From Roseovarius sp. Pro17 (GTDB lineage: Bacteria > Pseudomonadota > Alphaproteobacteria > Rhodobacterales > Rhodobacteraceae): a DNA stretch of 64,000 nt. Below, piece after piece: positions 1 through 64,000 of this stretch; the stretch's first letter is position 1, and every line of letters starts with the position of its first letter. Where the stretch lies: NCBI RefSeq assembly GCF_035599575.1, contig NZ_CP141179.1, forward strand, positions 1,240,001 through 1,304,000. The letters run 5' to 3'. The notes beneath the pieces were generated by a model. That model was not told the DNA's origin, did no database searches, and saw only the letters and a list, made by a program, of their open reading frames with translations. A program made the translations under genes and the position numbers.

Positions 1-1
1 C

Positions 2-1015
2 GCGATCCTTGGCGCTTCGGGCTACACCGGGGCCGAGCTGGTCCGTCTGATCGCGACCCATCCCGATATGCGCATCAAAGCGCTCGCCGCCAATTCCAAG
101 GCGGGGCAGAGCATGGCAGACGTGTTTCCCCACCTGCGCCATCTGGATCTGCCGGATCTGGTGACGATCGATCAGATCGATTTCTCGGGCATTGATTTAT
201 GCTTTTGCGCGTTGCCCCATGCCACCAGCCAAGATGTGATCGCGGGCCTGCCCAAGCATCTGAAGATTGTCGACCTCAGCGCCGATTTTCGCCTGCGCGA
301 TCCTGCCGCCTATGAAAAATGGTATGGCAACCCACATGCCGCGCTCGCGTGTCAGGCCGAAGCCGTCTATGGCCTGACCGAATTCTACCGAGAGAAGATT
401 CGTGCGGCGCGCCTGGTGGCCGGGACGGGCTGCAATGCGGCGACGGGGCAGTATGCACTGCGACCCTTGATCGCAGGAGGATTGATCGATCTCGATGATA
501 TCATCATCGACCTCAAAACGGGCGTGAGCGGTGCTGGCCGTAGCCTGAAGGAAAACCTGCTGCACGCCGAGCTGAGCGAGGGCGCGCACGCTTACGGCGT
601 CGGCGGCACGCATCGACATCTGGCCGAGTTCGATCAGGAGTTTTCAGCCATTGCCGGACGTCCAGTGAGCGTTCAGTTCACGCCTCATTTATTGCCTGCA
701 AACAGGGGGATAATCGCCACTGTTTATGTAAAAGGCGAACCGGAGGCCATCCACGCAGCGCTTGCTGCGGCCTATGCGGGTGAGCCGTTTCTGCAGGTGC
801 TGCCTTTTGGTCAGACGCCTAGTACACGGCATGTGCGCGGCTCCAACTTTTGCCATGTTGGCGTCAGCGGCGACCGCATTCCGGGGCGTGCCATCGTGAT
901 CGCCGCGCTTGATAACTTGACCAAGGGGTCCAGCGGTCAGGCCTTGCAGAACGCCAACCTGATGTTAGGTTTGGATGAGACGATGGGCCTTATGGCGCCG
1001 CCCCTCTTTCCGTAG
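2..1015 (+). CDS. argC: N-acetyl-gamma-glutamyl-phosphate reductase, 5' end missing
   Basis: This enzyme reduces N-acetyl-glutamyl phosphate to the semialdehyde with NADPH, the third step of arginine synthesis. The open frame already runs at base 2 and gives the nucleotide-binding [10 protein letters not shown] motif ahead of the first ATG at 68, so only a few N-terminal residues lie outside the window. The active-site cysteine sits in AGTGCNAATG (near base 435). The later [19 protein letters not shown] and [13 protein letters not shown] stretches are typical of the rhodobacterial form. It is followed 30 bases later by ccmE on the same strand. The family call is secure; only the true start is unseen. 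Confidence 0.95.
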
Positions 1016-1045
1016 ATCGTAAGTTTAGGATCACGAGTTAAAATT

Positions 1046-1492
1046 ATGAAATCGCTCAAGAAAAAACGCAGAATTCAAGTTGTTGCCGTGGCGGCCGTCG
1101 CGTTGGTCCTGTCGACCGGACTGATCGGCTATGCGATGCGTGACGGGATCAATCTCTTTCGCTCACCGACTGAGGTAATGGCGGCTCCGCCCGGCCCCGG
1201 CGAGGTGTTTCGCATCGGCGGGCTGGTCGAGATTGGCAGTCTCGAGCGTGGCGTGGGGTCCGAAGTGCGGTTTCACGTCACCGATGGCGGCACCAGCGTG
1301 CCGGTGTCCTATGTTGGCGTGTTGCCGGACCTTTTCGGCGAGGATCAGGGCATGGTCGGATTGGGCAGCTATGACGGCGCGACCTTTCGTGCGACCGAAA
1401 TTCTGGCCAAACATGACGAATCCTACATGCCCAAAGAGGTCGTCGAGGCGCTGAAAGAGCAGGGCGTCTACCGCGAGCCGGACGCGCAGTAA
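1046..1492 (+). CDS. ccmE: Cytochrome c maturation haem chaperone CcmE
   Basis: CcmE is a membrane-anchored periplasmic protein that binds haem covalently and hands it to CcmF/CcmH for attachment to apocytochromes c. The 148-residue product has a basic N-terminus, one membrane anchor at about residues 10-30 and an OB-fold domain. The haem-binding histidine is H123 in KHDESYMP, followed by Y127, matching the conserved H-D-E-x-Y motif. ccmF and ccmH follow on the same strand but are separated from it by a muramidase/holin pair, an unusual insertion into a cytochrome maturation locus. Confidence 0.95.
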   Translation: MKSLKKKRRIQVVAVAAVALVLSTGLIGYAMRDGINLFRSPTEVMAAPPGPGEVFRIGGLVEIGSLERGVGSEVRFHVTDGGTSVPVSYVGVLPDLFGEDQGMVGLGSYDGATFRATEILAKHDESYMPKEVVEALKEQGVYREPDAQ

Positions 1493-1573
1493 GCGCGCTA
1501 TTAACCACTGACCCATCACGGTTTGCGCATGGCAGGGGAAAATCCCCGGCCCATGACTTGCAAAGGCGGTGGC

Positions 1574-2185
1574 ATGGACGATGTGCGCGAAATAGCCAGA
1601 AGGATCGTCGCTCGCGAGGGCGGCTATGTGAATGATCCCGATGATCCCGGAGGAGCTACGAAACATGGCGTAACGGTGCATACGATGCGCCGCCTCGGGC
1701 TGGACTTGAATGGCGATGGGGGCGTGGATGCCGCCGATGTGCGCCAACTCAATTCTGCGCAGGCAGAGGACATCTTTGTACAGCATTACTACAAACGCCC
1801 CGGCATCGACCGGTTGCCGTCGCCACTGCGTGCCAGCGTGTTCGACATGTATGTGAATGCGGGCGCAAATGCGGTGAAAATACTCCAACGCCTGTTGCGC
1901 CAGATGGGTCAGGACGTGGCCGCCGATGGTGTGATCGGTCCCCAGACTACTGAGGCCGCTCAGGCAGCGGTATGCGCAGCACCAGGTCATATCGGCGATG
2001 CCTATGCTATAGCGCGGCGCAACTATTACCTGCGCATCGCCGATCGCCGCCCGGCCAGTCGCAAGTTCGCCCGCACGCGCGCTGGCGGCAAAGGCGGCTG
2101 GATCAAGCGCGCCGAGCATTTCATGTCGCCGCGCTATCACCTCAGCCGGGCGGAGTTCGATAAAAGGGTGGCAAAATGGGATTGA
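1574..2185 (+). CDS. GH108-type muramidase (endolysin), GTA-associated type
   Basis: The product (203 residues) is a lysozyme-like N-acetylmuramidase that cuts the glycan strand of peptidoglycan. The N-terminal glycosyl hydrolase 108 domain shows EGGYVNDPDDPGG, with E15 the expected catalytic glutamate. The C-terminal part has a predicted peptidoglycan-binding segment (DGVIGPQT). I chose the ATG at 1574; an in-frame start at 1523 would add 17 residues that do not look like the family. The stop overlaps the start of the holin gene by 10 bases. An endolysin directly before a GTA-type holin matches the release cassette of rhodobacterial gene transfer agents. No other phage gene is nearby. Confidence 0.85.
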   Translation: MDDVREIARRIVAREGGYVNDPDDPGGATKHGVTVHTMRRLGLDLNGDGGVDAADVRQLNSAQAEDIFVQHYYKRPGIDRLPSPLRASVFDMYVNAGANAVKILQRLLRQMGQDVAADGVIGPQTTEAAQAAVCAAPGHIGDAYAIARRNYYLRIADRRPASRKFARTRAGGKGGWIKRAEHFMSPRYHLSRAEFDKRVAKWD

Positions 2186-2733
2186 TAAGCAAGTTATTGA
2201 CGCTGTTGTTCGGCGAGGGTCGCAACGTGGTCGCGCAAACGGCCGAAGTGTTTCGCGAGAATGCCGAGGCGGGCGCGATTCGCCGAACAACAGAGCGCGG
2301 CGCGGCTCTGAGCCAGTTCGACGCCGAATTCAGCGCGGGCCATGTCGGCTGGTTCGACCGCCTGATGGATGGGGTGAATCGTCTGCCGCGCCCGGCGCTA
2401 GCGCTTGGCACGCTGGGTTTGTTCATCGCGGCTATGGTTGATCCGGTATGGTTTGCTGCGCGAATGCAGGGAATCGCGCTGGTGCCTGAGCCACTTTGGT
2501 GGCTCTTGGGCGTGATCGTGTCGTTCTACTTTGGCGCGCGCCATCAGTTCAAAGGGCAGACCTATCGTCGCTCGATTATGCAGACCATGGCGGACGCCCC
2601 GCGAATCGCCGCCAGCATTGACGCGTTGGAATCGGGACACCCGACAGCTGAAACAGGCAAAAACGCCAAAGCGCCGCGTGTCGACCCTGAGACAAACCCG
2701 GCCTTAAAGGCCTGGCGCGAGCAGGAGCGCTAG
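2176..2733 (+). CDS. Holin of the GTA 3TM family
   Basis: The 185-residue product matches the small holin-like family known from gene transfer agents. Such holins make holes in the inner membrane so that the endolysin reaches the cell wall and particles are released. A soluble N-terminal half (about residues 1-70) is followed by hydrophobic segments at about 75-95 and 103-122, the second containing PEPLWWLLGVIVSFYFGAR, and a charged tail. It overlaps the upstream muramidase gene by 10 bases, so the two are translationally coupled. The family assignment rests on recognition of the sequence pattern and the partner gene. Confidence 0.75.
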   Translation: MGLISKLLTLLFGEGRNVVAQTAEVFRENAEAGAIRRTTERGAALSQFDAEFSAGHVGWFDRLMDGVNRLPRPALALGTLGLFIAAMVDPVWFAARMQGIALVPEPLWWLLGVIVSFYFGARHQFKGQTYRRSIMQTMADAPRIAASIDALESGHPTAETGKNAKAPRVDPETNPALKAWREQER

Positions 2734-2808
2734 GGCCGCGACAATCTGAACCGCCCCGCGCAGCTTTTCTCATTGGTCGCGGGGCGTCGGGGCGGCTATA
2801 GATGGATC

Positions 2809-4797
2809 ATGATTACAGAACTCGGCCATTTCGCCCTTATCCTCGCCCTGGTGCTCGCCTGCGTGCAGGCCACCGTCCCGCTAATTGGCGCCCACAAGCG
2901 CTGGAGCGGCTGGATGGCCGTCGGAGATACGGCGGCGGTCCTGCAATTCCTGATGATCGCGCTGGCTTTTGCGGCGCTGACGCACGCCTTTGTCACATCG
3001 GATTTCTCGCTACGGCTGGTCTCGCTTAACAGCCACTCGGCCAAGCCGATGCTCTATAAAATCACTGGCGTTTGGGGCAATCACGAAGGGTCGATGCTGC
3101 TGTGGGTGCTGATCGTGGCGCTATTCGGCGCGGCAGCGGCATGGTTTGGCGGCAATCTGCCGCCGGGTCTGCGCGCGCGGGTGCTGGCGGTGCAGGGGAT
3201 GATCGGGATCGCGTTTCTCGCCTTTATTCTCTTTACGTCCAACCCGTTCCTACGCCTCGCCATGCCGCCACTGGACGGACAAGACCTGAACCCGCTGTTG
3301 CAGGATCCGGGCCTCGCGTTCCATCCGCCGTTCCTCTACCTCGGGTATGTCGGCCTTTCGATGACGTTCAGCTTTGCCATCGCGGCGCTGATTGAGGGGC
3401 GAGTCGATGCCGCATGGGGCCGCTGGGTGCGGCCCTATACGCTGACCGCGTGGGTATTCCTGACGATCGGCATCGCCATGGGCAGCTGGTGGGCCTACTA
3501 CGAATTGGGCTGGGGCGGCTTTTGGTTCTGGGACCCCGTGGAAAACGCCAGCTTCATGCCGTGGCTGATCTCGGCTGCGCTATTGCATTCGGCCATTGTG
3601 GTCGAAAAGCGCGAGAGCCTGAAAAGCTGGACGATCCTGCTGGCCATCATCGCGTTCGGATTCTCCATGATTGGCGCGTTCATCACCCGTTCGGGCGTGC
3701 TGACGTCGGTTCATGCCTTTGCCAATGACCCCGAACGGGGGATGTTCCTCTTGGGGATCACGGCGCTGTTCATGATGGGCGGTCTGACACTTTTTGCCGT
3801 GCGCGCAGGCGCTATGCAGGCAAGGGGGGTGTTTTCGCTCTCCAGTCGCGAATCGATGCTGTTGGCCAATAACGTGCTGCTCGGCGTTGCGGCGTTTGTC
3901 GTCTTTGTCGGCACGATTTGGCCTTTGGTGGCCGAGTTGTTCTTTGATCGCAAGCTGTCGGTCGGCGCGCCCTTTTTCGACATGGCGTTCACGCCCTTCA
4001 TGATCGCGCTAGGCGTTGTGCTGCCGGTTGGCGCGATGATGCCGTGGAAGCGCGGACAGATGCGCCGCGTTTTGCGTCAGCTTGCCCCGGCGATGGTTTT
4101 GGCGCTGGCGGTGCTGGGCCTCGTCTGGGCGGTGCAGGGCGGTCGTAGTCTGATGGGGCCGGTTGGCCTGAGTCTGGGAACCTGGCTGGTCGTCGGGGCC
4201 GCGTTGGATGTGTGGTCGCGCACTGGAACGCGGGGCGGGATCGCCAGCCGCGCTGGCCGCCTCACGCGCCTGCCACGCGCCGATTGGGGCAAGGCGGTTG
4301 CCCATGCGGGCCTAGGCGTGACTATTGCAGGTATCGCGGGCCTATTGGCATGGGAGGCCGAGGATATCCGCGTGCTTGACACCGGAGGCAGCTTTGATCT
4401 GGCGGGCTATACTCTGACGCTGGAAGATGTGCGGCGCAGCGAAGGCCCCAATTATGTCACCACTATCGCCGATATGCGCCTGTCCAAGGATGGTCAGACA
4501 ATCAGCGTCCTGCATCCTGAAAAACGGTTCTACCCCGTGGCCGAGATGCCGACGACCGAGGCCGCCATCGACAACGGATTTTTCCGCGACGTCTATGTCG
4601 TGATCGGTGATCCCCAAGAGGATGGTGGCTGGGCCGTGCGCACCTATTTCAAGCCTCTGGCAAACTGGATCTGGGGCGGCGCGGTGCTGATGGCCCTCGG
4701 GGGCGCGCTGTCGCTGAGCGATCGGCGCTACCGCGTCGCGGCAGGGGCGCGCAAGGCGGCGCTGGACGAACATAAAGGCGGAGTGCCCGCAGAATGA
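2809..4797 (+). CDS. ccmF: Cytochrome c haem lyase subunit CcmF
   Basis: CcmF is a large inner-membrane protein that takes haem from CcmE and, with CcmH, ligates it to apocytochrome c. The 662-residue product has many membrane segments and the tryptophan-rich haem-handling WWD region (GWGGFWFWDPVENASF, near bases 3508-3555). The length is normal. I use the ATG at 2809 (MITELGH); the open frame extends back to a TTG at 2773, but those 12 residues are not typical. The stop overlaps the ccmH start in ATGA, so the two genes are translationally coupled. Confidence 0.96.
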   Translation: MITELGHFALILALVLACVQATVPLIGAHKRWSGWMAVGDTAAVLQFLMIALAFAALTHAFVTSDFSLRLVSLNSHSAKPMLYKITGVWGNHEGSMLLWVLIVALFGAAAAWFGGNLPPGLRARVLAVQGMIGIAFLAFILFTSNPFLRLAMPPLDGQDLNPLLQDPGLAFHPPFLYLGYVGLSMTFSFAIAALIEGRVDAAWGRWVRPYTLTAWVFLTIGIAMGSWWAYYELGWGGFWFWDPVENASFMPWLISAALLHSAIVVEKRESLKSWTILLAIIAFGFSMIGAFITRSGVLTSVHAFANDPERGMFLLGITALFMMGGLTLFAVRAGAMQARGVFSLSSRESMLLANNVLLGVAAFVVFVGTIWPLVAELFFDRKLSVGAPFFDMAFTPFMIALGVVLPVGAMMPWKRGQMRRVLRQLAPAMVLALAVLGLVWAVQGGRSLMGPVGLSLGTWLVVGAALDVWSRTGTRGGIASRAGRLTRLPRADWGKAVAHAGLGVTIAGIAGLLAWEAEDIRVLDTGGSFDLAGYTLTLEDVRRSEGPNYVTTIADMRLSKDGQTISVLHPEKRFYPVAEMPTTEAAIDNGFFRDVYVVIGDPQEDGGWAVRTYFKPLANWIWGGAVLMALGGALSLSDRRYRVAAGARKAALDEHKGGVPAE

Positions 4798-5243
4798 AGC
4801 GCCTTGCCCTGATCCTCAGCCTGATCGCCAGCCCGCTCTTTGCCGTCCAGCCGGATGAGGTCCTGGATGATCCCGCACTTGAGGCACGCGCGCGAGAGCT
4901 GTCCACTGGGTTGCGCTGCCTGGTTTGCCGGAACGAAAATATCGACGCGTCCAACGCCACCCTCGCGCGCGATTTGCGCCTATTGGTGCGGGCGCGGTTG
5001 GTTGCGGGCGACAGCGACGCCGAAGCGGTCGATTTCATCGTTGACCGCTATGGCGAATACGTGCTGCTGCAACCTCGCGCGACAGGCAGTACGCTTGTGC
5101 TGTGGCTGGCCGGGCCTGCGATGCTGCTTGCTGGGGCCGGGATTGCGATCTTTTATGTCAGGCGACGCAGCGCAGCAGCGCCCGAAGAGGACCGGTTGAG
5201 CGACGACGAGGCTGCGCGCCTGCGCGATATTCTGGACGGGTGA
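4794..5243 (+). CDS. ccmH: Cytochrome c maturation thiol protein CcmH (CcmH/CycL type)
   Basis: CcmH keeps the CXXCH cysteines of apocytochromes c reduced and works with CcmF in haem ligation. The 149-residue product has a signal peptide (MKRLALILSLIASPLFA), the redox motif LRCLVCRN and one C-terminal membrane anchor near residues 100-122, followed by a basic stop-transfer RRR. It is the short form without the TPR domain, so a separate CcmI should be encoded elsewhere. It overlaps ccmF by four bases. Confidence 0.95.
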   Translation: MKRLALILSLIASPLFAVQPDEVLDDPALEARARELSTGLRCLVCRNENIDASNATLARDLRLLVRARLVAGDSDAEAVDFIVDRYGEYVLLQPRATGSTLVLWLAGPAMLLAGAGIAIFYVRRRSAAAPEEDRLSDDEAARLRDILDG

Positions 5244-5250
5244 CAAGGTC

Positions 5251-6030
5251 ATGACAGACTACAGCGCGATCACGTTCGATGTCGAAGACGACATTGCGAT
5301 TCTGCGCCTGAACCGACCGGACAAGATGAATGCCCTCAATGCACAGATGCGCGCCGAGATAACCGACGCCACCATAGCCGCCGCGCGATCTGCGCGTGTG
5401 CTGGTGCTGACCGGAAGGGGGCGCGCATTTTGCGCCGGGCAGGATTTGAGCGACGCGGGTAATGTCGCCGCGCTTGACCTCGAAAGGGTGTTGCGCGACG
5501 AATACGTCCCGATGCTGCGCGCCATTTCCGATTGCCCCATACCGACGATCGCTGCGGTAAACGGCGCGGCGGCAGGGGCGGGCGCAAACCTCGCGCTGGC
5601 GGCTGATGTGGTGATCGCGGCGGATAGCGCCTATTTCACCCAAGCTTTCACCCGCATCGGCCTGATGCCGGACGCAGGCGGTACCTATTGGCTGCCCCGC
5701 CAAATGGGCGCGGCCAAGGCGATGGGTGCGGCCCTTTTCGGCGAGCCGATCGGCGCCGAGGATGCCGCTGCGTGGGGCATGATATGGGAGGCGGTACCGG
5801 ATACGGAGTTCGACGCCCACTGGCGCAGCCGCGCGGCCCATCTGGCGAGCGGCCCAACCGAGGCGTACCGGCATCTGAAATCGGCCCTGCGCGCCACGTG
5901 GAGTAACGATGGGGACACGCAACTGGACCTCGAAGCAAAGTTGCAAGGCGCCTGCGGTCAGACCCGCGATTTCAAGGAAGGAGTCGTTGCGTTTTTGGAC
6001 AAGCGCAAGCCGTCATTTGAGGGCCGCTAA
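5251..6030 (+). CDS. Enoyl-CoA hydratase/isomerase, PaaG-like
   Basis: This 259-residue crotonase-fold protein acts on a CoA thioester. The oxyanion-hole regions are visible at RGRAFCAGQDL and NGAAAGAGANLALAADV. The segment FTRIGLMPDAGGTYW carries an aspartate where PaaG-type isomerases (ring 1,2-epoxyphenylacetyl-CoA isomerase) have their catalytic Asp. That favours an isomerase over a classical hydratase, which has Glu there. No other phenylacetate gene is present, so the substrate is open. The gene starts seven bases after the ccmH stop and is probably the last gene of that operon, ending at a bidirectional terminator. Confidence 0.85.
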   Translation: MTDYSAITFDVEDDIAILRLNRPDKMNALNAQMRAEITDATIAAARSARVLVLTGRGRAFCAGQDLSDAGNVAALDLERVLRDEYVPMLRAISDCPIPTIAAVNGAAAGAGANLALAADVVIAADSAYFTQAFTRIGLMPDAGGTYWLPRQMGAAKAMGAALFGEPIGAEDAAAWGMIWEAVPDTEFDAHWRSRAAHLASGPTEAYRHLKSALRATWSNDGDTQLDLEAKLQGACGQTRDFKEGVVAFLDKRKPSFEGR

Positions 6031-6053
6031 AGCACGATGATCCGCCAAACGAA

Positions 6054-6081
6054 AAAGGCGCAACCGTCGGGCTGCGCCTTT
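6054..6081. terminator. Bidirectional terminator between the + strand operon and gltA
   Basis: A perfect 9-bp stem (AAAGGCGCA with TGCGCCTTT) around a 10-base loop lies between two convergent genes. The A-run on one side and T-run on the other let it work on both strands. Confidence 0.8.
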
Positions 6082-6101
6082 GACTCCGCGTCGTGAATGG
6101 G

Positions 6102-7397
6102 TCAGCGGTTCTCGATATCCACATAATCGCGCATCGTCGCCCCGACATATAGCTGGCGAGGGCGGCCGATTTTCAGCTGCGGATCAGCGATCATTTCCTT
6201 CCACTGCGAAATCCAGCCGACCGTGCGCGACACGGCAAAGATCGCGGTGAACATCGACGTGGGAAAGCCCATCGCCTCAAGGATGATGCCCGAGTAGAAA
6301 TCCACGTTCGGGAACAGCTTTTTCTCGGCAAAATAGGGGTCCGCGAGGGCCTGTTTTTCCAGTTCCTTGGCGACCTGAAGGGTCGGGTTGTCCTCGATTC
6401 CCAATAGGTCCAGAACCTCGTCAGCGGATTGCTTCATCACCTTGGCGCGCGGATCGAAATTCTTGTAAACACGGTGGCCGAACCCCATCAGGCGGAACGG
6501 ATCGTTCTTGTCCTTGGCGCGCGCGATATATTCAGGGATGCGGTCGACGGTGCCGATTTCCCGCAGCATTTCGAGGCAGGCCTGATTAGCGCCGCCATGC
6601 GCAGGACCCCAGAGACAGGCGATGCCGGCGGCGATGCAGGCGAACGGGTTCGCGCCCGAGGACGATGCGAGGCGCACGGTCGAGGTCGACGCGTTTTGCT
6701 CGTGGTCCGCGTGTAGGGTAAAGATGCGGTCCATTGCGCGGCTGAGGATCGGATTTACCTCATAATCCTCGGATGGAACCGCAAAGCACATGCGCAGAAA
6801 ATTGGACGCATAGTCGATATCGTTACGCGGATAAACAAAGGGCTGGCCAATGGTGTATTTAAAGGCCATCGCCGCGATTGTCGGCATTTTGGCGATCATA
6901 CGCACCGATGCAACCTCGCGCTGCCACGGATCGCTGACGTCGGTACTATCGTGATAGAAGGCGCTGAGCGCCCCGACGACACCCACCATAATCGCCATGG
7001 GCGGCGCATCACGGCGAAAGCCCCGAAAGAGAAACTGCATCTGTTCGTGCAGCATGGTGTGGTTTGTCACCCGGCTTTCAAAGTCCTCGGCCTGCGCGGC
7101 TGAGGGAAGCTCGCCATAAAGCAGAAGGTAACAGACCTCGAGGTAATGCGATTTCTCGGCCAGTTGGTCGATGGGATAGCCGCGGTGCAACAACTCGCCT
7201 TTTTCGCCGTCGATGAAGGTGATCGTGCTGTCACAACTGGCGGTTGAGGTGAAGCCGGGGTCATAGGTAAAAACGCCCGCTTTGCTGTAGAGCTTGCGAA
7301 TGTCGATCACATCCGGCCCGATGGTCGGCGAGTAGATCGGCAGTTCGTAATCCGTGCCTGCGATGCTCAGCGTAGCGGTTTTCGTGTCGTCGGCCAT
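6102..7397 (-). CDS. gltA: Citrate synthase
   Basis: This enzyme condenses acetyl-CoA and oxaloacetate to citrate at the entry of the TCA cycle. The 431-residue product is a type I (hexameric-type) citrate synthase. The catalytic residues are visible in GPAHGGANQ (His), MGFGHRVYK (His) and NVDFYSG (Asp). I place the start at 7397 (MADDTKTA), which is preceded by a strong GGGAGAGAG ribosome site; an in-frame ATG at 7412 lies upstream of that site and is unlikely. gltX lies 90 bases upstream on the same strand. Confidence 0.97.
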
Positions 7398-7487
7398 ATG
7401 GCTCTCTCCCATGTTGCAGCCCCGTTTTGCAGAAGTCGCACCGCGCGCTCGGTTCGGGCTGAGTATATTATAGGCCTTTACATCAGG

Positions 7488-8897
7488 TTAATCCCCGAAT
7501 TGGGCCGCATCCTCGAGACGGGCCAGCGTTTCGGCCTGTCCCAGCACCAGCATCATGTCAAATACGCTAGGCGTCGTGCTGCGTCCGGCCAATGCGGCCC
7601 TCAGCGGGCCGGCCATTTTGCCAAACTTGGTTCCACGCGCCTCGGCAAAGTCGTTCATCAACGCTTCAAGGCTTGCCCGGTTCCAATTAGCATTTTGCAA
7701 ATGCGGCGTCAATTCTCGCAGTATACCGCGGGATGCAGAGTCCAATTGAGCTGCGGCCTTTTCGTCCGGCTCAACAGGTCTACTGGTGAGGATAAATTGA
7801 GCCTTGTCAAGCAGTTCCGGGAATGTCCTCGCGCGCTCTTTTAGGTGCGGCATTGCTTCCAAAATCATTGCAGCCCGGTCCGGCGTCAGACGGTTGCGCC
7901 CGGTAACATCAAGAAAATCCTCCAATTCATGCAGCAGTGCAGCATCGTCCATCGCCGCCATATGCTGGCCACAGATATTCTCGAGTTTCTTGAAATCAAA
8001 GCGGGCGGGTGATTTACCGATCCCGTCCAGATCAAACCATTCCTTCGCTTGCGCATCCGTAAAGAACTCGGCGTCTCCGTGGCTCCATCCCAGCCGGGCG
8101 AGATAGTTGCGCATTCCGGCCGCCGGATAACCCATCTGGCGATATTCCTGCGTTCCCAGCGCGCCGTGCCGCTTGCTCAGCTTTTTGCCGTCGGCGCCAT
8201 GGATCAGGGGTATATGGGCATAGACGGGCAGTGGCCAATCCATCGCGCGATAGATCATCATCTGGCGCGCGGCGTTGTTCAGGTGATCGTCGCCACGAAT
8301 GACGTGGGTAACGCCCATGTCGTGATCGTCGACTGCAACCGCCAGCATATAGACAGGCGTGCCGTCCGAGCGCAGCAGCACCATATCGTCAAGCTGGTCG
8401 TTGCGAATAGTCACGTCGCCTTGCACAGCGTCCTTGATCACCGTCGCGCCGTCGCGCGGGGCCTTGATGCGAATAACATATGGCAGAGCGGGATGATCCG
8501 CCGGGTCTGCATCCCGCCACGGGCTGCGATACAGGGTCGAGCGGCCCTCGACCTTGGCGGCGTCGCGGAAAGTCTGAATTTCGTCCTGAGTGGCAAAACA
8601 CTTGTAGGCCTGACCGGCCGCTAGCATCTGGCGCGCAACCTCGCCGTGGCGGGCGGCGCGTTCGAACTGGCTGACCGCAGCCCCATCGTGATCGAGCCCC
8701 ATCCACTCCATCCCGGCAAGGATCGCCTGCGTTGCTTCGGGGGTCGAGCGGGCGCGGTCCGTGTCCTCGATCCTTAGCAGGAATTCACCCCCGCGCCCGC
8801 GCGCGAAAAGCCAGTTGAAAAGGGCCGTGCGCGCGCCGCCGATATGCAGATAGCCGGTGGGCGACGGGGCGAAACGGGTCACGACCTTCTGGGACAT
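7488..8897 (-). CDS. gltX: Glutamate--tRNA ligase
   Basis: This class I aminoacyl-tRNA synthetase charges tRNA-Glu. The 469-residue product shows the HIGH motif as [13 protein letters not shown] near the N-terminus and the KMSKS counterpart as KKLSKRHG. Many alphaproteobacteria carry two GltX copies with different tRNA preference (Glu or Gln), so this may be one of a pair; the window does not show a second. It is divergent from comEC with a 76-base gap. Confidence 0.96.
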
Positions 8898-8973
8898 GGG
8901 CGCATTAACCTTTCGGTAACGATGTGGGGGCTAGGTTCGGCGTCTGTCTATCGACCGAGTGGAAGGGAAACAA

Positions 8974-11031
8974 GTGGCGGCGCTCTGGCGAACCTGCGCG
9001 CACACGCTGCTTTTGCAGCGCGGTCACCTGATCGGGTGGGCGCCTGTATGTCTGGCTGCAGGTATTGGCCTGTATTTTTCACTCTTGGTCGAGCCGGGTT
9101 GGCCCGTCTATGCCGGACTTGCAGCGCTCGTCGCGTTTTGCGCTGCGCTGGCGCGCTTGGCAGGGCAGGCGATAGCGCCGCTGGTGGTGGGCGCGGGGCT
9201 GATCGCGGTGGGCATAATGCTGGCTGGCGCGCGCGCGCATGTCGTGGCCGGGCCGGTACTGGGCTGGCGCTATTACGGTCCGATCGAGGGCCGCGTCGTG
9301 GGTATCGACCGTTCGGCATCAGATGCGGTGCGCGTAACGCTGGATCGGGTCCGATTGTTCAACACCGCGCCCGACCGCACGCCGGGCCAGGTCCGCTTGT
9401 CGCTACATTCAGGCATCGAAGGCGCTCAGCCGCAGCCCGGATTGCGCATGGGCGCGACCGGGCATCTGTCACCACCCTCGGGTCCGGTTGAGCCGGGCGG
9501 CTTTGATTTTCAGCGCCACGCGTGGTTTCAGGGGTTGGGCGCGGTCGGCTACACCCGCGTCCCCTTGGTCGCACTCGCCCCGCCGGACGGGGCTCAGCCG
9601 ATGTTCCGCATCCGGATGGCGCTGTCGGCGCGCGTGCAGTCGGCCCTTCCCGGCGAGACTGGGGGCTTTGCGGCGGCGATCATGACTGGTGACCGTTCGG
9701 GTATGGGGCAGGATACCCTAGCGGCGCTCAGGGTGTCGAATCTGGCGCATCTGCTCGCCATTTCCGGACTGCATATGGGCCTTCTGACCGCTTTTGTCTT
9801 TGCGGCGCTGCGCTATGGGCTGGCCTTGGTGCCGTGGATCGCGCTGCGCGCGCCGGTCAAGCCTGTAGCGGCGGCGCTGGCCCTTGTCGTCGCAGCGTTT
9901 TATCTGGGTCTGTCGGGTGGCAGTATCGCGACAGAGCGGGCGTTCATCATGGTGGCCGTCATGCTGGTGGCGGTCATGCTGAACCGGCGCGCGCTCAGCC
10001 TGCGGGCCGTGGCAATGGCCGCGCTGATCGTGCTGACACTGCGGCCCGAGGCGCTGATGGGGCCGGGGTTTCAAATGTCCTTTGCGGCGACGACGGCGCT
10101 GATTGCGGTGTTCGGCTGGTTGCAACATGACGCAGTGCCGCGTGGCCCGAAATGGCTACGCCCGGTGCTGGCGGTCGTGATTTCGTCCGGCGTCGCTGGG
10201 CTGGCGACAGCGCCTTTCGCGGCCGCGCATTTCAACCAGATCGCCCATTACGGGCTGATCGCCAACCTCGCGTCGGTTCCGCTGATGGGGGTTCTGGTAA
10301 TGCCCGCCGCTGTGCTAGCGGTGTGTCTGCTGCCCTTCGGGCTGGAATGGGTGGGCCTCAGGATAATGGGGCTGGGACTCGACTGGATTTTGAGCGTCGC
10401 GCACTGGATTTCGGCGCAGGACGGCGCGCGCGGAATGATCGCCAGCCCCGGTCCATGGGTGTTGCCACTTTTGACCATCGGGGCGCTGATAGTCATTCTC
10501 TGGCAAGGCCGCATGCGCGCGGTGGGGGTGTTCCCGATACTCGCAGCCGCTATCCTTTGGGCCGGGGCCGAGCGGCCGAGAGTCCTGATCGCGGATACTG
10601 GCGGACTGGTCGGCATCATGACACCGGAGGGGCGCGCGCTCAGCGCGCCACGCGGCGATAGTTTCATCGCACGCAACTGGCTGGAGAATGACGGTGATCC
10701 TGCTACGCAGGAAGAGGCTGCGGCGCGTTGGCCCGACCGGGCAATTGGACCGGGCGGCATCCAGATCACCGCACTTCGCGGCAAACGCGCCTCTGCTACG
10801 CTGGCTGACTGTGCCGCGAATGAATGGGTGATAATGAATACCTCGCCCCCGGAGGATCTGAACCGCGCTGCCGGATGCAAAGTCTTTGACCCCAGCGCAT
10901 TGCGCCCAACTGGTGCGATGGCACTCGTCGCCAAGGGCGAAGGGCTGCGCATCAATACGGCACGTGGCCTCGCAGGTGCCAGGCTCTGGAATACGCGCCG
11001 CAAAACGCGCGGCGCATCAGTTTATCAATAG
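8974..11031 (+). CDS. comEC: ComEC/Rec2-family DNA uptake membrane protein
   Basis: ComEC forms the inner-membrane channel that takes single-stranded DNA into the cell during transformation. The N-terminal region has several hydrophobic segments and a DUF4131-like periplasmic part. The core is the Competence domain, with [13 protein letters not shown] near base 9755. The product (about 685 residues) ends in a short hydrophilic tail without the HxHxDH metal motif of the metallo-beta-lactamase domain found in Bacillus ComEC. I prefer the GTG at 8974, preceded by GGAAGGG; another GTG lies at 8959. The stop overlaps the lexA stop by seven bases (convergent genes). Confidence 0.9.
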
Positions 11032-11723
11032 GTTCGGATCAGTCCGACAAGGCGGCCCTGCACCTTGACTTTGTCATCAGGTAAGACGCGCGTCTCATAA
11101 GCTGGGTTAGCGGCCTCAAGCGCAATTGCGCCGCCGCGGCGGAAGAACCGTTTGAGCGTCGCCTCCTGATCCTCGACCAAGGCCACGACGATATCGCCGT
11201 TTTCGGCGGTGGATGTTTCGCGAATGACCACCACATCGCCATCATTGATACCGGCGTCGATCATAGAATCGCCCTTGACCTCAAGCGCGTAATGCTCGCC
11301 CGGACCGGCAACCATCGCGCCCGGCACGGCCACATTGTGGGATGCGTGTTGAATCGCCTCAATCGGGACACCTGCCGCGATGCGCCCCATCACCGGAATC
11401 TCGCGCGCGTCGACAGTCGTGACGGCGATAGCATTGGCTGGGATCGAGTCGGGCATGTCGCCATCAATGACGCGCGGCGCAAACCCGTGTGTCGCGGTGC
11501 CGCCCAAAGATTCCGGCAGCTTGACGATTTCGAGCGCCCGGGCGCGGTGCGCCAAACGCCGGATAAAGCCACGTTCTTCCAAAGCAGTGATCAGGCGGTG
11601 GATGCCGGATTTGGACCGCAGATCCAGCGCATCCTTCATTTCGTCAAAGCTGGGTGGCACCCCGTCGCGCTGTACCCGCTTATTGATGTAATTCAGCAAA
11701 TCGAGCTGCTTTTTGGTCAGCAT
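11025..11723 (-). CDS. lexA: SOS repressor LexA
   Basis: LexA represses DNA-damage genes and cleaves itself when RecA filaments form. The 232-residue product has the N-terminal winged helix ([20 protein letters not shown]), the cleavage bond A117-G118 in GRIAAGVP, and the catalytic dyad S153 (KGDSMIDAG) and K191 (ATLKRFFR). The start at 11723 (MLTKKQ) gives the usual length; an in-frame ATG at 11786 would place the SOS box inside the gene. A perfect GTTC-N7-GTTC box lies 35 bases upstream, so it is autoregulated. It is the last gene of the trpGDC-moaC-moeA-lexA run. Confidence 0.97.
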
Positions 11724-11757
11724 TGTGTCCATCCCTCCGGTCTGCATATCTGTTTTT

Positions 11758-11772
11758 GTTCTATGCATGTTC
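11758..11772. promoter_or_regulatory. SOS box (LexA operator) of lexA
   Basis: The sequence GTTCTATGCATGTTC is an exact match to the alphaproteobacterial LexA operator GTTC-N7-GTTC. It lies between the moeA stop and the lexA start, 35 bases before the lexA ATG. Confidence 0.9.
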
Positions 11773-11804
11773 TTGTTTTGTGTCAAGTCCCAGAGGTGTG
11801 GGCA

Positions 11805-12977
11805 TTAAATGTGCATGACGCGCGCCGCGTCGCCGGCCTGTCTTGCTGGCTCATGCGCAGGGCGGATCAACAAAGCGTTCGCGCCCGCCAAGACGCCAAG
11901 TAGCGCACTGTCCTGCGATGTCGCGGGTGTAACGATCCCGTCGTTTACATGCGCGCGCATGTAATGCGCACGCGGGCCGTTTGCTGGCAGGTCGACGCCA
12001 AGCGATGCGGTGAAATCAGGAGCCGGAGCAGCGCCCATACCCAACATCGCGCGCAACACAGGTAAGATAAAGACATGACCGCAAACCATTGCAGATACGG
12101 GATTTCCAGGAAGACCTACCATCATGGAAGGGCCCATCCGTCCGGCCATCAGCGGTTTACCGGGGCGCATCGCGATCTTGTAAAAGGCCCGCTGTAACCC
12201 GAGGCTGGCTGCCACCTCGCCGACAAGGTCATGATCACCGACCGACGCGCCGCCAACAGTTAGGATCAAGTCGGTCCCTTGGGCCATGGCGAATGCCGTT
12301 TCAAGCGAAGTGGCGTTATCGCGTGCGATTGGCAAAAGGTGCGCAGTGGCGCCATGCGCCTCTACGAGCGCGGCAAGCCCAAAGGTGTTGGACGCGATAA
12401 TCTGGTCTGGGCCCGGCGTCTCGCCCGGCATTACCAGTTCATCACCGGTGGCGATGATTGCGACCATCGGCTTGCGTGTCACAGGCACCTCCGCGACGTT
12501 CATGGCTGCCAGTAGGGCAACGTCATGAGGGCTGATCCAGCGCGGCGACCGCACGGTGTGACCGGCTTTGAAATCAGCACCGGCGGGGCGCACATGCGGG
12601 CCAGAGTTGACCGTGTCGCTGAGTGTGATCACAGATCCAGTTCGGCTGATATCCTCTTGAATTATAACGCGATCAGCCCCCTCTGGCATGGGTGCCCCGG
12701 TAAAGATGCGCAGCGCTTGGCCGCCGTCCAGTCGGCCGTTCCAACGATGGCCTGCTGCCGCCTCGCCGACCACCTCGAACTGTGCGCCAGGCGCAGCTTC
12801 GCCTCCGCGCACTGCGTAGCCGTCCATGGCAGATGCTGCGAATGGCGGCTGGTCGCGCTTAGCGCGAACCGCCTGCGCCAGAACCCGACCTGAGGCGGCG
12901 CGCAACGGAATTACCTCAGCGCTGAGAGGAGAGACCATTTCGAACAATTGGGCTAGCGCATCATCAACGGTAATCAT
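11805..12977 (-). CDS. moeA: Molybdopterin molybdenumtransferase MoeA
   Basis: MoeA inserts molybdate into adenylylated molybdopterin, the last general step of molybdenum cofactor synthesis. The 390-residue product shows the conserved MDGYAV stretch, TGDEL, VGGASVGDHDLV, RPGKPLMAG and GLPGNPVSAMV motifs of the family. It follows moaC by 57 bases and precedes lexA on the same strand. Confidence 0.95.
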   Translation of the reverse strand: MITVDDALAQLFEMVSPLSAEVIPLRAASGRVLAQAVRAKRDQPPFAASAMDGYAVRGGEAAPGAQFEVVGEAAAGHRWNGRLDGGQALRIFTGAPMPEGADRVIIQEDISRTGSVITLSDTVNSGPHVRPAGADFKAGHTVRSPRWISPHDVALLAAMNVAEVPVTRKPMVAIIATGDELVMPGETPGPDQIIASNTFGLAALVEAHGATAHLLPIARDNATSLETAFAMAQGTDLILTVGGASVGDHDLVGEVAASLGLQRAFYKIAMRPGKPLMAGRMGPSMMVGLPGNPVSAMVCGHVFILPVLRAMLGMGAAPAPDFTASLGVDLPANGPRAHYMRAHVNDGIVTPATSQDSALLGVLAGANALLIRPAHEPARQAGDAARVMHI

Positions 12978-13034
12978 GAATAAAATGCCTCGCTGACAAT
13001 GGGGTCTGTCCGTTTCTCTGGCTGCCGAAAGAGT

Positions 13035-13510
<476 letters not shown>

Positions 13511-13511
<1 letters not shown>

Positions 13512-14326
13512 TATCGACCGCCTGCGGTCAGCGGATTAGACAGGATCATGCGCGTGGCTGCGGCAACGTCATCCGCGCGCATCAGCGTTTCGCCGATGAG
13601 GAAACACCGCGCGCCATAGCGGGCGATCTCGGCCAGATCCTCGCGCGTCTCCAGCCCGCTTTCGCATATGATGATGCGGTCTTCGGGGACGTAGCGGGCG
13701 AGGGTGCGGGACGTGTCGAGCGACGTCTCGAACGTGTTGAGATTGCGGTTATTTATACCAATCAGCTTGGAGTCCAGCGCCTCGGCCCGTTTCAATTCAT
13801 CTTGGTTGTGCACTTCGATGATCGAATCCATGCCCCATTTTTCGGCGGCCTGTTCCAGCGCTGCGGCCTCGCCGTCGGTGAGGCTGGCCATGATGATCAG
13901 GATGCAGTCCGCCCCGAGGCTGCGTGCCTCGGCGACCTGATAGGGGTCGTACATAAAATCCTTGCGCAGGACGGGCAGATCGCAGGCGGCGCGGGCTTGC
14001 GTCAGGAATTCGTTGGCGCCCTGAAAACTGGGCGTGTCGGTCAGAACGGAAAGACACGTCGCGCCGCCCTCGGCATACGCGATCGCCAGCGCCTCGGGGT
14101 CGAAATCCTCGCGGATAAGGCCCTTGGACGGGCTGGCCTTCTTGATTTCGGCGATCAAACCATAGCCACCGATAGAGGCCTGCAAGAGCGCGTTCTTGAA
14201 GGGACGAACCTCCGGCGCGCCACGGGCGAGGTCGTCCATTTCCTCGGGCGAGGTTTGGGCCTTGGCTGCGGCAATCTCTTCCAGTTTGTAGGCTTTGATC
14301 TTGTCGAGGATTGTCGGTGTGCTCAT
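13511..14326 (-). CDS. trpC: Indole-3-glycerol phosphate synthase
   Basis: TrpC closes the indole ring in tryptophan synthesis. The 271-residue single-domain TIM barrel shows [17 protein letters not shown], with catalytic Lys and phosphate contacts, then VLRKDFMYD, and [12 protein letters not shown] and [11 protein letters not shown] further on. It overlaps the trpD stop by four bases and the moaC start by one base. It is not fused to TrpF, unlike the enterobacterial enzyme. Confidence 0.97.
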
Positions 14327-15345
14327 GTCGTCTCCGATGTAATTTTTGCCAGCATGGTCAGCCGCTTGAGGGCCTCGCCGCTGTCGATGCTGGTTGCCGC
14401 CATAGCGACGCCCTCGGTCAGGTCGGCGGCATGGCCGGCCACGACCAGTGCCGCCGCGGAATTGAGCAGGACAGCATCGCGATAGGCACCTGGCGCGCCG
14501 TCCAGAAGCGCGCGGAAGGCGTCTGCATTGTGCTGCGGCGTACCGCCAAGGATCGCCTCAAAGGGGTGCAGCGGCAGTCCGGCCTGTTCGGGGTGCAGCT
14601 CGAATTCGGTGATGGTGCCGTCCTCGTTCAGCGCGGCGACCCAAGAGAGGCCGCTGATGGCCAACTCATCCGTGCCGTCGCTGCCATGGACCAGCCAAGC
14701 GCGTTCCGAGCCCAACTGCCCCAGCGTCTCGGCCATGGGACGTATGAGGTCGCGATTGAAGGCGCCGGTCAGCTGGCGTTTGACGTCCGCAGGATTTGTC
14801 AGCGGCCCCAGAATGTTAAAGATCGTGCGCGTGCCCAACTCGGCCCGCACCGGGCCAACATGAGCCATTGCCGGATGGTGCATGGGGGCCATCATGAAGG
14901 CTATTCCAGCCTCTTTCAAAGCTTTTTCAACCACTTCCGGGCCGATCATGACGTTGACGCCCATCTGGCTCAGCGCATCTGCTGCGCCCGATTTCGAGCT
15001 GAGATTGCGATTGCCATGCTTGGCCACGCATACGCCTGCACCCGCCACGACAAAGGCCGTCGCGGTCGAGATGTTCAGCGTGCCCTTGCCGTCGCCGCCA
15101 GTCCCGACGATATCTATCGCACCCTCGGGCGCGCGCACTTTGAGGCATTTGGCGCTCATGACGGCGGCAGCGGCGGCGTATTCGTCCACCGTCTCGCCGC
15201 GTGTGCGCAGCGCCATAAGAAAGCCGCCGATTTGGCTGGGCGTCGCCTCGCCGTCAAAGAGAATAGCAAAGGCGGCCTCGGCCTCGCTGCGGGTCAGGGC
15301 GCGGGTCGCGGCGGCGTCTATCAGAGGTTTCAGCGCGTCGCTCAT
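14323..15345 (-). CDS. trpD: Anthranilate phosphoribosyltransferase
   Basis: TrpD transfers phosphoribose from PRPP to anthranilate. The 340-residue product has the PRPP-binding [14 protein letters not shown] motif, [15 protein letters not shown], and the MAPMHHPAM anthranilate region. Start and stop both overlap neighbours by four bases (trpG upstream, trpC downstream), so the genes are tightly coupled. Confidence 0.97.
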
Positions 15346-15923
15346 GCGGGGGCCTTCATCATATCCAGAAAGTTCTTGAGCAGCGCATGACCATGCTGCG
15401 ATGCAATCGATTCGGGGTGAAACTGCACGCCCTCGATCGGCAATTCGCGGTGGCGCAGGCCCATGATCGTGCCGTCTTCCAGATGCGCGGTCACTTCCAG
15501 GCAGTCCGGCAGGCTGTCCCGCTCGACCACCAGCGAATGATAGCGTGTCGCCTCGAATGGCGACGGCAGCCCGGCAAACACGCCTTGGCCCTCATGATGC
15601 ATCTGACCCATCTTGCCATGGACGATCTCGCTGTGGCGCACCACGCGCCCTCCGAACGCCTGCCCGATGGTCTGATGCCCGAGGCAAACGCCCAAAAGGG
15701 GGATTTTTGCCTTGGCCGCAGCCAGCGTCAGATCGAGGCAGATGCCCGCCTGATCGGGATCGCACGGGCCGGGCGACAGCAAAATGCCAGAGGGGTTCAG
15801 GGCCAGCGCGGCGTCCACGTCCAGCGCATCGTTGCGGTGTACGACCACTTCAGCGCCCAGTTCGCCGACATAATGCACCAGATTATAGGTGAAACTGTCG
15901 TAATTATCGATGAGCAGCAGCAT
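15342..15923 (-). CDS. trpG: Anthranilate synthase glutamine amidotransferase subunit
   Basis: TrpG releases ammonia from glutamine for TrpE, the other subunit, encoded at 18.1-19.6 kb. The 193-residue class I amidotransferase shows the nucleophile in LLGVCLGHQ and the His/Glu pair in [10 protein letters not shown] use the ATG at 15923 ([14 protein letters not shown]); an in-frame start 30 bases upstream adds residues not seen in the family. It is first in the trpGDC-moaC-moeA-lexA run and divergent from the deacetylase gene at 16092. Confidence 0.96.
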
Positions 15924-16091
15924 GTTGGCAGGTCCGTGTTGGATTTGACCCATGCCATGCGATCCGCCCTTATTTGGGGTGGAGGCCGGGGGGCCGGTCG
16001 CGATATACTTGTTCAGGCTTGGCCTCTAGGGTCAAGGGGCCGAAGGCCGGAAACGCCGGTACGACGGCAGGCGATTGCAGGAGAACGCGGT

Positions 16092-17513
16092 ATGGCGAGA
16101 GGATTTTTGTCAGGGCTGGTGGCCGGTGCGGCCTTGTCCGGTGTGGCCCTCGCGGCTGTATCGGTGGCAAGCGGGCCGGGGCAGACGGCCAGACCCGAAA
16201 CGGCGGCTTTGGAAGTGCCAGCAGGCTCGTCATTCAACCAATCACGTGATGATACCGCAGCGCGTCTGCCCGCCGCCGATGGCGCGCCCCAGATCGGCAG
16301 CGACGCCCCGCAGGTGGGCGCCGCCGCGCCCGATGATCTGAGCGCCGTCAATGCCGAGGATAACCAACCTACGTCCCGGCCGACACTGGGCGGCGTTGAG
16401 GCGGATCTAAGCGCGCCTCAGGCCACCGACGAGGCCAGCGGAATGGCCATGAGTGACGTGGGCAGCGCCGCTACCCCACGGGACACGGCCCCAACTCAGC
16501 CCGATGTCGACGATGCCGGGCAGGGCAATCAGACTATTTCGGCCGATCCCACGCAGCCCAGCCTGCCCGATGTCGAAAGCGGCGCGGGATTCTCGGACAG
16601 CGATACGCCCGAGCGCGGCGACGGAACTGCGCAGAACGTGCCAGTGCCTAAATTGCCCAAGGAACAAGAGGCGGAAACTGCGGATACCGCGCCGGTCCCG
16701 CAGGACGGCCGGACGGACGACGAAGCGCCGCCCAGCACGATTGGCGATATGGCCGATAATGTCCAAACAGGGCGTCTGCCCTCGGTTGGGACGCAGGAAA
16801 CAGTCGAACCGGTGGAAGCCCCCTCCAAAGATCGCCCTGCGATCAAGGCCAACGCTGCACCTTTCACCAACCCGGATGGCAAGCCGCTGATGGCGCTTGT
16901 GCTGATCGACGATGGCACCTCTCCGATCGGGCTGGAGGCGCTGGCTGCGTTTCCCTATCCGCTGAGCTTTGCGATAGACGCCATGCGCCCCGATGCGCAG
17001 GAAACGATGCAGCGTTACCGCGACGCGGGCTTTGAAGTGCTGGCCATTGCCAACCTGCCGGACGGCGCGGATGCGCGCGATACCGAAACGGTCATGCAGA
17101 CGGTCTTTGCCGCTGTTCCCGAGGCGGTTGGCGTGCTGGAAGGGACGGAAACCGGCTTGCAAATCAGTCGTGATGCCAGCGAGCAGCTGGCGCCGATCCT
17201 GCTGGAATCCGGTCATGGTCTGGTGCTGTTTCCCAAAGGTCTTCAGACCGCGCCCAAGCTGATCGCGCGCGAGGGTGTGCCGGTGGGCACTGTGTTCCGC
17301 GATTTCGACAGCAAGGATCAGAGCGCGACGGTCATCCGGCGGTATCTGGATCAGGCGGCGTTCAAAGCGGCGCGCGAGGAAGAAGGTGGCGTGATCATGC
17401 TGGGCCGCCTACGCGCCGACACTATCAGCGCCTTGCTGCTCTGGGGTTTACAGGACCGTGCCAGTCAGGTGGCAGTGGCGCCCATTTCCGCAGTGCTGAC
17501 TCAGGGCAATTAG
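16092..17513 (+). CDS. Divergent polysaccharide deacetylase family protein
   Basis: The 473-residue product begins with a signal or anchor segment (about residues 5-25) and has a long disordered linker rich in Asp, Pro, Ala, Gln and Thr (about 30-250). It ends in a divergent polysaccharide deacetylase (YibQ-like) domain of about 220 residues ([29 protein letters not shown]). It is probably exported, acting at the cell envelope. The open frame runs back to 15387, but that part is antisense to trpG; the ATG at 16092 starts the signal sequence. The stop overlaps the convergent pseudouridine synthase stop by four bases. Activity on sugar polymers is unproven for this family. Confidence 0.8.
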
Positions 17514-18046
17514 GCGTTCCGCCACTTGCCAGGCGCGATGCCGTCCAACGACCAGTCGCCGATCCGCCAGCGCACAAGGCGCAGCGTCGGGTGGCCCACA
17601 TGCGCTGTCATGCGGCGCACCTGACGGTTGCGCCCCTCTGTGATGGTCAGCTCGATCCAGGCATCCGGCACGGTTTTGCGATAGCGTACGGGCGGCACAC
17701 GCGGCCAGAGGTCCGGCGCGTCGATCCGGCGGACGGTCGCGGGCCGGGTCGGGCCGTCCTTGAGCGTGAGGCCCTGCGCCAGTGTATTTAGCGCGGCCTC
17801 ATCCGGCACACCTTCGATTTGCACCAGGTATGTCTTGGGTTTTTTGAACTTCGGGTCGGCGATGCGCGCCTGCAACTGGCCATCATCAGTCAGCAAAAGC
17901 AGGCCTTCGCTGTCACGGTCCAACCGCCCGGCGGGATAGACTCCGGGCAGGTCGATGTGATCGGCGAGGGTTGGACGCCCGCTGCGCTCATCGGTGAATT
18001 GCGACAGCACGCCATGCGGCTTGTTAAAGAGGATCAGGCGCGCCAT
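17510..18046 (-). CDS. Pseudouridine synthase, RluE-like
   Basis: This 178-residue RsuA-family enzyme isomerises uridine in rRNA. The catalytic aspartate lies in [17 protein letters not shown]. There is no N-terminal S4 domain, and the short length fits RluE (23S rRNA U2457 in E. coli), although the target cannot be fixed from sequence. It starts 28 bases after the trpE stop on the same strand and may be cotranscribed. Confidence 0.88.
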
Positions 18047-18074
18047 GTGCGGTGCTGCGAAAATTCACCCTGCA

Positions 18075-19583
18075 TCAGCTGTTTCCGCTGCCGCCAAAGC
18101 GGGCGGCGTCTGCGGCGGCGCGGCGGATCGCATTGGATTTATGGACGGTTTCCATATATTCCGCCTCCGGGTCACTATCATAAACGACACCGCCACCGGC
18201 CTGAATATAGAGTTGTGCATCCTTGACCACGGCCGTGCGCAGGGCGATGCAGATATCCATATCGCCACCCGCGCTGAAATAGCCGACGCCGCCGCCATAG
18301 ACGCCGCGCTTTTCCGGCTCTAGTTCGTCGATGATCTGCATCGCGCGCACCTTGGGCGCGCCTGATACCGTCCCGGCTGGCAGACCTGCCAGAAGCGCGC
18401 TGAGGGAATCCTGACCCTCGGCCAATTCGCCGATCACGTTGCTGACGATGTGCATGACGTGGCTGTAACGCTCGATGATGAATTCCTCGGTCGGGTGCAC
18501 GGTACCGACCTTGCAGACGCGGCCCGCGTCGTTGCGGCCCAGATCCAGCAGCATCAGATGTTCGGCCAGCTCTTTTGTGTCACTCAGCAGATCTGCCTCA
18601 TACGCGCGGTCCTCTTCGGGTGTCGCGCCGCGCGGGCGGGTGCCTGCGATGGGACGGATCGTCACCTCGTCGCCAAAGACGCGCACGAGGATCTCAGGGC
18701 TGGCGCCGATCACCTGAAAACCACCAAAATTGAAATAGAACATAAAGGGCGAGGGATTCGTGCGGCGCAGGCTTCGGTAGAGTGCAAAGGGCGGCTGGGC
18801 AAAGGGCTGCGTCCAGCGCTGGCTGGGAACGACCTGAAAAATATCGCCCGCGCGGATATATTCCTTGGCCTGTTCGACGGCGGCCTTATAGCCCTCGCGC
18901 GTGAAGTTCGACACTGCTTCGCCATCCTCGGCGGCCTCGCCCAACCCACGCCCCTGCGGCAGCGCGCGGTCCAGATCGCGCACGGCGTCCATGACACGCT
19001 CGGCGGCCTGCGCATGTGCGGCGCGCGCGCTCTGGCTGGGATCATACCAGGCGGGGGCCACGACGATCACTTCGCCCTTGACGCCATCGAGGACGGCGAT
19101 GACCGACGGGCGCAACATCAGCGCGTCGGGCAGGCCCAGCGGGTCGGGATTGACGTTTGGCAAATGCTCGACCAGCCGGATCATGTCGTATCCCAGATAG
19201 CCGAAAAGGCCGGCGCTGGCGGCGGGCAGGTCGTCGGGCAGGTCGATCCGGCTCTCGGCAATTAGCGCGCGCAGATTGGCCAGCGGATCGCCATCCTGAT
19301 CCTGCCATGCCTCGGGATCGAAACGCGCCTGTCGGTTGATGCGGCTGGTTTTGCCGTGGCACTGCCAGATCAGGTCCGGCTTCATCCCGATGATCGAATA
19401 GCGTCCGCGCACCTCGCCACCCGTCACCGATTCCAGCATGAAGGCGTCGGTGGCGGCACCCGTCAGCTTCATCATCAGCGACACCGGCGTATCCAGATCG
19501 GCGGCGAGGCGGGTATAGACCAACTGGCTGGCGCCCGCATCATAGCCCGCGGCGAAGGTATCGTATGACGGGGTCAGCTCCAC
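18075..19583 (-). CDS. trpE: Anthranilate synthase component I
   Basis: TrpE converts chorismate and ammonia to anthranilate, the first step of tryptophan synthesis. The 502-residue product carries the chorismate-binding motifs IAGTRPRGATPEED, LLDLGRNDAGRV, PAGTVSGAPKVRAM and YGGGVGYFSAGGDMD. It is separated from trpGDC by about 2.1 kb and lies 12 bases after ppiD, so it is probably expressed with ppiD. No leader peptide with tandem Trp codons is seen because the gene directly follows ppiD. Confidence 0.97.
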   Translation of the reverse strand: MELTPSYDTFAAGYDAGASQLVYTRLAADLDTPVSLMMKLTGAATDAFMLESVTGGEVRGRYSIIGMKPDLIWQCHGKTSRINRQARFDPEAWQDQDGDPLANLRALIAESRIDLPDDLPAASAGLFGYLGYDMIRLVEHLPNVNPDPLGLPDALMLRPSVIAVLDGVKGEVIVVAPAWYDPSQSARAAHAQAAERVMDAVRDLDRALPQGRGLGEAAEDGEAVSNFTREGYKAAVEQAKEYIRAGDIFQVVPSQRWTQPFAQPPFALYRSLRRTNPSPFMFYFNFGGFQVIGASPEILVRVFGDEVTIRPIAGTRPRGATPEEDRAYEADLLSDTKELAEHLMLLDLGRNDAGRVCKVGTVHPTEEFIIERYSHVMHIVSNVIGELAEGQDSLSALLAGLPAGTVSGAPKVRAMQIIDELEPEKRGVYGGGVGYFSAGGDMDICIALRTAVVKDAQLYIQAGGGVVYDSDPEAEYMETVHKSNAIRRAAADAARFGGSGNS

Positions 19584-19595
19584 TTGCCTGCCTCC

Positions 19596-21437
19596 TTACT
19601 GAAAGTTGGCGTGCACGGCGGCAATCGCCTGCTGGTCCAGTGTGATCCCGGCGCGGGCGCGGATATCTTCGGCCAGCGCAAGGTAGAGATCCTGCGCGAT
19701 GTCGTTGGCCGCCGAATCCCGCAAGGTGCGGCGGATCCGCTCCAACTCGCCAGTATCGTCCTTCGGGACGGTCACAGCGTCGAGGCGCAAGACGATAAGG
19801 CGGGCGTCGCCGTCCAGCAATATCACGTCACCGACCTCCATGCCGAATACGGCGGGGATAAAGCCCGGCGGTGTGCCAGCCTGAAAACCCTGCCGCGTCA
19901 GGCCCTTGCCGGTGCTGGCCGTCAGCCCGGCGTCTTCAAAGCTGGCGCCGCCCTCAAGGGCAGTCACCGTTTCACCGGCCTCGGCGCGCAGGGTCTCCAT
20001 CAAGGTGTCCCGGGCCCATGCGGCGGCGACGGGTTGGCGCACATCCTCCAGCGGCTGCACGGTAGGCGGAATCACTTCGTCGAGGCGCATGGCAAAGATT
20101 CCGCCATCGCCGAGGGTCATAACTTCGGGGAAGTCGCCCGTTTGCAGATTGCCAGCTGCATCGCGGAATTCGGTGTAACCGGCGATGTCTTCGCTCATGC
20201 CGGGATGCCAGTCGATCGTGCCAACCTGCATCTGCGACTCGTCGCCGAGGTTCTCGATGGTCGCGCCGCCAGCCAGCAAATCGTTCGTGGCCTCAATCGA
20301 GCCGTCGATGACCCGCGCGGCACGGCCTGCGGCCAGCGCATCGCGCAGCTCAGGCTCGGCTTCTTCAAAGCTGGTGACCTGCGCCTGAAGCACTGCGTTA
20401 ACGCGGAACAGGGCAGGGCCCAGATTGCTGTCCACCGGGCCGACGACATCGCCAGCCGTTGCACTGAATACAGCCTCGCTTGCCGCGCCAAGGTCCGAGG
20501 CATCCACGTCGCCCATGTCGACGTCCTGCAAGGTCAGCCCGCGCGCCGCGACCAGATCATCAAAGCTGGCCTCGTCCTTATCGAGTTGCGTGCGGGCAGC
20601 ATTGGCCGCTTCGGCATTGGGGTATATCAGACGCTCGACCAGACGACGCTCGGGCTGATTGAACTCAGACTCGCGCTCGGCGTAGGCGTCGCGCAGGGCG
20701 TCCTCGGGAACCTCGACATCGTCGATGATCATCTCGGGGGTGAGCCATGCGTAGGTGATGCGCTTTGTTTCGGGCGTGGTGAAGGCGGGCAGATTGGCCT
20801 GATAATACGCCTCAAGGTCGGCATCGCTTGGCACCGGCAGACCGGTGCTCAGATCGCCGCGCCCGAGGGTTGCGTAGGTCACGTCGCGCTCTTCAGCGAT
20901 GTAGTTCAGCAATGTATCCGTATAGGCGGACGGCGCGCTGATGCCTGCGATGACCGCGCCCTGCACCAGCGTGCTGGCTGTTTCGGCGCGCATGTTTTGC
21001 TCGAATTCAGACTCGCTGAGGCCCGCACGCTCTAGCGCAAAGCGATAGCCTTCGCGGTCGAATGCGCCGCTCACACCCTGAAAACCGGGGATATCCATGA
21101 TCTGGCGGCTGAGTGTGGCATCGCCGACCGAAATGCCCATGCGCGCGGCCTCATCCTCAAGCGCGGCTTGCGCGACGAGGCGGGACAGCACGCGCTGCGG
21201 CAGGCCCTGAGCCTCGGCCTCGATAAAGGGCAGGGGCTTGCCGGTCTCGGCCGTGGCGGCGTTGACCTCTTGGCGCAGGGCGCGCGCGTAGTCGTTGACA
21301 TCCAGCACCGTCTCCCCGACCGATCCGATGCGGGTGATCCCGCCGCCCAGATTGGTCACCCCAAAGCCACCGAGGCCCAGAATCAGGAGGGCCATGAGGA
21401 TCCACATGGCGGATTTTGAAATGCTTTTGGATCGCAT
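19596..21437 (-). CDS. ppiD: Membrane-anchored peptidyl-prolyl isomerase, PpiD/SurA family
   Basis: This periplasmic folding factor is tethered by an N-terminal membrane segment (AMWILMALLILGLGGFGV, about residues 10-28). The 613-residue product has a SurA-type N-terminal chaperone region (about 30-230) and a parvulin-like rotamase region in the middle (about 240-370), followed by a second, weaker repeat. This matches the PpiD architecture, which helps outer-membrane proteins leave the translocon. It starts 49 bases after the aminotransferase stop and is followed closely by trpE. Confidence 0.88.
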   Translation of the reverse strand: MRSKSISKSAMWILMALLILGLGGFGVTNLGGGITRIGSVGETVLDVNDYARALRQEVNAATAETGKPLPFIEAEAQGLPQRVLSRLVAQAALEDEAARMGISVGDATLSRQIMDIPGFQGVSGAFDREGYRFALERAGLSESEFEQNMRAETASTLVQGAVIAGISAPSAYTDTLLNYIAEERDVTYATLGRGDLSTGLPVPSDADLEAYYQANLPAFTTPETKRITYAWLTPEMIIDDVEVPEDALRDAYAERESEFNQPERRLVERLIYPNAEAANAARTQLDKDEASFDDLVAARGLTLQDVDMGDVDASDLGAASEAVFSATAGDVVGPVDSNLGPALFRVNAVLQAQVTSFEEAEPELRDALAAGRAARVIDGSIEATNDLLAGGATIENLGDESQMQVGTIDWHPGMSEDIAGYTEFRDAAGNLQTGDFPEVMTLGDGGIFAMRLDEVIPPTVQPLEDVRQPVAAAWARDTLMETLRAEAGETVTALEGGASFEDAGLTASTGKGLTRQGFQAGTPPGFIPAVFGMEVGDVILLDGDARLIVLRLDAVTVPKDDTGELERIRRTLRDSAANDIAQDLYLALAEDIRARAGITLDQQAIAAVHANFQ

Positions 21438-21486
21438 GGGTATGACGCCTTTGTGCCGGGTGCGGTGCGTTTGGTTCCGCGATTGT

Positions 21487-22692
21487 CTAAGCGCTCACCG
21501 CATCCGGGGCAAGAGGCCTGCCCACCCCGCCAAACCCCGCCAGCCGATCAAACAGCGTCTCGATCCCCGCGCGGTCCACATTGGCAAACGCGATGCGAAA
21601 GTGCCGCGTGCCAGATGCATCGCCCGTCGGCGTGAACATCGTGCCGGGCAGGGTCAGCACACCTGCGTCCCTGACCAGACGGGGCGCCAGCACGTCCGAG
21701 GCATCCGCAAAGGGATGGGCAAGATAGGCAAAGTAGGCGCCCGCGCCCTTCAACTGCCAGCCCTGAGTGGCAAGGCGTGGCATATTGTCGGCGATGGCGG
21801 CGCGGCGATCGAGGATCTCGGCCCGCTCACCGGCGAGCCATTGGGCGAGGTTCTGCATTCCCCAGAGCGCGCCGATCTGGCCCAGTTGATTGGGGCAGAT
21901 CGCGACGCAGTCGAGGAATTTCTCGGCCTCGGCCAGTCGCGCGGGGCTGCTTACCATCGCGCCAACGCGGTGGCCGGTCAGGCGATAGGCCTTGGAAAAC
22001 GAATAGAGCTGGATCAGCGTGTCGTCCCAGTCGGGATCGGCAAACAGGTCATGCGGCGCCCCTGAGCGCGCGTCGAAATCGCGGTAGGTTTCGTCCACTA
22101 TCAGGGCAATGCGGTGTTTGCGCGCCAGATCAAAGAATGCGCGCACCAGATCGCTGGGGTATTCGACGCCGCCGGGATTATTGGGCGTGACCAGCACAAT
22201 CGCGCGGGTGCGGGGCGTGATCAGCGACGCCGCGCGCTGAGGGTCGGGCAGCAGGCCTGCCTCGGCGGGCAGGGGCACCGTGCGCACGCCGGTCATGTCC
22301 AGCCACATCTTGTGGTTGAAATACCACGGGGTCGGCAGGATTACCTCGTCGCCCTCATCGCACAGCGTGGCAAGCGCGGCGCAGAAGGCCTGATTGCAGC
22401 CCGACGTGATCGCGACGTTTGCAGCGTCGATAGTGCCGCCATAGGCCATACTCCACTGCGCTGCCACCTCGGCGCGCAGATCGTCCCGGCCCAGAACTGC
22501 GCCGTATAGATGCGCATCCGCCTGAGTCATTGCCGCCTCGGCCATGGCGCGGCGCAAGCCTTCGGGAGGTATGTCCACCGGCGCGGCCTGACTGACGTTG
22601 ATCAGCGGGCGGTCAGGGGTGAACTGGACGCCCTCCAGCCAGCGGCGCGCGGCCATCACAGGCGGGGCAAAGCTGTGGGATGTGCGGCTCAT
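21487..22692 (-). CDS. Class I/II pyridoxal-phosphate aminotransferase
   Basis: The 401-residue fold-type I aminotransferase shows the NPGG motif (VTPNNPGGVEY), VDETYRDF and the PLP-binding lysine in SFSKAYRLTGHRVG, with the substrate-carboxylate arginine region HFRIAFAN near the C-terminus. The substrate is not fixed by sequence. I place the start at 22692 (MSRTSHSF) behind an AAAGAGA ribosome site. An ATG at 22710 that overlaps the gpt stop in ATGA is an equally plausible start. Confidence 0.88.
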   Translation of the reverse strand: MSRTSHSFAPPVMAARRWLEGVQFTPDRPLINVSQAAPVDIPPEGLRRAMAEAAMTQADAHLYGAVLGRDDLRAEVAAQWSMAYGGTIDAANVAITSGCNQAFCAALATLCDEGDEVILPTPWYFNHKMWLDMTGVRTVPLPAEAGLLPDPQRAASLITPRTRAIVLVTPNNPGGVEYPSDLVRAFFDLARKHRIALIVDETYRDFDARSGAPHDLFADPDWDDTLIQLYSFSKAYRLTGHRVGAMVSSPARLAEAEKFLDCVAICPNQLGQIGALWGMQNLAQWLAGERAEILDRRAAIADNMPRLATQGWQLKGAGAYFAYLAHPFADASDVLAPRLVRDAGVLTLPGTMFTPTGDASGTRHFRIAFANVDRAGIETLFDRLAGFGGVGRPLAPDAVSA

Positions 22693-22706
22693 GGCTGGTG
22701 TCTCTT

Positions 22707-23207
22707 TCATTTGCCGCGATAGGGCTGAACGTATTGCAGGGCCAGGTCCCACGGGAAAAAGATCCACGTGTCCTGGCTGACCTCGGTCACGTAGCTTTGC
22801 ACGCGGTCGCGGCCCATCGGCTTGGCATAGACGGTTGCGATATGGGCCTTGGGCATGTGTGCGCGCACGACGTCGAGGGTGCGGCCCGTGTCAACCAGAT
22901 CGTCGATGACCAGCACGCCGGTGCCGTCGCCGATCACGTCCATGTCGGGCGATTTGAGGATGCTTGCCGCGCCTTGGGTCTGATGGTCATAGCTCTGGAC
23001 GCTGATCGTGTCGACGATACGAATGTCCAACTCGCGCGCGACGATCATCGCGGGGGCCATGCCGCCGCGCGTGATGGCGACGACCGCGCGCCATGCGCCA
23101 TCATCGGGGCCATGCCCGTCCAGCCGCCATGCCAGCGCGCGCGCATCGCGGTGCAACTGGTCCCAGCTGACGTGAAATCCTTTTTCGTGGGGCAGGGATT
23201 CTTGCAT
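22707..23207 (-). CDS. gpt: Xanthine phosphoribosyltransferase
   Basis: This purine salvage enzyme makes XMP (and GMP) from the base and PRPP. The 166-residue product shows the PRPP-binding motif [13 protein letters not shown] and follows the E. coli Gpt pattern, including [18 protein letters not shown] near the start. It lies 16 bases after the LysE-type exporter gene and touches the aminotransferase gene. Confidence 0.92.
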
Positions 23208-23223
23208 AGGAACTTCCTTTGGA

Positions 23224-23820
23224 TCAGATCGCGATGCGGGCGGCCATGACGCCTAGCAGCACGGCAGCGCCCCGGTCGAATTTGGATTTGAGGCGGATAT
23301 AGCCTGCGCGCATCGGCGCAGTGGTCAGAATCAGCGCGGCCATTGCATACCATGCCAATTCCAGCAGCAGATGATTGGCGAGGATCAGCGCCTGAAGGCT
23401 TAGATCCATATCGGCGGGCAAGATGGTAGAAAATATCGCACCGATGAAGAATACCAGCTTGGGGTTCGCCAGATTGGTGATCAGGCCCAGCCGGAACCCC
23501 TGCGCGATGCCGGGCAGGACGGTGTCCACGGGTTTGTCTGCCCCGCGCCAGAGCTGGACGGCGAGCCATATCAGGTATCCCGCACCGGCCAGCTTCAGCG
23601 CCATGTAGGCGGCCGGAATGGCGGCGAAAATGGCGCTAAGGCCCAGCATCGCCACAGCGGACCATGCAATAGCCGCCAACGACAGGCCGAGGCCAGTCAT
23701 CAGCCCGGCACGCCGCCCCCCAACGAAGGATGAACGGATCATCGCGATGAAGGCGGGGCCAGGACTGGCCAGCGCGCCGAGGATCGCGGCGTTAAAGAGT
23801 AGGAGCGTTGCAGCGTCCAT
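23224..23820 (-). CDS. LysE/RhtB-family exporter
   Basis: The 198-residue product has about six membrane segments and the family start pattern with [20 protein letters not shown] near residues 15-35. Members export amino acids or related small molecules; the substrate here is unknown. It follows fabI by 10 bases and precedes gpt by 16, so it belongs to a fabI-lysE-gpt-aminotransferase transcript. Confidence 0.85.
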
Positions 23821-23830
23821 CGCGCGCCGC

Positions 23831-24637
23831 CTAGGTGGCGTCGATATCAGGCGCGTCGACCGCCTTCATGCCGACGATGTGATAGCCCGCGTCGACATGT
23901 AGGTTCTCGCCCGTCGTGCCGCTGCCCAGATCGCTGAGCAGATAAAGCGCGGCCTTGCCCACATCGTCGATGGTCACGTTGCGGCGCAGGGGCGAGTTCA
24001 ACTCGTTCCATTTCAGGATATAGCGGAAATCACCGATGCCGCTGGCCGCCAGAGTCTTGATCGGACCGGCAGAGATCGCGTTGACGCGGATGCCGTCCTT
24101 GCCCAGATCTTCGGCCAGATATTTTACCGACGCCTCCAGCGCCGCCTTGGCGATGCCCATGACATTGTAATGCGGCATCACCTGCTCGGCGCCGTAATAG
24201 GTGAGGGTCAGCATTGAGCCGCCTTCGCCCATGATCTTTTCCGCCCGCTTGGCCACGGCAGTAAAGCTATAGCAGCTGACGTCCATCGTATTGAGGAAAT
24301 TGTCGCGGCTGGTGTCGATATAGCGCCCGCGCAACTCATTCTTGTCGGAAAAGCCGATGGCATGAACCAGAAAGTCGATCCTGCCCCAGACCTTTTCGAT
24401 TTCTGCGAATGCGGCGTCGATCGAGGCGGGGTCGGATACGTTACAATCGAACATATGCTCGGAGCCGATTGATTTCGCCAATGGCTCGACCCGCTTCTTG
24501 AACGCGTCACCCATATAGGTAAAGGCCAGTTCCGCGCCCGCGTCAGCGCAGGCCTGAGCAATGCCCCAAGCGATGGATTTGTCGTTAGCGAGGCCCATGA
24601 TCAGCCCGCGCTTGCCCGCCATAAGTGTGTTTGACAT
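23831..24637 (-). CDS. fabI: Enoyl-ACP reductase (NADH)
   Basis: FabI carries out the last reduction of each fatty acid elongation cycle and is the triclosan target. The 268-residue short-chain dehydrogenase has the FabI-type nucleotide motif GLANDKSIAWGIA and the catalytic Tyr-Lys pattern (TYYGAEQVMPHYNVMGIAKAA, YxxxMxxxK), then SAGPIKTLAASGI. It is first in a four-gene - strand run and divergent from pdxH. Confidence 0.96.
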   Translation of the reverse strand: MSNTLMAGKRGLIMGLANDKSIAWGIAQACADAGAELAFTYMGDAFKKRVEPLAKSIGSEHMFDCNVSDPASIDAAFAEIEKVWGRIDFLVHAIGFSDKNELRGRYIDTSRDNFLNTMDVSCYSFTAVAKRAEKIMGEGGSMLTLTYYGAEQVMPHYNVMGIAKAALEASVKYLAEDLGKDGIRVNAISAGPIKTLAASGIGDFRYILKWNELNSPLRRNVTIDDVGKAALYLLSDLGSGTTGENLHVDAGYHIVGMKAVDAPDIDAT

Positions 24638-24811
24638 ATCCGTTCCCGACCCAATTCGCTATCTTTGCTGACCTTTAGGTGATTGACCGTGGTGCATCAA
24701 GGGTTGCCGTGCAATCCCCATCCACACGGTGCTATGCGCCACGCGCTGGATTTGGCGCGGCGCTTGCACCATATCTGATGCAAACACGATCCTGAGACAG
24801 AAAGAGACACC

Positions 24812-25417
24812 ATGACCGACCGGACCGGAAAATTTGCAGGCGATGACCCCTTTCAGATTGCGCGCCGGTGGCTGGGCGAGGCCGAAGGAACCGAGCCGAA
24901 CGATCCCAACGCCATCGCACTGGCGACGGTCGATCCCGACGGCTTGCCCAATATGCGCATGGTCCTGCTTAAGGAGATCGCCGACGACGGCTTTGTCTTT
25001 TACACCAATTACGATAGCGCCAAGGGGCAGGAACTGGCCGCCAGCGGCAAGGCCGGGTTCGTCATGCACTGGAAGACGCTACGCCGCCAGATCCGGGTGC
25101 GCGGCCCCGTGACACGGCAGGAGGGCGCCGAGGCCGACGCCTACTACGCCTCCCGGTCGCTCAAAAGCCGGCTGGGCGCGTGGGCGTCGCGCCAATCACA
25201 GCCCCTCAAGAGTCGTGGTGCGCTGATGGCCGAGGTCGCCAAAGTGTCGGCGCGGCACGGCCTCAATCCGCCACGCCCCCCCTTCTGGGGAGGGTTCAAA
25301 ATCACGCCAGTTGAGATCGAATTCTGGGCCGATGGCGACTATCGCCTGCACGACCGCTTTGTCTGGCGACGAGGCGACACGGACACGCCATGGGACGTCA
25401 CTCGCCTTAACCCCTAA
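24812..25417 (+). CDS. pdxH: Pyridoxamine 5'-phosphate oxidase
   Basis: PdxH is an FMN enzyme that oxidises pyridoxamine or pyridoxine 5'-phosphate to PLP. The 201-residue product shows [19 protein letters not shown] and the conserved C-terminus [10 protein letters not shown]...WDVTRLNP. It is preceded by an AGAAAGAGA ribosome site and is divergent from fabI. Confidence 0.96.
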
Positions 25418-25604
25418 GCAAAAAACCGCTTTTTGGGACGATAACGGCGGGTTGTCGCCGCTTTTACACACGTTATGCGAGAAATTGATCAATAGCATTG
25501 ACCTTGAGCGTGTAATGTGGGTTGTTGAACGTGGACGTGAGTCCCTGATATGACTATGATGTTTAGATGTTTGGAATGCACTCGAACGTGCAGGCGGGTA
25601 CAAT

Positions 25605-26165
25605 ATGGTAGAACTTAGGCACAAAGAAATGGTTCCCGCGCAGGTCGTCGACCACGAGGATGCGTGCCGCGTTCGCGGCCGTGTCAAATGGTTCGATCCG
25701 GTCCGTGGGTTCGGCTTTGTGCTGGCTGATGACGGCGGTAGCGACATCCTTCTTCATGCCAACGTCCTGCGCAGTTTCGGTCAAAGTTCGGTCGCCGACG
25801 ATGCGATCGTAGATCTGGATGTTCAGCGCACCGAGCGCGGCGTTCAGGCGACCGCTGTTCACGATATCCTTCCCCCCGAGGATGCTACGCTGCAAAGTCT
25901 CGCGGATTTTGCAGATATCGACCCCGAGATACTGCGCGCGGCACCCCTGATGCCGGCCCGCATTAAATGGTTTGACCGGAACAAGGGTTTCGGCTTTGCC
26001 AACACCTTCGGCGAGGGGGGCGACGTCTTTGTGCATATCGACGTTTTGCGCCGCTCGGGTCTTGCGGATTTGCAACCGGGCGAGGCGCTGGCTATACGCG
26101 TCATCGACGGCAAGCGAGGCCGCATGGCGACTGAGGTGAATGGATGGGAAAGCGCGGTCAAGTAA
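25605..26165 (+). CDS. Protein with two cold-shock domains
   Basis: The 186-residue product holds two CspA-like OB folds. The first is near residues 20-90 (VKWFDPVRGFGFVLAD, then DILLHANVL) and the second near 120-186 (IKWFDRNKGFGFANTF, then DVFVHIDVL). Both keep the RNP1/RNP2-like aromatic patches that bind single-stranded nucleic acid. Tandem cold-shock proteins of this size are common in alphaproteobacteria and probably act as RNA chaperones. A 187-base leader without a gene precedes it. The 3' end overlaps the DUF192 gene by 22 bases. Confidence 0.92.
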   Translation: MVELRHKEMVPAQVVDHEDACRVRGRVKWFDPVRGFGFVLADDGGSDILLHANVLRSFGQSSVADDAIVDLDVQRTERGVQATAVHDILPPEDATLQSLADFADIDPEILRAAPLMPARIKWFDRNKGFGFANTFGEGGDVFVHIDVLRRSGLADLQPGEALAIRVIDGKRGRMATEVNGWESAVK

Positions 26166-26626
26166 GTCAGTGCGTCATTGCGTTAGCGCTGCTCATTGCC
26201 GGACCCGCCATCGCCGAGGATGCATGTCGCCCTGATCAGGTGCAGTTGCGCGGCGATTGGGGGCAGGCACGTTTCACCATAGAATTGGCCGATGACGAGG
26301 CCGAGCGCGCTAAAGGCCTTATGCATCGCGAAGCTATGCCACAGGCGGCGGGCATGCTGTTTGTTTATCCTGCGACGCGCAGCGTCGGCTTTTGGATGAA
26401 GAACACACTGATTCCCCTCGACATGATATTTCTCGATGCGACCGGAACGGTCGCGCGCGTCCACAGCAACGCGATTCCCGGCGATCTGACGCCGATCATG
26501 GGGGGCTCGGACATCAAGGCCGTTCTCGAAATCAACGGCGGCCTTGCCGAACGGCTTGGGATCGCGCCCGGCACGCAGTTGCGCCACCCTTCTTTTACGC
26601 CCGAACACGCCGCCTGGAAGTGCTGA
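26144..26626 (+). CDS. DUF192 family exported protein
   Basis: The 160-residue product has a signal peptide (about residues 8-24, ending GPAIAED) and one DUF192 domain with the family landmarks RAKGLMHRE, GMLFVYP, GFWMKNTLIPLDMIF and SDIKAVLEINGG. The molecular role of the family is not established. It overlaps the cold-shock gene by 22 bases and is likely translated from the same message. Confidence 0.88.
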   Translation: MGKRGQVSQCVIALALLIAGPAIAEDACRPDQVQLRGDWGQARFTIELADDEAERAKGLMHREAMPQAAGMLFVYPATRSVGFWMKNTLIPLDMIFLDATGTVARVHSNAIPGDLTPIMGGSDIKAVLEINGGLAERLGIAPGTQLRHPSFTPEHAAWKC

Positions 26627-26712
26627 GCGGGTCGTCGCAGGGGTCCAAACGCCTCGATGGTGTATTGGGGCTTTTCTTTGGAAGCGATTCTGCGTAAGTC
26701 ACCGCCATGGTT

Positions 26713-26789
26713 CGGGGCGTGGCGCAGTCTGGTAGCGCACCTGTTTTGGGTACAGGGGGTCGTGAGTTCGAATCTCGCCGCCCCGACCA
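26713..26789 (+). tRNA. tRNA-Pro (anticodon UGG)
   Basis: A full cloverleaf can be drawn. The acceptor stem is CGGGGCG with CGCCCCG, the D stem GCGC with GCGC, the anticodon stem CCTGT with ACAGG around loop TTTGGGT (anticodon TGG), the T stem GTGAG with CTCGC around TTCGAAT, and the CCA end is encoded. It lies between the DUF192 gene and nrdJ. Confidence 0.97.
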
Positions 26790-27397
26790 TATTTCCCAGC
26801 GAGATCGATAACGACATTGCGCGCACAGTATGCGACGTCGCGATGCCGCTTGCCTGTTGCATCTCTGCACAGCTCTGCCGCGGCGAAAAAATATATAATT
26901 TGCGCTCATTGATCAGCACGCCGCGCCGGGCGGTTCGCACACAGCCTCTGGATAAAGTTCAAGCCATCGATGAGCCGCGCGCCCTAAACATGCCGGAAAA
27001 CAACGGATTTGAAATCGCCTGTGCGGGCAGTGATGCGTTGCGCTGGGCTGTGGATATGCTGTGAGTGAATCGGCTGGCGCGGAGCCGACCGAGCGGCGTT
27101 AAAAAGGCCAACGACAAACTGGCCCATTATTCAAAAAAAGGGTATTGACGCAGTGGGTCCCAATGCGTCAGGTTGTGCAAGCCGGTGGATGCGCACACAA
27201 GATGTAGTGTACCGACAGCGGCAAAGGGACATTCTCAGCAAGCACCGGATTTCCGGATGAAAAGGGCGCGCGCCAACCAATTTGCGTGCGCCATGGAGAG
27301 ACGTGTGTCCCTTGGATGAGCGGCCCGGGCGCGGAACGGCGCGCCACGGCAGATATGCGGACACAAACGGCACCCTGCGGGGGCGAGAGGCAGTGAC
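26790..27397. other. Long leader region before nrdJ without a convincing gene
   Basis: These 608 bases hold only shadow reading frames. I see a small hairpin at 27070-27088 (TCGGCT with AGCCGA), a putative NrdR box at 27195-27210 and a G-C rich hairpin at 27265-27292 that allows one G-U pair. A GAGAGG ribosome site lies just before the nrdJ ATG. No B12-box sequence of a cobalamin riboswitch is apparent. Confidence 0.5.
27195..27210. promoter_or_regulatory. Putative NrdR box upstream of nrdJ
   Basis: ACACAAGATGTAGTGT closely resembles the NrdR operator (near ACACWATATATWGTGT) and is palindromic at its arms (ACAC with GTGT). It lies 188 bases before the nrdJ start. NrdR boxes usually come in pairs; I could not find a clear second copy. 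Confidence 0.55.
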
Positions 27398-30300
27398 ATG
27401 AAAATCGATCGGAAGTTCACCAAGGCAGGCCAGGACGCGTATGCGGAGTTGGAGTTCGTGACAACGTCGTCCGAGATTCGCAATCCCAACGGCACGTCGG
27501 TTTTCAAGCTGGACAATGTCGAAGTCCCGGCCGGGTGGAGTCAGGTCGCCAGCGACGTCATCGCACAGAAGTATTTTCGCAAGGCCGGCGTTCCCACGCG
27601 CCTGAAAAAGGTCAAGGAAAAGGGCGTGCCTGAATTCCTGTGGCGCTCGGTTCCCGATGGCAAAGATGTTCCGACGAGCGGCGAGACGTCCGCGCGTCAG
27701 GTGTTCGACCGCCTTGCGGGTGCATGGACCTATTGGGGCTGGAAGGGTGGTTATTTCACCACCGAAGCCGACGCACAGGCCTATTTCGACGAAATGCGCA
27801 TCATGCTGGCCCGCCAGATGGGTGCGCCCAACAGCCCGCAATGGTTCAACACTGGCCTGCACTGGGCCTATGGCATCGACGGCCCGGGGCAGGGGCATTT
27901 CTACGTCGATTATAAATCAGGCAAGCTGACCAAGTCGACAAGCGCCTATGAGCATCCGCAGCCGCACGCCTGCTTTATCCAGTCGGTAAAGGACGATCTG
28001 GTTGGTGAGGGCGGCATCATGGACCTCTGGGTGCGCGAGGCGCGCCTGTTCAAATATGGCTCGGGCACCGGCACGAACTTCTCGTCGCTGCGCGCCGCGA
28101 ATGAGCCGCTGTCGGGCGGTGGCAAGTCGTCGGGCCTGATGGGCTTCCTGAAAATCGGCGACCGCGCGGCGGGCGCGATCAAGTCGGGCGGCACCACGCG
28201 CCGCGCGGCGAAAATGGTGATCATTGATGCCGACCACCCCGATATCGAGGAGTTCATCAACTGGAAGGTGAAGGAAGAGCAGAAGGTCGCGAGCATCGTC
28301 GCAGGCTCCAAAATGCACGAGCAAAAGCTGAACGAGATCTTCGCCGCGATCCGCGCATGGGACGGCACGACCGAGGATTCGGTCGACCCCAAGAAGAACC
28401 CGCAGCTAAAGGACGCCATTCGCAGCGCCAAGAAATGCTCGATCCCTGAAACATACGTCAAGCGCGTGCTGGATTATGCCAAGCAGGGCTATGAGAGCAT
28501 CGAATTCCCGACCTATGACACCGATTGGGACAGCGAGGCGTATGCGTCCGTTTCCGGCCAGAACTCCAACAACTCGATCCGCGTCACCGATGCCTTCCTC
28601 AAGGCGGTCAAGGACGATGCCGACTGGGCGCTGCTGAACCGCACCGACGGATCGGTCGCCAAGACCATCAAGGCGCGCTATCTGTGGGAAGATGTCGGCC
28701 ACGCCGCGTGGGCCTGCGCCGATCCGGGCATCCAGTATCACGACACCGTCAACGCGTGGCACACATGCCCCGAAGATGGCGAAATCCGCGGCTCTAACCC
28801 GTGCTCGGAATACATGTTTCTCGACGACACGGCCTGCAACCTTGCGTCGATGAATCTGCTGAAATTCTATGAGGACGGCCGTTTCGACGCGGAGGGCTAT
28901 ATGCACGCCTCGCGGCTCTGGACCGTGACGCTGGAAATCAGCGTGATGATGGCGCAGTTCCCCAGCAAAGAGATCGCGCAGCGCAGCTTTGAGTTCCGCA
29001 CGCTGGGCCTTGGGTATGCCAATATCGGCGGCCTGCTGATGAACATGGGTCTGGGATATGACAGCGACGAGGGCCGCGCCCTTGGCGGTGCGCTGAGCGC
29101 GATCATGACCGGTGTCGCCTATGCCACCTCCGCCGAAATGGCGGGTGAGTTGGGGCCGTTCGCGGGCTACGAGCGTAATGCCGAGCATATGCTGCGCGTC
29201 ATGCGCAACCACCGCAACGCGGCCTATGGCAACAGCGATGGTTATGAACAACTGGCGGTCAAGCCTGTTCCGCTGGACGCGGCGGGTTGCCCCGACAGCC
29301 GTCTGATCGAGTTGGCCATGTCCACCTGGGACGAGGCGCTGGAACTGGGCAAAAAGCACGGCTACCGCAATGCGCAATCCACCGTCATCGCGCCCACCGG
29401 CACGATCGGTCTGGTCATGGATTGTGACACGACCGGAATCGAGCCTGACTTTGCATTGGTCAAGTTCAAGAAGCTGGCCGGTGGCGGCTACTTCAAGATC
29501 ATTAACCAGTCGGTGCCCGCCGCCCTCGAAATGATGGGCTATGGCAGCGCGCAGATCGAAGAGATCATCAGCTACGCCGTCGGCCATGGCACCCTCGGCA
29601 ACGCGCCGGGGATCAACCATACCTCGCTGATCGGTCACGGTTTTGGCCCAAATGAGCTGGCCAAGGTGGACGCTGCTCTGGGATCGGCCTTCGACATCCG
29701 CTTTGTGTTCAACCAATGGACGCTGGGGGTCGAGTTCTGCACGAACGTACTGGGCATCCCCGAGGCCAAGCTGAATGATCCGGCCTTTGATCTGTTGGCG
29801 CATCTGGGCTACTCCCGCGCCGATATCGACGCGGCGAACGACCATGTCTGCGGCACCATGACGCTGGAGCATGCGCCGCATTTGCGCACAGAGCATTACA
29901 GCGTCTTTGATTGCGCCAACCCCTGCGGCAAAAAAGGCAAGCGTTACCTTAGCGTTAACAGCCACATCACCATGATGGCTGCTGCTCAATCCTTTATCTC
30001 GGGTGCGATTTCCAAGACGATCAACATGGCGAACGACGCCACGATCGAGGATTGCCAAAAGGCGTACGAGCTAAGCTGGTCCTTGGGCGTCAAGGCCAAC
30101 GCGCTCTATCGCGACGGCTCGAAACTCAGCCAGCCGCTGGCCTCCGCGCTGGTCGAGGATGACGACGATGCGGCCGACGTGCTGGAGAGCGGGAGCAACC
30201 ACGAAAAGGCGGTCGTTCTGGCTGAAAAGATCGTCGAAAAGATCGTGATCAAAGAGGTGAATAAGTTCCACCGCGACAAGATGCCCGAGCGTCGCAAGGG

Positions 30301-31066
30301 CTATACCCAAAAGGCCATCATCGGCGGGCACAAGGTCTACCTGCGCACCGGCGAATATGCCGACGGCCAGCTGGGCGAAATCTTTATCGACATGCACAAG
30401 GAAGGTGCTGGCTTCCGCGCGATGATGAACAACTTTGCCATCGCAGTGTCGGTCGGCCTGCAATACGGGGTGCCACTGGAAGAGTTCGTCGACGCCTTCA
30501 CCTTCACCAAGTTTGAGCCGTCGGGCATGGTGCAGGGCAATGACAGCATCAAGAACGCGACGTCGATCCTTGACTATATCTTCCGCGAGCTTGCGGTCAG
30601 CTATCTGGATCGCACGGACCTCGCACATGTCAAACCCCAGGGTCACAGCTTTGATGATCTTGGTCGGGGCGAAGAGGAAGGCGTGCGCAACATCAGCGAG
30701 ATGAGCGAAGCCGCCGCCACTAAGTCGCTTGCGGTGCTTAAGCAGATCAGCTCGACAGGGTATCTGCGCAAGCGTCTTCCGCAAGAGCTTTATGTGCTGA
30801 ACGGCGGGCAGGCCTTTGTCGCGCAGGCCGGGGCAGGCGACCCGGTTTCGGCCCTCGAAACGCTGGTACCCGAAACGGTCGGCATGACAGCTATGGCCGC
30901 CACGACGACGATCACCTCCGGCGCGGTCACTTTCGATGCGCGCACCAAGGCAAAGATGCAAGGCTACGAGGGCGAGGCCTGCGGCGATTGCGGCAACTAC
31001 ACGCTGGTGCGCAATGGTACGTGTATGAAGTGCAACACCTGCGGCGGGACGTCGGGCTGTAGCTGA
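27398..31066 (+). CDS. nrdJ: Adenosylcobalamin-dependent (class II) ribonucleotide reductase
   Basis: NrdJ makes deoxyribonucleotides with a B12-derived radical and works with or without oxygen. The 1222-residue length fits the long proteobacterial form. Visible landmarks are [33 protein letters not shown] (active-site cysteine and loop), APTGTIG and a C-terminal cysteine cluster ([18 protein letters not shown], then [11 protein letters not shown]) that serves as redox or zinc tail. It is monocistronic, followed by a hairpin at 31175-31207. Confidence 0.97.
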
Positions 31067-31174
31067 GGAATTGAGGGTTGGTGTCGGTAGGGGCAAAGTA
31101 GCTCAAAAATCGGGCAAAGATCGTTTCGGCTGGGCACCAAGATCATCGCGAAAGCCGTGAGTGTAACGTGAAAA

Positions 31175-31207
31175 AGTAAGCCGGGGCGATAGTCGTCCCG
31201 GCTTACT
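31175..31207 (+). terminator. Hairpin downstream of nrdJ
   Basis: A perfect 11-bp stem (AGTAAGCCGGG with CCCGGCTTACT) around an 11-base loop is followed by GATTCTTAA. It lies 109 bases after the nrdJ stop, with no gene between, and is the likely transcription end. Confidence 0.65.
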
Positions 31208-31553
31208 GATTCTTAAGGTATTGAATAGTGGCAGAAACCGTAATTTTGTCCGAATTTCAAAACTCGGTTGAAGCGGCTTCAATTACGTAAGGGGTTCGCG
31301 CGCTTGGCGCGCGCGTCCTAAATGAAGCTCCAGGCGTTTTGGTGCTGAAGGTATCTGGGAGCGTCCTTGCGGCGCTCCCATTTCTTTGCAACTTGTAGTG
31401 ACCCCCATCGCCCAAGACCATGCAGCAGACCCTCGCCGTGCCGATGCACCATACGGCCGCATTTGCCAGTGAATGGCTCGTGGCCTTGGCGGAAATACTG
31501 CCCTAGCCCCTTTGCGGGGGCCGTTCCGCTAGCAAATTCTCGACACTTGGCCT

Positions 31554-31790
31554 TTGGGCGAAGGCGATATCGCCCTCGACTACCGGCTCCCGGCGCGGCG
31601 TGTGCATTCCATTCGGACGGCCTCCCAAGTGCATGGTCTACATCCCAAACGGCTCCGAAGATTACTGGTTGATGCGGGCATCACGGCGCGGTCGCGCCTT
31701 ACGGAAGCAACCATCCGAGAATGGGCCGGTTTCGTCGACCGGTACATTCCAGCCCTTATGGCCAGATCTGGCGTCATTAGGGTGACGTGA
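31554..31790 (+). pseudogene. Possible remnant of a helix-turn-helix (TniQ-like?) gene
   Basis: A 78-codon frame includes a segment that looks like a helix-turn-helix (RTASQVHGLHPKRLRRLLVD followed by AGI), of the kind found in TniQ-like or recombination-associated proteins. There is no good start, and the surrounding frames contain stops. It may be a decayed gene piece from a past insertion. The assignment is weak and it could be chance. Confidence 0.25.
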
Positions 31791-31942
31791 TCGGGACGCT
31801 GAGACTTCCTCATCGAAGTCGCGGTATGATTTTTTCACTGCGGAAGTTCTGCCATATCCAGAGGCCAGATATGGACGAATTCCTTCGCTCGGGTCGCGAT
31901 CTTGTAGTCGTTGAAGAGTGTTCGCAGCGGACTTTTGAAATG

Positions 31943-31959
31943 TGGATAATTTGTAATCT
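31943..31959 (+). promoter_or_regulatory. Repeated TGTAATCT-type motif, copy 1
   Basis: TGGATAATTTGTAATCT matches the copy at 32345-32361 at 14 of 17 positions. Each copy lies 65-85 bases before the start of a small gene next to a two-component system. It may be a response-regulator site or a shared promoter element. Confidence 0.4.
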
Positions 31960-32024
31960 GCGTGCCGGAAAATGATCATCTCCGGCCCCCAAGTTCAACC
32001 CAGACAGAAAACAGGAGTCTGGTC

Positions 32025-32231
32025 ATGAAGAGAGTTTATCGTATCACCGCAAACACTTTGGCGATTTTGGGCGGGTTCGCCGCAATCGGAGCTGGGGCAA
32101 TGATCATCACCACCGCAGTCATGGTTGGTGGTTTGATGGCGCTGGCCGCAAAGCTGGCGATCAAAGGCACAGCGACCGACGCAGCGGACTCCACGGATGC
32201 TGGGATAGACGTGGATCAGGTTCAGGCCTGA
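32025..32231 (+). CDS. Small single-pass membrane protein, unknown function
   Basis: I do not recognise a family. The 68-residue product starts with a basic MKRVYRITAN, followed by a long hydrophobic stretch with many Gly, Ala, Ile and Met (about residues 10-45) that could span the membrane once or as a hairpin, and an acidic tail (ending DAGIDVDQVQA). The start is supported by CAGGAG eight bases upstream. It is followed by a strong hairpin at 32274-32309. The shared upstream motif with the PepSY gene suggests that both are targets of the adjacent response regulator. Confidence 0.6.
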   Translation: MKRVYRITANTLAILGGFAAIGAGAMIITTAVMVGGLMALAAKLAIKGTATDAADSTDAGIDVDQVQA

Positions 32232-32273
32232 TCGGTATTCTTTAACCTTGTCCGGTTTGGGTCCGATTGCCAG

Positions 32274-32309
32274 ACGACGGGCGAAGAGCTTTCACTCTTC
32301 GCCCGTCGT
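32274..32309 (+). terminator. Strong hairpin after the small membrane protein gene
   Basis: A perfect 15-bp stem (ACGACGGGCGAAGAG with CTCTTCGCCCGTCGT) encloses a six-base loop, 42 bases after the stop. It lacks a clear T-run but is strong enough to end transcription. Confidence 0.65.
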
Positions 32310-32344
32310 TGATTCTGCGGCAAATGGAGCGAAGTTGCCGGACA

Positions 32345-32361
32345 TGGAATATCTGTAATCT
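32345..32361 (+). promoter_or_regulatory. Repeated TGTAATCT-type motif, copy 2
   Basis: TGGAATATCTGTAATCT is the second copy of the motif found at 31943-31959. It lies 83 bases before the PepSY gene start. Confidence 0.4.
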
Positions 32362-32444
32362 AGCCGACAAGCGCCTGCCCAAGGCCATCGCTACCTTGAT
32401 GTCAGAGGGCGGTAATGTGCTTCCCCGCAACGATGGAGACTACA

Positions 32445-32762
32445 ATGAAACGCAATACAATCCTGACCCTGGGCTCCGGCGCCCTGATGTCCCTCGGCCT
32501 GCTTGTCGGTGTCGCGACAATGGCGACTGCTGATACCAGTGCTGCCGAAGCGAAGGCATTTCTGGCCGCGCCCGGTTCTATTTCCGCCGCGATCAGCGCC
32601 GCAGAAACGCAGTCGGGCGGCAAGGCAATGAGCGCGGATTTCGAAGAGGACGGTGCCAACGCGGGCATGTATGAGGTCGAGATCGTGATGCCGGACGGCA
32701 CAGTGAGCGAACATCTGGTCAATCCGGCTGACAATTCGGTCAAGCCCGCACCTGCGGATTGA
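32445..32762 (+). CDS. Exported PepSY-domain protein
   Basis: The 105-residue product has a signal peptide (about residues 1-29, ALMSLGLLVGVATMATADT) and one PepSY-like domain (about 45-100: AISAAETQSGGKAMSADF, then MYEVEIVMPDGTVSEHLV). Such small periplasmic PepSY proteins often sit beside OmpR-type two-component systems and may modulate the sensor, as here. The start at 32445 has GGAGA upstream. Hairpins separate it from the response-regulator gene 96 bases downstream. Confidence 0.8.
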   Translation: MKRNTILTLGSGALMSLGLLVGVATMATADTSAAEAKAFLAAPGSISAAISAAETQSGGKAMSADFEEDGANAGMYEVEIVMPDGTVSEHLVNPADNSVKPAPAD

Positions 32763-32815
32763 GCCCGGACAGAAGACGAAAATAGCTAGACCCTACATTT
32801 CTGATAGGGTTGAGC

Positions 32816-32836
32816 GGCGGGGCACCATGCCCCGCC
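32816..32836 (+). terminator. Hairpin between the PepSY gene and the response regulator
   Basis: An 8-bp G-C stem (GGCGGGGC with GCCCCGCC) with a five-base loop is followed by AATTT and lies 22 bases before the response-regulator ATG. A weaker stem (ACCCTA with TAGGGT) precedes it. It may attenuate read-through from PepSY into the regulator genes. Confidence 0.5.
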
Positions 32837-32858
32837 AATTTGCGAAGATTAGGTAGTC

Positions 32859-33533
32859 ATGAAAATACTGGTGATCGAAGACGACAAGAAAACCGGAGCC
32901 TACATTGCTGACGGGCTGCGCGAAGAAGGCCATTCCGTCGATCTGATCGCCGATGGTGCTGATGGTCTGGTTCAGGCCAGCATCGGGCATTACGATGTTT
33001 TGATTGTCGACCGGATGCTGCCTGGAATTGACGGGATCAGCCTTGTCAAAACGCTGCGCGGCGCGAAAAATCGAACGCCCGTCTTGTTTCTGACCTCTCT
33101 CGGCGGTGTTGACGACCGGATCGAGGGACTGAATGCCGGCGGAGACGACTATCTGGTCAAGCCGTTCGCCTTTGGCGAACTCAGCGCGCGGATCGCGGCC
33201 CTTGCCCGCCGCCCGCAGATGCAGGACGAACCGACCATTCTGAAGGCGGCTGATCTGGAAATGAACCTGCTGACGCGCAAGGTGACACGCGCCGGACAGC
33301 CGATTGATCTGCTGCCCCGTGAATTTTCGCTGCTGGAGCATCTGTTGCGGCGCAAGGGCCGGGTCCAGACCCGCACAATGCTGATGGAGTCTGTCTGGGA
33401 CATTCATTTCGACCCGATGACTAACGTGGTCGATACCCATATCAGCCGCTTGCGCCGCAAGGTCGACAAGCCGTTCGAGTCGGAAATTATCGAAACCGTG
33501 CGCGGCTCTGGCTACCGGATCGACGCAGAATGA
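32859..33533 (+). CDS. OmpR/PhoB-family response regulator
   Basis: The 224-residue product has an N-terminal receiver domain with acidic pocket (IEDD, residues 6-9), phosphoacceptor D51 (VLIVDRMLPG) and K101 (YLVKPF). A C-terminal winged helix follows (about 125-222; LPREFSLLEHLLRRKGRV, VDTHISRLRRK, VRGSGYRI). It overlaps the kinase gene in ATGA, so the pair is coupled. It resembles QseB/TctD-type regulators. The targets probably include the two small genes upstream. Confidence 0.93.
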   Translation: MKILVIEDDKKTGAYIADGLREEGHSVDLIADGADGLVQASIGHYDVLIVDRMLPGIDGISLVKTLRGAKNRTPVLFLTSLGGVDDRIEGLNAGGDDYLVKPFAFGELSARIAALARRPQMQDEPTILKAADLEMNLLTRKVTRAGQPIDLLPREFSLLEHLLRRKGRVQTRTMLMESVWDIHFDPMTNVVDTHISRLRRKVDKPFESEIIETVRGSGYRIDAE

Positions 33534-34900
33534 AACGGCGTGCCTGGGCCATCCGATCGACGCCACTACGCCTGACAGCGATATTTCTGGGGATTTTCAT
33601 CCTTTCATCGGCCGCCAGTTTCGTCACGGCTTATCTTGTCATCCGGGCGAACTTTGACTCGACGCTTGAGGACGAAATCGAACAGACCATCGAGGCCTAC
33701 GATGCAATCGACGACCAGACTGCGCTGATCAACCGGTTGAAGCAGGATGTCGAGGTCACCGACGCTGAGCTGACGATCCTGCACTACGTGCCGGATGTCG
33801 GACCTGTAATCACCAATGTCGACGGCTTCCCTCCCGTCAGCGATTTTTCCATCATCAGCGAAAAGGTGATTTATGCGGGCGATGAGGACATTTCGGAAAG
33901 TTATCTGGCCAATAGCGAACGCGTGGGGCGCGGCCAGCTGATTGTCGCCAGAACGCGCAGTCAGGTCGTGGAAATGGGTGAGATCATCCTGTCCGTGGTT
34001 CTGATCGGCCTGCTGCCCGCGATTATGCTCACTTCCGCTGCAGGAGTGTTCGCTGCCCGCAATGCGCGTAGGAGGATCGGCACAATCCAGAAGACACTCG
34101 GCGACCTGACAGAGGGGCAACTGGCTGCGCGTGTGCCCGTTGCCGCGAATGATCGTGACGATTTGACCGCGATCAGTGCCGCCGTCAACACCATGGCCAC
34201 CTCGCAAGAGGCTCTGATTGAATCCATGCGTCAGGTGTCCGCCGATATTGCCCACGACCTCAAAACGCCGATCCAGCGCGTCGCCGTCATTCTGGAAGAG
34301 GTGACCCGAAAGACGGCGCTTAGCGAGGGGCAGGGCGAACTGCTGGGGCAGGCGCTGGCCGAGACTGACCGGATCGTGAAGACATTTCAGGCGCTCCTGC
34401 AACTGGCGCAGATTGAAGGCGGTGCTGCGCGTGATCGCTTTGTTCCCACCGACTTGCAGGAAGTCGCGGCCGATGTCGTGGATTTCCTGGAAGCCGACGC
34501 GGACGAGAAGGGGTATCACCTCGAACTCACAATAGCGGATGGGGCCCGATTTCTGGTCAACGGCGATCGTCACCTTCTGACGCAGGTTCTCGCTAACCTG
34601 ATCGAAAACGGTCTGCGTCACACCCCGGTCGGTTCAACAATCCGGGTGGAACTGTCACGCAATGATGGGCAGATCGTCCTTTGTGTTTCGGACAATGGGC
34701 CGGGCATTCCGCCAGAGCAACGCGACAAGGTCTGGCGCCGCCTGTATCGGTTGGAACAGAGTCGGACAACAGAGGGCAATGGTCTTGGCCTCAGCCTTGT
34801 TGCAGCGATCTGTACACTTCACGGCGCGCAGTTGTCCCTGGACGACAACAATCCCGGCCTGCTGGTTCGCGTGGCCTTTCCCAAGGTAGATAAAGCCTGA
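33530..34900 (+). CDS. Sensor histidine kinase
   Basis: The 456-residue partner of the response regulator has two membrane segments (about residues 13-40 and 151-176) around a periplasmic sensor of about 110 residues. A HAMP linker follows (about 176-230), then the dimerisation box with phosphoacceptor H242 (SADIAHDLKTPIQ) and the ATPase domain with N box (NLIENGLRHT), G1 (CVSDNGPGIP) and G2 (GNGLGLSLV). The signal is unknown. Confidence 0.93.
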   Translation: MKRRAWAIRSTPLRLTAIFLGIFILSSAASFVTAYLVIRANFDSTLEDEIEQTIEAYDAIDDQTALINRLKQDVEVTDAELTILHYVPDVGPVITNVDGFPPVSDFSIISEKVIYAGDEDISESYLANSERVGRGQLIVARTRSQVVEMGEIILSVVLIGLLPAIMLTSAAGVFAARNARRRIGTIQKTLGDLTEGQLAARVPVAANDRDDLTAISAAVNTMATSQEALIESMRQVSADIAHDLKTPIQRVAVILEEVTRKTALSEGQGELLGQALAETDRIVKTFQALLQLAQIEGGAARDRFVPTDLQEVAADVVDFLEADADEKGYHLELTIADGARFLVNGDRHLLTQVLANLIENGLRHTPVGSTIRVELSRNDGQIVLCVSDNGPGIPPEQRDKVWRRLYRLEQSRTTEGNGLGLSLVAAICTLHGAQLSLDDNNPGLLVRVAFPKVDKA

Positions 34901-36240
34901 TGCTGGCAATCGGATAGGTCAGGCACCAAACAGTTTTCAGAAAGTTGCGATCTTGGCAACCATAGGAATTGGAGCGGCACCAAAGTGGACATCGGGAGAC
35001 CGTCTCATTTGTCCGCCCTGATGGCCTCCGCGCCCCAACGATGCAGCACGATGGATAAATGGCCGGTCTGGGGAAGCTGCACTCCAACACTGGATCGCCC
35101 AGTCAATGTCCGGTAACGGCCGAGCGGGCTAGATTCGTGGGATGCTTGATTATTGGGTAAAGGGGTGTGAGAGCTGCCCATGGCCCTTCGCAACCTTCGG
35201 GTTTATGGGGGCCGTGGCTCTTGCACAGCTATACCACTGCGCTTCCGTCTGGTTCGAATATGGGCCGGAACGTCAACTTTTGGCTCGCAACCGGCCCGAT
35301 CATCGACCTTTTCAGGACTGGACGAATAGGTCCCGTCTGTCTGAATGAAAATGTGACCATTCTGTCGACCTAGAAGGAGCGGATGTTGCTTTCATTGGCG
35401 TAGCTACCTGGTAAATCGTCTCTGCGTACATCACACCCTTCATGACTTTCCGGGCTGCACCAAGCAGGACAAAACTCTGAAATTTTGAGAGTTGGCTTCT
35501 ACGGGGCCTTGTATTGTGTTGCCGATCATCTCGGTCGAAATGAACGCGCTCACCTTGTTGACCCAAGTTTGTCGGCGTCTGTTCCAGCGATTCGTCGGCG
35601 TTTCGTGCGGCTCCGACGACCTTGCGTGAGGCGGCCAAGTTCCGCACTAGTTGCTTCGCATCAATCGGTATGGCGTAGTTTCCATCCTTCCGTCACGTGG
35701 CGTTCACACACTTTACCTGAGTAAAAACTATTTGACCGCGTGATTCTCCGCCATTCTTCCAAGAAGATAGGGCCATCTATGGCGTCATCGCCATGTGCCT
35801 CAAGTGGCTGCGAACGAGCATCTTATTCCGCAAGAACGACTTCTTTCGATGGTACCGACACCAATTTGGCTTGGCTATTGCTTTCTCAAGCCCATGAAAA
35901 CTCGCAGAAGTTTCTCCGTAGTGCCTGCTGTGGTGCATCAACATTTCGATGTCAGCTTTGGCGAAGCTGCGCCGCAGTGTGTAGGAAGATCGTCAAGGTC
36001 TGGAACGGGCCGTGAGTGACAATGCGCCAACAGCCCAATGGGAACCAGCGCTTCCTATGTTGATTGAGGGAGAGACAAGCACTGTCGGAGCGGACCAGTA
36101 GTGTTAGCAATATCGGGGCTTTTGATGGTGCGCCTCAGCATTTCGCGTCACATCAGACTTTACAAAGCCTTGTCAGATTGCTATTGGGCGGGGCCCTGCA
36201 AATTATTGCAAATTTTTCTTAGAGAGGTGGTGAAAACCAC
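34901..36240. other. 1.3-kb stretch without a supportable gene
   Basis: All reading frames here are short, lack ribosome sites or lack coding character, and none resembles a known family to me. It is less G-C rich than the flanking housekeeping DNA. The last part before rpsU (from about 36100) probably holds the rpsU promoter, since a GAGAGGTGG ribosome site lies upstream of its ATG. The rest may be decayed DNA. Confidence 0.4.
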
Positions 36241-36441
36241 ATGCAGGTTAGTGTCCGCGACAACAACGTCGATCAAGCTCTTCGGGCTTTGAAGAAAAAG
36301 CTACAGCGCGAAGGCGTCTTCCGTGAAATGAAGCTCAAGCAACATTTCGAGAAGCCGTCCGAGAAAAATGCGCGCCAGAAGGCTGAAGCGATCCGCCGCG
36401 CCCGTAAATTGGCGCGTAAAAAGTTAGAGCGCGAAGCATGA
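36241..36441 (+). CDS. rpsU: 30S ribosomal protein S21
   Basis: The 66-residue basic protein begins [20 protein letters not shown] and ends in a lysine/arginine-rich helix ([15 protein letters not shown]), typical of alphaproteobacterial S21. It binds the 3' end region of 16S rRNA and aids initiation. It stands alone, with a strong ribosome site and its own terminator, within an otherwise gene-poor region. Confidence 0.97.
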
Positions 36442-36473
36442 TGCGAGTCATACTGTCGCTTTGATGAATTGTG

Positions 36474-36506
36474 AAACCCCCGTTGCCAATTGGCTGCGGG
36501 GGTTTT
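36474..36506 (+). terminator. Rho-independent terminator of rpsU
   Basis: The stem AAACCCCCG with CGGGGGTTT encloses a loop that itself contains the palindrome GCCAATTGGC, and it ends in TTTT. It lies 32 bases after the rpsU stop. Confidence 0.9.
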
Positions 36507-36933
36507 GCATTGGATGCTGAACCCCAATCGACAGTTCTCAAGCAAAGTATCCATCTGGCGACGCGAATATCAACTTCTTTCGCAGACCGACGATCTAGCC
36601 AACCAAATGCTGCGCGGTGCATGAATGGCGGCAATGCCTAAGCTACGCTGCAGCGTAGCTAGGGTCGATTAACGGCACGCTGGGCCGACTGAATGACGAG
36701 GTTGCCACCTGACGCGCGGCGGGCGAGCATGCTGCATCGCCGCATGGCAGCTTCGAGCCCATAGCAACAAATGCTGCTCGTTCCATCTATGGCGGCTAAA
36801 TTCCGTAAATCGACATTGGTTTTGGCGACCAAATGTAAATTGATGGAAGTATTGCCTCATGGGCAGTTTGGACCTAGCGTGAAGAAAAATTCAGCATCGA
36901 TTTTGGGGAACTGTTTTTTAGCGGAGTATTTCA
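36507..36933. other. Upstream region of the orphan ATPase gene
   Basis: No gene is supported. It contains a perfect 20-base palindrome at 36641-36660 and becomes A-T rich towards the ATPase gene, where CGGAG forms a ribosome site eight bases before the ATG at 36934. Confidence 0.45.
36641..36660. repeat. Perfect 20-base palindrome
   Basis: AGCTACGCTGCAGCGTAGCT reads the same on both strands, 274 bases before the orphan ATPase gene. It may be an operator or a recombination site; no function can be assigned. Confidence 0.6.
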
Positions 36934-38223
36934 ATGTCCTATCGTTCTCTTGGTTTTTCTGCCGACCCCTTTAGCAACAAGGCACTTCAGGCTGACGAAG
37001 AAGGCGAAAAACTAGTCGTAGACAGAGAAACAGAAGTCAAAAAATTGGTCCGACGTGTCCAAGAGAGTGACAAAATCCCAACTCTTGAAGGCCCAAACGG
37101 TGTTGGCAAAACAAGTATTATTAACATCGCTCTACACAGGGTGCTCTTGCAATCGCAGCACGACGAGTGCGAACCGATGTTCATTCCTTGCAGGTGCTCG
37201 TTCCAGATAGACAAGGAGAAAGGCGCAGACGAATTTCTTGACGAGTTCTACCTGCAAGTTGCTCTTACCTTGGTCGAAAGCGCGGACATGCTGCGACCAC
37301 CACCAGGTTACACAAAGGCGCCTATCGAGGCTTCAATCAAGAACTACATTCAGTCACCGATAATCCGAAACTATACGGGATCGATTTTGGGGAACGGCTT
37401 GGGGTTTGGCGGTACACCCAATAGCGGTAAGGGATGGGAGCGGGTCGGCTTTAGGGCAGCAATTGATGGTTGGCTTAAGTTGTTGTTTCCGAAGAGTGAG
37501 ACAGGAGGAGTTGTATGCGTCATCGATAATCTTGAGATACTTCAATCCTCTGAAAAGGCGAAGGAAACTATTGAGGCATTGAGAGACACCGCATTCGCCG
37601 TCGACGGGATTAAATGGATACTGTGTGGTTCTTCTGGCGTTGTTCGTGGCGTCGCTTCCTCAACACGTCTGGCGGGATGGCTCCATAAGCCAATAAACAT
37701 TGGAGAATTGCGCGAGGAGGTCGGCGGCCAAGTCTATGATAAAAGGGTTGAAACATTCAGGAAAAATGAGCAGGCAACACTGCCTTTGACACGAGACAAC
37801 TTCATTACCCTGTTTGATATGTTCAATGGAAACTCTCGATTTGCCCTCGATGAAGCCGGAGCGTTTTGCACTTGGGTCTTTGATGAAGTCGATGATCTTT
37901 CCAAGATTCCAGGTGACTCGTTTGAGCGCTGGTTGCGCGAGGAACTGGAAACCAACTACGATGAGATTTTTGTGTTCTTTAGGGATAGGGACGAAGAGGC
38001 ATTTAAAGGGATTTGCCAGCAAGAAATCTTTGTTCCGAATGACTGTTCGGAACTAGGATTTGACGATGCCGCAGAGTTTATTGCAATACTTGAAAGGTTT
38101 CGGAACTACGGGCTCGTTACGCCTACCTTGGATCAAAACACACCCGAAGACACTGTTTACGAAATATCGCCTAAGTCACTAAAGCTTCAATATTTTTTGG
38201 ATTCCCAAGCAGATCGGGAATGA
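36934..38223 (+). CDS. Orphan P-loop ATPase (AAA/STAND-like), unknown function
   Basis: The 429-residue product starts with SLGFSADPFSNKALQADEE, like ATPases of the ExeA/ORC-type architecture. It has a Walker A motif at residues 53-60 (GPNGVGKT), a Walker B-like VVCVIDNLE at about 193-201 and a sensor-1-like WILCGSSG at about 228-235. The C-terminal 170 residues are mostly charged and helical, without a known effector domain. I see no signal peptide or membrane segment. The gene has visibly lower GC than its neighbours and stands alone, which suggests horizontal acquisition. A role in a defence or stress response is possible, but nothing here proves it. Confidence 0.75.
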   Translation: MSYRSLGFSADPFSNKALQADEEGEKLVVDRETEVKKLVRRVQESDKIPTLEGPNGVGKTSIINIALHRVLLQSQHDECEPMFIPCRCSFQIDKEKGADEFLDEFYLQVALTLVESADMLRPPPGYTKAPIEASIKNYIQSPIIRNYTGSILGNGLGFGGTPNSGKGWERVGFRAAIDGWLKLLFPKSETGGVVCVIDNLEILQSSEKAKETIEALRDTAFAVDGIKWILCGSSGVVRGVASSTRLAGWLHKPINIGELREEVGGQVYDKRVETFRKNEQATLPLTRDNFITLFDMFNGNSRFALDEAGAFCTWVFDEVDDLSKIPGDSFERWLREELETNYDEIFVFFRDRDEEAFKGICQQEIFVPNDCSELGFDDAAEFIAILERFRNYGLVTPTLDQNTPEDTVYEISPKSLKLQYFLDSQADRE

Positions 38224-38609
38224 TCTCCTCTAGGTTCTACAGCGCTCAATCTCGAAGGTGTCGGTTCCATCTTCGCGCAGTTGAGCCAGATGTTATGCCG
38301 TAGCCTCACTGTTTCATATGATGCTTTTTTTTGCAGGAGTGTTAAGCGCGCAAGGCGGACCTTGATTTGCATCCCACGAACTGCAGCCATGTCCGCTTTT
38401 TGACATAGGTGTGCTCAGGAGCGGTGCACATGATCTCGGAAAGTGGATCAAGTCATAGATCGCGGTCGCATTTCAAAGACCGCGTAAAAACCGACCTGCT
38501 GCACTCCGTGGCAGCGATCCGCGTCCGACCGGACTATACACCGCTCACAATGCCGGATTTTGCAGCCTCACTTCGTGTAGGCGCCACTGGCATGCCGGAC
38601 CCCGTCAAT
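38224..38609. other. Stretch without a gene after the orphan ATPase
   Basis: No reading frame has a convincing start and coding pattern. It may be decayed DNA continuous with the RpiR pseudogene that follows. Confidence 0.4.
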
Positions 38610-39160
38610 CTATTTAAGCCTAAGGCAGGTGGCATCGCCACTGGCGGCGACGCAGGTGATTAGTTGGGTTTCGACCTCCAGTTGCACCGTGATGGTGTAC
38701 GGGCGATTATGCCGGCTGGCCGTCAAGGCTAGGAACATCCCGTGTGCAAGCCGGGCCAAGGAGAAACTGGGCCGGTCGGTGATTGCGAACACATCGGCAC
38801 CCGCGCCCAGTGGAGGTAACAAGCGCCATGATCGTAGCCGGGGCGAGTTGCTGCGCCCAGGAACTATTGCGACTTGCGACCTCGGCCAGATCGCGGATCA
38901 CATCGGCCTGCGAGATATCAGCGCAACAGGGTAGGGCCAGAGACGCCGCAGGCTTGCGCATTGGCACGCAGCGTCCCCAACGCGATACGGGTGGGTTTAT
39001 CCAGCGCATAGCGTGCCCCAAGGGCTAATTTGCGCTGCAGATCGGGCAGGGCCTGCTTCAGCTGTTCGGTGAACATCATGCGGGTCGGGCCCATCGCCTG
39101 ATTTGTCCATTTTTCTTGCGGCCAACTTCGGGGCAATTGGTATTTTCTTGCCGTAAGCAT
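38610..39160 (-). pseudogene. Decayed RpiR/MurR-family transcriptional regulator
   Basis: Three reading frames on the - strand together read like an RpiR regulator. The 5' piece (38918-39160) gives the N-terminal helix-turn-helix region (ALPDLQRKLALGARYALDKP, ALGTLRANAQACGVSGPTLL). The middle piece (38707-39021) gives ISQADVIRDLAEVASRNSSW. The last (38610-38822) gives a sugar-isomerase-domain segment (GADVFAITDRPSFSLARLAH). Frameshifts join them, and only about 550 bases remain of the usual 850 or so. The intact gene would have been divergent from the ABC transporter at 39263 and probably controlled it. Confidence 0.75.
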
Positions 39161-39262
39161 TTCATCTGATACTTATTTCTAACTGGACTCATGACCATTG
39201 AAGCCGCATCAAAATGTTAACCGGCGCAACCGTGCCGGACAGGATCGACAGAGGAGACGTCA

Positions 39263-40072
39263 ATGAACACCTTCATTAAGGCCGCAGTCACAGGCGCCAT
39301 TGCCGCCGTCATGGGCACCGGCGCGCTGGCCGACAAGCTGCAGGACATCAAGGATGCCGGCAAGATCGTCGTCGGCGTCAAGCAGGACTATAAACCCTGG
39401 GGTTACCTCACCTCGGACGGTGAGTTGAAAGGTCTGGAGATCGACCTCGCTCGCGATGTGGCCGAGCGTCTAGGGGTCGAGGTTGAGCTGGTCCCCGTCG
39501 TGGCCTCCAACCGCATGGAATTCCTGCAACAGGGTCGGATTGATCTCATTATCGCTACAATGGGCGATAACCCCCAACGCCGCGAAGTCGTCGGAATGAT
39601 CGAGCCGAACTATTACGCTGGCGGCACCAACGTGCTGGCCCCCAAGGCCGCCGGACTGAAGACGTGGGAAGACCTGAAAGGCAAGGACCTTTGCGCGCTG
39701 CAGGGATCGTACTACAACAAGCGTGTGACGCAACTGTACGGCCCTAATCTGGTGGCCTTCGCGGGTATTCCCGAGGTGACATCGGCGCTGCAAAACGGCA
39801 GCTGCATAGGGTTCCTATATGACAACACTTGGATCGAATCGCAGCTGGCGTCGGACGATCAATGGGCCGATTATGAAATGCCCTTCGATACCGAAGACCC
39901 GCAGGCATGGTCCATTGCCGTGCCGCTGGACGCGCTGGACGACGCCTATGGCCAGCAGATGAGTGAAATCGTCACCGATTGGCACAAGTCCGGCTACTTG
40001 CTGGAGCGCAACGAGGCGAACGGCATCGCGCCCAGCCCGTTCCTGCAGGAACAGCACGACAAGCTGAAATAA
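39263..40072 (+). CDS. Polar amino acid ABC transporter, substrate-binding protein
   Basis: The 269-residue product has a signal peptide (about residues 1-23, ending GALAD) and a type II periplasmic-binding fold of the family 3 type (KIVVGVKQDYKPWGYLT, KGLEIDLARDVAERLG, GRIDLIIATMGDNPQRR). It delivers a small polar ligand, probably an amino acid or derivative, to the permeases that follow. The ligand is not predictable here. It starts a four-gene operon divergent from a decayed RpiR regulator. Confidence 0.9.
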   Translation: MNTFIKAAVTGAIAAVMGTGALADKLQDIKDAGKIVVGVKQDYKPWGYLTSDGELKGLEIDLARDVAERLGVEVELVPVVASNRMEFLQQGRIDLIIATMGDNPQRREVVGMIEPNYYAGGTNVLAPKAAGLKTWEDLKGKDLCALQGSYYNKRVTQLYGPNLVAFAGIPEVTSALQNGSCIGFLYDNTWIESQLASDDQWADYEMPFDTEDPQAWSIAVPLDALDDAYGQQMSEIVTDWHKSGYLLERNEANGIAPSPFLQEQHDKLK

Positions 40073-40141
40073 ACTGCTGTCCCGGCCCGGCGTCCAATGC
40101 GCCGGGCCGGCTATCCTGACCCAAGAAGGCCGCGCACCCGC

Positions 40142-40885
40142 ATGGATCTGGCGACAACCCTTATCGACTGGCTGCGGCCCGACTGGTTTCTGAATCTTGT
40201 CGTGGTCAGCGACGACTACAACCGGGGCCGCTATCTGGCGGGTCTCTGGATGACGGTAAAGCTGTCGGTGCTGTCGATCTTCTTTTCGCTGATCGTCGGG
40301 GTCGTCGGTGCCGCCGTCCAGGGCGCACCGTCGCGCACCCTGCGCGTGCTGGTCGGCGCCTTCGTCGCGTTTTTCCGCAATACGCCACCGCTGGTGCAGC
40401 TATATTTCTTTTATTTCGCCATCGGCACCGTGCTGCGTATTACTGGCGAAAATGGCCTGCCGCAGCCCTTGGTCAGCAATTTCGGCTGGGCGATCATTTC
40501 CCTTTCGCTGTTTGCCGGCGCGCTGAATGTCGAGATCTTTCGCGCCGGGGTTGAGGCTGTGCCGCGCGCGACGGTCGAGGCGGCTGAGGCGCTGGGATAT
40601 ACCCGCCTGCAGATCTACCGCGATATCGTGATGCCACTGGCGGTTCGCATTTCGTTGCCCGCGCTGGGTACGAACCTGGTGAATCTCGTGAAAACCACCA
40701 CGCTGGCCTATGCGATTGCGGTGCCCGAGTTACTCTATATCTCGGCGCAGATCTGGTCCGAGGATCTGAACGTGCGCGAGATGATGAACGTGCTGCTTGT
40801 GTCCTATGTGGGCCTTGTGGCGATCCTCGTCTGGGTGCTGCATCGCTGGGAAAAGGCGCTGCGCATACCGGGATACGGAGAATGA
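40142..40885 (+). CDS. Amino acid ABC transporter permease 1 (HisM/HisQ family)
   Basis: The 247-residue membrane protein has about five to six spans and the EAA loop that contacts the ATPase (EAAEALGYTRLQIYRDIVMP). I use the ATG at 40142 (MDLATTLIDW); an in-frame start at 40097 adds a basic stretch unlike the family. It overlaps the next permease gene in ATGA. Confidence 0.9.
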   Translation: MDLATTLIDWLRPDWFLNLVVVSDDYNRGRYLAGLWMTVKLSVLSIFFSLIVGVVGAAVQGAPSRTLRVLVGAFVAFFRNTPPLVQLYFFYFAIGTVLRITGENGLPQPLVSNFGWAIISLSLFAGALNVEIFRAGVEAVPRATVEAAEALGYTRLQIYRDIVMPLAVRISLPALGTNLVNLVKTTTLAYAIAVPELLYISAQIWSEDLNVREMMNVLLVSYVGLVAILVWVLHRWEKALRIPGYGE

Positions 40886-41748
40886 CGATGCGCCCCGATA
40901 CCCCCGTGCGCGGGCATATGCCGGTCCTGCTGCCCATGCGCATCCGCGCCGACGCGCTGCCGCTGGCCGACCGGATGTTCAACCTGTGGACCTTTTCAGC
41001 CCTGATGCTGGTCTTTGCCGCCGTGCTGATTGCGCCCGCCTTTGCACAGGACGCAGTGCCGGAAAGGCGCGGTGTCATCGCGATATTGCTGGAATGGACG
41101 CCGACACTGGGCAAGGGTTTTGGCTTTAACGTGCTGATTTCCATCCTGTCGATGGCGATCGGCACAGTTCTGGGGGTCATGCTGGGCGTGCTGCAGGTAT
41201 CGCCCATCCGCCCCGTGCGCAGTGTTGCGTGGCTGGTCACACAGTTCTTTCGCAACTCCCCGTGGCTGGTGCTGCTATTCTACTGCATCCTGCTCATTCC
41301 TTTTCAAATCAAGGTCTTCGGCACCGAAATTCCTTTTCCCGGCTGGATCAAGGCGGTGCTGGGCCTGTCGCTGCCGGTCATGGCCTATATGTCCGAATAC
41401 ATGCGCGGTGCGATCCTTTCGATCCCGACAGGGCAATGGGAATCGGCGGAATCGCTGGGCTTTAGCCGCCGCCAGATCATGACGGACGTGATCCTGCCCC
41501 AGACGGTCAAGCGCGTGCTGCCCTCATGGATGAACCTTTACGCCGTGCTGACCATGGCAACGCCGCTGGTGTCGATCATTGGCGTCAACGACGTGATGGC
41601 GCTGACGCGCGCCGCGCTCAGCGCCGAGGGACGCGTAGATCTGCTGATCCCGATGTATCTTTATATCCTCAGCTGGTTCTTCCTCTACTGCTACCCGATC
41701 AGCGCCGCGACGCGGCTGCTGGAGCGCAAATACTCGGTGAAACTATGA
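40882..41748 (+). CDS. Amino acid ABC transporter permease 2 (HisM/HisQ family)
   Basis: The 288-residue membrane protein has an N-terminal extension of about 70 residues, including one extra span with a possible signal-like cleavage (APAFAQD). The usual five-span core follows, with the EAA loop (ESAESLGFSRRQIMTDVILP). It pairs with permease 1 to form the channel and overlaps the ATPase gene in ATGA. Confidence 0.9.
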   Translation: MTMRPDTPVRGHMPVLLPMRIRADALPLADRMFNLWTFSALMLVFAAVLIAPAFAQDAVPERRGVIAILLEWTPTLGKGFGFNVLISILSMAIGTVLGVMLGVLQVSPIRPVRSVAWLVTQFFRNSPWLVLLFYCILLIPFQIKVFGTEIPFPGWIKAVLGLSLPVMAYMSEYMRGAILSIPTGQWESAESLGFSRRQIMTDVILPQTVKRVLPSWMNLYAVLTMATPLVSIIGVNDVMALTRAALSAEGRVDLLIPMYLYILSWFFLYCYPISAATRLLERKYSVKL

Positions 41749-42506
41749 ACGAGGCCGCGATGACCTGGACCCCCGATCAGCCGATCGTCTCGATGCGCGA
41801 CGTGCATAAATCCTTTGGCACGGTCGAGGTGCTGCGCGGCATCACCTTGGACGTGATGAAGGGCGAGGTGATCTGCATCATCGGTCCCTCCGGGTCGGGG
41901 AAATCGACCCTGATCCGCTGCATCAATGCGCTGAACGACATCCAATCCGGCTCGATCACCGTCGAAGGGCTGGAGGTGAACGACCCCAAGCTGGACAAGC
42001 TGTCGCTGCGCAAGAAGGTCGGAATGGTGTTTCAGCAATACAACCTTTTTCCGCACAAGACGGCGCTGCAGAACGTGATGATGGCCCCTATCAAGGTGCT
42101 GCGCCAAAACCGCGCGGAGGTAGAGAAACGCGCCCGCGCTCTCATCGCCAAAGTGCGGCTGGAAGGTAAGGAAGACGCCTATCCCGGCGAATTGTCCGGC
42201 GGTCAGCAACAGCGCGTCGCCATCGCGCGATCCCTCGCCATGAACCCCGATGTGATGCTGTTTGACGAGGTGACGGCTGCGCTGGATCCCGAAACGGTCA
42301 AGGAAGTGCTGACGACGATCAAGGATCTGGCCGCCGACGGCATGACCTGCATCCTCGTCACGCACGAAATGGGCTTCGCACGTGAGATCGCCGATTGCGT
42401 CTATTTCACCGATCGCGGTGTAATCGTGGAATCCGGCCCGCCCGCAACGTTCTTTGACAACGCGCAGGACCCGCGCACGCAGCAATTCCTGAGCCAAATA
42501 TTATAG
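41745..42506 (+). CDS. Amino acid ABC transporter ATPase (GlnQ/HisP family)
   Basis: The 253-residue product carries Walker A (GPSGSGKST), the Q-loop region (VFQQYNLFPHKT), the signature LSGGQQQRVAIARSLA, Walker B (VMLFDEVTAALD) and the switch histidine (LVTHEMGFA). The start at 41745 overlaps the permease stop in ATGA; a longer frame from 41526 is antisense-like shadow within the permease. It energises the 39.3-42.5 kb transporter. Confidence 0.95.
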   Translation: MNEAAMTWTPDQPIVSMRDVHKSFGTVEVLRGITLDVMKGEVICIIGPSGSGKSTLIRCINALNDIQSGSITVEGLEVNDPKLDKLSLRKKVGMVFQQYNLFPHKTALQNVMMAPIKVLRQNRAEVEKRARALIAKVRLEGKEDAYPGELSGGQQQRVAIARSLAMNPDVMLFDEVTAALDPETVKEVLTTIKDLAADGMTCILVTHEMGFAREIADCVYFTDRGVIVESGPPATFFDNAQDPRTQQFLSQIL

Positions 42507-42700
42507 TCGACAGACATTCCCGAATAGAAGCCGGTCCCGAGTCTGACAGCTTGGGGCGAGGGGGGCTGGCCGCCATGCAACCCGGATTGTCACTCGTGGC
42601 GGTCAGGGTTGATCGCATGATCCCCATGGCATAGCACACCGACGAGAGCGTTCTAAAGCTGTTGTTTGGTAACCTTTGAGCGGGAACAGAGAGGCGCGGG

Positions 42701-44173
42701 CTAGGGTGCCTCTGCAAAAAGTATTCTTTCGTTCTTGGCGTGCCGCGCGGCAAGTTGCTTCATGAACTTGCCCATTTCCGGAATGAGGCGCGCAGGTGTG
42801 GCAACGTAGCCTGGCACTGCAATCTCAGGAAAGAGCGCGACGATCTCTCTGCGGCTTTCGGCTGAGACGCATTTTAGGGCTTCGGGACCGGTAAATAAGC
42901 TCTCTGTGGCCGCACCATTGGAATAGACAATTTCGTGACCGTCAAACAGCATGTGCCAATAGCCGACCTCTGTGGCGTCCGTCATCTGCTCAATGCCGTC
43001 CATACCGCACAGCTTGATGGCCGGGATCAGCACCTCTTTGGTGCCAAACATGCGCAGTGCAATTACCGAGCGTATCAGCACACGGTGCTGCGGGCTGACC
43101 ATCAAAGCCTTCTCAGGCATGTTGGGACCCAAGGCCCCGGCCGCGATACGCACGGGGCGCAGCTTGGGGTTCATCTGTAGATCGATACTGTCCAGCGTGT
43201 TGCGGCCAAGCCAACGGATCGGGCAGTATCCATTATCCATGGTAAGCACCATGTCGCCAATGCTCAGATCCTCAATCGCCACGAGGCCGCGCTTGGTCGT
43301 GATCCGCGTGCCCGTGCAAAAGCATACAACCTGAATATCCTCAAAGCGTCGCTCGTTGATAACAGTAGGATCAGTCTCGGTTCTGAGCGTATCGGAACCT
43401 GCTCCGCCATTAAACCGGTTGGCATTCGCATTTGCGCCTACACGCGCAAAGTCGTCGCCGGACCCCATTTGAATTCTATTTCCGGTGAAATCATCGCCGA
43501 CCGTCAGGCTGTCTGGATCTGCACCCATATTGATGTTGTTGACATCCGCGCCATCGCCAATGGTGATCGTGTCGGCGCCACCGGCGGTCGCGATGTCATT
43601 AACCGTAACATTGTCCCCGAGCGTGATTTCGTCATCGCCGGCGCGGGTTTCGATATCACCGACGGTCGATCCGTCGCCGATCGACACCGTATCGTCACCA
43701 GTGCCAGTGTTTAAGTCTGCGAGCGTTGCCCCGGACCCGATTGAGATGACATCGTCACCGCCTCCGGTATTGAGGTTAGCGTTGAGAACAAAGTTATCTC
43801 CGGCGGTAATCGTGTCTGCGCCGTTTGAACCATCAAATCTATCAAGCGTTACACCATTACCCGCTGTCAAACTGGAGGACTCGGCGCTTCCGGCATCAAG
43901 TCTGATGCTATCCAAATTTACATTATCGGCAATCTCGATCGATGGATTGAGAGAATTTCCGAACGTCAAATCGAGATTGTTCGCATTTGTCTGGCCAAAC
44001 TGAACCACAAAATTGGTTGAGCTTCCGCTGGCAGACGAAAAGTTGACGTCATCATCCGCGCTTGGATCAACGATGAAAATGTCGCCGTCGTTTACTTGAA
44101 TGGTTCCGCCCGCGGGAATTTCGTTGAGCCCGGATGGGGTCTGCCCGCTTCCAATGATGGTAAATGTCGGCAT
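42701..44173 (-). CDS. Hint-domain protein with seven 20-residue repeats
   Basis: The 490-residue product has no signal peptide. Residues about 117-256 form seven consecutive repeats of exactly 20 residues with a GxGDDxxxIGDGxxVxxIxT pattern, likely a beta-solenoid that may bind calcium like RTX repeats. A Hint (hedgehog/intein) domain of the Hint_2 type follows, starting at C284 (CFCTGTRITTKRG) and including SPQHRVLIRS. Such proteins in roseobacters are commonly type I secretion substrates, but no secretion genes are nearby. The Hint domain may self-cleave. It is monocistronic and convergent with the ABC operon. Confidence 0.8.
   Translation of the reverse strand: MPTFTIIGSGQTPSGLNEIPAGGTIQVNDGDIFIVDPSADDDVNFSSASGSSTNFVVQFGQTNANNLDLTFGNSLNPSIEIADNVNLDSIRLDAGSAESSSLTAGNGVTLDRFDGSNGADTITAGDNFVLNANLNTGGGDDVISIGSGATLADLNTGTGDDTVSIGDGSTVGDIETRAGDDEITLGDNVTVNDIATAGGADTITIGDGADVNNINMGADPDSLTVGDDFTGNRIQMGSGDDFARVGANANANRFNGGAGSDTLRTETDPTVINERRFEDIQVVCFCTGTRITTKRGLVAIEDLSIGDMVLTMDNGYCPIRWLGRNTLDSIDLQMNPKLRPVRIAAGALGPNMPEKALMVSPQHRVLIRSVIALRMFGTKEVLIPAIKLCGMDGIEQMTDATEVGYWHMLFDGHEIVYSNGAATESLFTGPEALKCVSAESRREIVALFPEIAVPGYVATPARLIPEMGKFMKQLAARHAKNERILFAEAP
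43406..43825 (-). repeat. Seven 60-base coding repeats in the Hint-domain gene
   Basis: Seven in-frame 60-base units encode the 20-residue solenoid repeats. They are clear at protein level (GGGDD, GTGDD, RAGDD, AGGAD, GADPD and GSGDD at unit starts) and diverged in DNA. Confidence 0.75.
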
Positions 44174-44796
44174 ATTTGCTCACAATTCAGATCAATCTTG
44201 AAAACCATGTTTAGCCAGTCATTTCGACCGCAAATTATACATCCATTATATAAAATAACAACTTACCACATGTTACGAGGTAAACAGCGAGCAGTTCAAC
44301 TCAAGTCGTACGATGCTTGACGCAAATGACAGCAATGCGAAATCTGCGTCGCAGAATCGAAATCACAGTCAAATCGAACAATTGCCGCTCGTCAAAGCGG
44401 CCGACGGCATCAAGATGCGGTTTGCGGTTCGACTTATCTGCCAAAAATGTGTGGCCGTTAGCTATAACAGCTGATCGGAAGGTCGAATGTTAATGACGGG
44501 ATGTTGCGAACGTCAGCGCTATTTTTCAGCTCTCTACTTTGGTTTGCCATGTTGCAAGCGCTTGAAATATTGCTGATTTCTGGTTCGGGCCTTGGGCAAC
44601 GCTGAACCGTTATCATTTACGTACGCCTGCCCGAATGTTGGAGCAGGCTTTGGCAGAGTTGCGATGGCAACGCCGCTATACGCGACTGGTTCGGTGCTTA
44701 AATCTTTAAGGCTTAATGCGCTCGAACGGCCCCCCGAAATTACCCAGGTCGCAGACATGACTTAGGCAATCTCTGTGCAGCCGGTGAAAGGGCCCA
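44174..44796. other. Region between the Hint-domain gene and davB without a gene
   Basis: The part next to 44173 is A-T rich and should hold the promoter of the Hint-domain gene. A 74-codon frame at 44534-44758 (-) has no recognisable character. No terminator is obvious after davB. Confidence 0.4.
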
Positions 44797-46443
44797 TCAA
44801 TCCGGTAACTTGACCGGCCCCCATTCAGCATAGGCGTCACAGGGTGATGGGTTTTCAGGATGAAACCCGCCGCCCAGATGCCGAATAATTCCCGCAACTG
44901 CGTTGAGGGAGGTTTGGACCGCCCCTTCGACCCACGCAGGCGTCCAACTGACACCATCACCCGCCATGAAAATCCCGCGTTCTTGGGGCGGTAGGGTATC
45001 TTGCATGAAGTGGCCGAACATCCGGTGGTTATAGCGATAATGCCCCGGTAGCGCGCCTTTGAACGCGCCCAAAAAGTTGGGGTCATTTTCCCAACTGACG
45101 GTGATCGGATCGCCCAGAATATGCGACCGGATATCCACATCAGGATAGATATTCGCCAGCGAGGACAACGCCAGTTCCACACGCTTTTCCACCGGCAGGG
45201 GCAGCACCTTGAGCGCGTCGGTCATCCATGAATAGCTAAGGCAGATGACCGAGGGCTTGTCGGGTCCGTTATCGAACAAATAGGTGCCGCGCGTCATGCG
45301 ATCGGTCAGCGTCATCGACATGACATCGCGGCCAGTTTTCGGGTCCTTGTCCTTCCAGAACGGGCGATTGACCATCACGAATGTCTTGGCGGATTGCATA
45401 TAGCGGGTCCGGTCCAGTGCCATCCACAGCTCATGGGCAAAGAGGGTCTCTTCGGTGTCGATCACGGTCGACAGCAGGTGGCTTTGACACGTGACAAGCA
45501 CGGCATCAAAATTCTCGACCCGCTTCCATTGGTCGGTGATTTCGAATTTCTCGCCCTGCCGCCTGATCCGGGTCGCCCCGGCGCGAGTGGCCCCGCCGTT
45601 CAGTTTGGATAGCGTGGTGCCGCTGGGCCAATGGGCGATGGTATCGGGGGCATGTTCCCACAATTTGTGCGGGACTTGGCCAACGCCGCCCACCATGTAG
45701 CGTTGATGGTCGTCACATTCGGTCACGTTGACCCGCAGGATTTCCAGCATGGAATTGGGGAAATCGGAGTCCCAGCCGCCAGTGCCAAACCCAACCTGAC
45801 CAAAGACTTCGCGGTGATGAAAGGACAGCGCCTGAAATGCATCGGATGAGGCGACGAAATCATAAAAGGTCCGTTCGTCCCATTGTTCGACGATAGGGTT
45901 CCATATTTCCTTGATCTTAGCGTTATCGCGATCACGGATCGCCTGTTTCAGCGCGGTGAAATTTGCGCCGTCCTCCAACGCTTTGGCATAGGCTTGGGCG
46001 ACTTCGTGAAACAGCGGCGGCAGGTCGGCCAGCGTTTCGGCATAGTGGGTCTTGCCCAGCAGATCGACAACGGTCGAGCCTGCGGCCGGGGTCAGCGGAT
46101 TGGGGAAAGGTTTGCTCTGGATACCCAACATATCGACATAGGTGTAAAAACCGGTCGAGGAGACGGGAAAGCGCATACCGCCCAATTCCGCGATGACACC
46201 ATCGGCCCCCTCAAAGGGTTGCGAGCGCAGGCGCCCGCCGAACTGACCAGCCTCGAACACGACCGGCTTGGCGCCTAGTTTCATCAGCTCATACCCTGCG
46301 ATGATCCCCGCCGCCCCCGAGCCGATGATCGCCACCTTGGCGCCATGGGCGGTGTCTGGCAGGTGGCCAAGCCCCTTGGGGTGGGTGATCCAATCATCAT
46401 AGGCAAAGGGGAAATCTGGCCCGAAGACAGAGACTTTATTCAT
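44797..46443 (-). CDS. davB: L-lysine 2-monooxygenase (DavB family flavoprotein)
   Basis: DavB oxidatively decarboxylates L-lysine with O2 to 5-aminovaleramide. The 548-residue amine-oxidase-fold protein begins VSVFGPDFPFAYDDWITHP and has the FAD motif VAIIGSGAAGIIAGYELM, then ELGGMRFPVSST and a C-terminal flavin region with GIFMAGDGVSWTPAWVEGA. These match Pseudomonas DavB closely as I know it. The related tryptophan 2-monooxygenase (IaaM) is the main alternative; the coupled davA supports lysine. The start overlaps the davA stop by eight bases. Confidence 0.85.
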   Translation of the reverse strand: MNKVSVFGPDFPFAYDDWITHPKGLGHLPDTAHGAKVAIIGSGAAGIIAGYELMKLGAKPVVFEAGQFGGRLRSQPFEGADGVIAELGGMRFPVSSTGFYTYVDMLGIQSKPFPNPLTPAAGSTVVDLLGKTHYAETLADLPPLFHEVAQAYAKALEDGANFTALKQAIRDRDNAKIKEIWNPIVEQWDERTFYDFVASSDAFQALSFHHREVFGQVGFGTGGWDSDFPNSMLEILRVNVTECDDHQRYMVGGVGQVPHKLWEHAPDTIAHWPSGTTLSKLNGGATRAGATRIRRQGEKFEITDQWKRVENFDAVLVTCQSHLLSTVIDTEETLFAHELWMALDRTRYMQSAKTFVMVNRPFWKDKDPKTGRDVMSMTLTDRMTRGTYLFDNGPDKPSVICLSYSWMTDALKVLPLPVEKRVELALSSLANIYPDVDIRSHILGDPITVSWENDPNFLGAFKGALPGHYRYNHRMFGHFMQDTLPPQERGIFMAGDGVSWTPAWVEGAVQTSLNAVAGIIRHLGGGFHPENPSPCDAYAEWGPVKLPD

Positions 46444-47245
46444 CAGAGGGACCTTTGGAATTGAGGCGTCCGTACAAATCTGGACGGCGGTCAGCGAGGT
46501 GGTTTTGCAGCTTGCGACAAGCCGCCAGTTCGGTGTGGCTTAGGTCTGCAAACAGTAGATCAGGGGCTTCTTGGGGTGCGCGGGCAAGGTCGTTGCCGTT
46601 AGGGCGGCAGATACAGGACAGGCCGCCATAGGTAAATTCCCCTTCTGTGCCGGTGTAATTGGCGTAGGCAACGTAAACTGCGTTTTCCTCGGCGCGGGAC
46701 GGGACCAGCCGGGTGGCGACGCTGTCAAAGGGTATCATATTTGCGGTTGGCACAAGGATCAGATCGGCCCCTTGCAAGGCCAAGGCGCGGGCGACTTCGG
46801 GGAATTCGATATCATAACAAATAGCAAGGCCGACGGACCAGCCGTTCAGTTCAAACACTCCAGACAGCGCTGCACCTGCGGCGAATTGGGTTCTATCGAC
46901 ACCCCCGTAGAGATGGGTTTTGTGATAGCGATGTCGTTCGTTCCCAGCGGCGTCCAACACGATCACGCCATTGTAAGGCGCGTCCGGACCAGGCAAGGCA
47001 AGGCCGACAACCAGCGCAATTTCATATTTTCGGGCGATGGATTTAAGCGCGTCAATCAGGGAATCTGCCGAAGCCGCCAGTGTTTGGCACCTGTCTGCCC
47101 CGACATTGTAGCCACCCAACGCCATCTCCGGCGTCAGGATCAGGTCAGCGCCCTCGGCCCGAGCAAGCTGCGCCGCTTGATCCAGCGCTACCAAGGCCTG
47201 CTGTGCGTCATGTAGCGGCACGGTTTGCCAGAGTGCAATCTTCAC
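46436..47245 (-). CDS. davA: 5-aminovaleramide amidohydrolase (nitrilase superfamily)
   Basis: DavA hydrolyses 5-aminovaleramide to 5-aminovalerate and ammonia. The 269-residue product has the nitrilase triad E40 (LTPEMALGGYN), K109 (YHKTHLYGG) and C143 (AICYDIEFPE). I choose the GTG at 47245 because AAAAGGA precedes it at good spacing; in-frame ATGs further upstream (to 47284) are possible. It lies 156 bases after lysR on the same strand and is coupled to davB. davT/davD-type genes for the next steps to glutarate are not in the window. Confidence 0.85.
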   Translation of the reverse strand: MKIALWQTVPLHDAQQALVALDQAAQLARAEGADLILTPEMALGGYNVGADRCQTLAASADSLIDALKSIARKYEIALVVGLALPGPDAPYNGVIVLDAAGNERHRYHKTHLYGGVDRTQFAAGAALSGVFELNGWSVGLAICYDIEFPEVARALALQGADLILVPTANMIPFDSVATRLVPSRAEENAVYVAYANYTGTEGEFTYGGLSCICRPNGNDLARAPQEAPDLLFADLSHTELAACRKLQNHLADRRPDLYGRLNSKGPSDE

Positions 47246-47401
47246 CGATACGTCCTTTTCGAGCATCATGCGCGAGATCGACATGGGTTTGCAACGACCG
47301 CCAAGCCCGCCCAGAAAAACGCTGGGACTTCTATTGACCCGCGAGCTGCGTCGGCAGAGGCCCCCAGATAGGTCCCCGGTGTTCGCGATAAATGTCCAAC
47401 C

Positions 47402-48310
47402 TTATTGCATAACGAACGTTGCAAATCTGTCCTCCACGAGGTCCAGAAATCGGCTGGCCACGCGCGAGGGCTGACGCAAGGCGGGTAGCAGCAAATCATA
47501 GCGAAACAGCTGCTCTGGCACGAGCGGGCGCGCGACGACGCGTCCGGCACTCGCGAAATACGTAGCGGTGACAGGCTCGACGATAGAGACACCTGCGCCG
47601 GCTGCGACCAACTCGCAGATTGACGCGGACAGTTGAGCTTCGGCGACGATCCGGGGGCGGGCACCGCCCGCCGACAGGAACAGGTCAGTTTCGGATCGCG
47701 TGCCGATCTCGGCCCCGAGGGCGATGAAAGGTTGCTGATCAAAATCCGCAGGTTCCAAGACGTCCTGACGCTCCAAGTGATGGCTGATCGGCAGGACCGC
47801 CAGCATGGGGGCCGTAAAGATCGGTCTGCGGATGACAGCCGGATGATCATTGTCCAGCGCAGCAAACCCAAGATCGAACTGCTGTGAACTGAGATGCTGC
47901 AAAACTGCCTGTGAACTGCGGGTGCGCAGCGACACGGTGATACCGGGCTCGTGGGCGATGAATTCGGCAATGACCTCCGGCAACAGTTTTAGCGCCAGCG
48001 CCGGCATCCCCGCGACCAGCAGGCTACCTTTGCGAAAGTCGCGGATATCCGTGATGACGCGGGAAATCTCGGACATGCCGACGAAGGCGCGTTCGACCTC
48101 CTCATAGAGGGCCAGCGCCTCGGGTGTCGGCACGACCTGACGTCCGCGCCGCTCAAACAGGTCGAACCCGGCAACACGCTCCAGATCGGCGATCAACTTG
48201 CTGATTGAGGGTTGCGTGGTGCCCAGCACACCGGCTGCCGAAGTGATCTTGCCTGTTTCGATCACAGCGCGGAAGGCTTCGATCTGGCGATGTGTGAGAC
48301 GGGGGAGCAT
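47402..48310 (-). CDS. LysR-family regulator, probably of the lysine/opine-type island
   Basis: The 302-residue product has an N-terminal winged helix (LTHRQIEAFRAVIETGKITS, TTQPSISKLIADLE) and a C-terminal substrate-binding-type effector domain. It resembles the OccR/NocR type that controls opine genes, though that closeness is a judgement by eye. It is divergent from the dehydrogenase/transporter operon with 91 bases between, and upstream of davA on its own strand, so it is placed to control both. The ATG at 48310 is chosen; the frame extends upstream to 48352. Confidence 0.88.
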   Translation of the reverse strand: MLPRLTHRQIEAFRAVIETGKITSAAGVLGTTQPSISKLIADLERVAGFDLFERRGRQVVPTPEALALYEEVERAFVGMSEISRVITDIRDFRKGSLLVAGMPALALKLLPEVIAEFIAHEPGITVSLRTRSSQAVLQHLSSQQFDLGFAALDNDHPAVIRRPIFTAPMLAVLPISHHLERQDVLEPADFDQQPFIALGAEIGTRSETDLFLSAGGARPRIVAEAQLSASICELVAAGAGVSIVEPVTATYFASAGRVVARPLVPEQLFRYDLLLPALRQPSRVASRFLDLVEDRFATFVMQ

Positions 48311-48328
48311 GGCTAATACATATCCAAA

Positions 48329-48362
48329 ATGAATGATTTGAACAAATATCACGATTATTCAT
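48329..48362. promoter_or_regulatory. Putative LysR operator region
   Basis: The A-T rich space between lysR and the divergent operon holds an inverted repeat, ATGAAT at 48329-48334 and ATTCAT at 48357-48362, with a smaller TTTGAACAAA inside. This fits the T-N11-A style sites of LysR proteins. Confidence 0.45.
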
Positions 48363-48401
48363 ATAAAAAGAAAGCTGCGACTTTACCTTGGGAGGAATCG
48401 C

Positions 48402-49526
48402 ATGAACCGTACTGACCCAGAAATCACCATTGTCGGCGGCGGCGTTGTCGGGCTGTCCGTGGCGCTGGGGCTGCTCCTGGCCGGTCGCAGGGTTCATGTG
48501 CTGGATGGCGCCGACAGTGATGCACGGGCGTCGCAGGGCAACTTTGGCCTTGTCTGGGGGCAGGGCAAGGGATGGAATTTTGCGCCTTATGCCAGATGGA
48601 CCAGCGAGGCATTGGCTGCATGGCCGGATTTTGCGCGCCGGCTGGCGGATTTATCCGGCATCGATGTCGCGCTGGATCAGACCGGCGGTTTCGAGTTCTT
48701 CACTGATGCTGGCGAGATGGATGAATTTGCAGGAATGCTGGCACAGCAGCAGCGGCATCTGGGCAATCAATTTAGCCATGAGATGCTCAGTGGCGATGAT
48801 CTGCGAGCGCAGATTCCGGGCATCGGACCGGACGTCGTCGGGGCCAGCTTCTCCCGGCATGACGGGCATGTGAACCCACTGCGCTTCCTGCGCGCGTTGC
48901 GGAGTGCCGTAGTAGCCGCCGGTGGGCGCGTAGAAATGAGTGCGCCAGTGGCAAAAATCGCACCGGTTACCGGAGACGGATTTGACGTCTTGATGGCGAG
49001 CGGGCAGAAACGCAGTGCGCAAAAGGTCATCCTTTGCGCCGGACTGGGCGCAGCGACACTGGCCGCCCAACTGGGCTTTGCCACGCAGATACGGCCCCAA
49101 CGCGGCGAACTGCTGATTACCGAAAAACTGGGCGACCGCCTGCCGTTCCTGTCCAGCACGATCCGGCAGGTGGATGAGGGCGGTGTGCAGATCGGGGGAA
49201 CCAAGGCCGATGCAGGTCTGGACGATAGAGAAACGCTGGACGTGATGACCGGGCTTGCGCGCCACGCGGTGACCGTATTTCCTGCATTGGCAGACGTGCG
49301 CGTCGTGCGGGCCTGGAGCGCGCTGCGCGTCATGTCGCCAGACGGGTATCCGGTCTACGCGCGCTCCGCGCACCATCCCGGTGCCTATCTCATCACGTGT
49401 CATAGCGGTGTCACGCTTGCCCCGTTGCACGCCACCGTCCTTGCGGACTGGATAGAAAGCACATCTGCAGCACCTGATCTGGAGGCCTTCGATGAAAACC
49501 GTTTCACGATTTCTAACGCCGCCTGA
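48402..49526 (+). CDS. FAD-dependent amino acid/opine dehydrogenase, DAO-type subunit
   Basis: The 374-residue DadA/DAO-fold flavoprotein is the catalytic subunit type of three-part dehydrogenases (HcnC, OoxB/NoxB, D-hydroxyproline dehydrogenase beta). It has the FAD-binding ITIVGGGVVGLSVALGLL and the family stretch SQGNFGLVWGQGKG. It should oxidise the C-N bond of a D-amino acid, secondary amine or opine. It overlaps the small iron-sulphur gene by 35 bases and is first in a seven-gene operon divergent from lysR. Confidence 0.85.
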   Translation: MNRTDPEITIVGGGVVGLSVALGLLLAGRRVHVLDGADSDARASQGNFGLVWGQGKGWNFAPYARWTSEALAAWPDFARRLADLSGIDVALDQTGGFEFFTDAGEMDEFAGMLAQQQRHLGNQFSHEMLSGDDLRAQIPGIGPDVVGASFSRHDGHVNPLRFLRALRSAVVAAGGRVEMSAPVAKIAPVTGDGFDVLMASGQKRSAQKVILCAGLGAATLAAQLGFATQIRPQRGELLITEKLGDRLPFLSSTIRQVDEGGVQIGGTKADAGLDDRETLDVMTGLARHAVTVFPALADVRVVRAWSALRVMSPDGYPVYARSAHHPGAYLITCHSGVTLAPLHATVLADWIESTSAAPDLEAFDENRFTISNAA

Positions 49527-49809
49527 GACCGGCACAGTCGTAGAGTTTCAATACGAGGGCGAGACTGTGACGAGCCCTGCGGGAGTATCGCTTGCCGCAG
49601 CCCTTCTGGCCCATTCCGGCGCGTACACGAGGCAGACAGCCAAAGGGGACGCACGCACAGCGTTTTGCATGATGGGCGTCTGTTTTGAGTGTTTGGTCGA
49701 GGTCGATGGCAATCCCAATACACAGGCCTGCATGTGTCCAGTACGCGACGGGATGATCGTCAGCCGCCAGATGGGATTGCGCCGACTGACGGGATGCAAC
49801 GATGTCTGA
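49492..49809 (+). CDS. Small [2Fe-2S] subunit of the dehydrogenase complex (HcnA-like)
   Basis: The 105-residue ferredoxin-like protein has cysteines C59, C64, C67 and C80 (FCMMGVCFECLVEVDG, then ACMCPV) spaced C-x4-C-x2-C-x12-C, plus C82. This is the pattern of the small subunits of hydrogen cyanide synthase and D-hydroxyproline dehydrogenase. It passes electrons between the flavin subunits. It overlaps both neighbours (35 bases upstream, 8 downstream). Confidence 0.88.
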   Translation: MKTVSRFLTPPETGTVVEFQYEGETVTSPAGVSLAAALLAHSGAYTRQTAKGDARTAFCMMGVCFECLVEVDGNPNTQACMCPVRDGMIVSRQMGLRRLTGCNDV

Positions 49810-51193
49810 ATTCGATCTTATCATCATCGGCGCCGGTCCTGCCGGCATGTCGGCTGCCCGGACGGCGGCCGATGGTGGGCTGCGCGCATTGCTGCTGGAC
49901 GAACAGGCTCAGCCCGGCGGGCAGATCTACCGCAATGTCGGCCAGAACCGGTCAGCGCGTGGCTGGCTGGGCGCGGAGTATGCATCCGGCGCGCGGCTGG
50001 TTGATGCGCTGGATCATCCGCTCGTCACGGTGGAATCCGGCGCGACCGTCTGGCGGCTGGAGGCTGGGCCGCGCGTCGTCTGGTCGCGAGGTGGCACCAG
50101 CCATATCGCGGCAGCGCCGCATGTTGTGCTGGCGGGTGGCGCGCAGGAGCGGCCCGTGCCATTCCCCGGCTGGACACTGCCCGGTGTGATGACAGCGGGG
50201 GCGGCGCAGATACTGATGAAGACAGCCGGGATGTTGCCACGCGACGCCGTGTTGGCGGGGTCGGGGCCGCTTCTGTATCTGGTCGCGGCGCAGATGATAG
50301 ACGCCGGATGCCCACCAAAGGCGTTGGTCGAGACCCAGACAACCCGCATGATGCTAGGTGCCTTGCGATATCTGCCGAAGGCAGCGTTTGCAGCGGGAAT
50401 GTTTTTGAAGGGGCTTGGCCTCATCCGGAAAATAAGCGCGGCCGGTGTTCGGCGATACACAACTGCCTCTGATTTCAACGCGACGTCCGACGCCAGCGGC
50501 ATGATCCATTTCTCTTTTCACTCGAAAGGCAAGCGCGAGAGTCTGACCTGCGCCCTTCTGCTGACGCATCAGGGTGTGATCCCGTCAACGCATCTAAGCC
50601 GTGCCGCGGGCATCACGCATGAATGGAACGCGGCACAGGTTGCCTTTCAGCCGGCCCACGATTTTTGGGGGGCCACCGATCAGCCGGGCCTGCACGTTGC
50701 CGGTGACGGGGCGGGCATCGGCGGCGCTGAGGTTGCCACCGCGTCCGGGGAATTGACGGCCCTGAATATTTTACACGCCAGCGGGCACAACAGTGCCGAT
50801 GTACGCAACCAACGCGCAGCGGCTGCCGGCGCGACGCTGTTTCGCGCCCGCGCCATTCGCCCCTTTCTGGACGCCGCCTATCCGCCCCCGATTGAGGTCC
50901 TGTCGCCTCCCGACGATACCATCATCTGCCGCTGCGAGGAGGTCAGCGCTGGCGCAGTCCGGCAAGGCATGAGCGAGGGCGCACAAGGTCACCGTCAGAT
51001 CAAAACATCGTTGCGCGTTGGCATGGGCGCGTGCCAAGGTCGCATGTGCGACGCCACAGTGCGTGGAATTTTGAGTGCAGGAAAAACATCACGTATGGGT
51101 CAGATCGTCCCGCCAAGGGCACGTTCGCCCATCAAGCCGATCAGCTTGGGCGAGTTGGCAACACTGACCAGCGATCAGGAGGAAACGGTATGA
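49802..51193 (+). CDS. FAD/NAD(P)-type subunit with BFD-like [2Fe-2S] domain (OoxA/HcnB-like)
   Basis: The 463-residue product has a Rossmann FAD site (LIIIGAGPAGMSAARTAADG, then QPGGQIYR) and a second dinucleotide motif (VLAGSGPLLYLVAAQM). A C-terminal bacterioferritin-associated-ferredoxin-like domain has cysteines in IICRCEEVSAGA and GACQGRMCDA. This layout defines the alpha subunit of octopine/nopaline oxidase, HcnB and D-hydroxyproline dehydrogenase. Its stop overlaps the ATPase start in ATGA. Confidence 0.88.
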   Translation: MSEFDLIIIGAGPAGMSAARTAADGGLRALLLDEQAQPGGQIYRNVGQNRSARGWLGAEYASGARLVDALDHPLVTVESGATVWRLEAGPRVVWSRGGTSHIAAAPHVVLAGGAQERPVPFPGWTLPGVMTAGAAQILMKTAGMLPRDAVLAGSGPLLYLVAAQMIDAGCPPKALVETQTTRMMLGALRYLPKAAFAAGMFLKGLGLIRKISAAGVRRYTTASDFNATSDASGMIHFSFHSKGKRESLTCALLLTHQGVIPSTHLSRAAGITHEWNAAQVAFQPAHDFWGATDQPGLHVAGDGAGIGGAEVATASGELTALNILHASGHNSADVRNQRAAAAGATLFRARAIRPFLDAAYPPPIEVLSPPDDTIICRCEEVSAGAVRQGMSEGAQGHRQIKTSLRVGMGACQGRMCDATVRGILSAGKTSRMGQIVPPRARSPIKPISLGELATLTSDQEETV

Positions 51194-51960
51194 GCGATCC
51201 CGCAGCGTTGAAGATCGAAGACCTGCACAAGAGTTTCGGTAGTCACGAGGTCATCAAGGGCGTCTCAATGGAAGCGCAGAAAGGCGAAGTCATTGCCATC
51301 CTTGGCGCCTCCGGCTCTGGCAAAAGCACGTTCCTGCGCTGCATCAACCTGCTGGAGATACCGAATTCCGGCGACGTCTGGCTGGCGGGGGAAAAGATGC
51401 GCATGAAGCGTAACCGCCACGGCGATACGGTGCCCGAGGATATTCGACAGGTCGAGCGGATGCGCGCGCGCCTTGCCATGGTGTTTCAAGGCTTTAACTT
51501 GTGGTCGCACATGACTGTGCTGGAAAACGTGATGGAAGGGCCGCTTTACGTGCAAAAGACGCCCAAGGCGGAAGCGCGCGAGAAGGCCAAGGCCCTGCTG
51601 GCCAAGGTCGGGCTGTCTGATCGCGCCGATTATTACCCAGCGCATTTGTCCGGCGGTCAGCAGCAGCGTGTCGCCATTGCGCGGGCACTGGCGATGGATC
51701 CTGATGTGATGTTATTTGACGAGCCGACCTCGGCCCTTGATCCCGAACTGGTGGGCGAGGTGCTGGGCGTCATGCGCGATCTGGCCGACGAGGGGCGCAC
51801 GATGCTGGTCGTCACGCATGAAATGAGCTTTGCCCGCGATGTATCGACCAAGACCGTCTTTCTTCACAAAGGCGAGGTCTGCGAAGAAGGCCCGCCGTCG
51901 GAGATATTCTCAAACCCTCAAACCACCGAATTTCAGGCGTTTTTGTCGCGCATGAATTGA
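51190..51960 (+). CDS. Basic amino acid/opine ABC transporter ATPase (HisP/OccP family)
   Basis: The 256-residue product has Walker A (GASGSGKST), the Q-loop (VFQGFNLWSHMT), the signature LSGGQQQRVAIARALA, Walker B (VMLFDEPTSALD) and the switch histidine (VVTHEMSFA). The inserted RHGDTVPEDIRQVERMRARL and the WSHMT motif are typical of the histidine/lysine/octopine subgroup. The start at 51190 overlaps the upstream stop; the longer frame from 51031 is a shadow. Confidence 0.93.
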   Translation: MSDPAALKIEDLHKSFGSHEVIKGVSMEAQKGEVIAILGASGSGKSTFLRCINLLEIPNSGDVWLAGEKMRMKRNRHGDTVPEDIRQVERMRARLAMVFQGFNLWSHMTVLENVMEGPLYVQKTPKAEAREKAKALLAKVGLSDRADYYPAHLSGGQQQRVAIARALAMDPDVMLFDEPTSALDPELVGEVLGVMRDLADEGRTMLVVTHEMSFARDVSTKTVFLHKGEVCEEGPPSEIFSNPQTTEFQAFLSRMN

Positions 51961-51988
51961 CCATCCAACCCTAGAAAAGGACCCAACC

Positions 51989-52777
51989 ATGATCCGTAGA
52001 ACTATTCTGACCACTGTCGCTGCCGCCGCGCTGGCCGCGATTGCCATCCCCGCCACTGCGCAGGACGTGCTGCGCATCGCAGTCGAGGGCGCATACCCTC
52101 CGTTTTCGTCCACGTCATCCGACGGCACACTTGTCGGTTTCGACATTGAAATCGCAGAGGCGCTTTGCGCCGAAATGCAGCGTGAATGCGAACTGATCCA
52201 GCAGGAATGGGACGGCATGATCCCCGCGCTCAAGGCGCAAAAGTTTGATGCCATCGTCGCGTCCATGTCGATCACCGAAGAGCGCAAGCGCCAGATCGAT
52301 TTCTCGGACAAATACTATCAGACGCCCGCCCGCGTGGTCGCCCCGGAGGATGCCGATTTTGACGACACGCCCGAAGGGCTGGCCGGCAAGCGGATCGGCG
52401 TGCAGCGCGGTGCGACGCACCAGTGCTACGCTGAAAAGATGTTCCCCGATGCGGAAATCGTTCTTTACGGCTCGCAGGACGAAGTGTTCCGTGACCTCGC
52501 GCTGGGCCGTGTGGATGCACAACTGTCAGACAGCCTGATCGCGAAGGAGGGCTTTCTCGATACGGATGCAGGGGCGGGCTACGCGTTCCTTGGTGGCGAT
52601 CACGTTGATATCGAATGCTACGGTGAAGGCGTCGGCATCGCCGTGCGCCAAGGCGAGGAAGAGTTGCGCGATGCGTTTAGCGCGGCGATCCTCGCCATCC
52701 GCGAAAACGGCACCTACGCAGAGATCAACGACAAGTATTTCGATTTCGACATCTATGGCGGACGTCCTGCTTCCTAA
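51989..52777 (+). CDS. Lysine/arginine/ornithine-type substrate-binding protein
   Basis: The 262-residue periplasmic protein has a signal peptide (about residues 1-24, ending PATAQD). The mature part follows the LAO/HisJ pattern (AVEGAYPPFSS, GFDIEIAEALCAEMQ, WDGMIPALKAQKFDAIVASMSITEERKRQIDFS, LGRVDAQLSD). The arginine after MSITEE and the aspartate of GRVDA match residues that hold the alpha-carboxylate and alpha-amino groups in LAO. The side-chain-contact positions differ (E for D11, W for F52 in LAO numbering). A lysine-like or opine-like ligand fits. Confidence 0.88.
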   Translation: MIRRTILTTVAAAALAAIAIPATAQDVLRIAVEGAYPPFSSTSSDGTLVGFDIEIAEALCAEMQRECELIQQEWDGMIPALKAQKFDAIVASMSITEERKRQIDFSDKYYQTPARVVAPEDADFDDTPEGLAGKRIGVQRGATHQCYAEKMFPDAEIVLYGSQDEVFRDLALGRVDAQLSDSLIAKEGFLDTDAGAGYAFLGGDHVDIECYGEGVGIAVRQGEEELRDAFSAAILAIRENGTYAEINDKYFDFDIYGGRPAS

Positions 52778-52800
52778 TGATCGGACCTGCACCAAAAAAA

Positions 52801-52829
52801 GGTCAGGGCGGCACTTCGTCGCCCTGACC
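52801..52829 (+). terminator. Intercistronic hairpin between binding-protein and permease genes
   Basis: A perfect 10-bp stem (GGTCAGGGCG with CGCCCTGACC) with a nine-base loop lies in the 71-base gap after the binding-protein gene, preceded by an A-run. There is no T-run, so it more likely protects the upstream mRNA and partly stops transcription, giving more binding protein than permease. Confidence 0.7.
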
Positions 52830-52848
52830 CACAACCGGGGGACGCCTG

Positions 52849-53541
52849 ATGGACCTGATACTGGAATACCAATCCCAGTTGATTGACGGAACGCTTATGA
52901 CGATTAAGCTGGCGCTGACGTCGCTTGTCTTTGCGCTGCTGTTTGGGCTGTTGGGTGCTTGGGCGAAGCTGTCCTCCAACCGTTTGGCGCGGCGTCTGGC
53001 CGGGCTGTACACGACCATCGTGCGCGGTGTGCCCGACCTCGTGCTGATCCTGCTGGTTTTTTACGGCGGTCAGGTGACGCTGAACAATATCGGCGTGATC
53101 ACTGGGCTTTGGGGTTATGTCGAAGTCAGCCAATTCGCGGCAGGCGCCGGAACGATTGGCGTGATCTTTGGCGCCTATTTCACCGAAACGTTCCGGGGCG
53201 CGATCATGGCTATCCCGCGCGGCCAGATCGAGGCGGGGATCAGCTGTGGCATGTCCAGATCGCTGATATTCCGCCACATCATCTGGCCCCAGATGGTGCG
53301 CTATGCGTTGCCGGGTTTCACCAACAACTGGCTGGTGCAACTCAAGACGACGGCACTCGTTTCGGTCATCGGCCTTCAGGATCTGGTCTATAACGCGTTC
53401 ACCGCAGGCCGCTCCACGGGCATGCTGTTTACCTTCATGGCGGCGGCGTTTGTCATCTATCTGATGCTGACGGCCGTCTCGGATGTTTTGCTGCGCGCGC
53501 TTGAACGACACTACAGCCGCGGCGTGGTGAGGGCGGGATGA
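52849..53541 (+). CDS. Basic amino acid/opine ABC transporter permease (HisQ/OccQ family)
   Basis: The 230-residue membrane protein has about five spans, IVRGVPDLVLILLVFYGG and the EAA loop (EAGISCGMSRSLIFRHIIWP). It pairs with the permease that follows, whose ATG overlaps its stop. Confidence 0.92.
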   Translation: MDLILEYQSQLIDGTLMTIKLALTSLVFALLFGLLGAWAKLSSNRLARRLAGLYTTIVRGVPDLVLILLVFYGGQVTLNNIGVITGLWGYVEVSQFAAGAGTIGVIFGAYFTETFRGAIMAIPRGQIEAGISCGMSRSLIFRHIIWPQMVRYALPGFTNNWLVQLKTTALVSVIGLQDLVYNAFTAGRSTGMLFTFMAAAFVIYLMLTAVSDVLLRALERHYSRGVVRAG

Positions 53542-54299
53542 TGGAAAACATACTGTCCTATATCCCTCTCGACATTGCGCTGATCGCCGATAATTTCGAC
53601 CGTTTCTTATATGGCGTGTGGACTACGCTGAACCTTACGTTTCTGGCGCTGCTGCTGGGCACCCTGCTGGCCATTCCCATGGCGATCGCGCGTGCGTCCG
53701 GGCACGCTGTATTTAATCCGCTGGTACAGGCTTACACTTATGTTTTTCGCGGCACGCCGCTGCTGGTCCAGACCTATCTGATCTACTACGGCGTCGGACA
53801 GTTCGACGTCATCCGCAACAGCTTTCTCTGGGATCCGATCCTATCGTCGGCATGGTGGTGTGCGCTGATTGCGTTCACCCTAAACACAGCAGCCTATACG
53901 ACCGAATTGCTGCGCGGTGCCATCGCCGACACGCCAACCGGCGAGGTCGAAGCCGCAATCGCCACAGGCCATTCCTACCGCAGCCGCATGCGTCGGATCA
54001 TTCTGCCCTCGGCCTTCCGCCGAGCGATCCCGGCCTATTCAAACGAAGTCATCTTCATGCTGCACGGGTCCGTCATAGCCAGCACAATCACGCTTCAGGA
54101 TATCCTTGGCGTCGGGCGCTGGCTGAACGGTCGCTACTACCTCGCTTATGAGGGGTTCATCACTGCGGCCGTGCTCTACTTCCTGATCGTTCTCTGCATA
54201 GCATGGGCCTTTCGCTGGTTCGAACGCCGCTATCTGCGCCATTTAGTCCGCCGTAGCGAGGGCGTGGAGCCGACTATCACTCCGACCCCCGTCACCTGA
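53538..54299 (+). CDS. Basic amino acid/opine ABC transporter permease (HisM/OccM family)
   Basis: The 253-residue membrane protein shows VFRGTPLLVQTYLIYYGVGQ and the EAA loop (EVEAAIATGHSYRSRMRRIILP). It ends the seven-gene operon. The gene order dehydrogenase, ATPase, binding protein, permease, permease groups uptake with oxidation. Confidence 0.92.
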   Translation: MMENILSYIPLDIALIADNFDRFLYGVWTTLNLTFLALLLGTLLAIPMAIARASGHAVFNPLVQAYTYVFRGTPLLVQTYLIYYGVGQFDVIRNSFLWDPILSSAWWCALIAFTLNTAAYTTELLRGAIADTPTGEVEAAIATGHSYRSRMRRIILPSAFRRAIPAYSNEVIFMLHGSVIASTITLQDILGVGRWLNGRYYLAYEGFITAAVLYFLIVLCIAWAFRWFERRYLRHLVRRSEGVEPTITPTPVT

Positions 54300-54323
54300 G
54301 AGGGTATTCGCATAGTCCGAACG

Positions 54324-54783
54324 TTATGCATATCGACTTAAGGATGCGGTAAGCTCGTCAGGTGTGGCGGTACCATCTATCTCGGCTGCCAAGTTGGAAG
54401 CGGAGCCGATGTGACAGAGCAGACATGTGCACATTGCGGTTAATTGACTCGCTAGTATCGCGGATTTCGGCAAGTTGAATGGTGCGTGGGTGCCTGAGGG
54501 CAATGCGCCGAAACAGATGATGGCGATGTCGGCAAACACATCATTGAGCGTTCCGTTGACCCAGCCACCCGGCCGATATGCCGCCAGCGCCTGGTCCAAA
54601 ACGTGACCATGTAGGGCGCGTTCAGAACGCCAATGCGTTTGTCATAGGAGGTCGAAGGCCAGCGGAGCATCAGATCCACCTCGCCGGCGACAAGTTGATC
54701 GAACACCTCAAGTTGGCCGCCAAGCTGATTTTTGGCAAAACAGCCGCGCGTCGATTTCCCGGTCCGAGCCTTCGCTGATCAAC
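54324..54783 (-). pseudogene. Decayed TRAP transporter substrate-binding protein (DctP family)
   Basis: Three frames on the - strand read in order like the middle of a DctP protein. LISEGSDREIDARLF is followed after a one-base shift by AKNQLGGQLEVFDQLVAGEV and STSYDKRIGVLNAPYMVTFW. After another shift comes the C-terminal signature YRPGGWVNGTLNDVFADI. No full frame exists and the N-terminal half is gone. The DctQ/DctM membrane genes are absent. It lies convergent to the ABC operon. Confidence 0.7.
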
Positions 54784-55070
54784 ACCGCCCATCCCTAGAT
54801 CGCATCGCCTGACGACGATCCCTCGTAACCGACCGGCATGAGTGATCAAAACCCGCCGTTCCAGGTCGACCTCTGTAGAAAAGGCGGCTATACGGCGGTG
54901 ATCCTTCCGATTTGATGATTGGCGCTCTCATCTTTGGCATGGCCTTGGTAGAACAGGCGGGCAAAAGCGCCCCTCCCATTCACCTGAGTATCAATGATGC
55001 ATTCATCGAATGCGTTATCCGCACAGCGCAAATTCGTTGAAAATCTGAACGTGCGCGATGCAGCCTTGGC
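54784..55070. other. Stretch without a gene beside the DctP remnant
   Basis: Short frames only. Some of it may be the unrecognisable 5' part of the decayed DctP gene. Confidence 0.35.
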
Positions 55071-55808
55071 TCAGATCGAAATCTGCACCACCGTGTAAAC
55101 CGCAACCGCCGCCACGAACGCCGGAAACGAAGACGGGTGTTCACGTGAAAACTCTTCTTCCAGCACGACCAACACAATTCCACCTGCGAGAAACGACAGC
55201 AGAAGAGTGACCACCACCGGCGAGATTACCGTTGTGGCACCGACGATCCAGCCGACAAGGATGGCGATGGTCAGTGCCCATCTTCCGATGCGCTGATAGA
55301 CGCCCTTGTGGATGTCCATCATCCGATAGTCGACGACCAGAAAATGAACAGCCATCGAAATCGCGAAAATGACGATCGAAACCGGATTGTTCATTTGCAC
55401 GATAAGATAGCCGATGATGGCCTTGTAAAATGCGTAGGATGCAAGGTGGATCCAGACCCTCAGCCCGGTGGCTTCGTGCGCAATGTGAGAGCCACTTGCA
55501 TCAACCGGTTTTTCCACCATACGTTCCATGCCATAGAACGCGACGAGGCCGATCAGTAACGGCAGGAACGGGCTGTGCTTGAGGATTTCCGCAGCGTAGC
55601 CCAGCGAGTCTGGAAATGCAGCCGTCCCTTCAACGATCTTTGGCAGAAGTCCAAGAAAGACATAGCTGATGGAAATGCCATCAGCGAAGGACAGCCAGTA
55701 CTTCTGCGGCAATTGGCGCTTCCAGCGCAACATATCCGCAAGCACGTGGACAAGGCTAAGAAACAACACCGATGCCAGCGACAATCCGATCAGAGTGGTG
55801 CCATTCAT
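55071..55808 (-). CDS. Multi-spanning membrane protein, unknown function
   Basis: The 245-residue product has about seven to eight hydrophobic spans. A conserved-looking polar element in a span (SFADGISISYVFLGLLPKI) recalls the metal-binding helices of ZIP transporters, and the middle holds a charged loop (ERMVEKPVDASGSHIAHEA). I cannot assign it firmly; a ZIP-like transporter is one possibility. It starts 22 bases after the end of the decayed fghA frames on the same strand. Confidence 0.7.
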   Translation of the reverse strand: MNGTTLIGLSLASVLFLSLVHVLADMLRWKRQLPQKYWLSFADGISISYVFLGLLPKIVEGTAAFPDSLGYAAEILKHSPFLPLLIGLVAFYGMERMVEKPVDASGSHIAHEATGLRVWIHLASYAFYKAIIGYLIVQMNNPVSIVIFAISMAVHFLVVDYRMMDIHKGVYQRIGRWALTIAILVGWIVGATTVISPVVVTLLLSFLAGGIVLVVLEEEFSREHPSSFPAFVAAVAVYTVVQISI

Positions 55809-55830
55809 TTCGATAGTCCTTTCGACCGTT

Positions 55831-56279
55831 CTACAAAAAACTCGTCGGCGTCACCGTGATCCACGACCGCCAAACGGACCTTTCGATCTGCTGAGGACGC
55901 ACGTTCAGAACGTAATCGCGCATGTGGAAATGGCACTTACACCGTGATTGTGTGGCGTTGGCGTAAAATCCAGCGCTTTGCCCATGGTCATAGCTATCGA
56001 CATCCGCCACATCCGCGCCGCGCGGACTGGTGTCGGGGTTACAATCGCGACGCCATGCTCCAAGCCATGCGTTGGTGGCCGGCTTTCGGCATAAAATTCT
56101 CATCGGTGCAGGTCAGCCCGGACAGCCAATAGGATCACCGGCACTTCCTGTCCTTTCGCGATCTGCGGAGATAGGTAAATCGTGAACCGCATGTCGTAGT
56201 TCAGGTTGTTTGCATGGTCGCCATGGTCCTTGGTCCAGCCGCCAAGGCTCTTGTCAACGCCGGCGGTTTCCAGTGACAT
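55831..56279 (-). pseudogene. fghA: Decayed S-formylglutathione hydrolase gene
   Basis: From an ATG at 56279 the frames read SLETAGVDKSLGGWTKDHGD and MRFTIYLSPQIAKGQEVPVI. A shift leads to LSGLTCTDENFMPKAGHQRM, and another to DTSPRGADVADVDSYDHG, then SAGFYANATQ and HMRDYVLNV. These are the landmarks of the N-terminal half of S-formylglutathione hydrolase, in order. At least two frameshifts and loss of about the last 140 residues, including the catalytic serine region, make it non-functional. It directly follows adhC, the usual partner. Confidence 0.85.
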
Positions 56280-56339
56280 GCTGTATCTTTCGTCCAGATG
56301 ATGTGGCCGCGCCGCACGTGGCGCGACCCCTCGTTTCGC

Positions 56340-57527
<1,188 letters not shown>

Positions 57528-57624
57528 TTACACTATTCCCGCCCCGCCATAATCATGAATTTTTGCAAATCAGTATTACGGCAAAGTAATAATGTAGGTG
57601 CATCTGATGGCATGGGAGGCGCCG

Positions 57625-58494
57625 ATGTTCAGTTGGGAAGGCGTTTCCGAATTCGTTGCCGTCGCAGAGACCGAGAGTTTTACCACCGCCGCCAGTCGGT
57701 TGGGCATTTCCACAGCGCAGGTTAGTCGCCAGATCGGAGCGCTTGAGGCGCGACTGGCGGTAAAGCTGTTCTATCGCACCACACGAAAGGTCACGATCAC
57801 CGATACAGGGCAAACCTATTACAATCACTGCCGACAGGTTCTCGATGGGCTGGCGGAAGCGGAACGCGCGATCTCGGACCTGCACCAGACGCCCAGGGGC
57901 AGGCTGAACCTGACCGCCCCGGTGACCTATGGCGAAAGCCGGATCGCCCCGTTGGTAAACGATTTTGTCGTCCGCTACCCGGAACTGGAGGTCAATCTGA
58001 CCCTGACCAACCAGATGCTCGATCTGGTCGCAGAAAGCTATGATTTGGCGATCCGTCTGGGCGAGCTTGAAGACAGCACCATGATGGCCAAGCGGCTGGC
58101 ATCGCGCACCCATTACGTCTGCGCCTCGCCCGACTATCTTGCGGTGCGTGGCGCGCCGCATACCCTGTCCGAACTGGAGCAGCACAATTGCCTGCAAGGC
58201 ACAGTGGGCTACTGGCGCTTTCAGGAGCGAGGCAAGACGCGCCATATTCGCGTCACCGGGAATATTCGCTGCAATAGCGGGTGGGCCTTGGTCGATGCCG
58301 CAGAAAAAGGTGTGGGGCTCATTCAATTGCCGGATTATTATGTCGAGGCCGAACTTCAGGCGGGTCGGCTGGTGTCTGTTCTCGACACTTATCGCGCACC
58401 GGATGATGGCATATGGGCGATCTATCCACAGAACCGGCACCTGTCGCCCAAGGTGCGGCTGCTGCTGGACCATCTGGGCCAAGGATTAGCATGA
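57625..58494 (+). CDS. LysR-family transcriptional regulator
   Basis: The 289-residue product has the N-terminal winged helix (SEFVAVAETESFTTAASRLG, STAQVSRQIGALEARLAVKL) and an effector-binding domain starting near residue 90. The ATG at 57625 has GGGAGG five bases before it. It is divergent from adhC with 157 bases between and lies 40 bases before the bestrophin-like gene, either of which it may control. Confidence 0.9.
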   Translation: MFSWEGVSEFVAVAETESFTTAASRLGISTAQVSRQIGALEARLAVKLFYRTTRKVTITDTGQTYYNHCRQVLDGLAEAERAISDLHQTPRGRLNLTAPVTYGESRIAPLVNDFVVRYPELEVNLTLTNQMLDLVAESYDLAIRLGELEDSTMMAKRLASRTHYVCASPDYLAVRGAPHTLSELEQHNCLQGTVGYWRFQERGKTRHIRVTGNIRCNSGWALVDAAEKGVGLIQLPDYYVEAELQAGRLVSVLDTYRAPDDGIWAIYPQNRHLSPKVRLLLDHLGQGLA

Positions 58495-58534
58495 ATTTGC
58501 GCGCTATTTACATTTAAGTATTGAGGAAAATCAG

Positions 58535-59440
58535 ATGATCGTCAGAGAGCACCCGTCCTCACTGCAGCTTTTCTTTGTCATGCAAGGATCGGTTGTGCCG
58601 AAAATAATTGGCAGGATCATTGGGGTCGCGTTGCTGTCTGTCATTGTCCTGCTGATTGATCAATATCTCGTCGCCCTGCCGCGTATTTCGATCGGTGCCA
58701 TGGGCATATTCGGCGTCGCGCTGTCGCTGTTCCTTGGGTTTCGCAACAACGCGGCTTACGACCGCTGGTGGGAGGCGCGCAAACTTTGGGGATCAATGAT
58801 TGCCGATGTGCGCAATTTGGGGCGGCACATGTGCGTTTTTGTCGGCAAAGGGGCAGATCGCGCGCATATACTGTCCTGCGCCGTCGCCTTTGCCCATCTT
58901 CACCGTGGGTTTTTGCGAGGCGTCGATGTGCGGGCCGATATCCTCGACTGGATTGGCGAAGAAAAAGCAGCAACGATGATTGCGCGGAAAAACCCCGCAG
59001 ATGCAGCGCTGCGGTCTATGGCTGACCAGCTTGGAAAGCTTGCCAATGATGACGCTATCAGTGGGTTTGGCCAGATGACCATCTCGCAGACGCTGTCCTC
59101 ATTGGCGCTGGCGCAAGCAGGATGTGAACGCATCGTGACGACGCCATTGCCCTTCGTGTATTCCCTCTTGGTGCGTCGAACGACATATCTTTACTGCTGG
59201 TTGCTACCCTTCGCGCTGATCGAAGCCACGAGCTGGTTTGCCCCGGTGTTTTCGGCGGTCGTGGCCTATGTTTTCTTTGGCCTTCAGGCGGTGACCAATG
59301 AATTGGAACTGCCATTTCGCCACGTTCAGAACGGGCTGCCGCTTGATGCGATGTGCCGAACGATTGAAATATCGGTGTCCGAAGCGCTGGATCGCCAGCC
59401 GCCTGAGCCTTTGGGCGTGACAAACCATGTGTTGAGTTAG
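58535..59440 (+). CDS. Bestrophin-like membrane protein (UPF0187)
   Basis: The 301-residue product matches the bacterial bestrophin family of pentameric ion channels. It shows the N-terminal RIIGVALLSVIVLLIDQYL span, LGFRNNAAYDRWWEARKLWG (family signature) and PLPFVYSLLVRRTTYLYCW. The C-terminal part ends in ELELPFRHVQNGLPLDAMCRTIE. Function in bacteria is usually unknown. It is convergent with the UvrA-like gene. Confidence 0.88.
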   Translation: MIVREHPSSLQLFFVMQGSVVPKIIGRIIGVALLSVIVLLIDQYLVALPRISIGAMGIFGVALSLFLGFRNNAAYDRWWEARKLWGSMIADVRNLGRHMCVFVGKGADRAHILSCAVAFAHLHRGFLRGVDVRADILDWIGEEKAATMIARKNPADAALRSMADQLGKLANDDAISGFGQMTISQTLSSLALAQAGCERIVTTPLPFVYSLLVRRTTYLYCWLLPFALIEATSWFAPVFSAVVAYVFFGLQAVTNELELPFRHVQNGLPLDAMCRTIEISVSEALDRQPPEPLGVTNHVLS

Positions 59441-59605
59441 GGTAGGCCTCGCGAAGATAGGGGTGGCCGCTGTAAAGCAGGCTTTTCAACCATGGTGAAT
59501 CACAAGCGAAACCGCGTCAAAGTGATCGTGCCCCACCTGATGGGCTTTGATTTGTCCTATGTTCCGCACCGAGCGATCACGCGCTTTACGGCCCAGCGGG
59601 TGCCG

Positions 59606-62074
59606 CTACGGGAGCAGGAACGGAGCAGTTCGGCTGGTCTTTGACCTTGCTACACATTCAGGCGGGCCTTGGACGACGACCGCGCCGCCTGCGTCCCCGG
59701 CACCGGGGCCGATGTCGATGATCCAGTGGCTGCTGCGGGCGACCAGCATACTGTGCTCAACCATGATCACGGTGTTGCCCGCGTCGACCAATCCGTTGAG
59801 CTGCGCCATCAACATCGCCACGTCTGCTGGGTGTAGGCCGGTAGTTGGTTCGTCCAGAACATATAGCGTATCGCTGCGCCCCGCGCGTTGCAGCTCGGTC
59901 GCGAGTTTAATCCGCTGCGCTTCTCCGCCCGATAGCTCGGTCGCGGGCTGCCCGAGGCGCAAGTAGCCTAGACCAACTTGCAGCAAAGCCTGAAGCGCGC
60001 GCAAAACCGCAGGTTCATCAGCGAAGAATTCGTGCGCCTTATAGACCGTCATGTCGAGCACTTCTGCAATGTTCTTGTCGCGGTAGGTGATCTCCAGCGT
60101 TTTGGCGTTGTATCGCTGGCCTCGACACACAGGGCAGGGCGCGTAGACGCTGGGCAGGAAGAGCAGCTCCACACTGACAAAACCCGCGCCTTCGCAATTC
60201 GGGCAACGGCCCTTTGCGACATTAAACGAAAAGCGGCCAACGTCATATCGACGTGCTTTTGCTTTGCGTGTCGACGCGAACAGCTTGCGAACATGGTCAA
60301 ACAGACCGGTATATGTGGCGAGGTTGGAGCGCGGCGTGCGCCCGATCGGTTTTTGATCAACAGTAACCAAGCGGCGAACGTGCTCCATCCCATCAACGAT
60401 CTGTCCGCCGATGGACGTCTCTAGTTCCCGCTCCAGCATCTCAGCTTCATCACTGGCGGCTTCAACGGACTTCTTTTGCCCCAAGGCTTCGCCAACCAGC
60501 TCGACGAGGGCTTGACTGACAAGGCTTGACTTGCCTGAGCCTGATACACCGGTAACTGTTGTCATAACCCCGAGGGGGAATTTAACGTCCAGGCTTCGCA
60601 GGTTGTTTTGCTCGATCCCCTCCAGCTTTAGCCAACCTGTCGGCTTCCGCGGCGTGCGATCTGCCGAGAGATCTGGCGCGAATAGATAGCGCCCGGTATG
60701 CGACCCTTTCACGTCGCGCAGGCCCTCTATCGGGCCGTTGTAGACAACTTTGCCGCCATGTGTTCCGGCATCCGGCCCGATGTCCACGATCCAGTCGGCA
60801 TGTCGAATGACGCTGTCGTCATGCTCGACCACGAACAACGAGTTGCCAGCGCCTTTGAGCTCATCCAGCGCGCCCAGCAATGCTTGGGTATCCGCCGGGT
60901 GCAGCCCTGCCGAAGGCTCATCCAGAACATAGATCACACCGAACAGCTGCGAGCGGATTTGCGTGGCCAGCCGCAATCGCTGCAACTCGCCCGGTGACAG
61001 GGTTGGCGTGCTGCGTTCAAGCGACAGATAGCCAAGGCCGAGGGTCGTGAGCGCTTCGACGCGGGCCAGAATGTCGCTGGCAATGCGCTGCGCCACGATC
61101 GCCTTTTCCGGGTGCAAGTCGCTGGCGTCCGGTTTTGCCGTGGCTGCATCGCGCAACCGCGCGGCAAGGTCGCTCAGCGTGAGTTGCGACAGCTGCCCGA
61201 TATCCAGACCTGCAAATGTCACCGCGAGCGACTCGCGCTTCAGCTTCTTGCCGTTGCAGTCGGGGCATTCGGAAATCTGCATGAACTGCGAGACGCGTTT
61301 CTTAGTGCGATGGCTTTGGGTTGTTGCAAACGAATGCAGCACGTAGCGCTGCGCACTTGTGAACGTCCCCATGTAACTGGGCGACAGATTGCGCCGACGT
61401 GCGCGGCGCGTCTCATCGGGGGTAAAGCCTGCATAGACCGGCTCCACTGGTGTCTCATCCGTAAACAAGATCCAGTCGCGGGTCTTTTGGGGCAGGTCCT
61501 TCCACGGTATGTCGATGTCGTGCCCGAGCGAAACGAGGATGTCGCGCAGGTTTTGTCCCCCCCACGCGGGCGGCCACGCTGCGATGGCACGCTCGCGGAT
61601 CGTTTTGGTGTCATCGGGAACAAGCAGCTTTTCGGTCACTTCAAACACGCGCCCGATGCCATGACAGCGCGGGCACGCGCCATCAGGAGTGTTTGGCGAG
61701 AACGCATCGGCATAGAGTATCTGTTGCCCGCGCGGGTATTTTCCGGCGCGTGAATAGAGCATCCGCAAGCCGTTCGATATCGTCGTGACACTCCCGACTG
61801 AGGACCGTGCCGAGGGCGCACCGCGTTGTTGTTGCAGTGCGACCGCTGGCGGAAGCCCGTCGATGGCGTCGACGTCAGGTTCGCCAACCTGATCAATCAA
61901 GCGGCGCGCGTAGGGCGACACTGAATCCAGATACCGGCGCTGAGACTCTGCAAACAGCGTTCCAAAGGCCAGCGAGGATTTTCCAGACCCGGAGATGCCC
62001 GTAAAAACGACAAGCGCATTACGGGGCAGATCGACGTCGATGTTCTTTAGATTGTGGACACGCGCGCCCCGCAC
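59606..62074 (-). CDS. Short UvrA paralogue (excinuclease ABC subunit A-like)
   Basis: The 822-residue product has two ABC ATPase modules with Walker A motifs [13 protein letters not shown] and [11 protein letters not shown], signatures [13 protein letters not shown] and [13 protein letters not shown], and Walker B motifs [13 protein letters not shown] and [13 protein letters not shown]. Zinc-finger cysteines lie in CPRCHG with CPDCNG and in CPNCEG with CPVCRG. It is about 120 residues shorter than canonical UvrA and resembles the UvrA2 class linked to DNA-damaging drug tolerance. It starts at a GTG (62074) with no ATG in the short in-frame extension upstream, so a few N-terminal residues are uncertain. 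It follows qor by 72 bases. Confidence 0.85.
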
Positions 62075-62146
62075 CTGAATGCAGTGGTCAGGGTCGCACG
62101 CGACGTTCTTGGGCTTATCTAAGGGAATTGCTTCGGTCTCGTCTGG

Positions 62147-63118
62147 CTATGGCCGCAACACGGTCGAGCCGGTCGTCTTGCGGCCCTCCAGATCCTGATG
62201 CGCCTTGACCGCGTCCGCCAGCGCATAGGTCTGGTTGACCTCAATTTTGACAGCACCCGACCCGACAACCTCGAACAGATCAGCCACGTTGGCCTGCAAT
62301 GCCTCATCAGATTCCACATACGTGTTTAGCGATGGACGAGTCAGATAAAGCGAGCCCTTTGCCGCCAATACGCCTGTGTCAAAGCCCTTTACCGGGCCAG
62401 ATGCAGAGCCAAAGCTAACCAGCAGGCCACGCGGGCTGAGACTGTCGAGCGAAGGGTCAAGAGTGGCCTGACCGACACCATCGTAGACCACTGGCACACC
62501 CTTGCCATCGGTTAGCTCACGCACCCGCTCTGCGACATTCTCTTTTGTGTAGTTTATCACCTCATCACAGCCAAAGGATTTGGCCAGCGCAGCCTTTTCT
62601 GGCGAGCTAGTCGTGCCGATAACGCGGACGCCCAGATGTTTCGCCCACTGAACGGCAATCAGGCCAACGCCACCAGCTACAGCGTGCCACAGGATCGTAT
62701 CGCCAGCTTTGACCTTGTAGGTTTCCCGCAGCAAATAGCGCACAGTCATTCCCTTGAGCATCATGGCAGCCGCAGTGTCATCCTCGATTGAATCTGGCAG
62801 TTTGCTAAGCCTGTTGGCTGGCATGTTGCGCGCTTGCGAATAGGACCCCAATGGCCCCGCGCCGTAGGCAACCCTGTCGCCTTCTTTCAAGCTGGTGACG
62901 CCATCGCCAACCGCTTCGACCACGCCGGCGCCCTCAAAGCCCAGACCGCTGGGCAAGGGTAGGGGGTAGGCACCGGAGCGAAAGTAGGTATCGAGATAAT
63001 TGAGCCCGATGGCAGTATGGCGCAACCGCACCTCGCGTGCTTGCGGAGCATCCAGAGTGATGTTCTCGTACTGCATGACTTCCGGACCACCGGTTTTGTG
63101 AAATTTGATCGCTTTCAT
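62147..63118 (-). CDS. NADPH:quinone oxidoreductase, Qor family
   Basis: The 323-residue zinc-free MDR-superfamily protein starts MKAIKFHKTGGPEVMQYENI and shows GLNYLDTYFRSGAYPLPLPS, GFEGAGVVEAVG and the cofactor motif HAVAGGVGLIAVQWAKHLG. It reduces quinones or similar acceptors with NADPH. The ATG at 63118 is chosen; the open frame runs 60 codons further without family likeness. It is followed by the UvrA-like gene, probably in one transcript. Confidence 0.92.
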   Translation of the reverse strand: MKAIKFHKTGGPEVMQYENITLDAPQAREVRLRHTAIGLNYLDTYFRSGAYPLPLPSGLGFEGAGVVEAVGDGVTSLKEGDRVAYGAGPLGSYSQARNMPANRLSKLPDSIEDDTAAAMMLKGMTVRYLLRETYKVKAGDTILWHAVAGGVGLIAVQWAKHLGVRVIGTTSSPEKAALAKSFGCDEVINYTKENVAERVRELTDGKGVPVVYDGVGQATLDPSLDSLSPRGLLVSFGSASGPVKGFDTGVLAAKGSLYLTRPSLNTYVESDEALQANVADLFEVVGSGAVKIEVNQTYALADAVKAHQDLEGRKTTGSTVLRP

Positions 63119-63755
63119 CTGTTCGCTTTCCCGTCGGTGGCTATTGGCACTAGTCCGTTGAAAGAGGATATCACATCCAGAAATCAGCCAAAGTAGTTTG
63201 GTGATCTGCTGAGGACGCCAATCAATACACGATAAATGCGTCTTGCCAATCACAAGACACGACAGCGGCGGACCACATAGACCACTCATTTGCGCCAAGT
63301 AGTGATGATTTTCATATTCCTTTCAAGACGAGCGCAACCAATGCCTCACTACCGTCGGACCCGGATATTTAAATTTGAAAGTTCCGGGCTTGCTCTATCC
63401 GCACAGCGGCCATCAAAGGGCGTTCAACAATCCGTCGTTTAGGTCGGTTGCGCGACGACATAAACTGCCGAACCAACGAAAATTAATGGTCAATTCGAGC
63501 CAGGCGATTTCTTGCTAAACCTCATTGGCAACACTGCGACCCGTTTTAATGCGCTCTACAATCTGGCGAACCACACCTGCTCGCCGAGGGTTACTGCTCA
63601 GGCGGTTAACCAGGCGTGGCAGTCAGGTAACGAATTTGCCCTATGTTGCGACCTTCCATTCTCGGAAGGGTCGCAACATCATATTATGGGATCAAATTCG
63701 CAGCTGACAGGAAATCTGTAAACGACTCTCGCAAACCTCTCGGCTCTCATAGTGA
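63119..63755. other. Stretch without a gene between qor and the stress protein gene
   Basis: No coding frame is supported. The only clear structure is the hairpin at 63643-63679. The qor promoter should lie just upstream of 63118. Confidence 0.4.
63643..63679. repeat. Long imperfect inverted repeat (hairpin)
   Basis: ATGTTGCGACC pairs with GGTCGCAACAT and TTCC with GGAA, giving a 15-bp stem with one bulged G and a six-base loop. It lies 76 bases downstream of the stress-protein stop on the - strand and may be its terminator, although no T-run follows. Confidence 0.6.
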
Positions 63756-64000
63756 TCAATGAGCCAGCAGAATAGGCATTTCCGTCTGTTCGACCATTGA
63801 TCGTGTCGTGCCGCCGAAAGCAGCCTGTCGCATCCGGGAGTGGCCATAGGCCCCCATGACGACCAAGTCGGCACCTGCTTCGGTGGCGCGTCTTTGAATG
63901 CAAGTCCCGATCTCTTTGCCGCCGCTTGGGTATTGCTGCAGGTCCACTTGGCATCCGTGATGACTAAGCCAGCGCGCGACCTCGGATCCGGGGTTTTCTC
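63756..64000 (-). CDS. Universal stress protein, C-terminal part (runs off the window)
   Basis: The frame is open to the window end and reads NPGSEVARWLSHHGCQVDLQ and on to ATEAGADLVVMGAYGHSRMR and MVEQTEMPILLAH. This includes the UspA-type ATP-binding signature G-x2-G-x9-G near the C-terminus. About 81 residues are visible; the N-terminal domain lies beyond 64000. Confidence 0.88.
   Translation of the reverse strand, partial: ENPGSEVARWLSHHGCQVDLQQYPSGGKEIGTCIQRRATEAGADLVVMGAYGHSRMRQAAFGGTTRSMVEQTEMPILLAH

Follow-up and report, generated by a model that had tools for sequence, protein, structure and literature searches.

Opine catabolism is known chiefly from crown-gall agrobacteria; octopine and other opines are made by marine invertebrates, and the Rhodobacterales are a group with many marine members. 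On octopine-type Ti plasmids, the occ operon comprises occR, occQMPT/J, ooxB-C-A, RidA and ocd, and in the noc region of pTiC58, noxB-C-A and nocPTQM are accompanied by arginase and ocd. For the related dehydrogenase OdhBCA of Pseudomonas putida and Bradyrhizobium japonicum, the substrates tested were nopaline and octopine, and lysopine was proposed from inhibition only (Watanabe 2015, PMC4575208, as excerpted). L-Lysine is consumed by the DavBA 5-aminovalerate pathway, and the characterised relative of DavB, the L-AAO/MOG of Pseudomonas sp. AIU 813, also accepts ornithine and arginine (PMC5832979, as excerpted). In excerpts of the marine "opine" literature, transporter families are only named.

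The locus described here lies in a window of 64,000 nucleotides from Roseovarius sp. Pro17 (NZ_CP141179.1, positions 1,240,001 to 1,304,000). All ten genes of the island are intact open reading frames at the coordinates and of the families given by the initial annotation (ORF list, Pfam, NCBIfam). The layout that it had described, with a LysR gene between davAB and a divergent trio-importer operon, is confirmed: davB-davA-lysR faces a B-C-A dehydrogenase trio and a HisPQM-type importer. The features, numbered from the first letter of the window, are:

44797-46443, minus strand: davB, L-lysine 2-monooxygenase (L-amino acid oxidase/monooxygenase family; Amino_oxidase, 894 bits to 3we0)
46436-47284, minus strand: davA, probable 5-aminovaleramidase (Pfam CN_hydrolase)
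47402-48352, minus strand: lysR, OccR/NocR-like regulator (38% identity to OccR, 39% to the noc-region LysR)
48311-48401, no strand: intergenic region between the divergent lysR and dhB, containing conserved blocks (alignment of 12 loci)
48402-49526, plus strand: dhB, dehydrogenase beta subunit, catalytic, FAD, DAO family, R-A-W motif (Pfam DAO, alignment)
49492-49809, plus strand: dhG, dehydrogenase gamma subunit, [2Fe-2S], C-x4-C-x2-C-x12-C (Fer2_4, alignment)
49802-51193, plus strand: dhA, dehydrogenase alpha subunit, FAD and BFD-like [2Fe-2S] (Pyr_redox_2 and Fer2_BFD)
51190-51960, plus strand: ABC importer ATPase of OccP/NocP/HisP type (62% to OccP, 60% to NocP)
51989-52777, plus strand: periplasmic binding protein, LAO class (NCBIfam; alignment with LAO, OccT and NocT)
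52849-53541, plus strand: ABC permease of OccQ/HisQ type (42-43% to OccQ/NocQ)
53538-54299, plus strand: ABC permease of OccM/HisM type (39-41% to OccM/NocM)
54351-54558, plus strand: decayed RidA remnant, at the place of RidA in related operons (tblastn, two in-order pieces)

Gene overlaps (dhB/dhG 35 bp, dhG/dhA 8 bp, dhA/ATPase 4 bp, the two permeases 4 bp, davA/davB 8 bp) fit two predicted operons. The region 48311-48401 is a probable operator/promoter shared by lysR and dhB; translation of lysR may begin at the ATG at 48310 instead of the annotated start. Among PDB structures, 5vvh, the effector domain of OccR, is the second-best match of LysR.

Each of the eight proteins encoded from lysR to the second permease gene has a counterpart among the occ/noc opine genes of Ti plasmids, with identities of 31-62%: beta 39-40%, gamma 38-44% and alpha 41-42% for the trio, and 60-62% for the ATPase, 31-33% for the binding protein and 39-43% for the permeases. 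The trio genes are tandem, overlapping and in B-C-A order, as in flavin-containing opine dehydrogenases (Odh/Oox/Nox BCA). When aligned with OoxBCA and NoxBCA and compared with the motif list of PMC4575208 (as excerpted), the FAD motifs in beta and alpha, the [2Fe-2S] motifs in gamma and alpha, and R-x-W in beta are all present. The cysteines of the alpha subunit line up with the OoxA and NoxA ones, and in all three proteins their spacing is wider than the x15-20 printed in the excerpted text of PMC4575208. Placement of the trio inside an OoxB/NoxB clade was dropped for want of tree support: in a tree without P. putida or B. japonicum rows, the beta subunit groups with neither OoxB nor NoxB, which are themselves apart, NoxB on a long branch. 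The sister clade of the beta subunit is accompanied by TRAP transporters and RidA, which means that near relatives act on other substrates.

The same B-C-A architecture occurs in D-hydroxyproline dehydrogenase (PMC4575208, as excerpted), and the trio could in principle be such an enzyme, with the davBA neighbourhood accidental. The initial annotation had found no hydroxyproline pathway partners; this is true near the island, but three proline-racemase-family genes lie elsewhere in the genome. Their presence would suit a D-hydroxyproline substrate, although two of them adjoin an AcnX gene, with an FAD oxidoreductase and an importer of their own, 1.1 Mb from the trio, which is itself partnered by a LAO/occ-type importer and, in its kin, by arginase and OCD. 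We regard this explanation as scarcely credible.

Related operons indicate what may once have stood at the end of this one. In tblastn searches, RidA queries from four loci (L009, L017, L021 and L042) recovered the remnant as two collinear pieces (E 2e-8 to 1e-7) with a frame change and a stop, and those from L043 and L005 matched just the first of these, at E about 2e-5. Arginase and OCD remnants were not found by tblastn in 54250-56300 (best chance match E 0.78). The same operon ends RidA-arginase-OCD in L009 (Phaeovulum), L013 (a Rhodobacteraceae MAG), and L043 and L044 (Paracoccus), and in L042 (Leisingera) it continues RidA-arginase, with OCD as two tblastn pieces. Arginase and OCD of L043 exceed their NCBIfam cut-offs, and the OCDs of these relatives are 63-67% identical to Ti OCDs and over the ornithine cyclodeaminase cut-off. 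Of 20 loci with this permease type, 10 have davB, arginase or OCD near the trio, as against none of 34 without it; these loci are related to one another. Together with the occ/noc counterparts of every protein from LysR to the permeases, the arginase and OCD genes of several relatives support the earlier proposal of an opine-type uptake and oxidation operon. The RidA-arginase-OCD relatives and the RidA remnant, on which the initial annotation could not draw, carry most of the weight.

These relatives also bear on the proposal that the trio is a dehydrogenase of D-lysine, D-arginine or another D-amino acid. The beta subunit is of the DAO family and RidA in relatives suits an imine product, but oxidation of D-lysine would not yield L-lysine, the substrate of DavB, the relatives' arginase and OCD act on L-arginine and L-ornithine, and no racemase is found in the operon tables of the relatives' loci or in the island. 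Thus D-lysine, one of the substrates considered in the initial annotation, is not supported, and a D-amino acid substrate in general appears very improbable.

The island itself contains neither arginase nor ornithine cyclodeaminase, and its degradation genes for a released L-amino acid are davBA. DavB matches the solved L-amino acid oxidase/monooxygenase structures 3we0 and 5yb6 (894 bits), and the substrate-site residues Trp235, Asp238 and Cys254 of the 3we0 enzyme are kept once the chain's 20-residue offset is applied (residues from PMC5832979, as excerpted). For davA, no NCBIfam model scored above its cut-off; of 15 unlinked davB loci, 11 have a davA homologue next to davB (on the opposite strand in one). 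The four trio-linked davB genes form one clade (95/87), sister to the davB of genome G203 (joint clade 100/100), whose davBA neighbours are a GABA-type transaminase GabT over its NCBIfam cut-off, an acyl-CoA dehydrogenase and a glutarate-type CoA-transferase. The best match of the latter is succinate-glutarate CoA-transferase, at 509 bits below its cut-off of 750, and the "GcdH-like" acyl-CoA dehydrogenase is over no NCBIfam cut-off, leaving the GcdH name unproven. Because the linked clade is sister to davBA with glutarate-type neighbours, davBA is probably a lysine-to-glutarate module, and the suggestion that DavBA would consume released L-lysine gains support. The Pro17 genome holds a GabT over its NCBIfam cut-off and an 80% match to the G203 acyl-CoA dehydrogenase. 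DavBA as arginine 2-monooxygenase and guanidinobutyramidase was set aside given the GabT and CoA-transferase beside the closest unlinked davBA. Arginase and OCD sit in another cluster of the genome (NCBIfam), so arginine and ornithine do not need davBA.

Linkage of davAB to the trio was assessed across the genus. Among 84 genomes, dhB (at least 72% identity) is found in seven and davB in nine; in all four genomes with both, the two genes are arranged alike and separated by 1.90-1.96 kb, which is more than chance. In G329, a fifth genome with davB, the dhB is only 42% identical and lies more than 120 kb away. davBA accompanies only four of the seven genus operons, and in two of the three lacking it RidA is gone too; loss of RidA is therefore not tied to davBA. 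Of the 12 loci from named contigs, two carry davBA, both from the same records as two of the four linked genomes; L013 and L038 end too early on the davBA side to reveal it, and L016 extends 1.8 kb in that direction. The trio operon does not invariably include davBA. Where linked, DavA has diverged to 72-83% while adjacency stayed.

The binding protein is equivocal on the ligand. Its predicted pocket shares Glu11, Trp52 and Gln117 with OccT and NocT, His122 with NocT, and Ser72 with OccT and LAO, but its Asp161 matches the amino-acid-binding LAO. His122 was first taken as telling, but it is present in 9 of 28 aligned paralogues, including five of the seven closest, and a decisive opine signature was dropped. 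Pocket residues are identical in arginase-linked and davBA-linked members, and hence the ligand may be unchanged. The operon would then serve octopine-type arginine/ornithine opines, with DavBA a chance-adjacent module for free lysine or with DavB acting on released arginine or ornithine. Trio operons without davBA in the same genus, the acceptance of arginine and ornithine by L-AAO/MOG noted above, and the use of octopine dehydrogenase by cephalopods (PMC7669893, as excerpted) would agree with this, whereas the sister relationship of the linked davB clade to davBA with glutarate-type neighbours, the arginase and OCD elsewhere in the genome, and the persistence of davBA adjacency despite DavA divergence argue against it. 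We consider it unlikely.

The residues that hold the free alpha-amino acid in LAO (Asp161, Thr121, Ser72, Arg77) are kept, and the side-chain pocket differs (Asp11 to Glu, Phe52 to Trp, Leu117 to Gln). This pattern would suit N6-substituted lysine, with importer and trio handling carboxymethyl- or carboxyethyl-lysine and oxidation freeing L-lysine for DavBA. However, the same pocket changes occur in arginase-linked operons and in OccT/NocT, and, judged by title, the literature matches listed for carboxymethyl-lysine catabolism held nothing to the point. Such a substrate seems improbable.

The best explanation, to which we assign a probability of roughly 0.58, is a catabolic operon for opines, of the occ/noc kind, with its amino-acid branch switched to lysine. 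The gene content suggests that the cell lives on a lysine-containing opine, and lysopine is the likeliest substrate. The HisPQM/LAO-type importer would bring in an N2-(carboxyalkyl) basic amino acid, most likely lysopine, and octopinic acid and octopine may use the same system. The FAD/FMN/[2Fe-2S] BCA dehydrogenase would oxidise the secondary amine of the opine, and the imine would hydrolyse to a 2-oxo acid and a free L-amino acid. Freed L-lysine would be converted to 5-aminovalerate by DavB and DavA, and onwards towards glutaryl-CoA via a transaminase of GabT type and a GcdH-like enzyme, both with genes outside the island. LysR may sense the opine or a product at the common divergent promoter. 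Substrate, cleavage reaction, electron acceptor, regulation and flux are in each case what we infer from the genes. A narrower version is that an occ-like operon in one Roseovarius group lost its arginine end and recruited davBA once, forming a dedicated pathway in which lysopine or a similar compound is imported and cleaved and its lysine burnt. We hold this version tentatively, at somewhat less than even odds; its odds are raised by the naming of lysopine dehydrogenase among the opine dehydrogenases of molluscs in a 2024 scallop paper (PMC11084901, as excerpted).

Occ-like operons, several with arginase and OCD, thus occur in Rhodobacterales, and one import-and-cleave module can pair with different amino-acid pathways. 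The davBA linkage gives a testable lysine-opine prediction; if it is true, lysine opines, of which molluscs are named as a source, would be a real bacterial nutrient in the sea. Compared with known systems, the island resembles the occ operon in its divergent LysR, HisPQM-type importer, LAO-class binding protein and B-C-A dehydrogenase, and RidA and OCD are also present in several of its relatives. Unlike the occ operon of the Ti plasmid, it is chromosomal, places the trio first and the importer after, retains RidA only as a remnant, has no ocd, and carries davBA beside lysR. The noc region shares counterparts of trio and importer, and its arginase and OCD recur in the island's relatives, whereas in Pro17 both lie outside the island operon; NoxB is 39% identical to the island beta subunit and not monophyletic with it. 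The OdhBCA clusters of P. putida and B. japonicum share the overlapping B-C-A ORFs, FAD and [2Fe-2S] motifs, R-x-W and the inclusion of ABC transporters, but the excerpted text of PMC4575208 does not mention davBA. Finally, the island resembles the DavBA pathway and the AIU 813 enzyme in its DavB score, conserved substrate-site residues and adjacent davA, and differs in that its davBA is linked to an opine-type operon and the LysR of that operon.

The ten island genes named in the initial annotation are all intact and lie where it placed them, as judged by gene calls and a domain search. On the minus strand, an 8-bp overlap joins davA to davB, and a 117-bp gap separates the pair from the preceding lysR. 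Divergently, on the plus strand, lie the dehydrogenase trio (dhB, dhG and dhA, encoding beta, gamma and alpha subunits), ATPase, binding protein and permeases, with several gene ends overlapping. Between lysR and dhB lie 49 bp, or 91 bp should LysR begin at the ATG at 48310; an alignment of 12 loci shows conserved blocks in this gap. Features flanking the island are as follows.

39263–42506: second amino-acid-type ABC importer (SBP_bac_3 binding protein, two permeases, ATPase)
42701–44173, minus strand: 490-aa protein with a Hint domain (Hint_2), between the second importer and davB
54351–54425 and about 54448–54558: two pieces of a decayed RidA gene, in order, directly after the last permease
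RidA remnant to about 55060: no clear gene

Every one of the eight proteins encoded by lysR and the divergent operon has a Ti-plasmid counterpart in the octopine (occ) or pTiC58 (noc) region.

Identity of island proteins to their occ/noc counterparts (BLASTP)
LysR: 38% to OccR, 39% to a noc LysR
beta: 40/39%
gamma: 44/38%
alpha: 42/41%
ATPase: 62/60%
binding protein: 31/33%
permeases: 39–43%

Among solved structures, the OccR effector domain (5vvh) is the second match to LysR, at 65.7 bits, after a Rubisco-operon regulator at 66.6. Aligned with OoxBCA and NoxBCA, the trio shows GxGxxG in beta and alpha, a C-x4-C-x2-C-x12-C motif in gamma and BFD-like cysteines in alpha; the beta motif reads R-A-W in the window, R-S-W in OoxB and R-Q-W in NoxB. 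By the motif list in PMC4575208, the trio has the cofactor motifs of flavin-containing opine dehydrogenases, although the alpha cysteine spacing, 15–20 residues there, is longer in all three aligned sequences (window, OoxA, NoxA). For the binding protein, pocket residues of OccJ, NocT and LAO were taken from Table 3 of PMC5740067, an excerpt of which also reports octopine binding by LAO with Q122A and lysopine binding by OccJ at about 0.1 uM. Glu11, Trp52, Gln117, His122, Ser72 and Asp161 (LAO numbering) are present in 16/16 close operon binding proteins aligned. His122 also occurs in 9 of 28 aligned paralogues (from 31 matches, the window's own excluded), including 5 of the 7 closest (44–51%). 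At these positions, davBA-linked and arginase-linked binding proteins are identical. The pocket allows an opine ligand but is no proof of one. The loci of HTCC2255 and Water_Bin34 (L008, L014) combine a trio with a diverged amino-acid importer, whose binding protein (~30%) has a different pocket, with Gln122, and possibly a different ligand.

The proposed linkage of davAB to the trio was borne out among 84 genomes of the genus: davB occurs with a close dhB in four (the window's, Roseovarius sp. M141, Roseovarius dicentrarchi G260 and an uncultured Roseovarius, G326), always 1.90–1.96 kb apart. In all, davB was found in 9/84 and dhB matches (E <= 1e-60) in 30/84, seven of them at ≥72% identity and the remainder at ≤53%, mostly from a sister clade. 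Three genomes (Roseovarius arcticus, Roseovarius sp. LH_M49 and G272) have a close dhB without davB, and five carry a ~70% davB elsewhere, adjoined by davA in four. Among 394 genomes drawn from the family, davB (E <= 1e-150) was found in 18 and dhB (E <= 1e-120) in 6, the window's being the only genome on both lists; these searches scored the best few candidates per genome.

In a midpoint-rooted tree of 18 of 19 davB genes (L097 omitted as near-identical to L096), the four trio-linked genes group in a single clade (95/87), sister to the 91% identical davB of genome G203. There, davBA neighbours a transaminase (548.8 against a GABA-transaminase cut-off of 506.65), a CoA-transferase that scores highest against the succinate-glutarate CoA-transferase model, at 509 bits and so short of the 750 cut-off, and an acyl-CoA dehydrogenase for which the glutaryl-CoA model ranks third (219.6 against 470); the last is taken for a putative glutaryl-CoA dehydrogenase, confirmed by no NCBIfam model. 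The same dehydrogenase adjoins davAB at L186, and davA homologues adjoin davB in 11 of 15 unlinked loci. Given the single linked clade and its sister with glutarate-type neighbours, we conclude that davBA of the lysine-to-glutarate kind entered the locus by a single recruitment. DavA of the linked loci is now only 72–83% identical while the arrangement is unchanged, which argues for probable selection on linkage, in a small sample of four related species. The window's genome also encodes GabT (over cut-off), an 80% match to the G203 acyl-CoA dehydrogenase, five arginase-family genes and one ornithine cyclodeaminase (OCD). Near 1.48 Mb, this OCD is clustered with a DDAH-type gene and with an arginase that exceeds its cut-off (279.6 bits), so a separate route exists for arginine and ornithine.

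In one scan, named contigs yielded 38 loci, 12 of which pair a trio with close importer genes (≥74%): L005, L006, L007, L009, L010 (ATPase and binding protein only, at a contig end), L011, L012, L013, L016, L017, L021 and L038. Of these, davB adjoins lysR in L007 (R. dicentrarchi) and L012 (the uncultured Roseovarius), with lysR-side sequence ending at once in L013 and L038 and after 1.8 kb in L016. RidA, arginase and OCD close the operon in Phaeovulum vinaykumarii (L009), a Rhodobacteraceae MAG (L013) and two Paracoccus plasmids (L043, L044). A Leisingera plasmid (L042) has RidA and rocF downstream, with OCD as two tblastn pieces, and in Pseudorhodobacter L038 RidA and arginase follow before the contig stops. 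The L043 arginase (278.8) and OCD (586.2) exceed their NCBIfam cut-offs of 227.6 and 350, and the RidA there matches Pfam Ribonuc_L-PSP. In L005, L011 (just 1.2 kb left), L017, L021, L101 and L108, RidA is present downstream but arginase is not; neither was found at the operon end of L006/L106, L107 or L016.

The window's RidA pieces, recovered by tblastn with the L009, L017, L021 and L042 RidA proteins (E 2e-8 to 1e-7), lie in different frames and include a stop, indicating that its lineage formerly had the RidA end and has since lost it; tblastn found no arginase or OCD remnant downstream of the window's permeases. This loss is not tied to davBA, because L006 and L107, without RidA, also lack davBA. 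In a beta-subunit tree with 48 rows, which covers 25 of the 38 loci from named contigs and has several weak forks, the two Paracoccus copies are the first to diverge in the group, members with RidA alone are scattered over later branches, and davBA members fall among Roseovarius rows together with L006 and L107.

Across 54 trio loci, davB, arginase or OCD lies near the trio in 10/20 with both permeases of this type versus 0/34 without (Fisher 8e-6), or 7/16 versus 0/23 (p 7e-4) where more than 5.5 kb is available on both sides of dhB. Since the loci are related, two are chosen Ti plasmids, three plasmids are top matches and permease type was judged by score only (Klebsiella plasmid L114 counted as no), this is an association and not a clean test. 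L114 (Klebsiella oxytoca pKO_JKo3_1, conjugative) carries genes for arginine succinyltransferase and ornithine transaminase next to a trio (43%) with permeases and a lysine-arginine-ornithine binding protein, and is possibly another arginine-opine locus. Among sister-clade trios (beta ~50% identical; L023, L026, L033, L104, L105 and kin), those inspected gene by gene adjoin LysR and a DctP-type TRAP binding protein (a Pfam assignment for L104 alone), frequently with RidA.

We propose that the importer would take up an N2-carboxyalkyl basic amino acid, which the dehydrogenase would oxidise to an imine hydrolysing to a 2-oxo acid and an L-amino acid; DavBA would convert lysine via 5-aminovaleramide to 5-aminovalerate, which would continue towards glutarate. 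Lysopine is our first choice of predicted substrate. PMC4575208 reports inhibition of B. japonicum OpnDH2 by Lys, Orn and Arg and suggests lysopine as a possible substrate, making breadth within the octopine family plausible. L-AAO/MOG also accepts Orn and Arg (in a passage of PMC5832979), which counts against a pure lysine reading. N6-carboxymethyl- or N6-carboxyethyl-lysine would suit DavBA but sits poorly with the arginase/OCD kin, and we consider it improbable. D-lysine, also offered initially, does not lead to DavB's substrate and is poorly supported; what stands of that interpretation is an opine-type operon of occ/noc homologues with a lysine branch. The initial interpretation is partly supported and can be sharpened to a proposed occ-like opine operon into which a lysine branch was recruited, with a predicted substrate. 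Elsewhere in the genome (L189, 2.400–2.418 Mb), two proline-racemase-family genes, an AcnX gene, an FAD oxidoreductase and an amino-acid importer form a separate cluster of predicted hydroxyproline type.

Marine invertebrates produce octopine, strombine and alanopine (PMC7669893), and a scallop paper names lysopine dehydrogenase once among opine dehydrogenases, unmeasured there (PMC11084901). Mannopine-like uptake by free-living ocean microbes has been suggested from transporter annotation (part of PMC9426571). Among the papers listed by searches of the open literature, we found no description of a trio-importer-davBA operon (davB and opine not queried jointly) or of Rhodobacterales occ-like operons. 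Four loci (L109, L111, L115, L119) with a different ABC importer type and RidA nearby have B-C-A-B2 genes, the four-gene layout reported for the B. japonicum octopine dehydrogenase. The relatives' OCDs are 63–67% identical to Ti OCDs, and their arginase is 58% identical to the noc arginase (BLASTP); on the octopine Ti plasmid RidA and ocd follow ooxA, and on pTiC58 arginase and ocd adjoin noxBCA.
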